The notes below the pieces were generated by a model. The model was not told where the DNA came from and made no database searches. It was given only the letters and a program-made list of their open reading frames with translations. The translations under genes were made by a program, and so were the position numbers. Below are positions 1 through 31,693 of a stretch of 31,693 nt of DNA, piece by piece (within the stretch, counting starts at the first letter, position 1; every line of letters begins with the position of its first letter). Origin of the DNA: a virus; the IMG/VR virus record IMGVR_UViG_3300020470_000119, positions 1 through 31,693 of that record. The stretch is one strand, 5' to 3'.

Positions 1-587
1 AACTCAGAACTATCATAGTTCCAGAAACCTGCTACCTTCTTAATCTTAACCTTAAAGTCTGCACCTTGCCAGAAATCGAATGGGTTGATAGGTGTCTCAT
101 CCTCGAATTCTGGTTGCATTGCACCCATGATCTTATCAAAGATCTTCTTACCAAACTTGTACAAGAATACCTGACCTTCATTAGAAGGATTAGCAGGATC
201 TTTTACAACATAGATGTTAGCATAGTAAGAAAGCTTACGCTTTTGATTACGAGCAATCTGCTTATCAGATTCAATACCACTGTTCCAAAGACTAGTGTTA
301 AACTCTGAGCAAGGATCTTTTTGATTTACTGTAGTTAGTGAATTCTCAATGTACCATCCACCTGGTCCTTGAAAAGCATGAGAGTATAGTTTTACCCAAG
401 GAAGATCTTCTCCATCAGGTGCTGGTAGAAAACGAATTACTGCGTATCCGTTACCTGCTTTATCAACTTCTGGTTTCCAGAGACGGTCATCTCCTTTATT
501 TGCTGAATTGGTTTTTTCAACCTCTTTAACAAGTTTAGCAGTTAGACTGCCAAGAGACGATTGTTTTTTAAGTGATGCGAAAGACAT
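1..587 (-). CDS. 32: gp32 single-stranded DNA-binding protein (partial, C-terminus off window)
   Basis: This open frame runs from the ATG at 587 off the left edge, giving the first ~195 residues. It begins MSFASLKKQSSLGSL and contains LPWVKLYSHAF, EFNTSLWNSG and ANIYVVKDPANPSNEG, which match the OB-fold core of T4-type gp32. The protein coats ssDNA during replication, recombination and repair and organises the replisome. T4 gp32 binds zinc through one His and three Cys. Here His70 is present, but Trp78 sits where the first Cys would be and only Cys93 is visible, so the zinc site looks degraded. A consensus sigma70 promoter lies just upstream, the leader has no Shine-Dalgarno sequence, and its 8-base repeats may be an autoregulatory site. 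Identity is near certain. Confidence 0.95.
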   Translation of the reverse strand, partial: MSFASLKKQSSLGSLTAKLVKEVEKTNSANKGDDRLWKPEVDKAGNGYAVIRFLPAPDGEDLPWVKLYSHAFQGPGGWYIENSLTTVNQKDPCSEFNTSLWNSGIESDKQIARNQKRKLSYYANIYVVKDPANPSNEGQVFLYKFGKKIFDKIMGAMQPEFEDETPINPFDFWQGADFKVKIKKVAGFWNYDSSE

Positions 588-656
588 AGATTTGGCCTGT
601 GTAATTGGATTTGGCTTGTGTGAGTCTATTATAAGCCGCTCATACTGCTTTGTCAA
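588..656 (-). promoter_or_regulatory. Consensus sigma70 promoter and leader of gp32
   Basis: On the minus strand TTGACA (656-651) is followed by a 17-base spacer and TATAAT (633-628), a perfect sigma70 match, so host RNA polymerase could use it early. The -35 box lies around the end of the upstream DUF1825 gene, whose stop is at 642-640. The ~35-base leader to the ATG at 587 is poor in G, has no Shine-Dalgarno, and carries GCCAAATC twice (615-608 and 596-589, period 19). T4 gp32 represses its own translation by binding an unstructured leader, so these repeats may serve that role; this last point is inference. Confidence 0.85.
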
Positions 657-978
657 TACCCTTACGGACATTATCGAGAGTTTTTCTCATGTTGGAAAAC
701 AAGAGATTACAATCGACATCCTTAGGGAACCCCATTACTATAGCAGATTTCCGAACATTGTCAGCCATCTCCTTAGCACGAGGATCATCAGAGAGCTTCA
801 TACGAGTATAGAGAACCTGCTGTTTTTCAAGCAAATCATCCAACATTTCTAAATGCTCTAGTTGCTCATCACGAGGAAGTGTGGGGAATTTAAACACTTG
901 TGAATAAATTTCCTCTTGCATCTCATTAATTGTTTCCATCTCGTCTTGAACGAATTCGGAATCGAAAAAATCAGACAT
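640..978 (-). CDS. DUF1825 family protein
   Basis: The 112-residue protein begins MSDFFDSEFVQDEM and matches DUF1825, a small, mainly alpha-helical family found in nearly all cyanobacteria and in T4-like cyanophages; its function is unknown. Conserved-looking stretches are EEIYSQVFKFPTLPRDEQLEH, LLEKQQVLYTRMKLSDDP and MGFPKD. The start at 978 was chosen over an in-frame ATG at 1011 because the family begins at M-S-D-F-F and AGAGGA lies just upstream of it. A late promoter (1005-999) falls between the two ATGs, which makes the longer form unlikely to be made from that transcript. It is the nearest gene upstream of gp32. No enzyme motif is visible, and late expression would fit a virion or transcription-associated role. 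Confidence 0.85.
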   Translation of the reverse strand: MSDFFDSEFVQDEMETINEMQEEIYSQVFKFPTLPRDEQLEHLEMLDDLLEKQQVLYTRMKLSDDPRAKEMADNVRKSAIVMGFPKDVDCNLLFSNMRKTLDNVRKGIDKAV

Positions 979-998
979 AAATCCTCTCTGAACACCTT

Positions 999-1015
999 TA
1001 TTTATCTGCATTATA
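999..1015 (-). promoter_or_regulatory. Late promoter ATAAATA (plus possible -10 TATAAT)
   Basis: On the minus strand ATAAATA (1005-999) matches the T4-type late promoter core (TATAAATA), about 20 bases before the DUF1825 start. Directly upstream is TATAAT (1015-1010), which includes the stop codon of the preceding gene but has no good -35 box. The site may be a tandem middle/late promoter. Confidence 0.6.
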
Positions 1016-1607
1016 CCACAAATTTGATATTAAAACTTACGCTTACCCGATCATTATCAGTAGTATTAGGTTCGGTATTATGCATCAACATTGATGGCCA
1101 AAGTCCTATTACACCTTGCTCTAATAGCAATGATGAAATAGAATTAGATACCTGTCCTATCACATAATTAGACCCGAATTGCCTAAGATAATTTGGAAAC
1201 ATTATATTACCATCTTTACCATTAGTTTTGTAATAATATACTCCAGAGATATCACATAAGTTATGATCATGTAAATGTGCATACTTACCTTTTGTAGTTC
1301 TAGTCAACCACGATTCTGTAATAACATACTCTTTAGATTTTGCACCAAGATCATTAAGGTACTGTATTACACTAGAATTAATAAAAGATAGCATATGATT
1401 ACACTTTCTTTCTGATAGAATACAGTCACCAAATATTTCCCCACTTTTACCCACACTCAGATCATTAGTATCATCTGTCCAATTAGGATTTTGACGAAAC
1501 TCTAAATCATCATAAATGCTAGATAGTTCTTTCTGAATATTTTTATATTCATCACCAACTGCTTTTCCAGAATATACTGGTATAGGAAACCAAGGATGAG
1601 TACTCAT
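1011..1607 (-). CDS. 2OG-Fe(II) oxygenase-like protein (TIGR02466 type)
   Basis: The 198-residue protein has the double-stranded beta-helix signature of the putative 2-oxoglutarate/Fe(II) oxygenases common in cyanophages: H111-L-H113 followed by SGVYYYK, then PSMLMH with H176 as distal ligand, and R187 in DRVSVSFNI for 2OG binding. The usual H-x-D is H-x-H here, as in related TIGR02466-like proteins. Such enzymes hydroxylate an unactivated carbon using 2OG and O2; the substrate is unknown. Its ATG overlaps the stop of the next upstream oxygenase gene (1604-1607, ATGA), which suggests coupled translation of two different 2OG-type proteins. Family assignment is good; activity is not shown. Confidence 0.8.
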   Translation of the reverse strand: MSTHPWFPIPVYSGKAVGDEYKNIQKELSSIYDDLEFRQNPNWTDDTNDLSVGKSGEIFGDCILSERKCNHMLSFINSSVIQYLNDLGAKSKEYVITESWLTRTTKGKYAHLHDHNLCDISGVYYYKTNGKDGNIMFPNYLRQFGSNYVIGQVSNSISSLLLEQGVIGLWPSMLMHNTEPNTTDNDRVSVSFNIKFVV

Positions 1608-2161
1608 GGAAGTATAGTAGAAACCAAAATAACTCTTCTCTTCTTTAAAGGATTCTGCATAAAATGCTTACCGCTAAACAAAACCACATCATCTTCTATT
1701 GGATCATACCCCTCATACTTAGAAGTCTCTTCGTTTTTAACATAAGTTTTGCCACCAGCATCTGTCAAGTATATTATTATATTGCCATGAGGGTAACTAT
1801 GATCTATATGTGGTAATGTATTATAAATTTCCTTCTCAGGATGAACACAATTAAGTGATATCCTAAGATAACTTGACATCTTAATATTATTAAAATCTAA
1901 TATCTCATTTAATACTTCAATAACTCTATGAGCTTCTTCAGAATCAGAATGCTCTAATCTAGGATAACGAAACTCATTCTCTGGTCTCTTTAATATTGTT
2001 CTAGTATAAAAAGGTAAATTTTTCTGCTCACCTTCAATCTCTGTTGGATCTTCGTAATTAGGAGTTGCCGATGGAATATATGACCACAAGCATTCAGACC
2101 CAGTAGCCCATTTCTTAAAATTTAAATAATTAATAGTCTCTGGATTCCGAAGTCTTTTCAT
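1604..2161 (-). CDS. 2OG-Fe(II) oxygenase (prolyl-hydroxylase-like fold)
   Basis: The 185-residue protein has a canonical facial triad: H118-I-D120 in the segment LPHIDHSYPHGN, H166 in LFSGKHFMQN, and a 2OG-binding arginine at 175 or 176 in KKRRVILVSTIL. The spacing fits the prolyl-4-hydroxylase/2OG-FeII_Oxy superfamily. It differs from its neighbour at 1011-1607 by keeping the classic Asp ligand. The gene overlaps gp33 upstream by ATGA (2158-2161) and the next oxygenase downstream by ATGA, so the three appear translationally coupled. The substrate is unknown; protein, nucleic acid or sugar hydroxylation are all possible. Confidence 0.8.
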   Translation of the reverse strand: MKRLRNPETINYLNFKKWATGSECLWSYIPSATPNYEDPTEIEGEQKNLPFYTRTILKRPENEFRYPRLEHSDSEEAHRVIEVLNEILDFNNIKMSSYLRISLNCVHPEKEIYNTLPHIDHSYPHGNIIIYLTDAGGKTYVKNEETSKYEGYDPIEDDVVLFSGKHFMQNPLKKRRVILVSTILP

Positions 2162-2412
2162 AATGGCAATTTAGCACGAGTAGTTTTCTTCATGAAATTT
2201 AACTGTTGTGCATCACACTTAAGTTTTTCCTTTAAAGGTTTAGAAATTAACTTAGTAATAGAATCAATCTCGATGTTATTTTCTTCACAATAAAGAACAA
2301 TAGCATCAATATAATTAAGTTTTTCCTTTTTGACAAGATTTTCAATTTCCACTGCAAATTTAGCAGGGTTCATAAACTTTTTGCCTAAGGCTGCTGTAAA
2401 TTCATTTTCCAT
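2158..2412 (-). CDS. 33: gp33 late-transcription co-activator
   Basis: The 84-residue protein resembles T4 gp33, which bridges host RNA polymerase and the gp45 sliding clamp to activate sigma-gp55-dependent late promoters. The stretch KLNYIDAIVLYCEENNIEI, followed by KPLKEKLKCDAQQLNF, aligns with the T4 helices around GMSYLEATTAFLEENSI. It ends KKTTRAKLPL, a basic-hydrophobic tail like the clamp-binding C-terminus. The start overlaps the end of the exonuclease gene by 11 bases; M14 (2373) is an alternative start. The many late-promoter boxes in this window are its expected targets. Confidence 0.85.
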   Translation of the reverse strand: MENEFTAALGKKFMNPAKFAVEIENLVKKEKLNYIDAIVLYCEENNIEIDSITKLISKPLKEKLKCDAQQLNFMKKTTRAKLPL

Positions 2413-3079
2413 GTAGTTGTAATTGGGTGGTTAGGAAGTTTTCAATGTAAGTAACAAGTAATCTCATATATTTCAACTTATCATACTCTTCATAAACTAC
2501 ACATTCACCGTCTTCACATGCCATAATAATGACCAGTTTCTTAACAGCAATACCTGTTAGTTCATAATACATACATGCATATGCTGCTGCCTGTACAAAG
2601 TATCCTTCAATCCACTCTCGTGGTTTAGGTGCTTTAGAAGTCTTAAAGTCAATGACTGCTAATTCACCATTATACTCTGCTATACAGTCAACAGTACCAG
2701 CAACACCTAACTCTTTACTATAAAGAGATCCTTCTAGAGAATGAATATTATCAATATTATTAAGAGTAGGTTTAGCTATCTTAAATAACATGTCTCCCAT
2801 AGGTGCAACCTTAGGAAGATCTTCATTCAATAGATAATGCTCTGTCATGGTATGCATGTCGGTTCCACGAGCAGTTGCTTTACGAGTAATCTCGTTAGCT
2901 TTCTCCTCACCGACTTTTTTTCTCCACTTAGCAAACTTTTCTCTACTCCAGTGAGAAGTCACTGAAGTGATTGATACTAATTTTAAAAATTCATCCTCAT
3001 TGGGAACTTTATAAAATCTAACACCATCAATAGTTTCTCTCTCTAATAGAGGGAGATTCGCTGATACATGATTAAACAT
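2402..3079 (-). CDS. RecB/PD-(D/E)XK-type exonuclease
   Basis: The 225-residue protein has the motifs of RecB-like PD-(D/E)XK nucleases: GVAGTVD with D131, VIDFKTS with D144-x-K146, and a QxxxY-like motif around YFVQAAAYA (Q163). The N-terminal half contains RGTDMHTMTEHYL, a helix typical of this group (compare MGME1 and Cas4/AddB-type nucleases). It is probably a DNA exonuclease for recombination or recycling of host DNA. It sits between gp33 and phoH, a common cyanophage arrangement, and its stop overlaps the gp33 start. The stop of phoH and this ATG share one base (TAATG). Confidence 0.85.
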   Translation of the reverse strand: MFNHVSANLPLLERETIDGVRFYKVPNEDEFLKLVSITSVTSHWSREKFAKWRKKVGEEKANEITRKATARGTDMHTMTEHYLLNEDLPKVAPMGDMLFKIAKPTLNNIDNIHSLEGSLYSKELGVAGTVDCIAEYNGELAVIDFKTSKAPKPREWIEGYFVQAAAYACMYYELTGIAVKKLVIIMACEDGECVVYEEYDKLKYMRLLVTYIENFLTTQLQLHGK

Positions 3080-3834
3080 TACATAGACATTGCGTGTTTG
3101 GTAGTTAGATACTCTTTACACAATCCAGAACGAACTATATCTTCAAGACCGAATTCGATACATGAAAATGATTCCATCTGTTGCAAGATTCTCATAAAGT
3201 CAATGATACCATTTCTTTCTTTATCTCTGGTAAGGTCACTTTGAGTAGCATCACCACAGAACATGATTTTGGTATCTTCTCCAACTCTTGTTATTATACT
3301 ATCTAATTCATGAAAATTCAAGTTTTGGCATTCATCGACTATTACAATAGCATTATCAAGAGTAGTACCTCTTATAAAAGATGTACTCCAGAAAGAAATT
3401 GTCTCCTGAGTCTTTAAATTACCATATAACATCTCAAAGTCTGCATCGGTAGACATCTCGAACATGTATTTCACCATGTTCTTATAAGGTATCTGATATA
3501 ATGCAGATTTATCTTCATGATCACCAGGAAGAAAACCAATCTCACGAGTGCTTACAAGAGATCTAACCATATAGATCTTCTGATAAGGTGTCGTATGATC
3601 TAACACTTCTTTAAGGGCATTATAGAGTGCGATAAAGGTCTTACCTGTACCTGCACAACCATATGCGAAAATGTGTTTGTTATTCTTATATTCTTCAAAG
3701 AATTTTGTCTGGTTATCTGTTAGAGGTTGAATGTCAACCAAAAAATCACTATTAATTGGTTTTTTTCTTCTCATCTGTTTGGCAGTCATGCCAATACCAG
3801 TGACAACTGAAGCAGTTTTTCTTTTGCGTGGCAT
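3079..3834 (-). CDS. phoH: PhoH-like ATPase
   Basis: The 251-residue protein is a single-domain PhoH P-loop ATPase. Walker A is GCAGTGKT (59-66), Walker B and the following residues are IVIVDECQN (D167, E168), and a CGDATQSD segment (193-200) resembles the helicase-like sensor motif. The N-terminus (MPRKRKTASVV) is basic and could bind nucleic acid. phoH is one of the most widespread cyanophage genes. Its link to phosphate stress in hosts is uncertain, and RNA-related ATPase or helicase activity has been proposed for the family. The gene ends one base into the exonuclease start. Confidence 0.95.
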   Translation of the reverse strand: MPRKRKTASVVTGIGMTAKQMRRKKPINSDFLVDIQPLTDNQTKFFEEYKNNKHIFAYGCAGTGKTFIALYNALKEVLDHTTPYQKIYMVRSLVSTREIGFLPGDHEDKSALYQIPYKNMVKYMFEMSTDADFEMLYGNLKTQETISFWSTSFIRGTTLDNAIVIVDECQNLNFHELDSIITRVGEDTKIMFCGDATQSDLTRDKERNGIIDFMRILQQMESFSCIEFGLEDIVRSGLCKEYLTTKHAMSM

Positions 3835-3835
3835 A

Positions 3836-4090
3836 CTAATCGAGAGTTAGTTTTTGGCGATTTTGACCTGTTTTTTGAGCTCTTCCTAAGACCTCATTCC
3901 AACCAGGTTTGGATTTTCTAAGTTTGTCTTTCCACTCACCAACTTCACCCACACCAGGCATTGTTGATGGATCAGACCAGTCTCTCTGCCAATCGGGATT
4001 ATCTTCGCACCACTTAGACCATTGTGTGATGCTCATTGCGACTTCTTTCTGCTCGCCAGTCTCTTTGTGTATTACAGGATAAGTAGCCAT
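3836..4090 (-). CDS. Conserved cyanophage small protein (FmdB-like N-terminus, no zinc cysteines)
   Basis: The 84-residue protein is hydrophilic and Trp-rich. It begins MATYPVIHKETGEQKEV, resembling the start of FmdB-type proteins, then has ITQWSKWCEDNPDWQRDW and PGVGEVGEWKDKL. The CxxC zinc ribbon of true FmdB proteins is absent, so that link is tentative. A CTAAATA late-promoter box sits 23 bases upstream of the ATG, so expression with virion genes is likely. No enzymatic motif is seen. The family is conserved beside phoH in cyanophages as far as I recall; function unknown. Confidence 0.75.
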   Translation of the reverse strand: MATYPVIHKETGEQKEVAMSITQWSKWCEDNPDWQRDWSDPSTMPGVGEVGEWKDKLRKSKPGWNEVLGRAQKTGQNRQKLTLD

Positions 4091-4112
4091 AAAAGTTTAC
4101 AAAGGGTAGTGT

Positions 4113-4119
4113 TATTTAG
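4113..4119 (-). promoter_or_regulatory. Late promoter CTAAATA
   Basis: Minus-strand CTAAATA at 4119-4113 matches the late-promoter form reported for T4-like cyanophages. It overlaps the TAA stop of the upstream oxygenase (4118-4116) and precedes the 84-codon gene starting at 4090. Confidence 0.6.
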
Positions 4120-4787
4120 AGGGGGACTAATTCCTTCCGATCATTTCTCCATTTCTTAGCACTATAAAAAGTATCTAAGTCCTCTAATGGAGTGTCTTCT
4201 GGAACAAAATCAAAAGCAATAGTAATTCTTTCAGAATCACCTTGATGTACGCTTGTATCGTGAGGAACCCATGTTGGAAATATGGTCATTTGACCCTCAA
4301 AGTTAGGTGTAGGATATTCACCAACAATATATGGATGATAATAATTGGTTGAAGTATCTTCACACTGAACAGTAAGATGTCCACTAAGATATGAACTACG
4401 CTTACTCGAATGAAAATGTCTTGGAAGACTAGATCCTTTATGCATTATATTTGTCCAACATTTAATGTCTATCTTTTTATCAAACTTCCCAATAGTAGCA
4501 TTAACATATTCATTATGAAAATCTCTAATTTCCTTATGTAATTGCTTACATAATGGATGATCAACTTTTAATATATTTTTATTCTTAAATCTTAAAGATC
4601 CAGCAAGAGGTGCTTGTTCAACTCCAGGGAAAAAGAAATGATCTATAGTACCATCTAAAATTATCTTAGCTAATCCTTTTACATCAAGATCAGTTTTCTT
4701 TTCTGCAATAATATAATCCCAAGTAGGAGCATAAGGAGTTGTAATCCTATCATTGGTAAATCTATGCACTTTAATTTTATCTGTCAT
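4116..4787 (-). CDS. 2OG-Fe(II) oxygenase-like protein, tandem paralog 1 of 3
   Basis: The 223-residue protein is one of three adjacent paralogs. The shared plan is an N-terminal [FY]AP[TS]WDYII motif, a Cys-Trp segment (IKCWTNIM), the metal motif H124-F-H126, SYLSGHL, the conserved CEDTSTNYYHPY, then GQMTIFPTWVPH with H176 and SERITIAFD with R187. This fits the TIGR02466-like 2OG oxygenase fold with HxH in place of HxD. The substrate is unknown. The ATG overlaps the stop of paralog 2 (ATGA, 4784-4787). It is the last gene of the array, and its stop lies in a late promoter for the next gene. Confidence 0.8.
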   Translation of the reverse strand: MTDKIKVHRFTNDRITTPYAPTWDYIIAEKKTDLDVKGLAKIILDGTIDHFFFPGVEQAPLAGSLRFKNKNILKVDHPLCKQLHKEIRDFHNEYVNATIGKFDKKIDIKCWTNIMHKGSSLPRHFHSSKRSSYLSGHLTVQCEDTSTNYYHPYIVGEYPTPNFEGQMTIFPTWVPHDTSVHQGDSERITIAFDFVPEDTPLEDLDTFYSAKKWRNDRKELVPL

Positions 4788-5497
4788 AATGCAATCAAAT
4801 TATCTTCCAATGGATCTTTACCAAATCCATGTTTAAACTGTTTTTCATTATCACAAACTATATCAAAAGCAATAGTAATTCTTTCACTATCTCCTTCATG
4901 CTTATCAGTATCATGAGGAAGCCATGTTGGAAATATGGTCATTTGACCTGGATTATTCTCTATAGGATATGGATTACCAGTATATGTGTGATAATAGTTA
5001 GTAGAAGTATTCTCACATTGAACACAAAAATGACCACTCAAATATGTCCAAGGATGACTTGAATGTGCGTGTTTTTTAATCTTATCACCTTTACGCATTA
5101 CATTCGCCCAACACCTGATTTTCAATAAACCAGATAAACTCTTATACTTCCTTTTTTTCTGTCCTATAGTACCATATAAGTACTCATTATGAAATATGCT
5201 AATATTTTCATAAAGTTGTTTGCATATTGGGTAATCCCATTCCAATAAATTATAAAAACTATATCTAGAAGTTAAACTATCTTTTCCTAATCCAGTTGAT
5301 CCATCACTATAATTAGTATACTCAAAAGACCCATCTGGATACTGTTCAAGTAGTTTTTTCTCTTGTTCTAAAATTACTTTAGCAAGTTCATTTGTATCAA
5401 TATCAGTTTGTTTACAACCAATAATATAATCCCAAGTAGGAGCAAAAGGTGTCTCAGGATCTTGTGATTGAAATGTATGTAATGCTATTTCACTCAT
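4784..5497 (-). CDS. 2OG-Fe(II) oxygenase-like protein, tandem paralog 2 of 3
   Basis: The 237-residue protein has the same plan as its neighbours: FAPTWDYII, IRCWANVMRKGD, H143-A-H145, TYLSGHFCVQCENTSTNYYH, GQMTIFPTWLPH with H195, and SERITIAFD with R206. It is the longest copy, with an extra polar stretch around residues 50-85 (YPDGSFEYTNYSDGSTGLG). It overlaps both neighbours by ATGA (5494-5497 and 4784-4787), so all three copies are probably made from one message. Metal and 2OG residues are intact, so it is unlikely to be a decaying duplicate. Substrate unknown. Confidence 0.8.
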   Translation of the reverse strand: MSEIALHTFQSQDPETPFAPTWDYIIGCKQTDIDTNELAKVILEQEKKLLEQYPDGSFEYTNYSDGSTGLGKDSLTSRYSFYNLLEWDYPICKQLYENISIFHNEYLYGTIGQKKRKYKSLSGLLKIRCWANVMRKGDKIKKHAHSSHPWTYLSGHFCVQCENTSTNYYHTYTGNPYPIENNPGQMTIFPTWLPHDTDKHEGDSERITIAFDIVCDNEKQFKHGFGKDPLEDNLIAL

Positions 5498-6120
5498 AAT
5501 CTTAAATCAATTAACTCATTTGAATGTTCCAAAGATGATAATGGACTATCTTTCAGATATATATCAAACGCAATAATAATCCTCTCAGAATCACCCTCAT
5601 GCTTACTTGTATCATGAGGAAGCCAAGAAGGAAATAAGTGCATATGACCCGATTCATTATCTATAGGGTACATCTCATTGTTATCATATGGGTGAAAATA
5701 GTTTGTTGAGGTGTTTTCACACTTAATACTAAAATTTCCGCTAAGATAAGAATGAGGTGCATTACCATGATGATGCTTAGATAACTTATCACCCTTAGTC
5801 ATCACATTTGCCCAACACCTAATCTTGAGTCCATCTAAGCGAGGACTTCTTGTACCACGAACATATTCATCATGAAATTCTATTATCTCCTTATGTAATT
5901 TCTTACATACTGGATAATCCCATTTTAATACATTAAAAAAATAAGACTTACAATTAGGAGCAGTTGTAATTTCATATTCTGGACTTGCTTTCTCTAAAAT
6001 CAATCTAGAGAGTTCATCCAAATCAACATCAATCTCCTTCTCAGCTATAATATAATCCCAAGAAGGAGCAAAAGGTGATACTGTAAGTGCAGATTTAAAT
6101 TGATGTACCTTAACTACCAT
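5494..6120 (-). CDS. 2OG-Fe(II) oxygenase-like protein, tandem paralog 3 of 3
   Basis: The 208-residue protein is the first-translated member of the tandem triplet. It has FAPSWDYII, IRCWANVMTKGD, H116-H-H118, SYLSGNFSIKCENTSTNYFHPY, GHMHLFPSWLPH with H169, and SERIIIAFD with R180. It starts inside the last codons of thyX (7-base overlap at 6114-6120) and overlaps paralog 2 by ATGA. The invariant CENTSTNYYH-type block between the metal sites is the best marker of this subfamily and may shape the substrate pocket. Function beyond the fold is unknown. Confidence 0.8.
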   Translation of the reverse strand: MVVKVHQFKSALTVSPFAPSWDYIIAEKEIDVDLDELSRLILEKASPEYEITTAPNCKSYFFNVLKWDYPVCKKLHKEIIEFHDEYVRGTRSPRLDGLKIRCWANVMTKGDKLSKHHHGNAPHSYLSGNFSIKCENTSTNYFHPYDNNEMYPIDNESGHMHLFPSWLPHDTSKHEGDSERIIIAFDIYLKDSPLSSLEHSNELIDLRL

Positions 6121-6743
6121 CCTAATGCCTCAGAAACCGTAGGAAGTTGTTCCTTAAAGATTTCTCTACACTGCTCTGCAATTTCCATATGCTCTTTTTG
6201 AGTACCATGAGCAGATCTAAGATCAATATAATGTATCCATGACCTCACACTACCACTCATATAGAGTCTAGTAGGTGTTGCTAGTGGCAATACAAATCTT
6301 GCACACTCCTTAGCAATACCTTGTCGGATAAGTTCATTATACAAATCCTTTGATGATGCAAAATGCCTAGCAATAGTAAGTTCTAGTTCCTTCTGCTTTT
6401 CCTCTGGAATATCATCAATTGAATTTTGACGATTACTCTTATCTTGCCTACGAAGTTCAGGCAATGGAATAGCTCCCAAAAGAGTGGTATCAGCATACCT
6501 TTGGGAGAATTCTTGGAAAGTAAATGATCTATGACGCAATATTTGAGCAGCAAGACCTCTAGTGGTCTCGATCTCTAATGTCATAAATGCCTGTTCAAAT
6601 ATAGACCAATGCTGATGCTTAATACAATAGGCAAGCAATTTAGCATAATTTGGATTATCCTGATTTTTGGGATTTGATACCCTAGCGATATACGCTATTT
6701 GTTCTTCAGGATTCGGTGTTATCTGAATCAGTTTTACAGTCAT
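6114..6743 (-). CDS. thyX: Flavin-dependent thymidylate synthase ThyX
   Basis: The 209-residue protein carries the ThyX signature RHR-X7-S as RHRSFTFQEFS (70-80), followed by QRY. ThyX makes dTMP from dUMP using methylenetetrahydrofolate, FAD and NADPH, and raises the nucleotide supply for phage DNA. The C-terminal region RLYMSGSVRSWIHYIDLR (about 158-175), followed by HGTQKEH, is also typical and includes active-site Arg residues. The ATG at 6743 overlaps the end of the small upstream gene by 38 bases, and the 3' end overlaps the oxygenase triplet. ThyX is common in cyanophages. Confidence 0.96.
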   Translation of the reverse strand: MTVKLIQITPNPEEQIAYIARVSNPKNQDNPNYAKLLAYCIKHQHWSIFEQAFMTLEIETTRGLAAQILRHRSFTFQEFSQRYADTTLLGAIPLPELRRQDKSNRQNSIDDIPEEKQKELELTIARHFASSKDLYNELIRQGIAKECARFVLPLATPTRLYMSGSVRSWIHYIDLRSAHGTQKEHMEIAEQCREIFKEQLPTVSEALGW

Positions 6744-6888
6744 TTTGTAGTTTTCTAAGTTGTTTCAATTTAAGTTTTGCTTTAGCCTCTCGTTTTGCCC
6801 GACGCATATAACGAAGTTCTTCTTCATTATACATCTCAGGGTGTTTCAGGGCTTTTTTCACCAACTTGATCGTTTCCTTTAGTCGCAT
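6706..6888 (-). CDS. Small highly basic conserved cyanophage protein
   Basis: The 60-residue protein begins MRLKETIKLVKKALKHPEMYNE, followed by EELRYMRRAKREAKAKLKLKQL: a Lys/Arg-rich, probably all-helical protein with an acidic tail (DCKTDSDNTES). I recall close relatives in other cyanophages with the pattern KKALK.P..Y..EEL.YM.R, which supports a real gene. It overlaps thyX by 38 bases and the upstream gene by 53 bases, so the layout is unusually compressed. A nucleic-acid or ribosome contact is plausible from charge alone; function is unknown. Confidence 0.7.
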   Translation of the reverse strand: MRLKETIKLVKKALKHPEMYNEEELRYMRRAKREAKAKLKLKQLRKLQNDCKTDSDNTES

Positions 6889-7063
6889 AATACGCTTTAA
6901 AATAACCTGCTAGTCCGTTCGTTGTAACCTGCTTACTACACCAATCGTCTGCACATTCGTAAATGGCACGATTTGAGTAGGTACTATTACCGTATTTAGA
7001 CAGCAAGATCTTAAGTACTGCTTGTCGTAGCTTCAGTTTTTCGTCATCAATCGGGGTAGCCAT
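6836..7063 (-). CDS. Conserved cyanophage hypothetical protein
   Basis: The 75-residue protein begins MATPIDDEKLKLRQAVLKIL and continues SKYGNSTYSNRAIYECADDW, a pattern I recall as conserved in cyanophages. The start is ambiguous: four consecutive ATGs (7072, 7069, 7066, 7063) and an upstream ATG (7090) are in frame. I chose 7063 because family members begin M-A-T-P. The repeated GATGATGATG also encodes an Asp run at the end of the overlapping 52-codon gene upstream. It is probably soluble; no domain recognised. Confidence 0.75.
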   Translation of the reverse strand: MATPIDDEKLKLRQAVLKILLSKYGNSTYSNRAIYECADDWCSKQVTTNGLAGYFKAYYATKGNDQVGEKSPETP

Positions 7064-7205
7064 CATCATCATCCCAAACTTCATCAACATCGTTATCTTT
7101 GACAGGTTGAGTATATGCTTCTGTATCAGAATATATCTCAGACTCTAATTCCTCTACAATCTCCTTAAGAGCCATAGTCAATACTTTTAACTTTGCTCTA
7201 TTCAT
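7047..7205 (-). CDS. Small acidic hypothetical protein (52 aa)
   Basis: A short frame starts MNRAKLKVLTMALKEIVEEL, continues SEIYSDTEAYTQPVKDNDVD and ends EVWDDDDGYPD. Its ATG overlaps the TAG of the upstream 78-codon gene in an ATGAATAG arrangement, and its end overlaps the start of the MATPID gene by 17 bases, so it fills the only gap between two conserved genes in an otherwise overlapping operon. That context and the amphipathic helix followed by an acidic tail support translation. No family recognised. Confidence 0.6.
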   Translation of the reverse strand: MNRAKLKVLTMALKEIVEELESEIYSDTEAYTQPVKDNDVDEVWDDDDGYPD

Positions 7206-7434
7206 TTAAGGATTGTTTAGATGGTTGTCTAAAATACTTGTTTATTACCTCTATTTGATCATGATAACGAGCAATCTTGTCTAACTCACATTGGATTGCT
7301 TCCGTTATATCAGAATGTTCGCCAATACCTGCTGGATGCTCCAAATAGACATTTACATTAGCTTTGTGTTTTTCAATCTCTCCAGTAGCATGGGATAGCA
7401 CTGCCCTGAGTAGTTGTTCTCGCATGTGTAACAT
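7198..7434 (-). CDS. Conserved cyanophage hypothetical protein (helical)
   Basis: The 78-residue protein contains MREQLLRAVLSHATGEIEKH and AGIGEHSDITEAIQCELDKI, then a QIEVINKYF helix; it looks like a helical hairpin and belongs to a family I recall in many T4-like cyanophages. The ATG at 7434 has AAGGAG six bases upstream, so MLHMREQ is the likely start; MREQ (7425) is the alternative. It is the first gene after a terminator with an overlapping sigma70 promoter and heads the operon running through thyX and the oxygenase triplet. Function unknown. Confidence 0.8.
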   Translation of the reverse strand: MLHMREQLLRAVLSHATGEIEKHKANVNVYLEHPAGIGEHSDITEAIQCELDKIARYHDQIEVINKYFRQPSKQSLNE

Positions 7435-7452
7435 AAAATTCTCCTTTTCGGT

Positions 7453-7481
7453 ATTATACTACAAAAAAAGAGGGGTGTCCA
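7453..7481 (-). promoter_or_regulatory. Sigma70 promoter embedded in a terminator
   Basis: Minus-strand TGGACA (7481-7476) is followed by a 17-base spacer and TATAAT (7458-7453). The -35 box lies in the loop and stem of the upstream terminator hairpin, and the spacer contains its seven-T tract. Transcription would start near 7446, giving a short leader with AAGGAG before the ATG at 7434. One mismatch from consensus makes this a strong early promoter candidate for the small-gene/thyX/2OG operon. Confidence 0.7.
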
Positions 7482-7487
7482 CCCCTC
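7463..7487 (-). terminator. Rho-independent terminator
   Basis: The inverted repeat GAGGGGTG/CACCCCTC (arms at 7487-7480 and 7477-7470 on the minus strand) is followed by seven Ts (7469-7463), ten bases after the TAA of the 47-codon gene. It ends the riboswitch-controlled transcript and overlaps the promoter of the next operon. Confidence 0.85.
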
Positions 7488-7496
7488 CTTTAAATT

Positions 7497-7640
7497 TTAA
7501 CTACAAGGTTTTGCCTTGCTTTTGCACTTTATGCCTCGATACATGAGATCAAGGTTTCGTTGTTGTGCTGCTTGTGCAAGGATTTCCTTGCGATAAGCAT
7601 CAGTGTCGTATTCGACACCACGGTAAGTGACCTTTGCCAT
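7497..7640 (-). CDS. DUF4278-like small protein (47 aa)
   Basis: The frame reads MAKVTYRGVEYDTDAYRKEI, then LAQAAQQRNLDLMYRGIK and CKSKAKPCS. The TYRGVEYD start and the second YRG unit resemble DUF4278, a short family in cyanobacteria and their phages with no known function. AAGG lies eight bases before the ATG and is part of a small TACC-TAA-GGTA stem (7657-7647), which could mask it. A glutamine-aptamer-like core ends about 30 bases upstream, and a terminator follows directly, so this is the last gene of the leader transcript. Too short for the usual ORF cutoff, but well supported by context. Confidence 0.75.
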   Translation of the reverse strand: MAKVTYRGVEYDTDAYRKEILAQAAQQRNLDLMYRGIKCKSKAKPCS

Positions 7641-7667
7641 TTTGGTTACCTTAGGTAGGGTGGATTA

Positions 7668-7870
7668 GACCCGTTCCTTCAGTCGGCTTTTGCGTCCCAG
7701 TGACATTCCAAACCCTCTACATCTCTATAATAGTTCTTATAGATCTCAACTATATCTGCCCTCGTAGAGGGAGATAAGTCTTTCTTTCCATTAACTCTTT
7801 CTATCATTACTGATAGATCAGAGCATGTAAAGGCAGCAGCGATTAGGAATTCCATACTGGAATGAACGAT
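7668..7870 (-). promoter_or_regulatory. Second glutamine-aptamer-like element with a 58-codon ORF in its P2 loop
   Basis: The 3' half at 7701-7668 has the hallmark core GGGACGCAAAAG, then GACTGAAGGAACGG, of glutamine riboswitches (glnA / Downstream-peptide RNAs). No local partner strands exist, but the copy ATCGTTCATTCCAGT at 7870-7856 supplies them: CGUUC (7868-7864) pairs with GAACG (7676-7672) as P1, and UUCCAGU (7862-7856) pairs with ACUGGGA (7701-7695) as a seven-pair P2 with one GU. The ORF starts at the next base (7855) and its stop codon UGA (7681-7679) lies in the conserved CUGAAGG. The split architecture is inferred from complementarity only. Confidence 0.55.
7679..7855 (-). CDS. 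Riboswitch-associated small protein (58 aa)
   Basis: The frame reads MEFLIAAAFTCSDLSVMIER, then VNGKKDLSPSTRADIVEIYK and ends CHWDAKAD. A hydrophobic start with CT, two helices and a Cys near the end (C11, C51) resembles short proteins I recall in marine cyanobacteria and cyanophages. It follows the first aptamer and has no Shine-Dalgarno; TTCCA-GTA-TGGAA around the ATG could form a local hairpin. Its last codons (HWDAKAD and stop) are read from the conserved core of the second aptamer, so this DNA is dual-purpose. It would be a 'downstream peptide' in the sense of the Downstream-peptide RNA motif. Function unknown. Confidence 0.75.
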   Translation of the reverse strand: MEFLIAAAFTCSDLSVMIERVNGKKDLSPSTRADIVEIYKNYYRDVEGLECHWDAKAD

Positions 7871-7871
7871 A

Positions 7872-7917
7872 ACCCGTTCCGAGTCGGCTTACTTGCGTCC
7901 CTTATGGGATGAACGAT
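7872..7917 (-). promoter_or_regulatory. Glutamine riboswitch aptamer (glnA / Downstream-peptide type)
   Basis: Minus-strand ATCGTTCATCCCATAAGGGA, then CGCAAGTAAGCCGACTCGGA and ACGG, folds as a three-way junction: P1 CGUUC (7915-7911) with GAACG (7879-7875), P2 UCCC-AUAA-GGGA (7909-7898), and a short P3 around GCCGACU. The joining GACGCAAGUAAG matches the conserved core of cyanobacterial glutamine riboswitches, also recorded in a marine cyanophage. Compared with the second copy the GAAGG segment before the P1 strand is shorter. It starts about 10 bases after a TATAAT box and precedes the 58-codon ORF, so it probably controls that ORF in response to glutamine. Confidence 0.75.
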
Positions 7918-7923
7918 ATGTGC

Positions 7924-7952
7924 ATTATAACACATTACTATGTATAAGACCA
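7924..7952 (-). promoter_or_regulatory. Promoter of the riboswitch transcript
   Basis: TATAAT (7929-7924) has only a poor -35 (TGGTCT, 7952-7947, 17-base spacer), as expected of an activator-dependent promoter. An alternative -10 of the TAN3T type, TAATGT, lies at 7937-7932. Transcription from TATAAT would begin right at the start of the first aptamer. Confidence 0.6.
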
Positions 7953-7956
7953 GTTT

Positions 7957-7972
7957 TGTAACATTTGTTACA
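7957..7972 (-). promoter_or_regulatory. NtcA-type operator TGTA-N8-TACA
   Basis: The 16-base perfect inverted repeat TGTAACATTTGTTACA contains GTA-N8-TAC, the consensus site of NtcA, the cyanobacterial nitrogen regulator that is activated by 2-oxoglutarate. It lies upstream of a weak-35 promoter. Spacing to the next TAN3T box (7937-7932) is 20 bases and to TATAAT is 28; NtcA-activated promoters usually have about 20-24, so the first is in range. NtcA sites are known in cyanophages; here one precedes a glutamine-aptamer leader. Confidence 0.65.
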
Positions 7973-7987
7973 TAAATCCTGTGGCTC

Positions 7988-8010
7988 AAAAAAATTCCCG
8001 AATTTTTTTT
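7988..8010 (-). terminator. A/T-rich inverted repeat, possible terminator of the epimerase gene
   Basis: AAAAAAATTC and GAATTTTTTT flank a two-base centre just past the stop of the SDR gene at 8016. The stem is nearly all A-T with T runs on both strands, so it could end transcription weakly in either direction and insulate the NtcA/riboswitch promoter. Confidence 0.45.
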
Positions 8011-8015
8011 CCCGA

Positions 8016-8783
8016 TTATCTGAAACGAAAGTTCGGTTTTCCCTCAGGAATCGAATCCAAAACTTTTTCTCTTGGAAACCAACCAAGCTCACGCAAGGCA
8101 GTAGTGTCAGCACATGTAACATCTCTCTCGCCTGGTGTGTTCTCCTTGACTGGTAGATTTGCCTGACCAAATGCTTCTGCCAATTCTCTGACTGGTATAG
8201 CCTCACCTGTTCCAACATCAATGTGTCCAGTATATGTACTAGACATTAGGTAACAGATTGCTCTAGCAACATCCTTAACATGAATCCAATCTCTCTTATG
8301 ATTAGTAATATACTTAGCAGTCTTGTCTTGCAGCATTCTGAATAACATGTCAGACCTACTGTTCTCACCATAAACAGTCTGGAACCTCATCCCTACACTA
8401 TTAGGTGGTGCTTGTAATTCATTGACCTTCTTAGTAATACCATAAGGATTTTGCCACCACTCCTCTACCTGTGCTGAACTAGCATAGAGTAGTCTGACAT
8501 TATATCTCCTACAATATTCAAAAATAGGTTTAGACTTCTCTACATTATTCTCCCAGAATACATCAGGATTATCTAAACTGCCTCTGATGTTAGCAAATGC
8601 TGCGAGATGTATGACATAATCATATGGTTTCTCAAACATGCTGATCTCAGACTGAAAATCCCCAATATCATCGGGGAAATCTATACCATCAACTAGGTAT
8701 CCGTAGCCTGCATCATGTCTAAGGTGATTGAAGACATAACTGCCTATGAATCCCTTATGACCAGTAACAAGAATCTTTGTCAT
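8016..8783 (-). CDS. NAD-dependent sugar epimerase/dehydratase (extended SDR)
   Basis: The 255-residue protein has the Rossmann motif GHKGFIGS (8-15), HLAAFANIRGS as the substrate-loop region, and the catalytic triad region YASSAQVEEWWQNPYGITKK, giving Ser and Tyr-x3-Lys. RDWIHVKDVARAI and DVGTGEAIPVRELAE are typical of UDP/GDP-sugar epimerases and dehydratases. It probably converts a nucleotide sugar for surface or virion glycosylation, though which sugar cannot be told. It is shorter than most family members (about 300+). The ATG overlaps the upstream gene by four bases (8780-8783). It is separate from the HldD-like gene at 13186. Confidence 0.85.
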   Translation of the reverse strand: MTKILVTGHKGFIGSYVFNHLRHDAGYGYLVDGIDFPDDIGDFQSEISMFEKPYDYVIHLAAFANIRGSLDNPDVFWENNVEKSKPIFEYCRRYNVRLLYASSAQVEEWWQNPYGITKKVNELQAPPNSVGMRFQTVYGENSRSDMLFRMLQDKTAKYITNHKRDWIHVKDVARAICYLMSSTYTGHIDVGTGEAIPVRELAEAFGQANLPVKENTPGERDVTCADTTALRELGWFPREKVLDSIPEGKPNFRFR

Positions 8784-9175
8784 TCTTTTCTTTTTTTCTT
8801 TTTGGGTGTTGGAACAGGAGGGTTACCCCACATCGCAGGGTTTCTTGTACCGTTTGTATATCCTATCTTCTTGAGACCACGCTTAAGTTTGTCCCAATAA
8901 AAATCAAAGACATCTACTCTCTTACTAGCAATCACTATATCATAGTGTATCTTGTCAGAGTTATCAACAGTATACTCTACCAAATATGAATTGGTAGGTA
9001 ATGATTTGACATTAGATTTCTCCAATGAACAATCAGGTGCATGGATATTAATCCAATACTTTTCTTTTGCTTCTTTCCTGTCTTCAGGAGTCCAGATTTT
9101 AGACTCTTCCACCCCAGACGATATCGGGGTAGGCTTCTTTAACGACTGGGAAGCTGCATCTGTATTTTTTGGCAA
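8780..9175 (-). CDS. Conserved cyanophage hypothetical protein, basic C-terminus
   Basis: The 131-residue protein ends in a lysine tail (PKKKKRKE) and contains WTPEDRKEAKEKYWINIHAP and VDVFDFYWDKLKRGLKKIGY. The frame has no ATG near its start: it opens with TTG at 9175, which has AAAGGA about eight bases upstream but overlaps the upstream gene by 77 bases, or with GTG at 9112 (overlap 14). The visible Shine-Dalgarno favours TTG. Its TGA overlaps the epimerase ATG. The sequence suggests a small nucleic-acid-binding or scaffold protein, but no family is recognised. Confidence 0.65.
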   Translation of the reverse strand: MPKNTDAASQSLKKPTPISSGVEESKIWTPEDRKEAKEKYWINIHAPDCSLEKSNVKSLPTNSYLVEYTVDNSDKIHYDIVIASKRVDVFDFYWDKLKRGLKKIGYTNGTRNPAMWGNPPVPTPKKKKRKE

Positions 9176-9548
9176 GTTTCTTGTCCTTTACTAAACATAA
9201 TACTTCAGCCTCAAGTGGATCTAAGGCTTCAAGGAGTTGAATAAACAATACCTCTCTTCGAGTATTGGTTATGTCGTAGTTACCCCCTTCAATAAAATTA
9301 TACAGCGTTCTGTACTCAGATGCAAGCTTGCTGGTTGCTTCTGGTGTTGGTGATGGATTAGGTGTATAAGGTACTTCACCTTCTGGCAAAGCACTCTTAA
9401 GACTCTCATCATAATTCCAGATAAGACAATACCTCAATGCTTTGGAGTCGTACTGTCTTAATACATCTATCTTTTTATCTTTAGTCTTAGCTTTGTGAAC
9501 AGCATCTAAGACTTCATGAACCGTTGGTTTCGGTGGTAGTTTTGCCAT
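9099..9548 (-). CDS. DUF6433-like conserved cyanophage protein
   Basis: The 149-residue protein begins MAKLPPKPTVHEVLDAVHKA and continues KTKDKKIDVLRQYDSKALR. This N-terminus, the central LPEGEVPY, and the C-terminal LLEALDPLEAEVLCLVKDKK and VVKEAYPDIVW match a family (DUF6433) found in T4-like phages of cyanobacteria and other marine hosts. The function is not established. It is mostly helical with a Pro-rich linker (TPNPSPTPEA). Its end is overlapped by the following gene. Confidence 0.8.
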   Translation of the reverse strand: MAKLPPKPTVHEVLDAVHKAKTKDKKIDVLRQYDSKALRYCLIWNYDESLKSALPEGEVPYTPNPSPTPEATSKLASEYRTLYNFIEGGNYDITNTRREVLFIQLLEALDPLEAEVLCLVKDKKLAKKYRCSFPVVKEAYPDIVWGGRV

Positions 9549-9563
9549 GATAATTTCAAAAAG

Positions 9564-9791
9564 TTAATCGTCGTCTTCTTCATCCTCAAGATTGTCAAAT
9601 CTAAATGCAATCAATGATTCAGGTATGATATTCCCATTCTCATCATACATTTCAGGATGACTGGGAGGGTTAATGTTAGGTCTATCATGATGATAGAACA
9701 TGTACTCACGAAGTACCCATCCTAACATGACTGATACAATAGCAGTCAGAATAATAAAGAAAGATCCGAAGACCAATGATGTTGCTAACAT
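9564..9791 (-). CDS. Small membrane protein, one TM helix
   Basis: The 75-residue protein has a hydrophobic helix at about residues 3-27 (SLVFGSFFIILTAIVSVMLG), followed by a charged tail with HPEMYDENGNIIPESL and an acidic end (DNLEDEEDDD). The HPEMYDENGNIIP pattern is one I recall from other cyanophages. The N-out or N-in topology is unclear. A late promoter lies about 60 bases upstream, so the protein would be made late and sit in the cytoplasmic membrane; roles in lysis timing or membrane remodelling are only guesses. Confidence 0.75.
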   Translation of the reverse strand: MLATSLVFGSFFIILTAIVSVMLGWVLREYMFYHHDRPNINPPSHPEMYDENGNIIPESLIAFRFDNLEDEEDDD

Positions 9792-9851
9792 TTTCTTGCT
9801 CGCTAGGGTTTACAGAAGTTAGAAACTTTGTACCTCCATGCTAATTGATTT

Positions 9852-9858
9852 TATTTAG
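9852..9858 (-). promoter_or_regulatory. Late promoter CTAAATA
   Basis: Minus-strand CTAAATA followed by AAAT at 9858-9852 lies between glutaredoxin and the membrane-protein gene and matches the cyanophage late box. The leader to the ATG at 9791 is about 55 bases. Confidence 0.6.
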
Positions 9859-9863
9859 CAAGT

Positions 9864-10109
9864 TTAAACGAGACTATTTTCTTTGAAATATTCAGCAAGC
9901 TCAGCAGCACCTCCAATCCTAATTCTCTCATGACTTTTGGTGTCAACAATGACCTGAGGAAATTGCTTAGTACCAAACTCATTTTCAAAATCTTCAATAG
10001 AAAAATGCTGACCTAAAGTATACACCACATGTTGTTGCTTTGTCAACTCCATCAGTTCCTTAACTTTTTCACAGTAGTTGCATCCATCCATTGAGTATAC
10101 TACGAACAT
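9864..10109 (-). CDS. Glutaredoxin
   Basis: The 81-residue protein has the dithiol active site C10-N-Y-C13 near the N-terminus (VVYSMDGCNYCEKV), the cis-proline segment KQFPQVIVD and the GSH-binding GG in RIGGAAELAEYF. Together these give a complete thioredoxin-fold glutaredoxin. It probably reduces ribonucleotide reductase or other disulfides, as T4 NrdC does. It follows a perfect TATAAATA late box, which is unusual for a nucleotide-metabolism helper and may mean a late role such as redox control during virion assembly. Confidence 0.93.
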   Translation of the reverse strand: MFVVYSMDGCNYCEKVKELMELTKQQHVVYTLGQHFSIEDFENEFGTKQFPQVIVDTKSHERIRIGGAAELAEYFKENSLV

Positions 10110-10127
10110 TTTCTCAGGTTAAAATAA

Positions 10128-10135
10128 TATTTATA
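10128..10135 (-). promoter_or_regulatory. Late promoter TATAAATA
   Basis: An exact T4 late-promoter octamer on the minus strand at 10135-10128. It overlaps the TAA stop of the fibre gene (10133-10131) and lies 19 bases before the glutaredoxin ATG. Confidence 0.75.
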
Positions 10136-13100
10136 GGTAGGTAGGTTCTCCGTCTTGTCCTCCATACACAACGATGTTAACATCTCGTAGGTCTTCAACA
10201 GCAGGGATCCCGTTGTATATTGTAACACCAAATCCCGTTGTTGTCCTGTCATATACTGTTCCCCTGACCAAACCACCTGGGAAGTTGTTAGTACCTCTAC
10301 CATTAATGACTACAGCATAGTTATTATCCTTCATTGCATCAGCAAAGTTAACTGTGTAAACACCAGTAGATACTTGTTCGATTGAGCTGACATTATGTGA
10401 ACGATCTCCAGGAGTATAGTCACTGTTACCTACACCTAAATTAGTATTCATATACCATGCAGTAGCACGACCCTCAAACATCTGAGTGTGTGTACATGTC
10501 TTCAGACCTGCAAGGTTCTTATACTCTCCAACCTTTACAAACTTATGGAACTCATGGTTAAACACCTGAACAGAGTTACCCATACTGCCACCAGTACTAC
10601 CAACACCTGCACCATAATAGAATAACTGTGGTGTCTCTTCAGTAACTTCAATCTCTGTATAAGATCCAGTTACAGTAACACCTTGAGTCATCTTAGAAGG
10701 ACTGGTAGTACCAAATCCTACTGGATCACCTGATGCTGCATAGTAAAACTCAATAGGATAGTTTGCCTGTTGTGCAGCGTTCTCAAATCTATATGTCTGT
10801 CCTACCTCAAACCTTAAGTAAGGTGAATTATATCCTTGAATATTAACTGTCCTATCAGATCCAATACCATTGTACCTGTGGTTGATAGTCTTACCACCAA
10901 TGGTAACAGGTAATGGTTTAAAGTTACCCTGAAACTCTGTGTAAAGACTCTTAGAGGTCTCTGCAGCACCTGTTAAGGTAGAGAACGATGAAGTTTGTGC
11001 GAAGTTAGCATTGAGGGCATTGGAAGCGATCCCTGAGTTAGTTGCGAAGGTTGCTACACCACACTTGTCAGAGTAACTAGCAACACCACAGATATCAGCA
11101 TGAGGAACCTTCTGTACTGAAAGTGTAGTACTACCATTAACTAATGCACCCACATCTATACTTAAACCAAAATCTATGGTTGATGCAGTACCTACAACAG
11201 ATCCATCATCCTTTACTTCGATACCACTACCAACTGCAGTGATATTAGTAAGCATACTACCATCACCATAGAACTTATCGTATGTTCTAATAGGATTGTA
11301 AGATACAATATCAAAGTTAGTTCCAACTCCTAAAGCTAAACTAGCAGTAGCAGCATTACCTGTCGTACTCTGAGAAACAACAGCTTCAGTCGCTAACCCT
11401 GCTAATGTAGCATAGTCAGCAACACCTGCTGTATCTGCACGAGTGACAGCAACACCAACAGCAAGACTCTGAGCAGTTAATGCAGTACCTACTATGTTTG
11501 GTACACTAACTGTTACAATACCAGCAGAGATAGGAGATACATTTAAATATTCCCCAAAGTTTATAGTAGCAGCAACACCAATCGGTGACATATTATTACT
11601 GATACTGACACCAAACCCTGCAGCAGTTACACCAGTAATTTGAGAACCATCACCAACAAATGCTGTGGCAGTTATGACACCAGTAGTATTAACATCACCA
11701 TCTGTTCCAACTCCAGTAGCTCCCTCATCAATAGGTGCAGTGTAAGCAGCAAATGCTACATCAGTTCTGGATGCTCTAGTAACTAGAGTTTGGTCTTTAG
11801 CAAGACCTATATTGTCTATCGTTAAATCTTGTAGTGGTTTTAATCTCAAACCAAACAAGAAATAATCAGCAAGAGTAAAGGTACTGATATCACCTGAAGC
11901 AATACCAACAGAGACTGAAGCACTTCTATCAGAGTTTCTATTGGATACATGTATCGTTGCTACACCATCATTAGTAGCAGTTACTAGACCTACATTATCA
12001 TTGATCTGAGGAAAAGCAGTACTACTAATGTATGAGTTCTGACTACCTAATAATTTTGCAACATCTAATTTAACATTAGGAAAACTCTTAGATGCTATTG
12101 CAACAAAACTTACACCAGGTTCAGATGATGTAACAAATATTCTATCTCCTGCCTTTAAAGTTATATCTTCATACAGTGCATTGCCTCCCACTTCCATCGG
12201 GATACCATAAGCAAGATAATCAGAATCTTTATGACCAGCATCAGTTGATACAATATTAAACTTTCCAGTCATAGCTGGGTGTGATGTACACTGATAATAT
12301 AATGTATCAGGTGCATCATCAGGGACATCAAATGTTACTAAACTATTACCAGGAACACCATTAGCATCGTTGCCAGTAACACCATTAGTATAAGGAGTGT
12401 TACCACCACCTATTGCTGGTCCTGTTTGAATTCTAAAAGGATGAGCTCCACCAGCACCAGTACCTACATGATTTGCAGTACCAGTTACATTTGCATAATT
12501 AATATGGAAAGGATGTCCTGGAGCATTGACAACAAAGTTTATAGTATCTCCTTCAGTGATAGTAACATTTAAATTGTCTCCACTAACAGCACCAAGTCTA
12601 TCATTACCTGATAAAGTATAAGCACCAGAACCATTATTAGTTACATTAATAGTATAACTATTACCTCCACTACCTGACTGGACAATAATCTGTCCGTTCA
12701 TTGGTCCATGATACTCACAATTATAATAATAAGTATTAGCTGAATCACCACTAGCAGTAATCCAAGATACAGTTCCAGTCTCAGAACCCTGTCCAGTTGC
12801 AGTGTTTTGACCGTAATTATCAACGCCTGTTAATAATTTAAAAGTATATTTTACACCTCTTATAAGTGTTATATCAGGATCATACTGTGGAACATCACCA
12901 ATATCTCCACCAGTAAACTTATAATCATCTGCATTATCAGCATCAACAAAATAATCTACCTGCTCTGGACTTCTACTAATAGAAACAGAATGAGTTAATT
13001 CATCCTCAACCTGATTCGATGCTGAAACAGAAAGAGTAACTAACTGGGTAGCAGTATACAGTAGGGTGTTGGTTATAGTACCCTTCTGATAAGTCGTTTT

Positions 13101-13136
13101 TAACGATGCGAGTCTTCCTATCACGGCTCTATGCAC
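10131..13136 (-). CDS. Large tail-fibre-like structural protein with cupredoxin-like modules
   Basis: The 1001-residue protein opens with GTG at 13136; a second GTG at 13124 (starting IGRLASLKTT) is equally likely. N-terminal part: two cupredoxin-like modules ending YYYNCEYHGPMNG (about 137-149) and LYYQCTSHPAMTG (about 276-288), both C-x2-H-x2-M. The second also has HPFHI upstream, a full potential type-1 copper ligand set. Middle: many short Ala/Thr/Val repeats (GVADYATLAGLATEA-like) typical of cyanophage fibres. C-terminal: a third module where the motif is lost (LFYYGAGVGSTGGSMGN). It is preceded by a late promoter. Probably a fibre or whisker contacting the host surface; copper binding is untested. 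Confidence 0.85.
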   Translation of the reverse strand: MHRAVIGRLASLKTTYQKGTITNTLLYTATQLVTLSVSASNQVEDELTHSVSISRSPEQVDYFVDADNADDYKFTGGDIGDVPQYDPDITLIRGVKYTFKLLTGVDNYGQNTATGQGSETGTVSWITASGDSANTYYYNCEYHGPMNGQIIVQSGSGGNSYTINVTNNGSGAYTLSGNDRLGAVSGDNLNVTITEGDTINFVVNAPGHPFHINYANVTGTANHVGTGAGGAHPFRIQTGPAIGGGNTPYTNGVTGNDANGVPGNSLVTFDVPDDAPDTLYYQCTSHPAMTGKFNIVSTDAGHKDSDYLAYGIPMEVGGNALYEDITLKAGDRIFVTSSEPGVSFVAIASKSFPNVKLDVAKLLGSQNSYISSTAFPQINDNVGLVTATNDGVATIHVSNRNSDRSASVSVGIASGDISTFTLADYFLFGLRLKPLQDLTIDNIGLAKDQTLVTRASRTDVAFAAYTAPIDEGATGVGTDGDVNTTGVITATAFVGDGSQITGVTAAGFGVSISNNMSPIGVAATINFGEYLNVSPISAGIVTVSVPNIVGTALTAQSLAVGVAVTRADTAGVADYATLAGLATEAVVSQSTTGNAATASLALGVGTNFDIVSYNPIRTYDKFYGDGSMLTNITAVGSGIEVKDDGSVVGTASTIDFGLSIDVGALVNGSTTLSVQKVPHADICGVASYSDKCGVATFATNSGIASNALNANFAQTSSFSTLTGAAETSKSLYTEFQGNFKPLPVTIGGKTINHRYNGIGSDRTVNIQGYNSPYLRFEVGQTYRFENAAQQANYPIEFYYAASGDPVGFGTTSPSKMTQGVTVTGSYTEIEVTEETPQLFYYGAGVGSTGGSMGNSVQVFNHEFHKFVKVGEYKNLAGLKTCTHTQMFEGRATAWYMNTNLGVGNSDYTPGDRSHNVSSIEQVSTGVYTVNFADAMKDNNYAVVINGRGTNNFPGGLVRGTVYDRTTTGFGVTIYNGIPAVEDLRDVNIVVYGGQDGEPTYL

Positions 13137-13145
13137 TTTTTTTAG

Positions 13146-13152
13146 TATTTAT
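13146..13152 (-). promoter_or_regulatory. Late promoter ATAAATA
   Basis: Minus-strand ATAAATA at 13152-13146, in the 49-base gap between the divergent fibre and epimerase genes. The expected start near 13140 leaves only a very short leader before the GTG at 13136, which favours the GTG at 13124. Confidence 0.6.
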
Positions 13153-13185
13153 CTGTGCTAGAATATATACAGTAAAGATTTTAGT

Positions 13186-13971
13186 ATGTATATTCTTACT
13201 GGAGCTGATGGATTCATTGGCAAACACTTCAAGAGTTCTCTTGATGGTGTAGTTGAAGTTGACCTAGAAAATTGTCTGGACTTCTTAGATAACTTTAAGA
13301 GTTGGGACAAGATAGATATGATCATTCATCAAGGTGCGTTGTCCTCTACAACCAACAAGAACCTTGAGATGGTATACAAATATAATATTGACTTCAGTAT
13401 TAAATTATTTGAGATAGCAATTAAATATGGTATCCCTGTTAAGTATGCTAGTTCAGCATCTGTCTACGGTAATCAACAAGGCATTATAAATCCCCTGAAT
13501 TACTACGCATTATCTAAAGCAACAGTAGACTACTGGGTCTTGGATAATATAGAACGCTTTAGATATGTTCAGGGGTTTAGATACTTCAATGTGTATGGAT
13601 CAGGTGAGCATCATAAAGGAGCGATGGCATCACTAGTCAGTCAGTTCCAATGGCAAGCAGCTACTGGTCAAATACATCCGTTTGAAGGCTCCGATCAAAT
13701 TCTTCGTGACTATGTGTGGGTAGGGGATCTGGTGAATGTAGTGTTATCGAACACTGCGGGCTCTGGCATATTCGATCTTGGCACAGGATCGCCAACAGCA
13801 ATTGGCACTGTAGCTCAACTAGTTTCAGCAAAAACGCAGTCGAAATTGATTCCAATCCCATTTCCTCCTCATCTTAAGGGTAAGTACCAATATTATACCA
13901 AAGCTGACATGAGTTGGTTGAAAGATTATAATTTCTTAACAATTGAAGACTATCTTAATCGCCAGGTATAA
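13186..13971 (+). CDS. ADP-heptose epimerase-like SDR (HldD-like)
   Basis: The 261-residue protein is the only plus-strand gene. It has GADGFIGKH (Rossmann), HQGALSSTT (HldD-type substrate segment), YASSASVYG, the catalytic YALSK, and FRYFNVYGSGEHHKGAMAS, which is highly typical of ADP-L-glycero-D-manno-heptose 6-epimerase (HldD/RfaD). It is shorter than the bacterial enzyme (~310). A HldA-like kinase, HldC-like cytidylyltransferase and GT9 transferase lie nearby. It diverges from the fibre gene and converges on the cupin gene with a 17-base 3' overlap. Only weak promoter elements (TAGAAT at 13159-13164) are seen. A related nucleotide-sugar epimerase is the alternative. Confidence 0.85.
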   Translation: MYILTGADGFIGKHFKSSLDGVVEVDLENCLDFLDNFKSWDKIDMIIHQGALSSTTNKNLEMVYKYNIDFSIKLFEIAIKYGIPVKYASSASVYGNQQGIINPLNYYALSKATVDYWVLDNIERFRYVQGFRYFNVYGSGEHHKGAMASLVSQFQWQAATGQIHPFEGSDQILRDYVWVGDLVNVVLSNTAGSGIFDLGTGSPTAIGTVAQLVSAKTQSKLIPIPFPPHLKGKYQYYTKADMSWLKDYNFLTIEDYLNRQV

Positions 13972-14311
13972 GTCTGTGTGAATCCTCATCAAAATGTTCA
14001 GTAGAAAATTCAAATAATTCTGAGTCTTCTAGTGCAAGCATCTGATGTCTAGTTCCTCTACAACAATGAAAACTATCACCAGGTTCTAGCAACATAGTCT
14101 TTGCAGAATCTCTATCATTATCAGAACTATAAAACAATTCGATCCTTCCTGACTGTAGGTAGAAGGTCTCATCTTTTAGTATGTGATAATGCCATGAGCA
14201 CCTGTGGTTTTTCTTAATAAACAATAGCTTACCACAATACTCATCAGAGTTAGCGATCCATTTCTCGTAACCCCAACCTTTATCTACAAATTTAGGTTGT
14301 TTCTTTTTCAT
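13955..14311 (-). CDS. Cupin (mannose-6-phosphate isomerase-like)
   Basis: The 118-residue protein is a single cupin. KGWGYEKWIAN opens it; motif 1 is H41-Y-H43-x4-E48-x6-G55 (HYHILKDETFYLQSG), and motif 2 is PGDSFHCCRGTRHQM with H82/H89. The three-ligand motif suggests a metal site. The WGYE(K/E) start and overall size resemble the C-terminal domain of type II phosphomannose isomerases and small sugar-phosphate cupins, so it may isomerise or bind an early sugar phosphate of this island. Its ATG overlaps the HAD gene (ATGA, 14308-14311), and its 3' end overlaps the convergent hldD-like gene. Confidence 0.8.
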   Translation of the reverse strand: MKKKQPKFVDKGWGYEKWIANSDEYCGKLLFIKKNHRCSWHYHILKDETFYLQSGRIELFYSSDNDRDSAKTMLLEPGDSFHCCRGTRHQMLALEDSELFEFSTEHFDEDSHRLIPGD

Positions 14312-14655
14312 TTAAAAAAATCCTCATCTTTTACACCTTTGTCATCAATAAACAAATCAGCATGGGGTTTACCGAAGATTAACTCATGGTATTTACACCC
14401 CCATATATCTAGCTGCATTTTAGTCAGAGGTTCTACAATCTCTTTCGCTTTTGCTTTCGCTTCTTCATTAGAAAGATGTTTATTTCTTCCCATTGCACGA
14501 GCAGTCATGTACATAATGTAATGTCCTTCATCATATAACTTATTAATCTTTTCTATCCTATCCTTTTTAGGAGTAGCACCTTCATACTGACATGCATTAC
14601 ATGTACCAGGTGTACAGATAGTACCATCAATATCAAAGCAGTATCTTTTAAACAC
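14308..14655 (-). CDS. HAD-superfamily phosphatase (capsule/LPS type)
   Basis: The core protein of ~115 residues begins VFKRYCFDIDGTICT with the HAD nucleophile pair D-x-D-G-T, followed by MTAR (motif II) and LFIDDKG (motif IV). The order and short cap resemble EcbF/BcbF-type capsule-biosynthesis phosphatases. Start: GTG at 14655 overlaps the upstream stop by eight bases and fits the family's N-terminus; ATGs at 14703 and 14754 are in frame but add a non-conserved leader inside the upstream gene. Three cysteines (CTPGTCNAC) near the active site are unusual. It may dephosphorylate a heptose or another sugar phosphate; GmhB itself has a different Cys/zinc layout. Confidence 0.8.
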   Translation of the reverse strand: MFKRYCFDIDGTICTPGTCNACQYEGATPKKDRIEKINKLYDEGHYIMYMTARAMGRNKHLSNEEAKAKAKEIVEPLTKMQLDIWGCKYHELIFGKPHADLFIDDKGVKDEDFFK

Positions 14656-16441
14656 TTTTGTGGTGGTAGGGTAAGGATCCAACGAAGATTGAGTTGTCTG
14701 CATAACCTTTCTTGTGTTTGTTTTTATTTTCTTTTCTATAAACCATTTTAGCATGTTCTGGAAGATAAAGGTAGTCCACTGCAGAATTGTCTATAATATA
14801 CAAAACATCCTTAATAGTTTCTGCCATAGTATCACCAGAAAGATTCAATGAAGTATTGAATAGCATAGGGACACCAGTTCTATTATAGAATTCTTTAATT
14901 ATATTATAGTAATTCTCATTCTGTTCTTTAGTAACAGTTTGTATCCTACATGTACCATCAACATGAATAACACCAGGTATAATATCTCTCTTATCTTCTA
15001 AGACATCAACTGCATACATCATGTAAGGTGTCTCTTCCATGCCACGAAGATCAAACCATTCATGTACATACTCTGCTAAAACAGTAGCAGCAAATGGTCT
15101 AAAGAACTCTCTTAATTTAATTTTATTAACTTGTACTCTAGCATCAGGTATAGTTGGATCAAACAACAGAGATCTATTACCTAAAGCTCTTGGTCCTTGC
15201 TCTGATCTTCCTTGAAATAATGCTACTGCATTTCCTTTCTGGATTACATCTACAACATCAGAAACCTCTGCAGAATATGAATCAGATGGTGCATAGTATT
15301 CTCTAGTTGGTCCCAGATACAAACTCTTCAATGGTTTTATATCATATGATTGAGAGATAGAATAATGATTATACAATGCCATACCAACAGCAGTTCCTGC
15401 ATCGGTAGAGATAGGTTCAACATATAATTTATATCCTTCTGGTAAATGTTTAAGATACTCATAGTTAGCAACACAATTTAAAGCACACCCACCAGACAAA
15501 ACAATATTCTTAGAGTCACCCAACTCTATTGCTTTCTTAATAAGATTAATCATATAAGATTCAAAATCCTTTTGTAATCTGTAAGCAAGATTACAAAGAT
15601 ACTGAAACTTTTTCCTAGGATCTTTTATACTTCTAAAGACAGGTACTTTCTTAACATAATCATATGGTATAAACTCTGCCCCACAACTACCTCGTTCCCA
15701 CATACTCTCATCAATCTCACCATCAATAACAAATGGTTTAATGTTTGGATCTTCTTCACCCCAAGGAGCAAGACCCATCAAAGTTCCACACCCAAGGTGT
15801 CCCCACCCAAAGTAATTAGCAATACCAGAATAAACCATACCAATACCAGTGGTAGGTTCTGGACAAGTCGGTGGTTTAATTGCTTCCTTAGGAAACTTAT
15901 TAGCTAGAGTATACCAAGGAACAACTTTCTTATGAACAGTCTCAAAGTTACAAGGATATGATGCTTTGTATATTGTTTCAACTTCATGAGAACAATCATC
16001 AACATGAGCACCTGCACCATCAACAATGACACATGTTGCATCTTTAAATCCAGAGTTATAAAATCCAATAGCAGCATGATATAAATGATGCTCACTACTA
16101 AGATTATTAAATAAAGCTCTCTCAGATTTAGATGCTTTATGAACTAACTGGACACAGGTATCAATAGTTTCATCAACTTTACGATAAGAAATCCCAGACT
16201 TTTTAGATTTAATATCTTCATCAGAATGAAGTAAACCTGCACCTAATACAAGTGCTACATTGGGATCAATAAATTTAGCAACTTCACATAAAGATAAGAA
16301 AGGTTGGTTGTCATGTTTCTTATGACTCAACCTCTCTTCTTCTAATACTAAATCAAGTACACCATCCTTCACATAAGCAACAGATGCATTATGTGTAGCA
16401 TTAAATGCTAAGATACTATTTGCTGAGAATTCCATCAACAT
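14648..16441 (-). CDS. Carbamoyltransferase (NodU/CmcH family), copy 1
   Basis: The 597-residue protein has both domains of O-carbamoyltransferases. The N-terminal Kae1-like metal/ATP domain has THNASVAY, VLEEERLSHKK, HHLYHAAIGFYNSGF and GGCALNCVANYEY, with VEPISTDAGTAVG. The C-terminal YrdC-like domain has LFQGRSEQGPRALGNRS, REFFRPFA, VDGTCRIQTV and PMLFNTSLNLSGDTM. Such enzymes make carbamoyl-adenylate from carbamoyl phosphate and ATP and transfer the carbamoyl group to a sugar or antibiotic hydroxyl. The start is 16441 or M3 at 16435; the gene overlaps the kinase by about 26 bases. Copy 2 lies at 17555-19381, across the Hld pair. Confidence 0.93.
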   Translation of the reverse strand: MLMEFSANSILAFNATHNASVAYVKDGVLDLVLEEERLSHKKHDNQPFLSLCEVAKFIDPNVALVLGAGLLHSDEDIKSKKSGISYRKVDETIDTCVQLVHKASKSERALFNNLSSEHHLYHAAIGFYNSGFKDATCVIVDGAGAHVDDCSHEVETIYKASYPCNFETVHKKVVPWYTLANKFPKEAIKPPTCPEPTTGIGMVYSGIANYFGWGHLGCGTLMGLAPWGEEDPNIKPFVIDGEIDESMWERGSCGAEFIPYDYVKKVPVFRSIKDPRKKFQYLCNLAYRLQKDFESYMINLIKKAIELGDSKNIVLSGGCALNCVANYEYLKHLPEGYKLYVEPISTDAGTAVGMALYNHYSISQSYDIKPLKSLYLGPTREYYAPSDSYSAEVSDVVDVIQKGNAVALFQGRSEQGPRALGNRSLLFDPTIPDARVQVNKIKLREFFRPFAATVLAEYVHEWFDLRGMEETPYMMYAVDVLEDKRDIIPGVIHVDGTCRIQTVTKEQNENYYNIIKEFYNRTGVPMLFNTSLNLSGDTMAETIKDVLYIIDNSAVDYLYLPEHAKMVYRKENKNKHKKGYADNSIFVGSLPYHHKSV

Positions 16442-17213
16442 CTTCCATTGTCAAAGTATATGTACCAGGATTTTGTACTGCAATAGCTGCACATCTATTA
16501 GCAAAATTAATAGACTCTCTCATGTCAGGTAATTGTATGTAATAGAATACTAATGCTGCTAAGAATGTATCACCTGCACCACTTACATCAAACACTCTAG
16601 TAATAGGTACAGGAAATGTTTGATGATCCCATAATGCACCATTAGGTCCATTAGTTACAATCATATTCTTACCATTAGGTATATGATTAGGATCTAACAA
16701 CTCAAACTCTTTCTTATTAATTTTATATACAACATTATTATATTGTGTTGGTAATTTTTTCTTCTTAGTGTCAACAAATATTTTAATACCTGGATTCTTA
16801 GGTGCTATTATATCAATCAAATTATTATCAACAAATCCTTTATCATAATCAGATATAACAACAGCATCATACTCCAGATGCATTGCTGCCATTCTAAGTT
16901 CTGCCTCACGCAAAGGTTTTACAACAGGTTCATTATCAAGACGCATCACCTGATAGTTAGACTTCTCATCAATATATCTTGTCTTAGTAATAGATTCTTT
17001 ATTAGTAAGGAAGTTTACATTGATACCAAGAGACTTTAAATTCTCATTAACATTCGCTGCCATACCAGGAGCACTTTGAGTCTCCCTATATTTCATAACA
17101 GGTACAGGTGCTTCAGGACTTAGACGACTACATGAACCATAAGCCCATACATCAGTACAACTATCCCCTATCAATAATACATTGTATTGTCTTTGAAGTT
17201 GCATACTTTTCAA
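16416..17213 (-). CDS. HldA-like heptose-7-phosphate kinase (PfkB family, compact)
   Basis: The 265-residue protein matches the kinase domain of HldE/RfaE: VLLIGDSCTDVWAYG, RLSPEAPVPVMK, PGMAANVNENLKSLG, ITKTRYI, QVMRLDNE, and the PfkB signature DVSGAGDTFLAAL with catalytic D215. It is expected to phosphorylate D-glycero-D-manno-heptose 7-phosphate to the 1,7-bisphosphate. The bacterial domain is ~318 residues; here the segment between GINVNFLTNKES and ITKTRY is about 25 residues shorter. The start is at 17213 or M4 (17204), both overlapping the cytidylyltransferase end. In most bacteria kinase and nucleotidyltransferase are one protein; here they are two overlapping genes in reversed order. 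Confidence 0.88.
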   Translation of the reverse strand: MKSMQLQRQYNVLLIGDSCTDVWAYGSCSRLSPEAPVPVMKYRETQSAPGMAANVNENLKSLGINVNFLTNKESITKTRYIDEKSNYQVMRLDNEPVVKPLREAELRMAAMHLEYDAVVISDYDKGFVDNNLIDIIAPKNPGIKIFVDTKKKKLPTQYNNVVYKINKKEFELLDPNHIPNGKNMIVTNGPNGALWDHQTFPVPITRVFDVSGAGDTFLAALVFYYIQLPDMRESINFANRCAAIAVQNPGTYTLTMEDVDGILSK

Positions 17214-17562
17214 TCCTATCGTAGAATTTTAATTCAGCGGCCCAATAAGAACCAATAACTGATTTGTGTTTCCAATCAGAACCAACCACCATTATATCAG
17301 GTTTGATCTCTTTTACCAATTCCTCAAGAGATTCATCACTATCAAAGTACCTAACCTCATCAACTGCTTGCAAAGCAACCAACATCAATCCCCTATCCTC
17401 TTGATTATATATTGGTCTGGTTGGTCCTTTCTTCTCCCTCACTCTATCGTCAGTATCAATACCAACTACAACATAATCTCCAAGAGATTTTGCCCAGTTA
17501 AGTAATGATACATGACCAACATGAAGGAGATCAAATGTTCCATTAACAAAAACCTTAGTCAT
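17161..17562 (-). CDS. HldC-like heptose-phosphate nucleotidyltransferase
   Basis: The 133-residue protein is a HxGH nucleotidyltransferase: VNGTFDLLHVGHVSLLNWAK with H14-x-G-H17, GIDTDDRVREKKGPTRPIY, and IMVVGSDWKHKSVIG in place of the ISSTK-type loop. It matches the C-terminal half of HldE and stand-alone HldC, which transfers AMP from ATP to heptose-1-phosphate. Glycerol-3-phosphate cytidylyltransferase is the main alternative, but the adjacent HldA-like kinase supports heptose. The ATG overlaps the end of carbamoyltransferase copy 2 by eight bases, and its 3' end overlaps the kinase by ~50 bases. Confidence 0.88.
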   Translation of the reverse strand: MTKVFVNGTFDLLHVGHVSLLNWAKSLGDYVVVGIDTDDRVREKKGPTRPIYNQEDRGLMLVALQAVDEVRYFDSDESLEELVKEIKPDIMVVGSDWKHKSVIGSYWAAELKFYDRIEKYATSKTIQCIIDRG

Positions 17563-19381
17563 TTTTAATCGTAACTAGCTTACCAAATTCAGGAAGATAC
17601 AAGTACTCAATATCAGAATTAGAAAGAGTGCGTAATGCATCATCGAGAGTTTCAACCAGAGGTTCTCCACCCAAATTAAAGGAAGTATTAAAGATGATAG
17701 GGCAACCAGTTTGTTTAAAGAATTCATTGATGAGTTTGTAGTAGTTCTCATTTTGTTCCTCAGTTACTGTTTGTATTCTACATGTCCCGTCAACATGTAT
17801 GATAGAAGGTATCTTTTCTTCAACACCTTCTTGACACTTAACAGCATACATCATGTAAGGAGTGTCTTCCATGTCAACTAAATCAAACCACTCATGTACA
17901 TGCTCTGCCAAAATAGAACCTGCAAATGGTCTGAAGTATTCACGATGCTTAACCTTGTTAACAATATCTTTTCCTTTAGGATCACGAGGATCATATAGAA
18001 TAGATCTGTTACCAAGAGCACGAGGACCAGACTCAGATCTACCTTGGAATAATGAAACGATATTCTTATTCAAGATAAGATCTACAACATCCTTATCATT
18101 AGCATCAGTTATCTCTGCATTATATTTCTCAGCAACTGATTCAACATCATCCAATTTATAATTATAATCTATTCCAAGATACAACCCACTATAATCTTTA
18201 ACCTCTTCATTCTTACTCACTTTATGATACCAATAAAGAGCAGCACCTAATGCAGTACCAGCATCACTAGAGATAGGTTCAACATATAAATTAATACCTT
18301 CATCCTCTAACTGTTGCTTATAATAATAGTTAGCCACACAATTCAATCCATATCCACCAGAAATTACAACATTATTATTAGATGTAGTAGCAACAGCAAG
18401 TCTAATCATCTCAACCATCTTCTCCTGAGATGCTGTCTGTACAGCATAAGCCATGTCTCTACGATTCTGTAACCTAGAGAGGTCAGACTGTTCAATGTCT
18501 GGTGGTGCTTGCCATGATGAATCAAGACCTTCATTAACAATACCAGAGTTAGGATAGTATGGTATGAATATATTAGGATTCACATGTCTATAATCACCAT
18601 CACCTTCTGGAGAAAATATTGGTCCCATAGATTCATTAGGTTTACCGTATGGAAATAATCCCATAGTTTTACCTGCTTCTATCCCCCTAAAACCACAGTA
18701 CATAGTGACTGCTTCATATGCTTTCACAATACCACATGTCTGATCAATAACAATTAAAGATGATCCTTTATCATCAGGATCAATCAAGGAGTTATCAAAC
18801 TCACCATCCACCTGCCTTACAGTAGGACCATTACCACCAACATGTTTAAAGAGACAACTAATATCAGATGGATAATCACATCCGTATATACTTTCTACCT
18901 CCCAAAATGTTTGTTGCTTATTAAAAGATCCAAATCTAAAAGCAGATCCTGCACCATCAACAATAAGAGCAACTGCAGTATCAAATCCAGAACGATAGAA
19001 TGCTGCAGCAGCATGAAGTTTGTGATGGATAAGACTAAGATCTTTTACCTGAGGATGTTCACCACCATGAAGTATATTCTGATAAGCAACATCCCTATCA
19101 ATCAATCCAAGTTTTCTAGCCCAACCTGTATAGACATCTTCAATACTATACTCTAGTTCACCAGCAGTCTCTTTAAGATTTTGTGTATGAGCAACCAAAA
19201 GAACATCAAGTTGATCCTCTCCAATGTGCTCCTTCATCTTCATCATAGAAGCAAGAGGAGCACCATCATATTTTTGTCTTGTAAGTCTTTCTTCTTCAAT
19301 AGCAAATTCAATTTTGCCATCCTTTAAAAGACAACACCCTCCATTATGTCCACGGGTGATTGCACCAATCCATTGTGTCAT
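17555..19381 (-). CDS. Carbamoyltransferase (NodU/CmcH family), copy 2
   Basis: The 608-residue protein has TRGHNGGCCLLKDG, IEEERLTRQKYDG, HHKLHAAAAFYRSGF, GGYGLNCVANYYY, VEPISSDAGTALG, LFQGRSESGPRALGNRS, HREYFRPFAG, VDGTCRIQTVTEEQNENYY and IIFNTSFNLGGEP, the full two-domain carbamoyltransferase set. The C-terminal half resembles copy 1 closely, while the N-terminal acceptor-side half differs more, suggesting the two modify different hydroxyls or sugars. It overlaps the heptosyltransferase-like gene by ATGA (19378-19381) and the nucleotidyltransferase by eight bases, so it is part of one operon. Confidence 0.93.
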   Translation of the reverse strand: MTQWIGAITRGHNGGCCLLKDGKIEFAIEEERLTRQKYDGAPLASMMKMKEHIGEDQLDVLLVAHTQNLKETAGELEYSIEDVYTGWARKLGLIDRDVAYQNILHGGEHPQVKDLSLIHHKLHAAAAFYRSGFDTAVALIVDGAGSAFRFGSFNKQQTFWEVESIYGCDYPSDISCLFKHVGGNGPTVRQVDGEFDNSLIDPDDKGSSLIVIDQTCGIVKAYEAVTMYCGFRGIEAGKTMGLFPYGKPNESMGPIFSPEGDGDYRHVNPNIFIPYYPNSGIVNEGLDSSWQAPPDIEQSDLSRLQNRRDMAYAVQTASQEKMVEMIRLAVATTSNNNVVISGGYGLNCVANYYYKQQLEDEGINLYVEPISSDAGTALGAALYWYHKVSKNEEVKDYSGLYLGIDYNYKLDDVESVAEKYNAEITDANDKDVVDLILNKNIVSLFQGRSESGPRALGNRSILYDPRDPKGKDIVNKVKHREYFRPFAGSILAEHVHEWFDLVDMEDTPYMMYAVKCQEGVEEKIPSIIHVDGTCRIQTVTEEQNENYYKLINEFFKQTGCPIIFNTSFNLGGEPLVETLDDALRTLSNSDIEYLYLPEFGKLVTIKND

Positions 19382-20403
19382 TTACCAAACCCTCTATTAA
19401 GTTGTGGAGTATTATCACAGCATTTAGAAGGTTGCTGTTCCTCTTCTAGTTTTAAATTACCAGAGTAAGCCTTAGACTTACCAAGTCTCTTTCTACAACT
19501 AGTGATTACTTCTTTAACATTTTCACCACTCATCTTCATACATTCATCGTTCATCATATCCTGATAGTCTTCTGCTGTCAACCTAATAGGTTGAAAGACT
19601 CGCTTACCCTTACCAATATCAATGATATCAAAGTTAGGATCATCTGGATATGAAATATTTTCAGGGAATGTAGCACCAATAACAGTAGTTACTGTAGTAC
19701 CAACAGACTTAGCAATATGTTGTCCAACACTATCACATCCTAAGAAATGATCTGCACACTCAATGATACCTGCCCATACTCTAATGTCTGCCTGTGGCCA
19801 AGCACATGGAATCTGATTTGAGTCAGGTGGATCAACAACAAACTGAAACTCAGACATGATGATGACAGCATAATCCTTTCTCAAGTTATTAATTATTTCT
19901 ACAATTTCTCTTTGATGAAAACTCCTTGAACTCTGATCAATAATATATTCTCCCTGTACCTCTGCACCTCTACCAAAAGGTTGAACAACTATTACCTTAT
20001 CCTTTTTCGTCTTTGCTTTAACTTGTTCTACAAGATTAATAGCATTGATTGCTTCGGTCTTAGATAATTTAATCTTTGGAACATCAAGTTCTCTGGGTTC
20101 ATCCAACCCATTGATTTCCATGTCATATGCTTGAGCTATATTACATTTCTGATTATAATAATGCCACCTCCTATAAGGTTCAGGTGTCATACAATCTCTA
20201 TGTTTTATCTTATCTTCAAATAGATTCTTATGCCAATGATCATATGCAAACTTATCCAGAACAGGATGACCTTTAAAGAAATTCATCCCTCCTTCTGCTA
20301 CGATAACAAAATCGTCATGGGTTTCAGCATACTTCTCTAGTGCAGGAATAGAAGCAATTACTCTACCAGCACCACCATTAATAAAAAATACTTTAGATCT
20401 CAT
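19378..20403 (-). CDS. Glycosyltransferase family 9 (heptosyltransferase-like)
   Basis: The 341-residue protein has a GT-B layout. The N-terminal GGAGRVIASIPALEKY resembles the 'GD.(l/v)...P.l..lk' start of ADP-heptose transferases, and the C-terminal HFLGCDSVGQHIAKSVGTTV, followed by TVIGATFPENISYPD, matches the GT9 donor-site motif (D-S-x-x-x-H-x-A...G-T). GT9 enzymes add heptose from ADP-heptose, which fits the HldA/C/D genes beside it. A basic, Cys-containing tail follows residue ~305. A weak late-promoter-like TATAAATT is in the short gap upstream. The acceptor is unknown: host LPS, or a phage protein. Confidence 0.8.
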   Translation of the reverse strand: MRSKVFFINGGAGRVIASIPALEKYAETHDDFVIVAEGGMNFFKGHPVLDKFAYDHWHKNLFEDKIKHRDCMTPEPYRRWHYYNQKCNIAQAYDMEINGLDEPRELDVPKIKLSKTEAINAINLVEQVKAKTKKDKVIVVQPFGRGAEVQGEYIIDQSSRSFHQREIVEIINNLRKDYAVIIMSEFQFVVDPPDSNQIPCAWPQADIRVWAGIIECADHFLGCDSVGQHIAKSVGTTVTTVIGATFPENISYPDDPNFDIIDIGKGKRVFQPIRLTAEDYQDMMNDECMKMSGENVKEVITSCRKRLGKSKAYSGNLKLEEEQQPSKCCDNTPQLNRGFGK

Positions 20404-20417
20404 AATAGTTATTCGAT

Positions 20418-20425
20418 AATTTATA
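20418..20425 (-). promoter_or_regulatory. Possible late promoter TATAAATT
   Basis: Minus-strand TATAAATT (20425-20418) differs from the late octamer at one base. It sits in the 25-base gap before the first gene of the carbamoyl/heptose operon (start 20403). It is the only promoter-like site seen for that operon. Confidence 0.4.
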
Positions 20426-20428
20426 TAG

Positions 20429-21070
20429 TCACATAAAAAGAACTTGTGCTATACGATCATGATCGGTAAACATCCTTTCATCCATCCACTGCATGTGCAA
20501 TGTCTCTGATTCATACACAACGCATCTATTATACACCATTTCCAAACCCAAAACAACCTCCCAACTACCTGAGTCAATAGGATCATCTATCATATCAGGT
20601 TCTGGTGTAGTCTGTGACCCATGCCAAGAGTATAAGTTAGTTCCACCTTGACATTCTTCTGGGGTATTTAAATATATCACCACACCAAAATGATTATCAA
20701 AGCAATCTTGATGAGGAAATATACTATGATCATAAGAAGATTGATTAAGTATATTAACCATGAAACCTTGTTCTCTCCAATTAGCATCCCAATAATGATA
20801 ATTGATTGGTCTACGCCACAGAGGTTCTCTAGATATACTAGTAAAAAATGGTTTTAAATTTTGAATTCTTTTATCATATTCAAACACTCTCCATCCTGGG
20901 AATGCAGATAAAAGATCAGGGTTCTCCTGAGGACTATATCTTTTAGATGACAATGCATACTCTCGTACCTCATCAGGATTCTTATAGAAATTGTCAATGA
21001 TTAATGCATTTCTATTTTCCTTACCTATCTTAGATACTAAGGTAATTTCAGGATCATTTATCTCGAACAT
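20429..21070 (-). CDS. 2OG-Fe(II) oxygenase-like protein (DUF6445-like)
   Basis: The 213-residue protein contains LIIDNFYKNPDEVREYAL near its start and a full H-x-D...H...R set: H120-Q-D122 in FPHQDCFDNHFGVVIYLN, H192 in ESETLHMQW, and R206 in DRIAQVLF. The GGTNLYSW turn between the strands is typical of the DUF6445/2OG fold. Its residues differ from the HxH group elsewhere in the window. It lies directly upstream of the heptosyltransferase gene, so its substrate could be a sugar or surface molecule, though this is only positional. Its start overlaps the neighbouring oxygenase by 17 bases. Confidence 0.78.
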   Translation of the reverse strand: MFEINDPEITLVSKIGKENRNALIIDNFYKNPDEVREYALSSKRYSPQENPDLLSAFPGWRVFEYDKRIQNLKPFFTSISREPLWRRPINYHYWDANWREQGFMVNILNQSSYDHSIFPHQDCFDNHFGVVIYLNTPEECQGGTNLYSWHGSQTTPEPDMIDDPIDSGSWEVVLGLEMVYNRCVVYESETLHMQWMDERMFTDHDRIAQVLFM

Positions 21071-21686
21071 ATATATTCCCCGAAACAGATACTCTCTCTA
21101 TATTAGGAGTCTTAAATGGTATAACCATATGCTCCAACCAAGAAGGAAATATAAAAATATCTCCTGCCTTTGGTATGTAAAACCTCATAGGTGAAAGCAT
21201 ATCCTTTTCTTCACCATATCTAAAGACAATTGATCCTGGTTTAGGTCCACGATTATTCCACTGATAATATTCTTGTGGTATTTCCTCAGGAACATCCAAA
21301 TATAATACAAAACTCAGCAATCCAGTATGATTGTGTAGTGGATTAAAATCATTAGCTTTCTGATAGTTTACCCACAACTCTCTAATATCCCAATCAAATG
21401 GTTCAAATTTACCACCAGAGTATTCTATAAATGATTTTAAATATGTAATTACCCAAGGAGTTAATACTTCTTGCACCCATTCCCTATCATTATCCTTAAA
21501 AGTCCACTCATCTGTCATGATAGCAGCTAACTTATGTGATGAGTTCTGTTTCTCAACACCTCTAACTGTTGCTGCTCTCTTAGATATCTCTTCTATAATA
21601 GAAGGAAGTAATTCACTTTGCCATAAATATGGTCCCCAAGTAGCTACTTGATGCTGTATCTCCTTGGGGACAAATTGTTTTTCCAT
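21054..21686 (-). CDS. 2OG-Fe(II) oxygenase-like protein (TIGR02466 type)
   Basis: The 210-residue protein starts MEKQFVPKEIQHQVATW. The longer frame opens with TTG at 21707 inside a terminator T-run, so the ATG at 21686, with AGGA upstream, is preferred. It shows H118-N-H120 in NPLHNHTGLLSFVLYLD, PSWLEHMVIPF with H186, and ERVSVSGN with R198. The central GSIVFRYGEE and PKAGDIFIFP are characteristic of this family. It is the first gene after a strong terminator, with no clear promoter. Its substrate is unknown. Confidence 0.8.
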   Translation of the reverse strand: MEKQFVPKEIQHQVATWGPYLWQSELLPSIIEEISKRAATVRGVEKQNSSHKLAAIMTDEWTFKDNDREWVQEVLTPWVITYLKSFIEYSGGKFEPFDWDIRELWVNYQKANDFNPLHNHTGLLSFVLYLDVPEEIPQEYYQWNNRGPKPGSIVFRYGEEKDMLSPMRFYIPKAGDIFIFPSWLEHMVIPFKTPNIERVSVSGNIYVRDK

Positions 21687-21705
21687 GTTTAAAATCCTAT
21701 AGGTC

Positions 21706-21736
21706 AAAAAAATTCTGGGAAAAATTTTCCCAGAAT
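21706..21736 (-). terminator. Rho-independent terminator
   Basis: A perfect 12-base inverted repeat, ATTCTGGGAAAA and TTTTCCCAGAAT around one base (21736-21712), is followed on the minus strand by seven Ts (21712-21706). It lies 27 bases after the tail gene ending at 21763, and separates the structural genes from the oxygenase/sugar operon. Confidence 0.88.
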
Positions 21737-21762
21737 CTTGTAACTAAAAAGTCAATTTTGTT

Positions 21763-22539
21763 TTAGCTAGGTGCGTTATTTAACTTTGCGTTATCAGTGT
21801 TCGGATCTGTTGGCAACAAATCTCCATTGATGTCACCACCAACAGCAGGGATAACTCCAAATGTTTTACCTGCAGCTACTTGATCTGGATCCATTGGCCA
21901 TACGATCAAGTGTGTAGCAGTACCAATACCTGCCCAATCAGCAGGAAGATCTCTTAATCTCTGACGATATACTTTCCAAGGTGCAATAACTGACTCTGGG
22001 GTATCTGGTGCAGCAACTCTACCATCACACTCATCGAGCATTTGATTTCTTGTTGCTCTTACCCAATCCCATCCAAACATTACACCTTCTGTACTAATAC
22101 CAGTAGGATCACCATCATGATTGAATGCACCGTTCGACCAAGTACTTGTGGCAGTATCATAATAGAATGATCTCTGATCAAATGTCTCTTGGAAGTCATG
22201 TGGATCTGCAATAGATGGGTTATCTACATCAGAAGGTCCAACATCAACTATGATTCTAGCACCTGGATATTTCTGTCCCCATAATGCTAAAGCATGAAGA
22301 GGATATTTATTACAATCTAACATAACCTGAACACAATCAAGAGGGCAGGGTTTCTCTGCGTCTTTAGAGTCAGGATCAACTGTCCTTTCGCATTGTGCTG
22401 GATCAGCACCAACCAACCATTCAGTTAATAACTGTTCTGGTCCTTCATAGGTTGCTATACCAACGGTTGTTGATGATTGTTCTTGTCCTAGCCACTCCGT
22501 TGAGCAAGGAAAGATAACTGTCTTAGTAATTTGTGCCAT
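21763..22539 (-). CDS. Tail protein with tail-assembly-chaperone-like C-terminal region
   Basis: The 258-residue protein has an N-terminal half rich in Cys (PCPLDCVQVMLDC) and a central segment WVRATRNQMLDECDGRVAAP and WKVYRQRLRDLPADW (about 158-201), which resembles the RNxLLxxCD...W..YRQALRDLP motif of phage tail fibre assembly (APC-type) proteins. Such regions are found in proteins near tail-fibre genes that act in fibre assembly or as part of fibres. A late promoter TATAAATA stands 30 bases upstream and a terminator follows, so it is a single-gene late unit in the tail-fibre cluster. Confidence 0.75.
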   Translation of the reverse strand: MAQITKTVIFPCSTEWLGQEQSSTTVGIATYEGPEQLLTEWLVGADPAQCERTVDPDSKDAEKPCPLDCVQVMLDCNKYPLHALALWGQKYPGARIIVDVGPSDVDNPSIADPHDFQETFDQRSFYYDTATSTWSNGAFNHDGDPTGISTEGVMFGWDWVRATRNQMLDECDGRVAAPDTPESVIAPWKVYRQRLRDLPADWAGIGTATHLIVWPMDPDQVAAGKTFGVIPAVGGDINGDLLPTDPNTDNAKLNNAPS

Positions 22540-22568
22540 GTTTTGTTCAGGTTTGCTCCCTCATCTGT

Positions 22569-22576
22569 TATTTATA
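22569..22576 (-). promoter_or_regulatory. Late promoter TATAAATA
   Basis: An exact late octamer at 22576-22569 on the minus strand, overlapping the end of the Cys-rich protein gene (stop at 22579-22577 is adjacent) and preceding the 258-residue tail gene. Confidence 0.72.
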
Positions 22577-23416
22577 TTATGACCAATAGGTTACCACGAC
22601 CATTCCACCTTGTCCAAATCCTCCCCAACAGCAGGATCCATCAGTATATGGTGAGTGTCCACCGCCACCAGGGAATAGTGAATGTCCTCTGCAGCATCCT
22701 TGTGTTACACCATGAGAGCAGTTGTCCACATTAGCAGTGTCAGCACCTCTACCCCAAGGACCAGATGCACCAGATGACCATGACCATGCTGAACCACGGC
22801 AGTACTGATTATTTCTTCTTCCTGGAGATGTTCCTCTGATACCAAAGTCTGCACCGTACCAGCAAGCAGTAGTACCCCAACATCTGCAGCACTGCCAAGT
22901 AGAACTACAAGAGTAGCAACCACCAGAGCACTGATGCCAACCCCATGCTCCACCAACAGCACAGAAGTTACTTAAAGTACCACCATTAACATATGATGTA
23001 CATCCTCGTCTACCACAACATCCATATCCTGTATTAAATCCACAACATGAACACTGACTAGAACCACCAGCACATATAGTATATGCAGTACTTCCAGCAG
23101 TAAAGTCTCCTTTGTGTGCAAACTGTGTCTTAACAGCATAAGCACCACCTCCACCACCAGGACCATTGTGACAGCAAGCAGATATACTACCCGATCCACC
23201 ACCAGCAGTCAGTTCAAACCTAACAGTGAGTGCCTTACCTGGAACCGTCCAGTATAAGCAGCAACCTCCGTTGGCATGATCCCAATAGTTGCTATTACAA
23301 ATATAGAACTGACAAGTAACAGCAGTTGAGAAACCACTAACCTGCGCTGGTCCTAACGAGTTGGCAGCAACTGCCAACCCTCCATTAATTTGTTTATAAC
23401 TTTGATAATCAGCCAT
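22577..23416 (-). CDS. Glycine- and cysteine-rich putative tail adhesin
   Basis: The 279-residue protein has about 27 cysteines, many as CC pairs (GGCCLYW, ACCHNG, CSCCGF, YGCCGRRGC, GCCRGH, SCCWGG), and long glycine stretches (GPGGGGGAYAV, FPGGGGHSPY). N-terminal QINGGLAVAANSL and C-terminal GQGGMVVVTYWS are typical starts and ends of phage glycine-rich fibre-tip proteins, comparable in style to gp38-type adhesins with polyglycine-II folds. Trp and aromatic residues are also frequent (GAWGWHQC, SAWSWSS). Cys pairs could bind metal or form disulfide cross-links. A CTAAATA late promoter lies upstream. Function is inferred from composition and neighbours. Confidence 0.75.
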   Translation of the reverse strand: MADYQSYKQINGGLAVAANSLGPAQVSGFSTAVTCQFYICNSNYWDHANGGCCLYWTVPGKALTVRFELTAGGGSGSISACCHNGPGGGGGAYAVKTQFAHKGDFTAGSTAYTICAGGSSQCSCCGFNTGYGCCGRRGCTSYVNGGTLSNFCAVGGAWGWHQCSGGCYSCSSTWQCCRCWGTTACWYGADFGIRGTSPGRRNNQYCRGSAWSWSSGASGPWGRGADTANVDNCSHGVTQGCCRGHSLFPGGGGHSPYTDGSCCWGGFGQGGMVVVTYWS

Positions 23417-23440
23417 TGCCTATGCCTTGTGGTGTAATAG

Positions 23441-23447
23441 TATTTAG
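23441..23447 (-). promoter_or_regulatory. Late promoter CTAAATA
   Basis: Minus-strand CTAAATA followed by CT at 23447-23441, between the terminator of the large fibre gene and the Cys-rich gene, whose ATG is 25 bases downstream. Confidence 0.62.
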
Positions 23448-23458
23448 AAAAATATAAC

Positions 23459-23480
23459 AAAAAGGGAGTGTACCACTCCC
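23459..23480 (-). terminator. Rho-independent terminator
   Basis: GGGAGTG-GTA-CACTCCC on the minus strand (23480-23464), followed by five Ts (23463-23459), 11 bases after the stop of the 1336-codon fibre gene. Confidence 0.85.
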
Positions 23481-23491
23481 ATCAGCAAGAA

Positions 23492-26400
23492 TTAGATGGT
23501 GATAATTCTCCATCCTTGTGATCCATCAAAGAAGACCATTTCAAATGCTGCACCTTCAGTTGTGACTGTTAGGTCAGCGTTGTCTCCCATAATTGGATTA
23601 CCGTTTCTACCAACCGTTAATGAGTTTGAATCAAATGTCTTATGTGAGTCAAAGATTCTTACACTGTCACCCTTAACAGGAGATGCAGGTAAAGTAACTG
23701 TGAATGAACCACCAGATGTGTTAGCGAAACACTGTTGCTTGTTAGCTAGAGTAACATTAGATGTTGAAGTTACATTAGCGTAAGCACCTAGAGGCAACCA
23801 GTCTGAACCGTTATAGAATTCTAGTCCGTTTGCATCAGTGTCGTAGCGAAGACCACCTTCAAAGAGGTCACCACCAGTAGGTCTACCAGATTGAGGACCA
23901 CGAGGAGGAACGATGATACCAGAAGTAGCATCCATTCTTGCTCGTGTTAAGAATCCACGAACTGCTTTCTCAGTAGGACATGCAGAGTTAGAGTCTCCAC
24001 CCATTGTTTCATCAGAGGAGAACTCACTAATAGATTCACCAATCTGACCACCAATAGCACCCAGTTTCAATTCTGTCAAACCAGAAAGGTTGAATGCGGA
24101 AGCGTCCAAGGTAGCAGCACCAGTTAACTGGTTAACTGAGAAGTATTCACCAACCCTGAAGTTACCTCCTTGGTCAGTAGATACAAAGTAAATTCTACCA
24201 GGTGCGACTATGTTAGTCTCTTGACCTTGAGCAGCACTGTTCTCATCTACATTTGGATAGTTTGTAGTAGTTGTATTACCTGTACCAATCAATAGGAAGT
24301 CATGACCTGTTAGACGAATCTTGGAGAACTTACTTCTCATTGCGACTCGCTGATCATCCATACCTATAGTAGGTGAGTTAGCTTTACCAGGTGCGATGTT
24401 AATTGTTGCTCTACCATCACCAAGAGTGATAGCTTCAACTGAAGTCTTACCAACACCACCACCACCGATGTATGTATGGATACCTGTAAAGGTTGATGGT
24501 ACATTCTCAGTAGCACTGTTCTTATCGTTCAATACCTGAACTGAGAAGAATGTATTACCAACTCCAGAAATCTGAAGTGGAATGTCAGCAGCAGGGTCAG
24601 TTACCCTTGGGTAAGCAGCAGATCCACCACCACCTACATTACACTCGAAGTGGAGTGATCCAGTTTTAATTCTTATAAAGTCACCAAACTCTAGGTTATG
24701 ATTAGTAGTCGTAAAGACTGTCATAATACCAGTCTGAGGTGTATACTGTGCGTCGTATACATCTGCCTTAGTTGGTTCCTGATAGTTAGAAGATGTTCTA
24801 ACAATGTAAGAGTTGCTATCAGAGAATCCCATACCAGTGGTAGAGAATCCAAGAGCATCACCAACAGTTAGAGAGGTTGTTAAACCTGTCAACTCCATCA
24901 AGATACCTTTCTGTCCTTGAACAGCATTTGAAGCTGAAGCAATCTTAGACCATGCAGTACCACCTGAACCAACAGAATCAAATTCTATTGCTTCACCAGG
25001 TTTGAATACTGTAGTACCAATACCGATTGCACCGTTAGGTGTTACAGTAGGATCGCTTGATGTGTTACCAAATCCAACAAAGTACTTGAAGTAAATTGAG
25101 TCACTAGATGACTGGTCGTTAGTTAATGTAGCACGAGCACCTGACTCAGTACCACGAATCGTAGCACCAACAGCAACTGTACCAACTGTATTACCAGGAA
25201 GCAACTCCATCTTGTCACCGTAGATCTTACCAGGTCTCGCTACCTCATGGGTAGAGAATCCAACTGCAAGAGCACCGTAAGTACCATAAGAGTTGTTACT
25301 TGATAGAGAACGAATCTCTGAACCAGTGTCTGAAATGTAACCGTATGCACAGTAGTAAGTGAAACAGGATACAATCTCAGCAACAGCGTCATCTTCTAAG
25401 TAGATTCCGACACCACCTGACATAACATTGGTGAAGGAGTCAAACACCATTGACTTGTAACCCTTACCTTCAGGGTTCTTATGGTGTACACCACCTTCTA
25501 AGTAAACACCGATAGCACCACCATGACCAGTACCATCAGTAGTATTGTGACCGAAGCATGTGCAGTCCTTAATATATGCAGATCTCTTAATAACTGACTC
25601 ATCAGGGTTGAATCTTAGGTAGACACCACATGCAGTAGTACCAACACCAACCTTGTTCTGCATCTTAGCAGTGTTGAATGGATCGTTTACATCGTAATCG
25701 AATCCTTCCATACCACGCATCGTGATACCCTGTACAGTTACAGCGTCAGATACGAAGAACATTGTCGAACGACTGTTAGGTGTGACACCATCGTTGGATA
25801 ATCCTTCAGCAGGTCTAATAGTAGAACCTCTAAGAACATCACCAGCAATACAGAAGTTCTTACCAAGTGTCATTGGTAACTGCTCATCGAATCTACCAGC
25901 AGATAGCTTCAAGATAACAGGAGCAGCGTTTGTTACTGTACCACCAGACACATAGGTGTGTTCATAGGTTGAGACACCAACCATTGCACTGAATGTATTA
26001 CTATCAATAACTTCTTCAACACCGAAGAAGAAGTCTCCAGTCTTACCATTCGGGAAGACAGATGATGGACCTAAACCAGAGTCACAAGTGAACGCTAGTC
26101 CAACTAACTTAACTTCCTGTCCTGCATATAATCCATGACCAGCAGCAGTGATAGTACAAATACCAGTAGGACCATCATAGATAGCACCAGTTATATCATA
26201 CTTTGGATTAGTTGATGTTGTTGCATAAGCAATAGTTTTAAATGCAGCATCAGGAGACTCACCAGAGTTAGTGTCTTGTCCCAACTCAGGGTCAACATAA
26301 TATGTCTTAGTTAATTTACCAGTATATTGCCACTCAGCTTCGTTAGTATTACCTGCCTTCAAGAATGTACCAGCAGTACCAATACCAAGTCTTGTTGGAC

Positions 26401-27502
26401 CAGTTGCATTCCTAGTTAATAGGTCACCCTTAGTTGTTAAGAGTGCTGCACTATCTCCAATAGCAAATGCTTGCCAGCAGTTGACTGATGTTCCAGGTTC
26501 TACATTAATATTGGTAGAAGCAACTGAAATGTATGCTGAAGATTGATACTCAGCGATGTCACCAATCTCATAGACTGTTGTAGTGGTGTAAGCACCAGTC
26601 CAACTAAATCCTCTATTTAATAATGCCCAACCATTAACACCACTATCAATTGTAGTGCTACCGATACCAGTTGGTCTATTATTAGGTTCAATCTTTAATA
26701 TGTCAGCTTGATAGGTGTTACCACCAAATCTTACAATCTGACCTTTAGAATATGCATTACCTGATGCCCAAGCATCTTGTCCACCTGTACCTATACCAAG
26801 GTTAAGGAATGACCAATCATCCTCACTCTCGTTAGGCTGCTTAACTCTGGGGTTAGAACTTATAGCAACATAAGTAGACCCTTTCCACTCAACAATATCT
26901 CCTCTCTGATATCTTTCAGAAGCAATGTATGCTCCTTTATTCTCATACCCTGCAGAAATAGGGCTAAAGTTTTGCTCTGGTGGGAAGAATGCATCCGAAC
27001 CAGCGACCTGACCATCTACACTTACTATCCAATCAGTAGGTGTCTCGAAGGAAGCAGTACAACGATATTCCCTTGGACCAAAGGTAACAACATCGTTAAC
27101 ACCATAGTATGTCGAAGTACTAAATGCTCCTCTAAAATTAAGACCTTCTTGGAATAGCTTCCAATTAGCAGGTAGATCTACACCTTCAAAAGAACTTGAT
27201 AAACCAGATGAAGTGTGCTGGTTTGTACAGATGTACATGTTACCGCCTTCTTTGACGATATCATCTACAACATATGCAGTTGAAGCAGTCCAGTCTCCTT
27301 TGGATTCAAAACCACCTGTATGAAGTTGCCAATTGGCAGCATCAAGAGTAAAATTAGCCGCTAGGGCTTGTGAGGTATGGTTACCTACGCAGACATATGA
27401 GTTCGCTCCAAACCTTACAAGGTCGTCGATGACATATGCAGTGGATGCTGTCCACTCATTACGCCAATTGAACTTCAGTCTACCAAGTCTAAATTCTGCC
27501 AT
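23492..27502 (-). CDS. Giant tail fibre with carbohydrate-binding-like repeats and beta-helix
   Basis: The 1336-residue protein has three zones. Residues ~10-330 hold six degenerate repeats of the form W.ASTAY..DD.V...G..Y.C...HTS (for example WTASTAYVIDDLVRFG and WTASTAYVVDDIVKEG), resembling ChiC/CBM5-12-type carbohydrate-binding modules. A pectate-lyase-like beta-helix follows from TYYVDPELGQDTNSGESP. The far C-terminus (NVTLANKQQCFANTSGGSFT to FDGSQGWRIITI) is a compact beta module also found in the 154-residue protein at 27865. Repeats and fold suggest an adhesive fibre for host polysaccharide. The terminator after it and the three small structural genes beside it place it in the tail-fibre cluster. 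Confidence 0.85.
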   Translation of the reverse strand: MAEFRLGRLKFNWRNEWTASTAYVIDDLVRFGANSYVCVGNHTSQALAANFTLDAANWQLHTGGFESKGDWTASTAYVVDDIVKEGGNMYICTNQHTSSGLSSSFEGVDLPANWKLFQEGLNFRGAFSTSTYYGVNDVVTFGPREYRCTASFETPTDWIVSVDGQVAGSDAFFPPEQNFSPISAGYENKGAYIASERYQRGDIVEWKGSTYVAISSNPRVKQPNESEDDWSFLNLGIGTGGQDAWASGNAYSKGQIVRFGGNTYQADILKIEPNNRPTGIGSTTIDSGVNGWALLNRGFSWTGAYTTTTVYEIGDIAEYQSSAYISVASTNINVEPGTSVNCWQAFAIGDSAALLTTKGDLLTRNATGPTRLGIGTAGTFLKAGNTNEAEWQYTGKLTKTYYVDPELGQDTNSGESPDAAFKTIAYATTSTNPKYDITGAIYDGPTGICTITAAGHGLYAGQEVKLVGLAFTCDSGLGPSSVFPNGKTGDFFFGVEEVIDSNTFSAMVGVSTYEHTYVSGGTVTNAAPVILKLSAGRFDEQLPMTLGKNFCIAGDVLRGSTIRPAEGLSNDGVTPNSRSTMFFVSDAVTVQGITMRGMEGFDYDVNDPFNTAKMQNKVGVGTTACGVYLRFNPDESVIKRSAYIKDCTCFGHNTTDGTGHGGAIGVYLEGGVHHKNPEGKGYKSMVFDSFTNVMSGGVGIYLEDDAVAEIVSCFTYYCAYGYISDTGSEIRSLSSNNSYGTYGALAVGFSTHEVARPGKIYGDKMELLPGNTVGTVAVGATIRGTESGARATLTNDQSSSDSIYFKYFVGFGNTSSDPTVTPNGAIGIGTTVFKPGEAIEFDSVGSGGTAWSKIASASNAVQGQKGILMELTGLTTSLTVGDALGFSTTGMGFSDSNSYIVRTSSNYQEPTKADVYDAQYTPQTGIMTVFTTTNHNLEFGDFIRIKTGSLHFECNVGGGGSAAYPRVTDPAADIPLQISGVGNTFFSVQVLNDKNSATENVPSTFTGIHTYIGGGGVGKTSVEAITLGDGRATINIAPGKANSPTIGMDDQRVAMRSKFSKIRLTGHDFLLIGTGNTTTTNYPNVDENSAAQGQETNIVAPGRIYFVSTDQGGNFRVGEYFSVNQLTGAATLDASAFNLSGLTELKLGAIGGQIGESISEFSSDETMGGDSNSACPTEKAVRGFLTRARMDATSGIIVPPRGPQSGRPTGGDLFEGGLRYDTDANGLEFYNGSDWLPLGAYANVTSTSNVTLANKQQCFANTSGGSFTVTLPASPVKGDSVRIFDSHKTFDSNSLTVGRNGNPIMGDNADLTVTTEGAAFEMVFFDGSQGWRIITI

Positions 27503-27514
27503 TGTTTGAGATCT

Positions 27515-27865
27515 CTATACAGGTCCAGAGTATGTGTGGGATCCATTGACTTGAAGGACTAAGTATCCATCAGTGTCTAGGAAATAATTTATGTTACGCC
27601 TATCGTAACGAATCTGTTGATATTTATCCATCGGATGATTACTCTTGGATTTTTGTTCCGTGGTTTCTTCCACATAATCCTCGTAATCTCCAAAGCCTTC
27701 TACTTGAGTACCATCTAATCTAAATGGTTCAAAAGTTTCAGTTGTTGATGCAGTACTCACCTTAGTAAGATGTAGCATATCATCTGCGTCTCTCCTCAAA
27801 GCATACACATAGTATCCTTTCGAGTCCTTCGGTTGGAAGTGTGAGTTACTTAGTGAGAGTGCCAT
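27515..27865 (-). CDS. Conserved cyanophage virion-type protein
   Basis: The 116-residue protein has SHFQPKDSKGYYVYALRRDA and YFLDTDGYLVLQVNGSH, with a polar helix DYVEETTEQKSK in the middle. It is between two fibre genes and is probably a small virion or fibre-assembly component of the T4-like cyanophage tail. The ATG overlaps the stop of the 154-residue gene by one base, and the next gene starts 12 bases after its end, so all are likely on one late message from the box at 28355. No family domain is known to me. Confidence 0.72.
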   Translation of the reverse strand: MALSLSNSHFQPKDSKGYYVYALRRDADDMLHLTKVSTASTTETFEPFRLDGTQVEGFGDYEDYVEETTEQKSKSNHPMDKYQQIRYDRRNINYFLDTDGYLVLQVNGSHTYSGPV

Positions 27866-28329
27866 CAGCTAACAATGCTCCAATAAGATCCGTTCCATAA
27901 AAGCATAACAGTAATCGTAGAAACATCTAAAATTAGAGGGGGATCCTCTATATTTCCGATTGCATCACGAAATTTATTCACAGAGTCAGTTATAATAACA
28001 TTATTTATGTGCCATGTGTTTGCTGCATCATGGAGTTCGATACTATCTCCTACCGATAATCCAACGGTGGGCATCGAGAAAGTTAATTCTGCGGAAGATG
28101 TATCAATAACATATCTTTTATTAACAACGAAAGCAGCATTAGCATTCTGATAATTCCAAACTGGAACAGCACCAGTAGCAGCAGATGCAACCGTCTCAAT
28201 GTTATTACCATTTCTAATGTAGATCTTTTGGTCTACAATATTAATCGCCATCTCTCCGTCTTGGAGATCGGACAGACCTGGAATCTGTCCGATGGTAGTA
28301 CTTCGTTTTGGCTTAATTGCGGTAGGCAT
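27865..28329 (-). CDS. Small fibre protein sharing a C-terminal module with the 1336-residue fibre
   Basis: The 154-residue protein has PGLSDLQDGEMAINIVDQKI followed by YIRNGNNIE, a motif found at the start of many phage fibre and collar proteins. Its last 90 residues run parallel to the C-terminus of the neighbouring giant fibre: ANKQQ/VNKRY, VTLP/FSMP, GDSVRIFD/GDSIELHD, FFDGSQGWRIITI/LLWNGSYWSIVS. The two are probably related tip or trimerisation domains. A late promoter stands 26 bases upstream and a TAATG junction follows. Confidence 0.8.
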   Translation of the reverse strand: MPTAIKPKRSTTIGQIPGLSDLQDGEMAINIVDQKIYIRNGNNIETVASAATGAVPVWNYQNANAAFVVNKRYVIDTSSAELTFSMPTVGLSVGDSIELHDAANTWHINNVIITDSVNKFRDAIGNIEDPPLILDVSTITVMLLWNGSYWSIVS

Positions 28330-28357
28330 TATCTAGGCACAGACGCTTCTAAGTTAT

Positions 28358-30066
<1,709 letters not shown>

Positions 30067-30083
<17 letters not shown>

Positions 30084-30237
30084 TTAAAATACCATCTCGA
30101 ATTGATCTAGCTGAAGGATTAGCATCGCATAATTTCTGCATCCAAATCCTTTCTTCTAAAGTAACCTCTATACCATCTGTAGTTATCATGCGACAACAAA
30201 TGTCAGTTAGTTCTAGTCTGTAGTTAGTACTTAACAT
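30067..30237 (-). CDS. Small conserved cyanophage protein (56 aa)
   Basis: From ATG at 30237 it reads MLSTNYRLELTDICCRMITT, then DGIEVTLEERIWMQKLCDAN and PSARSIRDGILNAPIR. The VTLEERIWMQKLCDAN part is conserved in relatives I recall from cyanophages. An in-frame ATG at 30282 would add 15 residues lying inside the upstream methyltransferase, so 30237 (overlap 14) is chosen. It appears helical. Function unknown; it is in the same operon as the methyltransferase and pebS. Confidence 0.7.
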
Positions 30238-30778
30238 AGCGTTCATAAAGAGCGAAGTATCCACGAAGATAAGGTTCTTCATTACTATAGAAAAATGTAT
30301 CCTTTAATAAGGAACAATCATATCCTATATCATAATAAAGATCATCCAATTCAGACTCCTTAAAACGATAAGGAGCATCGGGTTGATCAAAGAAAGGACT
30401 ACATCTAATTTCATAAGGACTTAAAACTTTTAAAAGAATAACACTTTCATCATGAGTGATGCGATCAATCATATCAAAGTATCTTTCTCGTCTTTCATCT
30501 CGAATTAGATTGTGTATAAGTCCTCTGTCTATAACAAAGTCATACTTTTTATTCAACTTAGAATTTAGAGCATCATCAATAATAAAATTACCAATAAAAT
30601 ACTCCAAAGTATTTTGAATGTCCGTTCCCGTAACATTAAAACCTAATTGTTCTAAGTGATAGCATAAGGATCCATTACCACAACCAAGTTCTATTATAGA
30701 ATAGTCCTTCTTGTTTGTAAATTTTTCAAAGAATTGTTTATAATCCTTATCAAATCCGTGGTAATCATATACATTCAT
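30224..30778 (-). CDS. Class I SAM-dependent methyltransferase
   Basis: The 184-residue protein has motif I SIIELGCGNGSLCYHLEQLG (27-46), motif post-I NVTGTDI, and motif II-like DFVIDRGLIHNLIRDERRER, similar to thiopurine-type and related small-molecule methyltransferases. The substrate is not evident: small metabolites or sugar intermediates are both possible. Two bases separate its ATG from the purN stop. It ends inside the start of the small 56-codon gene. Confidence 0.82.
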   Translation of the reverse strand: MNVYDYHGFDKDYKQFFEKFTNKKDYSIIELGCGNGSLCYHLEQLGFNVTGTDIQNTLEYFIGNFIIDDALNSKLNKKYDFVIDRGLIHNLIRDERRERYFDMIDRITHDESVILLKVLSPYEIRCSPFFDQPDAPYRFKESELDDLYYDIGYDCSLLKDTFFYSNEEPYLRGYFALYERYVKY

Positions 30779-30780
30779 AT

Positions 30781-31296
30781 TTAAAATGCATTAAGTACCA
30801 GAGGTAAAAGATAATGTTCTGCCTGTTGAATTGCTCGTTGCAATGATTCAACAGTATCACCAGGAAGAATAGGTACTTCTTGTTGCTTTATTATAGCACC
30901 TGAGTCAAGGTACTCATTGACAAAATGAACTGTACATCCCGTCTCAGTTTCACCTGCTTTCATTGCTTGCTCTATAGCATGTAACCCCTTATACTTAGGC
31001 AACAAAGAAGGGTGAAGATTTATAATTCTTCCTGCAAACTCATCACAAAATTTCTTAGAAACAATTTTCATCCAACCTGCCATGACAATCATGTCTACTT
31101 GATATGCATTCATTAATGTAATGATATCATCTTCATCCTTACAATAACATGAAGGAATGTCTAATCGCTCTGCTCTCTTAGCAGCTTTAGCTTTCTTTTT
31201 ATTGTACACCATGAGTACAACTTCGTGCTTCGGACATGAATGAACTATGTTCTCGAAGTTTGTTCCGTTGCCAGAACACATGACTCCTAATCTCAT
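30781..31296 (-). CDS. purN: Phosphoribosylglycinamide formyltransferase PurN
   Basis: The 171-residue protein is a complete GAR transformylase: MCSGNGTNFENIV (nucleotide/phosphate loop), INLHPSLLPKYKG with catalytic N93 and H95, and YLDSGAIIKQQEVP with D131. It makes formyl-GAR in purine synthesis, using 10-formyl-THF, and supports phage DNA synthesis. The start at 31296 is chosen over a longer frame at 31338: it has GGAGG ten bases upstream and forms a TAATG junction with the preceding gene. purN is a known cyanophage auxiliary gene. Confidence 0.95.
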   Translation of the reverse strand: MRLGVMCSGNGTNFENIVHSCPKHEVVLMVYNKKKAKAAKRAERLDIPSCYCKDEDDIITLMNAYQVDMIVMAGWMKIVSKKFCDEFAGRIINLHPSLLPKYKGLHAIEQAMKAGETETGCTVHFVNEYLDSGAIIKQQEVPILPGDTVESLQRAIQQAEHYLLPLVLNAF

Positions 31297-31625
31297 TAGT
31301 AATGATCCTCCAATCCTTCTACGGGTGTGGGTTTCCAATCCTTACCATAATATTTCTCTAATATATTATGATGTGGAGCACGATCAAGTTGCTCTTGTGT
31401 GAAAGTAATCTTCTTAGGAGGTGGTGGTGGGAACAACTCTAGTTGTATACCATGTGCCTCCCAGAACCATTCTTCTGGATCTTCTCCTTTGATATGAGAG
31501 AAGCCATAAAAAGAACCATCATCTCTTTGATAAAGCATATGATGGTCGTGAGGATTAAGTAACAACATTTTAGATAATTTATCTGTTGGTTTGTAACCTA
31601 TCTCCTCTTTAGTTAGTTTATTCAA
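31296..31625 (-). CDS. Conserved hypothetical protein with TTG start
   Basis: The 109-residue protein has LLLNPHDHHMLYQRDDGSFY, WFWEAHGIQLELFPPPPPKK and EQLDRAPHHNILEKYYGKDW. No domain is recognised. The frame opens with TTG at 31625, which overlaps the upstream stop (TTGAATAA) and has GGGAG seven bases before it, a good Shine-Dalgarno. An internal ATG at 31568 is the alternative. Its stop forms TAATG with purN. It may be a metabolism-linked small protein. Confidence 0.65.
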   Translation of the reverse strand: MNKLTKEEIGYKPTDKLSKMLLLNPHDHHMLYQRDDGSFYGFSHIKGEDPEEWFWEAHGIQLELFPPPPPKKITFTQEQLDRAPHHNILEKYYGKDWKPTPVEGLEDHY

Positions 31626-31693
31626 CTGGATACTCCCGACCTTCTAGATCGAAATAAGATTGTGGTGGAGGTTCAGGGTCATCATATGCTCCT
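31618..31693 (-). CDS. Partial CDS, C-terminal end only
   Basis: An open frame enters from the right edge and reads GAYDDPEPPPQSYFDLEGRE, then YPVE and stop TAA at 31620-31618. The Pro-rich, acidic end overlaps the next gene's TTG start by eight bases, so it is likely the last 24 residues of a real upstream gene in the purN operon. Too short to identify. Confidence 0.6.
   Translation of the reverse strand, partial: GAYDDPEPPPQSYFDLEGREYPVE

Follow-up and report, generated by a model that had tools for sequence, protein, structure and literature searches.

A nested RNA related to glutamine riboswitches, predicted to fold around complete small genes in cyanobacterial viruses

The locus and its relatives

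The window, meaning the whole stretch of 31,693 nucleotides that was analysed (IMG/VR record IMGVR_UViG_3300020470_000119), is part of a contig of a T4-like cyanophage, and the neighbouring genes are Thy1, a nucleotide-sugar epimerase and DUF4278. The features are all on the minus strand and are listed in Table 1; they comprise a -10-like element, two adjoining aptamer-like motifs of which the second encloses a 58-codon ORF, a DUF4278 gene and a terminator. The helices enclosed by the first and second motif are called P2a and P2b.

Table 1. Coordinates of the features in the window, in 5' to 3' order of the minus strand
Feature	Positions	Strand	Basis or remark
-10-like TATAAT	7924-7929	-	8 nt 5' of outer aptamer
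Outer P1, 5' strand CGUUC, partner 7676-7672	7911-7915	-	folding, pair counts
P2a hairpin UCCC-AUAA-GGGA, short here, ORF-bearing in other phages	7898-7909	-	Rfam match, folding
J2/3 CGCAAGUA, 5' AGUA strand facing 3' GAA	7890-7897	-	equals RF01739 CGGAAGUA except third base
P3, 5' strand AGCCGACU, partner 7688-7681, two C.A positions	7882-7889	-	covariation between motifs
Inner stem, 5' strand GAACG; read as first-motif P1 by the Rfam match	7875-7879	-	double changes, folding
Inner stem, 3' strand CGUUC (5' strand of the P1 first proposed)	7864-7868	-	G-C to C-G double change in four relatives
P2b, 5' strand UUCCAGU	7856-7862	-	covariation, folding
58-codon ORF (phrog_504, T4-GC 430), the P2b loop	7679-7855	-	pN/pS 0.29
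P2b, 3' strand ACUGGGA, within ORF	7695-7701	-	covariation, folding
Inner junction CGCAAA, without AGUA	7689-7694	-	core listing, folding
P3, 3' strand AGCCGACU	7681-7688	-	covariation between motifs
GAAG, 3' strand of outer-aptamer internal loop, overlapping ORF stop UGA	7677-7680	-	matches RF01739
Outer P1, 3' strand GAACG	7672-7676	-	Rfam model, folding
AAGG, likely ribosome binding site of DUF4278 gene	7649-7652	-	sequence
47-aa DUF4278 protein, downstream gene	7497-7640	-	PF14105 E 1.7e-5, phrog_5049
Intrinsic terminator closing the unit	7466-7491	-	terminator prediction; common in relatives

Relatives were gathered by a protein search, a phage BLAST and two DNA pattern scans of IMG/VR, giving a total of about 220 loci. 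The unique aptamers parsed from them comprise 191 split by an insert of 100-250 nt (141 in the second motif and 50 in the first) and 158 unsplit; an ATG-started ORF is present in 187 of the split ones. The invariance of P1, GACGC and the core tail is partly imposed, since parts of them were prescribed by the search patterns; P2 pairs 3-7 and the eighth P3 pair were left free. Kinship among the sequences was treated only through parsimony on ORF trees. All four combinations of ORF and short loop at P2a and P2b were identified: in the 192 composites with a readable P2a the ORF is in P2b only in 106, in P2a only in 11, in both in 34 and in neither in 41.

The usual order of the unit is promoter, nested RNA, DUF4278 gene and terminator. 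A promoter of the form TTGnnn-N16-19-TAnnnT ends 5-12 nt 5' of the outer P1 in 159 of 189 relatives (2.5% in random sequence), and most relatives have a spacing of N17; a TTGnnn -35 element is absent upstream of the -10 of the window. The -10 is covered by a palindrome, ATGTG-TTATAATG-CACAT at 7933-7916. Palindromes of at least 6 bp lie there in 133 of 189 relatives (random 4.9%), their sequence differing among phages while the symmetry is kept, and possibly represent an operator or a 5' hairpin. In 176 of the 178 loci where a gene could be read, the one after the core is of the DUF4278 type (YRG), and a terminator follows this gene in 131 of 179 relatives (random 1.9%); RNAalifold identified no conserved hairpin in the stretch from the core to the start of the DUF4278 gene. 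A manA RNA (RF01745) lies near the composite unit in P-SSM4 and P-TIM40 (L018 273-458 and L015 1209-1403).

At least four ORF families were identified in the loops: phrog_504, phrog_6471, phrog_13397 and a freshwater-type family without PHROG match, the first two being probably distant relatives (hhalign 81%). The pN/pS is 0.32 for first-motif and 0.29 for second-motif ORFs, and values of about 0.3 indicate that the enclosed ORFs are genes under protein-level selection. Members of the phrog_504 family begin with a short hydrophobic stretch and share two invariant Cys; the structure model of the family (input rows from phage records left out) is an alpha-hairpin with pLDDT 83, for which a PDB fold search gave no significant match, and a Pfam domain search of the enclosed ORFs tested gave no family above cut-off. 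The C-terminal DAKAD is encoded by the aptamer core and is strongly conserved because the core dictates those residues. A further P2a ORF family, starting MTKALLLLAWVPLLS, was identified in six loci (L079, L097, L099, L128, L159 and L167) with a signal-peptide-like start and a Cys pair; the one member tested had no Pfam or PHROG match. Attenuation through Gln codons was considered and rejected, the ORFs having 3.8% Gln and the one in the window zero.

A host origin was also considered and rejected, as no phrog_504 relative was detected by tblastn in the collection genome_contigs. In a pattern scan of the same collection the element turned up on phage-like contigs alone, most of them from SAG/MAG bins, and the remaining matches were due to chance; across 201 genomes from a single host family, the frequency of the junction pattern was about that of the reversed control. 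Five of the contigs (L225, L227, L236, L238 and L239) carry the cyanophage element in bacterial or archaeal MAG/SAG bins, some assigned to Acidimicrobiia, Dehalococcoidia and Euryarchaeota, and are probably misbinned phage contigs. The start of a Nonlabens xiamenensis contig (L231, 1-120) matches the cyanophage riboswitch and DUF4278 leader, probably by contamination or an assembly artefact.

Pairing across the genes and between the motifs

The preliminary description had proposed that two halves of a glutamine aptamer pair across the ORF, with the start codon directly after the 5' strand of P2 and the TGA inside CUGAAGG. The positions, the placement of both codons and the P2 helix itself (7 of 7 pairs, one G-U) are as it gave them. 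Its proposed check, covariation between the halves across the ORF, turned out strongly positive in the 187 ORF-bearing relatives: a 3' core kept beside a 5' half without complementary change was looked for, and the opposite was observed. These aptamers reduce to 59 distinct 27-mers, 57 of them aligned, in which the P2 register is conserved, with 96.5% of cells paired (87.9% in column shuffles) and a covariation score of 0.242 (0.092 shuffled) that was equalled by 0 of 500 shuffles. Slid registers pair at 59% at most. The exchange of partners between loci abolishes the match, the mean helix run being 5.83 with the true partner and 3.99 with a swapped one (z 18.5). Covarying strand sets include UCCUAUG/CAUAGGA, UCUUAUG/CAUAAGA, UCUCAUG/CAUGAGA, UCUAUGG/CCAUAGA and UCCUUA/UAAGGA. 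On trees made from ORF codons alone, same-branch double changes restoring pairs 2-5 number 10 in P2a (first-motif ORFs) and 19 in P2b (second-motif ORFs), more than the means of random placement. The comparative evidence thus indicates that the P2 match across the ORF is not due to chance. In 177 of the 187 the distance from the outer P2 end to the ATG is 3-5 nt, and most of the 187 have their stop within the aptamer core or the 3' P2 strand; the A of the start codon is predicted to be paired in 118 of 151 and the entire AUG in 47.

As comparison with the relatives shows, the two motifs are combined in one nested RNA (7915-7672). Its outer part is an aptamer of the glutamine-I type to which the first motif contributes its 5' half and the second its 3' half, that is outer P1, P2a, CGCAAGUA facing GAAG, and P3. 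The P3 helix is extended by a second, circularly permuted copy of the junction, composed of the inner stem and P2b. The first motif contains CGCAAGUA and lacks the consensus GAA, while the second contains GAA and lacks AGUA; the AGUA/GAA internal loop of J2/3 we take to be loop E. Core parts co-occur near-strictly per locus (AGUCG with CGACU, AUUCG with CGAAU, AGUCA with UGACU), as do GACUC with AAAGCC, GACAC with AAUGCC and GACGC with ACGCC, and core lengths of 23 and 20 are mixed only in two odd loci, L111 and L177. The eighth P3 pair of type 1 is paired in 95 of 95 cases (U-A 69, A-U 19, G-C 5, U-G 2; shuffled mean 57.9, maximum 68), and the type 2 P3 retains all of its five pairs in 51 of 51 cases. 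Each of the six times that the eighth pair changes on its first side in the ORF tree, its partner changes on the same branch, and on 10 branches both P3 strands change length at once, between 8 and 5 nt. The type 1 P3 has two C.A positions, and the energy model did not predict this C.A-containing helix in the window. The outer P1 lacks covariation because its strands are nearly invariant, partly from being in the search patterns. L177 (6503-6824) has a three-part arrangement, in which a type 1 first motif precedes an entire type 2 composite whose P2a holds an ORF; this is possibly a fusion or duplication intermediate.

The preliminary description had also placed a P1 across the ORF (7868-7864 with 7676-7672) and regarded the 3' core as an aptamer of its own, the second of two. 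The complementarity of this P1 exists but is not the one maintained in evolution, and the separate aptamer is contradicted by covariation, the Rfam model and folding in favour of the nested RNA. In four relatives (L062, L072, L115 and L124) the inner stem GAACG/CGUUC is replaced by CAACG/CGUUG; the nested stem survives this replacement, whereas both tandem P1s would be broken by C.C and G.G mismatches. With RNAfold, 41 ORF-less composites with short loops gave a higher probability for the nested outer P1 than for the tandem one in 41 of 41, the latter being at most 0.08 in all but one. In the window the pairing probabilities are 0.87 for the outer P1, 0.56 for the inner stem and 0.82 for P2b, and at most 0.005 for the tandem alternatives. 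What survives of the riboswitch-gene chimera suggested at first is the whole gene in a P2 loop, the covarying halves and a start codon overlapping P2; the layout of two aptamers with that P1 does not.

Codon choice was examined in folding models. Synonymous-codon shuffling lowered the mean probability of P2b from 0.76 to 0.42 and of P2a from 0.68 to 0.40. The ORF ends are closer together than in shuffles (p 4e-6 and 3e-4; long-gene controls p 0.2). The MFE z of the ORFs alone is -2.5 and -3.1 compared with -0.7 and -0.9 in long-gene segments; DUF4278 genes have likewise raised structure (z -1.9), so the signal may partly be general to these small genes. By these models, the synonymous codons of the ORFs favour the fold joining the aptamer halves.

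Relation to known RNA classes

The glutamine riboswitch is the sole Rfam family above cut-off in the window. The first motif (7917-7871) matches RF01739 on its own strands with 35.8 bits (cut-off 35), and the second core (7701-7668) has no Rfam match, relaxed thresholds included. Short-loop composites spanning both motifs score higher (L042 41.0, L137 40.2 and L102 38.4 bits); in these three the model aligns the 5' half of the first motif to the 3' half of the second, with an insertion of 39-43 nt within P3. The RF01739 order of P1 CGUUC/GAACG, P2, CGGAAGUA, P3 and GAAG is found in the nested outer aptamer only, the third J2/3 base being C instead of G. This base is C in most phages, and affinity may differ as a result. 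A 99-nt glnA match published for phage S-CREM1 (PMC9964418) fits the nested layout.

Shared with the glutamine-I class (glnA, RF01739) are the outer P1, P2, CGNAAGUA, P3 and the GAAG core, as well as a DUF4278 gene downstream as in hosts. The phage form differs in that its halves are separated by about 40 nt where the loops are short and by about 200 nt or more where they enclose a gene, P3 is capped by the circularly permuted junction, whole genes occupy P2 loops, and the nested form was not detected in the host genomes tested. With glutamine-II (Downstream-peptide, RF01704) it shares CGCA after P2, the GGAACGGG tail and nearby small-protein genes, but here the small gene is inside the RNA and not merely downstream. 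Membership in this class was rejected for the window (26.7 bits, cut-off 33); single motifs of some relatives reach 33-35.7 bits. Tandem riboswitches (tandem glnA, glycine-type) likewise have two related aptamer-like motifs adjoining, each closing on its own strands, whereas the phage motifs exchange strands and share P3 and neither is complete alone; mismatches in four loci, an inter-motif P3 and a tandem P1 probability of about zero were found. Coding regions in peripheral loops of folded RNAs are known from group I introns with homing endonuclease genes, tmRNA and RNAIII-hld. In contrast to these, the present RNA is of the metabolite-aptamer type and its start codon overlaps the closing stem; features of splicing, tagging or antisense action were not seen here, and no group I intron was identified in the window.

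Proposed regulation and alternative readings

Host type 1 and type 2 glutamine riboswitches turn on gifB and DUF4278-type genes (PMC6316151). For the phage RNA we infer glutamine binding, the direction of regulation and a contest with ribosomes. Glutamine would stabilise the outer aptamer, freeing the DUF4278 ribosome site (ON), and the closed aptamer would bury the ORF start codon in P2b (OFF); ribosomes could translate the ORF only by melting P2b, P3 and the outer P1. The outputs of ORF and DUF4278 gene would then be mutually exclusive, decided by glutamine against ribosomes. The phage core CUGAAG or CUAAAG is complementary to the ribosome-site region CUUYAG, so closure of the outer aptamer would release the ribosome site. 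A-cores face U in 54 of 54 cases and G-cores face C in 31 of 89 (Fisher 4e-8, relatedness uncorrected); the combination of ACUAAAGG-type cores with CUUCAG-type sites thus occurs in 0 of 54 against 31 of 89, an avoidance expected if the core is the anti-ribosome-site strand. The site of the window deviates from the CUUYAG pairing, with AAGG in CCUAAGGU, and its expression platform may therefore differ. A candidate ribosome site for the ORF, GGAG in the loop of the inner hairpin, accompanies fifty of the second-motif ORFs, and most of the others have no candidate. Taken whole, the explanation by a nested RNA, a gene-filled P2b and competition of glutamine with ribosomes is considered likely.

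The alternative that fares best, though still unlikely, grants the nested glutamine riboswitch and makes the ORFs passive fillers of tolerant loops, without cross-regulation of translation and ligand binding, P2b serving to hold the aptamer folded. Both loops are short in 41 of 192 composites and ORF presence varies among relatives, from which it follows that the RNA core does not need the gene, and folding of the ORF interior may only shorten the loop. However, the close spacing of start codon and P2, the pairing of its A in most cases and the stop inside the aptamer core argue that ORF initiation and the closed aptamer would be sterically exclusive.

Less probable still is a descendant of a glutamine riboswitch now blind to glutamine, which could act as a constitutive structural leader or a decoy, or could sense some other ligand. 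The altered third J2/3 base and an inner junction without the AGUA/GAA pair agree with it; on the other side, the outer core otherwise equals RF01739, short-loop relatives reach 38-41 bits, above the cut-off, and the RNA precedes DUF4278 genes like the host glutamine riboswitches (PMC6316151).

The preliminary description had assumed two tandem aptamers that are independent of each other, with the ORF splitting the second, and we regard this model as very improbable. Tandem glnA RNAs have been reported (PMC2864571) and provide a precedent, the own strands of each motif are complementary, and the first motif alone passes the Rfam cut-off; yet P3 covaries between the motifs, GAA is missing in the first and AGUA in the second, the double changes of the inner stem disrupt both tandem P1s, and the folded tandem P1 is near zero. 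A reading that dispenses with RNA structure, and explains the P2 match by coding constraint on the WDAKAD tail plus a conserved leader, can practically be dismissed: UGGGAC encodes Trp-Asp in many members, but the 3' variants AAGGAC, AUAGAC and GAGGAC lose Trp while the untranslated 5' strand changes to match, P2a with other ORF families behaves alike, and same-branch compensatory changes contradict it.

As read from the sequences compared, cyanobacterial viruses carry the nested RNA, with one complete small gene or two inside its fold, in well over a hundred distinct sequences. In the open-licence literature no earlier description of a glutamine-type riboswitch enclosing whole genes was found. 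On balance we lean towards a riboswitch class in which complete genes are structural aptamer loops, coding is co-selected for protein and fold, ligand binding and translation are exclusive, and canonical and circularly permuted aptamers are interlocked through one helix. The textbook riboswitch sits upstream of the gene it controls, whereas here the stems would close around whole genes and the half-sensors would be interlocked. The contest of ribosome and metabolite becomes testable in one transcript of roughly 450 nt, and the RNA is a naturally occurring example of a gene whose silent sites have apparently been selected for an RNA fold, here one that builds a binding site. Nested composites may also be present among the RNAs annotated as tandem glnA, and the arrangement supplies a context for several small gene families of marine and freshwater cyanophages.

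Follow-up and report, generated by a model that had tools for sequence, protein, structure and literature searches.

How might a phage read the nitrogen status of its host when one leader carries an NtcA-type operator and a glutamine aptamer, two signals that would seem to oppose each other? The question is raised by the minus strand of a 31,693-base IMG/VR virus record (this whole stretch is termed the window), whose relatives in similarity searches are marine T4-like cyanophages. The coordinates of the first-pass annotation leave out most of the system, which extends to about position 7466 (Table 1). We are highly confident of its anatomy, namely, tandem aptamers of which the second is split by a nested gene.

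Table 1. Features of the nitrogen-responsive cassette proposed here, in window coordinates
Feature	Positions	Strand	Basis
NtcA-type operator TGTAACAAATGTTACA	7957..7972	-	Sequence; conserved in relatives
Inverted repeat around the -10 box, 6 pairs, one T-G	7918..7935	-	Sequence
Extended -10 TGTTATAAT	7924..7932	-	Sequence; -35 degenerate in window copy
Aptamer 1, compact glutamine aptamer	7871..7917	-	RF01739, 35.8 bits
Aptamer 2, 5' half: P1 strand CGTTC, A, P2 strand TTCCAGT	7856..7868	-	Sequence, comparison; directly behind aptamer 1
Nested ORF, 58 aa, in the P2 loop of aptamer 2	7679..7855	-	phrog_504, E 6.4e-13
Aptamer 2, 3' half: P2 strand ACTGGGA, core, P1 strand GGAACG	7672..7701	-	Core same as in compact copies
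Putative expression platform	7641..7671	-	Sequence
Downstream gene, 47 aa, DUF4278	7497..7640	-	PF14105; phrog_5049, E 1.6e-20
Intrinsic terminator	7466..7491	-	Terminator prediction in sequence

A compact and a split glutamine aptamer in one leader

The glutamine aptamer that had been proposed from the letters alone was recovered with the Rfam covariance models: RF01739 matched at 7917-7871 on the minus strand with 35.8 bits, against a gathering score of 35 (E value of 5.5e-8 in a one-record search), and RF01704 gave 26.7 bits, below its cut-off of 33. This aptamer 1 begins at the predicted transcription start. Rfam snoRNA-like matches at 7030-7074 were far below the gathering score and were discarded.

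The window contains just two copies of the motif GGAACGGG, one at 7880-7873 and one at 7677-7670, and the latter is part of a second glutamine aptamer core, GACGCAAAAGCCGACTGAAGGAACG. The two halves of this aptamer 2 are separated by an open reading frame, which starts with an ATG right next to the P2 strand and ends with a TGA (7681-7679) inside the conserved 3' core. Across the ORF, UUCCAGU is pairable with ACUGGGA over 7 pairs to give P2, and thermodynamic folding of the window copy yielded probabilities of 0.84 for P1 and 0.55 for P2. As it stands, aptamer 2 has no match to RF01739 up to an E value of 5, because the ORF splits the covariance model; once the ORF is disregarded, P1, P2, and the core are all present. 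The split copies of four relatives (L001, L002, L004, and L005) were not detected in an Rfam search either.

The 3' P1 strand of aptamer 1 (GAACG) could also pair with the 5' P1 strand of aptamer 2 (CGTTC), at 7880-7863 on the minus strand of the window. These strands are 3 to 6 nt apart in 134 of the 135 tandem loci among the matches listed, and their pairing is a possible link that would open both aptamers together.

Distribution of nested ORFs among relatives

We surveyed 174 sequences, composed of 157 IMG/VR contigs, 16 loci from phage records, and the window. The contigs are among the matches listed of two exact-pattern scans, so the frequencies of the arrangements given here are not population frequencies. 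Among these matches, we found 312 cores, 307 of which had a 5' half within 330 nt; 150 of these aptamers were compact and 157 had their halves far apart. A nested ORF was present in 146 of the 157 far-apart aptamers among the matches listed, with its ATG 3 to 15 nt past CGTTCA (mostly 4 or 5) and its stop at or in the 3' core; the other 11, which had no qualifying ORF, were counted as misses. The loop of the nested copies measures about 150 to 210 nt. By locus, again among the matches listed, aptamer 1 was compact and aptamer 2 nested in 68 cases, both were nested in 32, both were compact in 25, aptamer 1 was nested and aptamer 2 compact in 10, and the arrangement was partial or mixed in 35.

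We also examined 25 phage-record loci found by similarity to the DNA of the window or to its DUF4278 protein; they were selected from the records listed, with omission of most duplicates and of some distinct records (e.g., S-TIM4 and P-RSM3). At least one nested ORF was found in 22 of the 25, the exceptions being P-TIM68, AG-345-P14, and S-PM2. The second aptamer of S-PM2 is a core variant overlooked by the pattern scan (33.3 bits with Rfam), and core variants account for the second aptamers of L007 and L010 that the scan missed. An origin of the split form in the hosts was considered and rejected: the pattern matched in 2 of 201 host-family genomes, and the sole one inspected (G001) has the phage cassette on one contig.

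Parts of the cassette also occur on contigs filed as Nonlabens, Acidimicrobiia, Dehalococcoidia, and a euryarchaeote (L181, accession number NZ_RMVE01000006.1; L188; L178; L189), which are probably misbinned or contaminating cyanophage DNA; the DUF4278 start of L181 resembles that of P-TIM40. A manA RNA (RF01745, 142 to 188 bits) lies near the cassette in L002, L004, L010, and L016, and in L002 and L004 it is located between the cassette and talC.

The separated halves behave as one RNA structure

The compact second aptamers of L003, L006, and L017 match the Rfam glutamine model above the gathering score (35.4, 37.8, and 38.1 bits, respectively), and that of L007 reaches 33.3 bits, below the gathering score. 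The 3' cores are identical between nested and compact copies. In 94 distinct type-2 nested copies, positions 1 to 5 of P2 were paired in 98% of cells, and sliding the strands gave at most 63%; the corresponding values for 34 type-1 nested copies were 89% and 56%. None of 10,000 partner swaps reached the observed mean P2 helix for either type. With diverged representatives, the count was again 0 of 10,000 for 32 type-2 copies and 248 of 10,000 for 9 type-1 copies. Compensated P2 pairs are seen, for example, as UCCUUA with UAAGGA in P-HM2 and as UCUAUGGAACAA with UUGUUUCAUAGA in L095. Within the same genome and in all four arrangements, a 5' half forms 5.1 to 6.5 pairs with its own 3' half versus 2.2 to 3.5 with that of the other aptamer; hybrid aptamers, in which a 5' half would pair with the 3' half of its neighbor, were rejected on account of these shorter helices.

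Thermodynamic folding of 40 of the 94 distinct type-2 nested copies and of all 34 type-1 copies gave P2 probabilities of 0.76 to 0.78, versus 0.33 to 0.37 with shuffled interiors; the P1 probability of the 40 type-2 copies was not above that of the control (0.59 versus 0.62). The continuous P2 helix of the 94 type-2 copies includes none of the AUG bases in 13 cases, one in 47, two in 8, and all three in 26. The AUG of the window sits just past the P2 helix, and in many relatives it lies within it.

The nested ORFs are conserved genes

We then analyzed the ORFs themselves. Excluding the last 24 bases, 919 of 1,668 differences in type 2 and 959 of 1,592 in type 1 fall at third codon positions, a bias that indicates that the nested ORFs are coding. 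The same ORFs are annotated in GenBank as hypothetical proteins (e.g., PSSM7_205, PHM2_179, and PHM2_180), and 17 phage records match the nested protein of the window, at one place each. Protein alignments covered 66 of the 74 type-2 representatives and all 20 type-1 representatives. Type-2 proteins belong to phrog_504 (65 of 66) and have invariant C11, C51, D54, and A55, the last two being encoded in the aptamer-core region; type-1 proteins belong to phrog_6471 (19 of 20), with C23 and C59 among their invariant residues. The nested families span 49 to 75 aa, and a Pfam search of the nested proteins returned no real family.

The two types end in different frames of the core: GGA CGC AAG TAA in most type-1 ORFs, and GAC GCA followed by GAC TGA or GAC TAA in most type-2 ORFs. 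The codon GAC was present at 201 of 201 ORF ends versus 64 of 279 in ORF bodies, in a sample fetched by patterns that contain those codons. As evidence for constraint at the RNA level, this count is therefore biased, and we did not rely on it.

An operator at a fixed distance from a sigma-70 promoter

The sequence TGTAACATTTGTTACA at 7957-7972 is a perfect TGTA-N8-TACA palindrome, as the first-pass annotation had it. This pattern has 2 matches in the window versus 1.33 expected, and at least 2 were obtained in 41 of 100 shuffles, so that alone it is no proof of anything beyond chance. The 110 bases before the first aptamer were extracted from two-aptamer loci, and 127 distinct leaders were kept. 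Among the matches listed, GTA-N8-TAC is present in 88 of these 127 leaders, against 7.45 on average and 14 at most in 100 shuffles; this count rules out a chance palindrome, although the statistics of the single window allow it, and bears out the earlier proposal of an NtcA-consensus operator before the aptamer. Of 102 GTA-N8-TAC matches in the 127 leaders, among the matches listed, 74 sit 53 to 62 bases before the aptamer; some nearer ones belong to the inverted repeat around the -10, and some phage sites are found ∼20 nt before the aptamer.

The promoter consensus of the family is TTGnnT-17-TAnnnT (sigma-70). Promoter geometry was read in the 58 of 127 leaders with a readable TTGnnT-(16-19)-TAnnnT pair and a site 50 to 66 bases before the aptamer; among the matches listed, the operator centre lies at -49.5 to -51.5 in 54 of these 58 leaders and at exactly -50.5 in 46. 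The window has a diverged form, with the operator centre shifted to -47.5. Its TATAAT at 7929-7924 on the minus strand is preceded by the TG of an extended -10 (7932-7931), and it lacks a good -35, in agreement with the poor -35 noted before. The same annotation had cautioned that TATAAT is unusually far from the palindrome and that a TAATGT box fits better. The long gap stands (27 bases from TACA to TATAAT in the window), and TAATGT does not: the gap from TAC to the -10 is fixed at ∼31 bases in relatives (28 in the window counted in this way), which identifies TATAAT as the conserved box, and TAATGT is not conserved, the nearest leader (L087) having TTATGT. Class II NtcA promoters have about 20 to 24 nt from TAC to TAN3T, and the phage spacing, 28 in the window and ∼31 in relatives, falls outside that class.

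The inverted repeat around the -10 has varied arm sequences, and a stem of at least 6 pairs is present in 117 of 127 leaders, among the matches listed, versus 45.1 in shuffles. It is located upstream of the sigma-70 start, and a 5' hairpin would form on RNA coming from an upstream late promoter. In most leaders, the -35 is overlapped by a TAWATA box that resembles the late promoter NATAAATA of cyanophages and is located mostly 31 to 35 nt before the aptamer; the box occurs in the final 60 nt of 117 of the 127 leaders, among the matches listed, versus 37.5 in shuffles, and its window copy is TATACATA. This placement over the -35 suggests that early and late promoters overlap. Both the late promoter NATAAATA and pairs of early and late promoters have been described in cyanophages (PMC2984593).

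The outer gene and its putative expression platform

Behind aptamer 2, a Shine-Dalgarno-like TAAGG (7653-7649) overlaps a small TACC-TAA-GGTA hairpin in the putative expression platform. Stems that hide the Shine-Dalgarno sequence were found in 59 of 120 leaders, among the matches listed, against a control fraction of 0.28, which gives weak family support to such stems and to an ON or OFF sign read from the platform. The downstream gene scores marginally above the PF14105 cut-off (25.5 versus 25.3 bits). IF17, the glutamine synthetase inactivating factor, has this DUF4278 domain in its N-terminal part, and its mRNA contains a glutamine riboswitch of the ON type (PMC6316151). Downstream of the cassette, the minus strand of the window encodes a ThyX-type thymidylate synthase (6114-6743) and, adjoining it, a putative 2OG-Fe(II) oxygenase (5494-6120), which may have a bearing on nitrogen and nucleotide supply.

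A model in which one aptamer serves two genes

We propose that a marine T4-like cyanophage has in this cassette a self-contained operon that responds to nitrogen, in which one aptamer toggles two genes; we put the probability of this whole mechanism at roughly 0.55. A host NtcA-type protein would act, more likely by activation than by repression, at the operator, which is centred ∼47 to 51 bases before the sigma-70 start. The RNA would begin with the two tandem aptamers, glutamine being their presumed ligand, and a 58-codon gene fills the P2 loop of aptamer 2, with its AUG abutting P2 and its stop in the core. At low glutamine, the halves would stay apart and the AUG would be free, so that ribosomes would translate the nested gene and traverse the 3' half. 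In the presence of glutamine, P1 and P2 would close, hiding the nested AUG and freeing the ribosome site of the DUF4278 gene. That the folded aptamer would open this outer gene is argued by analogy with the type 1 and type 2 glutamine riboswitches of the hosts, which are ON switches (PMC6316151). Aptamer 2 would then be an OFF switch for the inner gene and an ON switch for the outer one. If NtcA activates, transcription would peak when nitrogen is short and the riboswitch would pick the nested or the outer protein. The two nitrogen signals need not conflict, since the cassette can yield the nested protein at low nitrogen and the DUF4278 protein at high glutamine. We would place at just under even odds the more specific claim of a natural reciprocal riboswitch, in which the ligand shuts the inner start and opens the outer gene, in a modular design where either, both, or neither of the tandem aptamers bears a gene. 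A point against the model is that the 5' half is made ∼170 nt before its partner and may be translated before folding. Others are the many type-2 nested copies in which the P2 helix takes in only some of the AUG bases, the position of the window's AUG just past that helix, the type-2 P1 probability that does not exceed its control, the weak signal from the expression platform, the 248 of 10,000 swaps for diverged type-1 copies, and the poor -35 and shifted operator of the window.

Could the nested ORF merely be co-transcribed between aptamer remnants, the split aptamer being unable to bind glutamine and aptamer 1 regulating alone? The blindness of Rfam to the split copies in the window and in L001, L002, L004, and L005 and a loop of about 150 to 210 nt would fit remnants, yet the split P2 covaries across the ORF and fits its own partner better than hybrids do, the cores are identical with those of compact copies, and the 32 both-nested loci among the matches listed would be left with no compact aptamer at all. 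We consider this explanation unlikely. It also seems improbable to us that the nested ORF is a timer resembling a leader peptide, in which ribosomes in the 3' half hold the aptamer open, DUF4278 is read when translation slows, and ligand control of the nested start is minor. The conserved nested families with their invariant cysteines argue that the product itself matters, and compact versions devoid of an ORF exist, although a stop inside the core does mean that terminating ribosomes cover that core.

The identity and the sign of the regulator are less settled than the position of its site. Another protein might bind TGTA-N8-TACA, or NtcA might repress; we hold these options to be possible but the less probable course. 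A centre near -50 differs from the class II NtcA position, and some phage sites lie ∼20 nt before the aptamer, both of which would suit them. The host gifA and gifB sites, at -30.5 and -7.5, do repress (PMC6316151). On the other hand, the site is located upstream of the -35, as is common for activators, and its distance is fixed. Its sequence also agrees with GTA-N8-TAC, the marine NtcA consensus given in PMC3037559, where NtcA sites were predicted in all 16 cyanophages considered. On these sequence grounds, we favor an NtcA-type host protein as the regulator.

If the model is right, a riboswitch aptamer is able to accommodate an entire protein gene in a loop and to steer two genes in opposite directions. 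The model offers a testable answer to how phages read the nitrogen status of the host, with NtcA (2-oxoglutarate) and glutamine both acting on one transcript, and suggests roles for common, uncharacterized small phage proteins (phrog_504, phrog_6471, and DUF4278).

Comparison with known systems

The pairing of operator and riboswitch, of which the first-pass annotation knew no case in a phage leader, is already described for host gifB and PMM1846, whose promoters contain NtcA sites (PMC6316151). The host gifB leader (glutamine riboswitch type 1, RF01739, glnA RNA) has the same aptamer core and a DUF4278 gene downstream; in contrast to it, the phage leaders are tandem, have the operator usually upstream of the -35, and often carry a whole gene in the P2 loop. 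Tandem glnA RNAs and their cyanobacterial targets have been reported (PMC2864571), and a survey of tandem glutamine riboswitches (157 doublets and 4 triplets) likewise found two glutamine aptamers in a row; as described there, it took tandems only without intervening ORFs, so ORF-bearing pairs were outside it (PMC9481103). Glutamine riboswitches have been named in cyanophage genomes (PMC9964418, PMC9602691), as has a phage tmRNA with a glutamine riboswitch (PMC9004378). In the open-access literature on riboswitch-nested genes, cyanophage glnA RNA, and phage DUF4278, we found no report of nested genes; the Rfam covariance model does not find split copies, which would explain why they have been overlooked so far.

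Short ORFs that overlap a regulatory RNA are known from leaders of the mgtL/mgtA type, whereas the phage ORFs are conserved families of 49 to 75 aa confined to one peripheral loop, with the start at or in a helix and the stop in the core. Group I and group II introns also have a protein gene filling a loop of a structured RNA; the phage system differs from them in that there is no splicing and that the structured RNA is instead an aptamer for a metabolite, located in the leader of an mRNA.

Follow-up and report, generated by a model that had tools for sequence, protein, structure and literature searches.

A cupin as probable sedoheptulose-7-phosphate isomerase in a heptose and carbamoylation gene cassette of P-SSM2-like cyanophages

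The window analysed here is the whole of a 31,693-nucleotide stretch of viral DNA (IMG/VR record IMGVR_UViG_3300020470_000119, positions 1 to 31,693), and open frames were found between positions 13186 and 20403 for 8/8 of the proteins named in a first-pass annotation. The gene for an HldD-like NAD(P)-dependent 6-epimerase (13186..13971; 261 aa, with a shortened N-terminal half) lies on the plus strand and the others lie on the minus strand. These encode a 118 aa cupin, a candidate aldose-ketose isomerase acting in place of GmhA (13955..14311), a small HAD phosphatase, a candidate 7-phosphatase in the role of GmhB (14308..14655), a second, accessory carbamoyltransferase of the TobZ/NodU type (14648..16441), an HldA-like PfkB kinase (16416..17204), a 133 aa HldC-like nucleotidyltransferase (17161..17562), a first TobZ/NodU-type carbamoyltransferase (17555..19381) and a GT9-fold, heptosyltransferase-like protein with Arg14 at the catalytic Asp site (19378..20403). 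ATG 17204 is the most likely start of the kinase and a GTG at 14655 the predicted start of the HAD; with these starts most of a 107-base overlap disappears. Adjoining the cassette on the minus strand are a DUF6445 protein (20429..21070; PF20043, 50.9 bits), whose relatives are annotated as prolyl-4-hydroxylase-like, and a 2OG-Fe(II) oxygenase (21054..21707; PF13759, 58.4 bits), and flanking it, also on the minus strand, are a 1001 aa tail-fibre-like protein matching PHROGs tail families (10131..13136) and a 1336 aa tail fibre protein (23492..27502; phrog_9851 tail fiber, 801 bits). Late-promoter-like sites (TATAAATA) showed no excess in the window (2 versus 3.9 expected), and PADLOC matched 0/8 of the cassette proteins.

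The cassette of epimerase, cupin, HAD, kinase, nucleotidyltransferase, carbamoyltransferase and glycosyltransferase genes was syntenic in the five isolates P-SSM2, S-CAM1, S-CAM3, Sf-FS3 and S-SSM7 and was present in 37 non-redundant viral loci, so that the genes are real and not chance reading frames. These 37 remained when 58 viral loci, including twice-fetched contigs and near-identical copies, were collapsed at 95% kinase identity; loci were found by kinase or cupin bait or by DNA similarity and were required to contain the glycosyltransferase, epimerase and kinase together, and the cupin was present in 37/37. DUF6445 relatives were found in 27/37 loci and 2OG-Fe(II) oxygenase relatives in 23/37. 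The locus had at first pass been called distinctive, but the synteny across cyanophages rules out a unique island and the cassette is a standard set of P-SSM2-like cyanophages. Co-occurrence of T4-GC 304, 305, 307 and 308 was noted in 2010 among ‘LPS genes’ of unknown use, and the passage describing this set gives neither a pathway nor a role for the cupin (PMC3037559). The ‘LPS gene’ set of P-SSM2, S-SSM7 and S-SM2 (T4-GC 302-308) has the same genes and order as the window in P-SSM2, with insertions in S-SSM7, whereas the window adds a full second carbamoyltransferase. No related report of phage ADP-heptose genes as auxiliary metabolic genes was found in the portions of the open-licence literature searched.

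The HldA, HldC and HldD identities assigned at first pass held as those of the nearest profiles, with all three heptose TIGR matches under the curated equivalog cut-offs. The epimerase matched the HldD profile TIGR02197 at 183.7 bits, compared with 38.1 for galE, its closest PDB entry was E. coli HldD (1eq2, E 1.7e-35), and Y107, K111 and K144 (YxxxK and a third Lys, aligned to 1eq2), whose counterparts we take to be the catalytic residues of HldD, were invariant in 18/18 phage copies. The kinase scored 145.5 bits against the HldA profile TIGR02198 (curated cut-off 345 bits), approximately 100 bits ahead of ribokinase (45.2 bits), with HldA 4e84 as its closest PDB entry; relative to cellular HldA it lacks about 30-45 residues, and its GAGD motif and other residues were invariant in 26/26 aligned copies. 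The nucleotidyltransferase scored 114.3 bits against the HldC profile TIGR02199 (curated cut-off 181.5 bits) versus 65.6 for glycerol-3-phosphate cytidylyltransferase, with HxGH invariant in 18/18 copies, and neither protein was placed with ribose or glycerol enzymes. At a reporting limit of E 0.001 the HAD matched only the EcbF/BcbF (27.2 bits) and HAD-IIIA (21 bits) profiles and not the GmhB profile, with its DxD, T, K and DD motifs invariant in 20/20. This HAD was present in 35/37 loci and a GmhB-like HAD in the other 2/37, a complementary distribution. Proteins of 107-114 aa labelled ‘phosphoheptose isomerase’ in RefSeq were rejected as GmhA, being matched, weakly, by HAD-type families only, with no SIS domain found.

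Both carbamoyltransferases exceeded the Pfam cut-offs for Carbam_trans_C and Carbam_trans_N (206.4 and 86 bits for the first, 188 and 67.7 bits for the second) and were 41% identical to each other; PDB matches of the first were 7xb6 and TobZ 3ven. A carbamoyltransferase was present in 36/37 loci, with at least two copies in just 11/37, so the duplication previously put forward as a defining trait is not one, and the second copy is an accessory extra. Nor would a carbamoyl-heptose be new, as had been suggested, since O-carbamoyl heptose occurs on Pseudomonas LPS, where WapO is a putative heptose O-carbamoyltransferase (PMC8005017). The role proposed here for the phage enzymes is akin to that of WapO, the likeness being one of putative function. 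No report of a cyanophage carbamoyltransferase acting with heptose was found in the open-licence literature.

The glycosyltransferase matched PF01075 only (E 0.037), and a profile search against PDB sequences returned nothing relevant. Its AlphaFold2 model (pLDDT 81.3) had GT9 heptosyltransferases as the best structural match (3tov, Z 21.9 over 277 residues; WaaF, Z 20.0; TibC, Z 18.1), with other GT-B proteins at Z 12.3 or lower except for plant NDH subunits (17.7-18.6). The modelled fold is thus common to WaaC/WaaF and to the protein heptosyltransferase TibC (BAHT). The catalytic residue of TibC is Asp110 (PMC4358343), whereas in 22/22 phage copies R14 occupied the catalytic Asp position of the N-terminal GxGD motif, by hhalign alignment with a cellular GT9 protein (probability 59%). 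The GT9 assignment therefore stood at the level of the predicted fold but not as a canonical heptosyltransferase, and we are unsure whether the protein carries out the final transfer step.

GmhA, described as missing at first pass, was indeed absent: SIS_2/GmhA was found in 0/5 complete isolate phage genomes and 0/3 further virus records, and a GmhA HMM gave 0 matches in the 190 loci examined (L001-L190) and the window. The suggestion that the cupin might supply this step gained support from its contact residues, from fusions and from mutual exclusion with GmhA. The cupin matched Cupin_2 at 28.4 bits, and K28, H41, H43, K46, E48, H89 and E101 were invariant in 54/54 family members, which carry the signature YCxK...SxHxHxxKxE...ExS. 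Seven of the eight sugar-contact residues of D-lyxose isomerase (TsLI K62, H75, H77, K86, E88, H143, E156 and D163) were identical in the cupin; the counterpart of the eighth, D163, was ambiguous and variable by eye, with the nearby D110 invariant. The YCxK, HxH, KxE, H and E sugar and metal contacts are thus common to D-lyxose isomerase (PF07385; 2y0o, 7nzo), although PDB chains of that enzyme are 175-246 aa long and the phage cupin is 118 aa. Lyxose, mannose and D-glycero-D-manno-heptose share their C2-C4 configuration. PF07385 matched 53/54 family members at E 0.1 or better, the window cupin lying below its cut-off (16.9 versus 20.8 bits), and PF01050 matched 28/54. The family's PHROG, phrog_7851, is labelled cysteine dioxygenase, a family absent among the best 25 of 31 Pfam families for the 54 members. 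In the cupin model (pLDDT 97.6) structural matches were near-tied (CapF, Z 15.3; Pac13, 15.2; PMI, 15.0; lyxose isomerase, 14.8), and in this modelling the fold alone has no power to tell functions apart. Related cupins unlinked to heptose genes have SLQxH, as opposed to SxHxH in the heptose-linked family; Patescibacteria cupin matches of 75-112 bits were rejected as the same enzyme, having SLQxH or similar in genomes with no HldA above 55 bits.

Some phage loci contained cupin~HldC fusions, and in Patescibacteria and DPANN archaea HldA was fused to the cupin in some cases, where in others its fusion partner was GmhA. Score thresholds were picked from the tables (HldA 128-129, cupin 90-100 and GmhA 40-45 bits), and with these, 15 of 211 Patescibacteria genomes had a strong HldA, of which 4 carried the cupin but lacked GmhA, and in the other 11 GmhA occurred without such a cupin (Fisher p 7e-4); the 4 cupins were adjacent to HldA or fused N-terminally. 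Among 219 DPANN genomes there were 54 with a strong HldA (cupin in 17, GmhA in 30, both in 2, neither in 9; p 1.3e-5), and a cupin motif rule, fixed only after sequences had been inspected, reduced those with both to 1 (p 1.9e-6). The 9/54 with neither enzyme weigh against the cupin reading, and draft genomes may miss genes. Four DPANN genomes encoded HldA and cupin as a single frame and four others did so for HldA and GmhA, the partner taking an identical C-terminal slot. Across the 69 HldA genomes of both groups, cupin and GmhA occurred together in 2, or 1 by the stricter motif rule. On an HldA tree of 69 rows, excluding G502 (partial HldA) and G119 (split HldA) and including a second HldA copy each from G468 and G471, the cupin label changed 14 times, and over 6 independent pairs GmhA changed opposite to the cupin in a mean of 5.3 and in the same direction in 0.0 (sign test, median p 0.0625). 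Counting against the cupin reading, G003, G011 and G012 had both a cupin locus and GmhA-size SIS_2 proteins, at non-overlapping places. The exchange of cupin for GmhA looks recurrent across bacteria and archaea, and the GmhA step very probably falls to the cupin. We consider it probable (about 0.74) that phrog_7851 cupins are a new, non-orthologous sedoheptulose-7-phosphate isomerase, repeatedly swapped with GmhA in phages, Patescibacteria and DPANN and completing the cyanophage pathway. A cupin isomerase joined to a nucleotidyltransferase is also found in ManC/AlgA, where a type II mannose-6-phosphate isomerase is fused to GDP-mannose pyrophosphorylase (PMC9602691), although that nucleotidyltransferase is of a different family from the one in the phage fusion. 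No report of a cupin acting as a sedoheptulose isomerase was found in the open-licence literature.

From the computed gene identities, synteny, GmhA absence, cupin active-site match, fusions and mutual exclusivity we infer catalytic activities, nucleotide, order of carbamoylation and acceptor for what is probably a complete route, owned by the phage, that leads from host sedoheptulose 7-phosphate to an activated, carbamoylated heptose, attached most likely to the tail fibre. Sedoheptulose 7-phosphate is an intermediate of the Calvin cycle and can also be given by the transaldolase reaction; a transaldolase family was found in 9/10 phage records. The metal-dependent cupin would convert it to D-glycero-D-manno-heptose 7-phosphate, the HldA-like kinase would form the 1,7-bisphosphate, and the small HAD would strip the 7-phosphate, as a GmhB-like enzyme would in the divergent phage group. 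The HldC-like enzyme would then give an NDP-heptose (ADP being presumed from its relationship to HldC only), the HldD-like epimerase would invert C6, and the carbamoyltransferase(s) would add O-carbamoyl groups. Transfer of the sugar may be the work of the GT9-fold protein. Compared with the bacterial ADP-heptose pathway (GmhA, HldA/HldC or HldE, GmhB, HldD), homologs of HldA, HldC and HldD are present by profile, and the window has a cupin and a small EcbF/BcbF-type HAD where bacteria have GmhA and GmhB. One idea is that the 2OG oxygenases hydroxylate tail fibres and that heptosylation follows.

The cupin could instead have another task on the heptose, such as C3/C5 epimerisation or NDP-sugar keto-isomerisation, with heptose 7-phosphate coming from the host or another phage enzyme. 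Cupins of sugar clusters often use NDP-keto-sugars, the fold does not discriminate, and a GmhA-size SIS_2 protein of at least 45 bits was found in 27/151 picocyanobacterial genomes; however, such proteins were absent from most of these genomes, no enzyme forming a keto-intermediate was found within the cassette, and both the cupin/GmhA exclusion in two phyla and the identical fusion slots would go unexplained, making this alternative distinctly unlikely. Prochlorococcus SAG AG-409-P03 was rejected as a cupin-bearing host, as the contig carried UvsX-like and other phage-like genes by eye.

Use of the product is a separate matter, and a cupin isomerase would be compatible with remodelling of host LPS to block rival phages. 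Such remodelling has been suggested for cyanophage LPS genes (PMC9602691), and 22/151 picocyanobacterial genomes had a strong HldA. This part of the first-pass annotation was nevertheless weakened, as the marine Synechococcus strains WH8102 and CC9311 are reported to have an LPS with neither heptose nor KDO (PMC4515613) and tail-fibre genes lie on both sides of the cassette; we regard remodelling as unlikely. The reportedly heptose-free LPS of marine Synechococcus and the presence of a strong HldA in 22/151 genomes make a phage-owned product, perhaps a virion glycan, likelier than altered host LPS. That the genes are non-functional headful filler, an idea raised in 2010, would fit the loss of the catalytic Asp in the GT9-fold protein, but is very improbable given that aligned copies of the kinase, nucleotidyltransferase, epimerase, HAD and cupin keep their catalytic residues invariant and that the set is intact in 37 loci apart from the HAD/GmhB exchange and one locus lacking a carbamoyltransferase.

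Read as a phage-owned heptose route, an ‘LPS cluster of unknown use’ in phages that are abundant in the ocean would become a defined pathway in which one step is missing. If the cupin assignment is true, there would be a second family beside GmhA for the sedoheptulose-7-phosphate isomerase step, and the database labels of the cupin as cysteine dioxygenase and of the HAD as phosphoheptose isomerase would be wrong. Cyanophages would then produce activated heptose in hosts that mostly seem unable to do so, which would point to glycans of the virion or the wall.

The cassette at positions 13186-20403 of the window, a virus record of 31,693 bases, was found to encode an HldD-like epimerase, a cupin (13955..14311, minus strand, 118 aa), a small HAD phosphatase, the carbamoyltransferase CT2 (14648..16441, minus strand), an HldA-like kinase, an HldC-like nucleotidyltransferase, the carbamoyltransferase CT1 (17555..19381, minus strand) and a GT9-fold protein, with all genes but the first on the minus strand. 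The genes named in the first-pass annotation are real: profiles set the three Hld-like enzymes clearly apart from their nearest other families (with all three scoring under the curated equivalog cut-offs), and catalytic motifs were invariant throughout the aligned phage copies. Aligned phage kinases were 250-264 aa long, about 45 residues of solved HldA being unmatched in the window kinase, and the window epimerase had a shorter N-terminal part than E. coli HldD. Both window carbamoyltransferases were of full-length TobZ/NodU type; in Sf-FS3 and S-SSM7 the CT2-like proteins lacked the C-terminal domain. Outside the cassette, a second nucleotide-sugar epimerase-like protein was observed at 8016-8783 (minus strand; phrog_540, 197 bits).

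The island had been put forward as distinctive, but it is of a known kind, with the same gene order in P-SSM2, S-CAM1, S-CAM3, Sf-FS3 and S-SSM7 (insertions in some; the S-CAM3 nucleotidyltransferase is a broken annotation over an open frame). A 2010 comparison noted the co-occurrence of T4-GC 304, 305, 307 and 308 in P-SSM2, S-SM2 and S-SSM7, and left the 'stuffer DNA' status of such genes undecided (PMC3037559); by the P-SSM2 annotation these are nucleotidyltransferase, kinase, cupin and epimerase. Two IMG/VR scans returned 53 and 80 loci. Within the 140 records examined (L002-L140 and the window), glycosyltransferase, epimerase and kinase were present together in 58, or 37 after collapse at 95% kinase identity. 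Among these, cupin and nucleotidyltransferase were each found in 37/37, carbamoyltransferase in 36/37 (at least two copies in 11/37) and HAD in 35/37, the remaining two having a GmhB-like HAD; kinase and cupin counts are biased because both were bait genes, the other counts less so. The GmhB group carried a cupin-nucleotidyltransferase fusion.

The GT9-fold model matched 3tov (Z 21.9), WaaF (20.0) and TibC (18.1), with other GT-B proteins far lower at 12.3 or less; plant NDH subunits sharing this fold likewise matched (Z 18.6). In the N-terminal motif, the catalytic Asp, given as Asp110 in TibC (PMC4358343), is replaced in the alignment by Arg14, kept in 22/22 phage copies; the protein may employ a different base, depend on a partner, or bind sugar but not transfer it. 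O-carbamoyl heptose is described in Pseudomonas LPS (PMC8005017). As the cassette lies between tail-fibre genes and beside 2OG oxygenases, this neighbourhood makes a virion glycan a plausible product. The window held seven 2OG-Fe(II) oxygenase-like or DUF6445 frames in 31.7 kb, three in tandem (1011-1607, 4116-4787, 4784-5497, 5494-6120, 20429-21070, 21054-21707 and 28358-28942, all minus strand). Tail-fibre-like proteins at 10131-13136 and in another locus (L054:2857-4437), both minus strand, contained segments ending CxxHxxM (e.g. CEYHGPM, CTSHPAM, CSLHSGM) which, by eye, look like cupredoxin copper sites.

The proposed lack of GmhA was borne out in the phage records searched: its domain SIS_2 (PF13580) had no match in five complete isolate genomes and three other virus records (E. 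coli control positive), and an HMM built from 14 GmhA proteins had none in loci L001-L190 or the window. The 'phosphoheptose isomerase' genes of the annotated phages checked were not GmhA, but HAD proteins of 107-114 aa. Two family labels are apparently wrong, phrog_1238 ('phosphoheptose isomerase') being a small HAD and phrog_7851 ('cysteine dioxygenase') a lyxose-isomerase-like cupin.

Either the host or the cupin had been suggested to supply this step. A transaldolase-family gene was present in 9/10 cassette-bearing phage records, including all five complete ones, and a transaldolase reaction can yield sedoheptulose 7-P. On the host side, marine Synechococcus LPS is reported to lack heptose and KDO (PMC4515613). 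Strong HldA (179 bits or more) was found in 22 of 151 picocyanobacterial genomes and a GmhA-size SIS_2 protein (45 bits or more) in 27; most had neither. Both occurred in 19 of the 22, and therefore hosts with HldA seem to use GmhA. One contig of Prochlorococcus single-cell genome AG-409-P03 (L232; G013:C3:19000-38900) is apparently a T4-like phage (UvsX-like gene); besides the cupin of this family, it has a short kinase of phage type and further sugar genes.

The suggestion that the cupin supplies the GmhA step is probably right on computational grounds, from active site, fusions, exclusion, phylogeny and operons. Its fold alone is indecisive, because other cupins, e.g. quercetin dioxygenase, score equally high in profile searches and the top structural matches are tied. 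The lyxose isomerase family (PF07385) was matched at E 0.1 or better by 53/54 cupin members; D-lyxose, D-mannose and D-glycero-D-manno-heptose belong to a single stereochemical series. By profile alignment to D-lyxose isomerase 2y0o (numbering offset from TsLI of 6, derived from alignment), cupin K28, H41, H43, K46, E48, H89 and E101, all invariant in 54/54 sequences, correspond to TsLI K62, H75, H77, K86, E88, H143 and E156, described as binding sugar or metal (PMC8378251).

The cupin was fused to HldC in phages and to HldA in two Patescibacteria, and matches to both cupin and HldA lay in one frame in DPANN genomes G415, G404, G522 and G563. GmhA similarly shared a frame with HldA in Patescibacteria G148 and DPANN G452, G471, G468 and G582, in the slot corresponding to the cupin's. 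Another DPANN cupin of this family (G531:C9:16653-16970) lay inside a 504-aa frame, with HldA nearby in a separate 348-aa frame. In Patescibacteria, cupin (4) and GmhA (11) did not overlap (p 7e-4); in DPANN (54 genomes with strong HldA), 17 had cupin, 30 GmhA, 2 both and 9 neither (p 1.3e-5), and within 3 kb of HldA cupin was found in 13, GmhA in 24 and both in 0. One of the two DPANN genomes with both, G586, has a cupin with SFQYH in place of SxHxH, and leaving this cupin out reduced the overlap to 1 (p 1.9e-6). Against replacement, G003, G011 and G012 contain both, at non-overlapping places. The HldA tree required 14 changes of cupin label, 6 forced by starred branches; in independent pairs GmhA went opposite to cupin in 5.3/6 on average and the same way never (sign test, median p 0.0625). 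Operons of the archaeal Woesearchaeota (L172) and of Parcubacteria (L159), which are reduced bacteria, combined GT9-like protein, cupin, HldA, HldC, GmhB and HldD-like genes; the L159 genome had no SIS_2 matches, and those of the L172 genome all lay within frames 539 or 627 aa long. HldA, HldC and HldD-like genes also formed an operon in L178 (Woesearchaeota). The cupin is thus likely a second family of heptose-pathway isomerase, a candidate strongly supported by computation and the likely advance over the known cassette.
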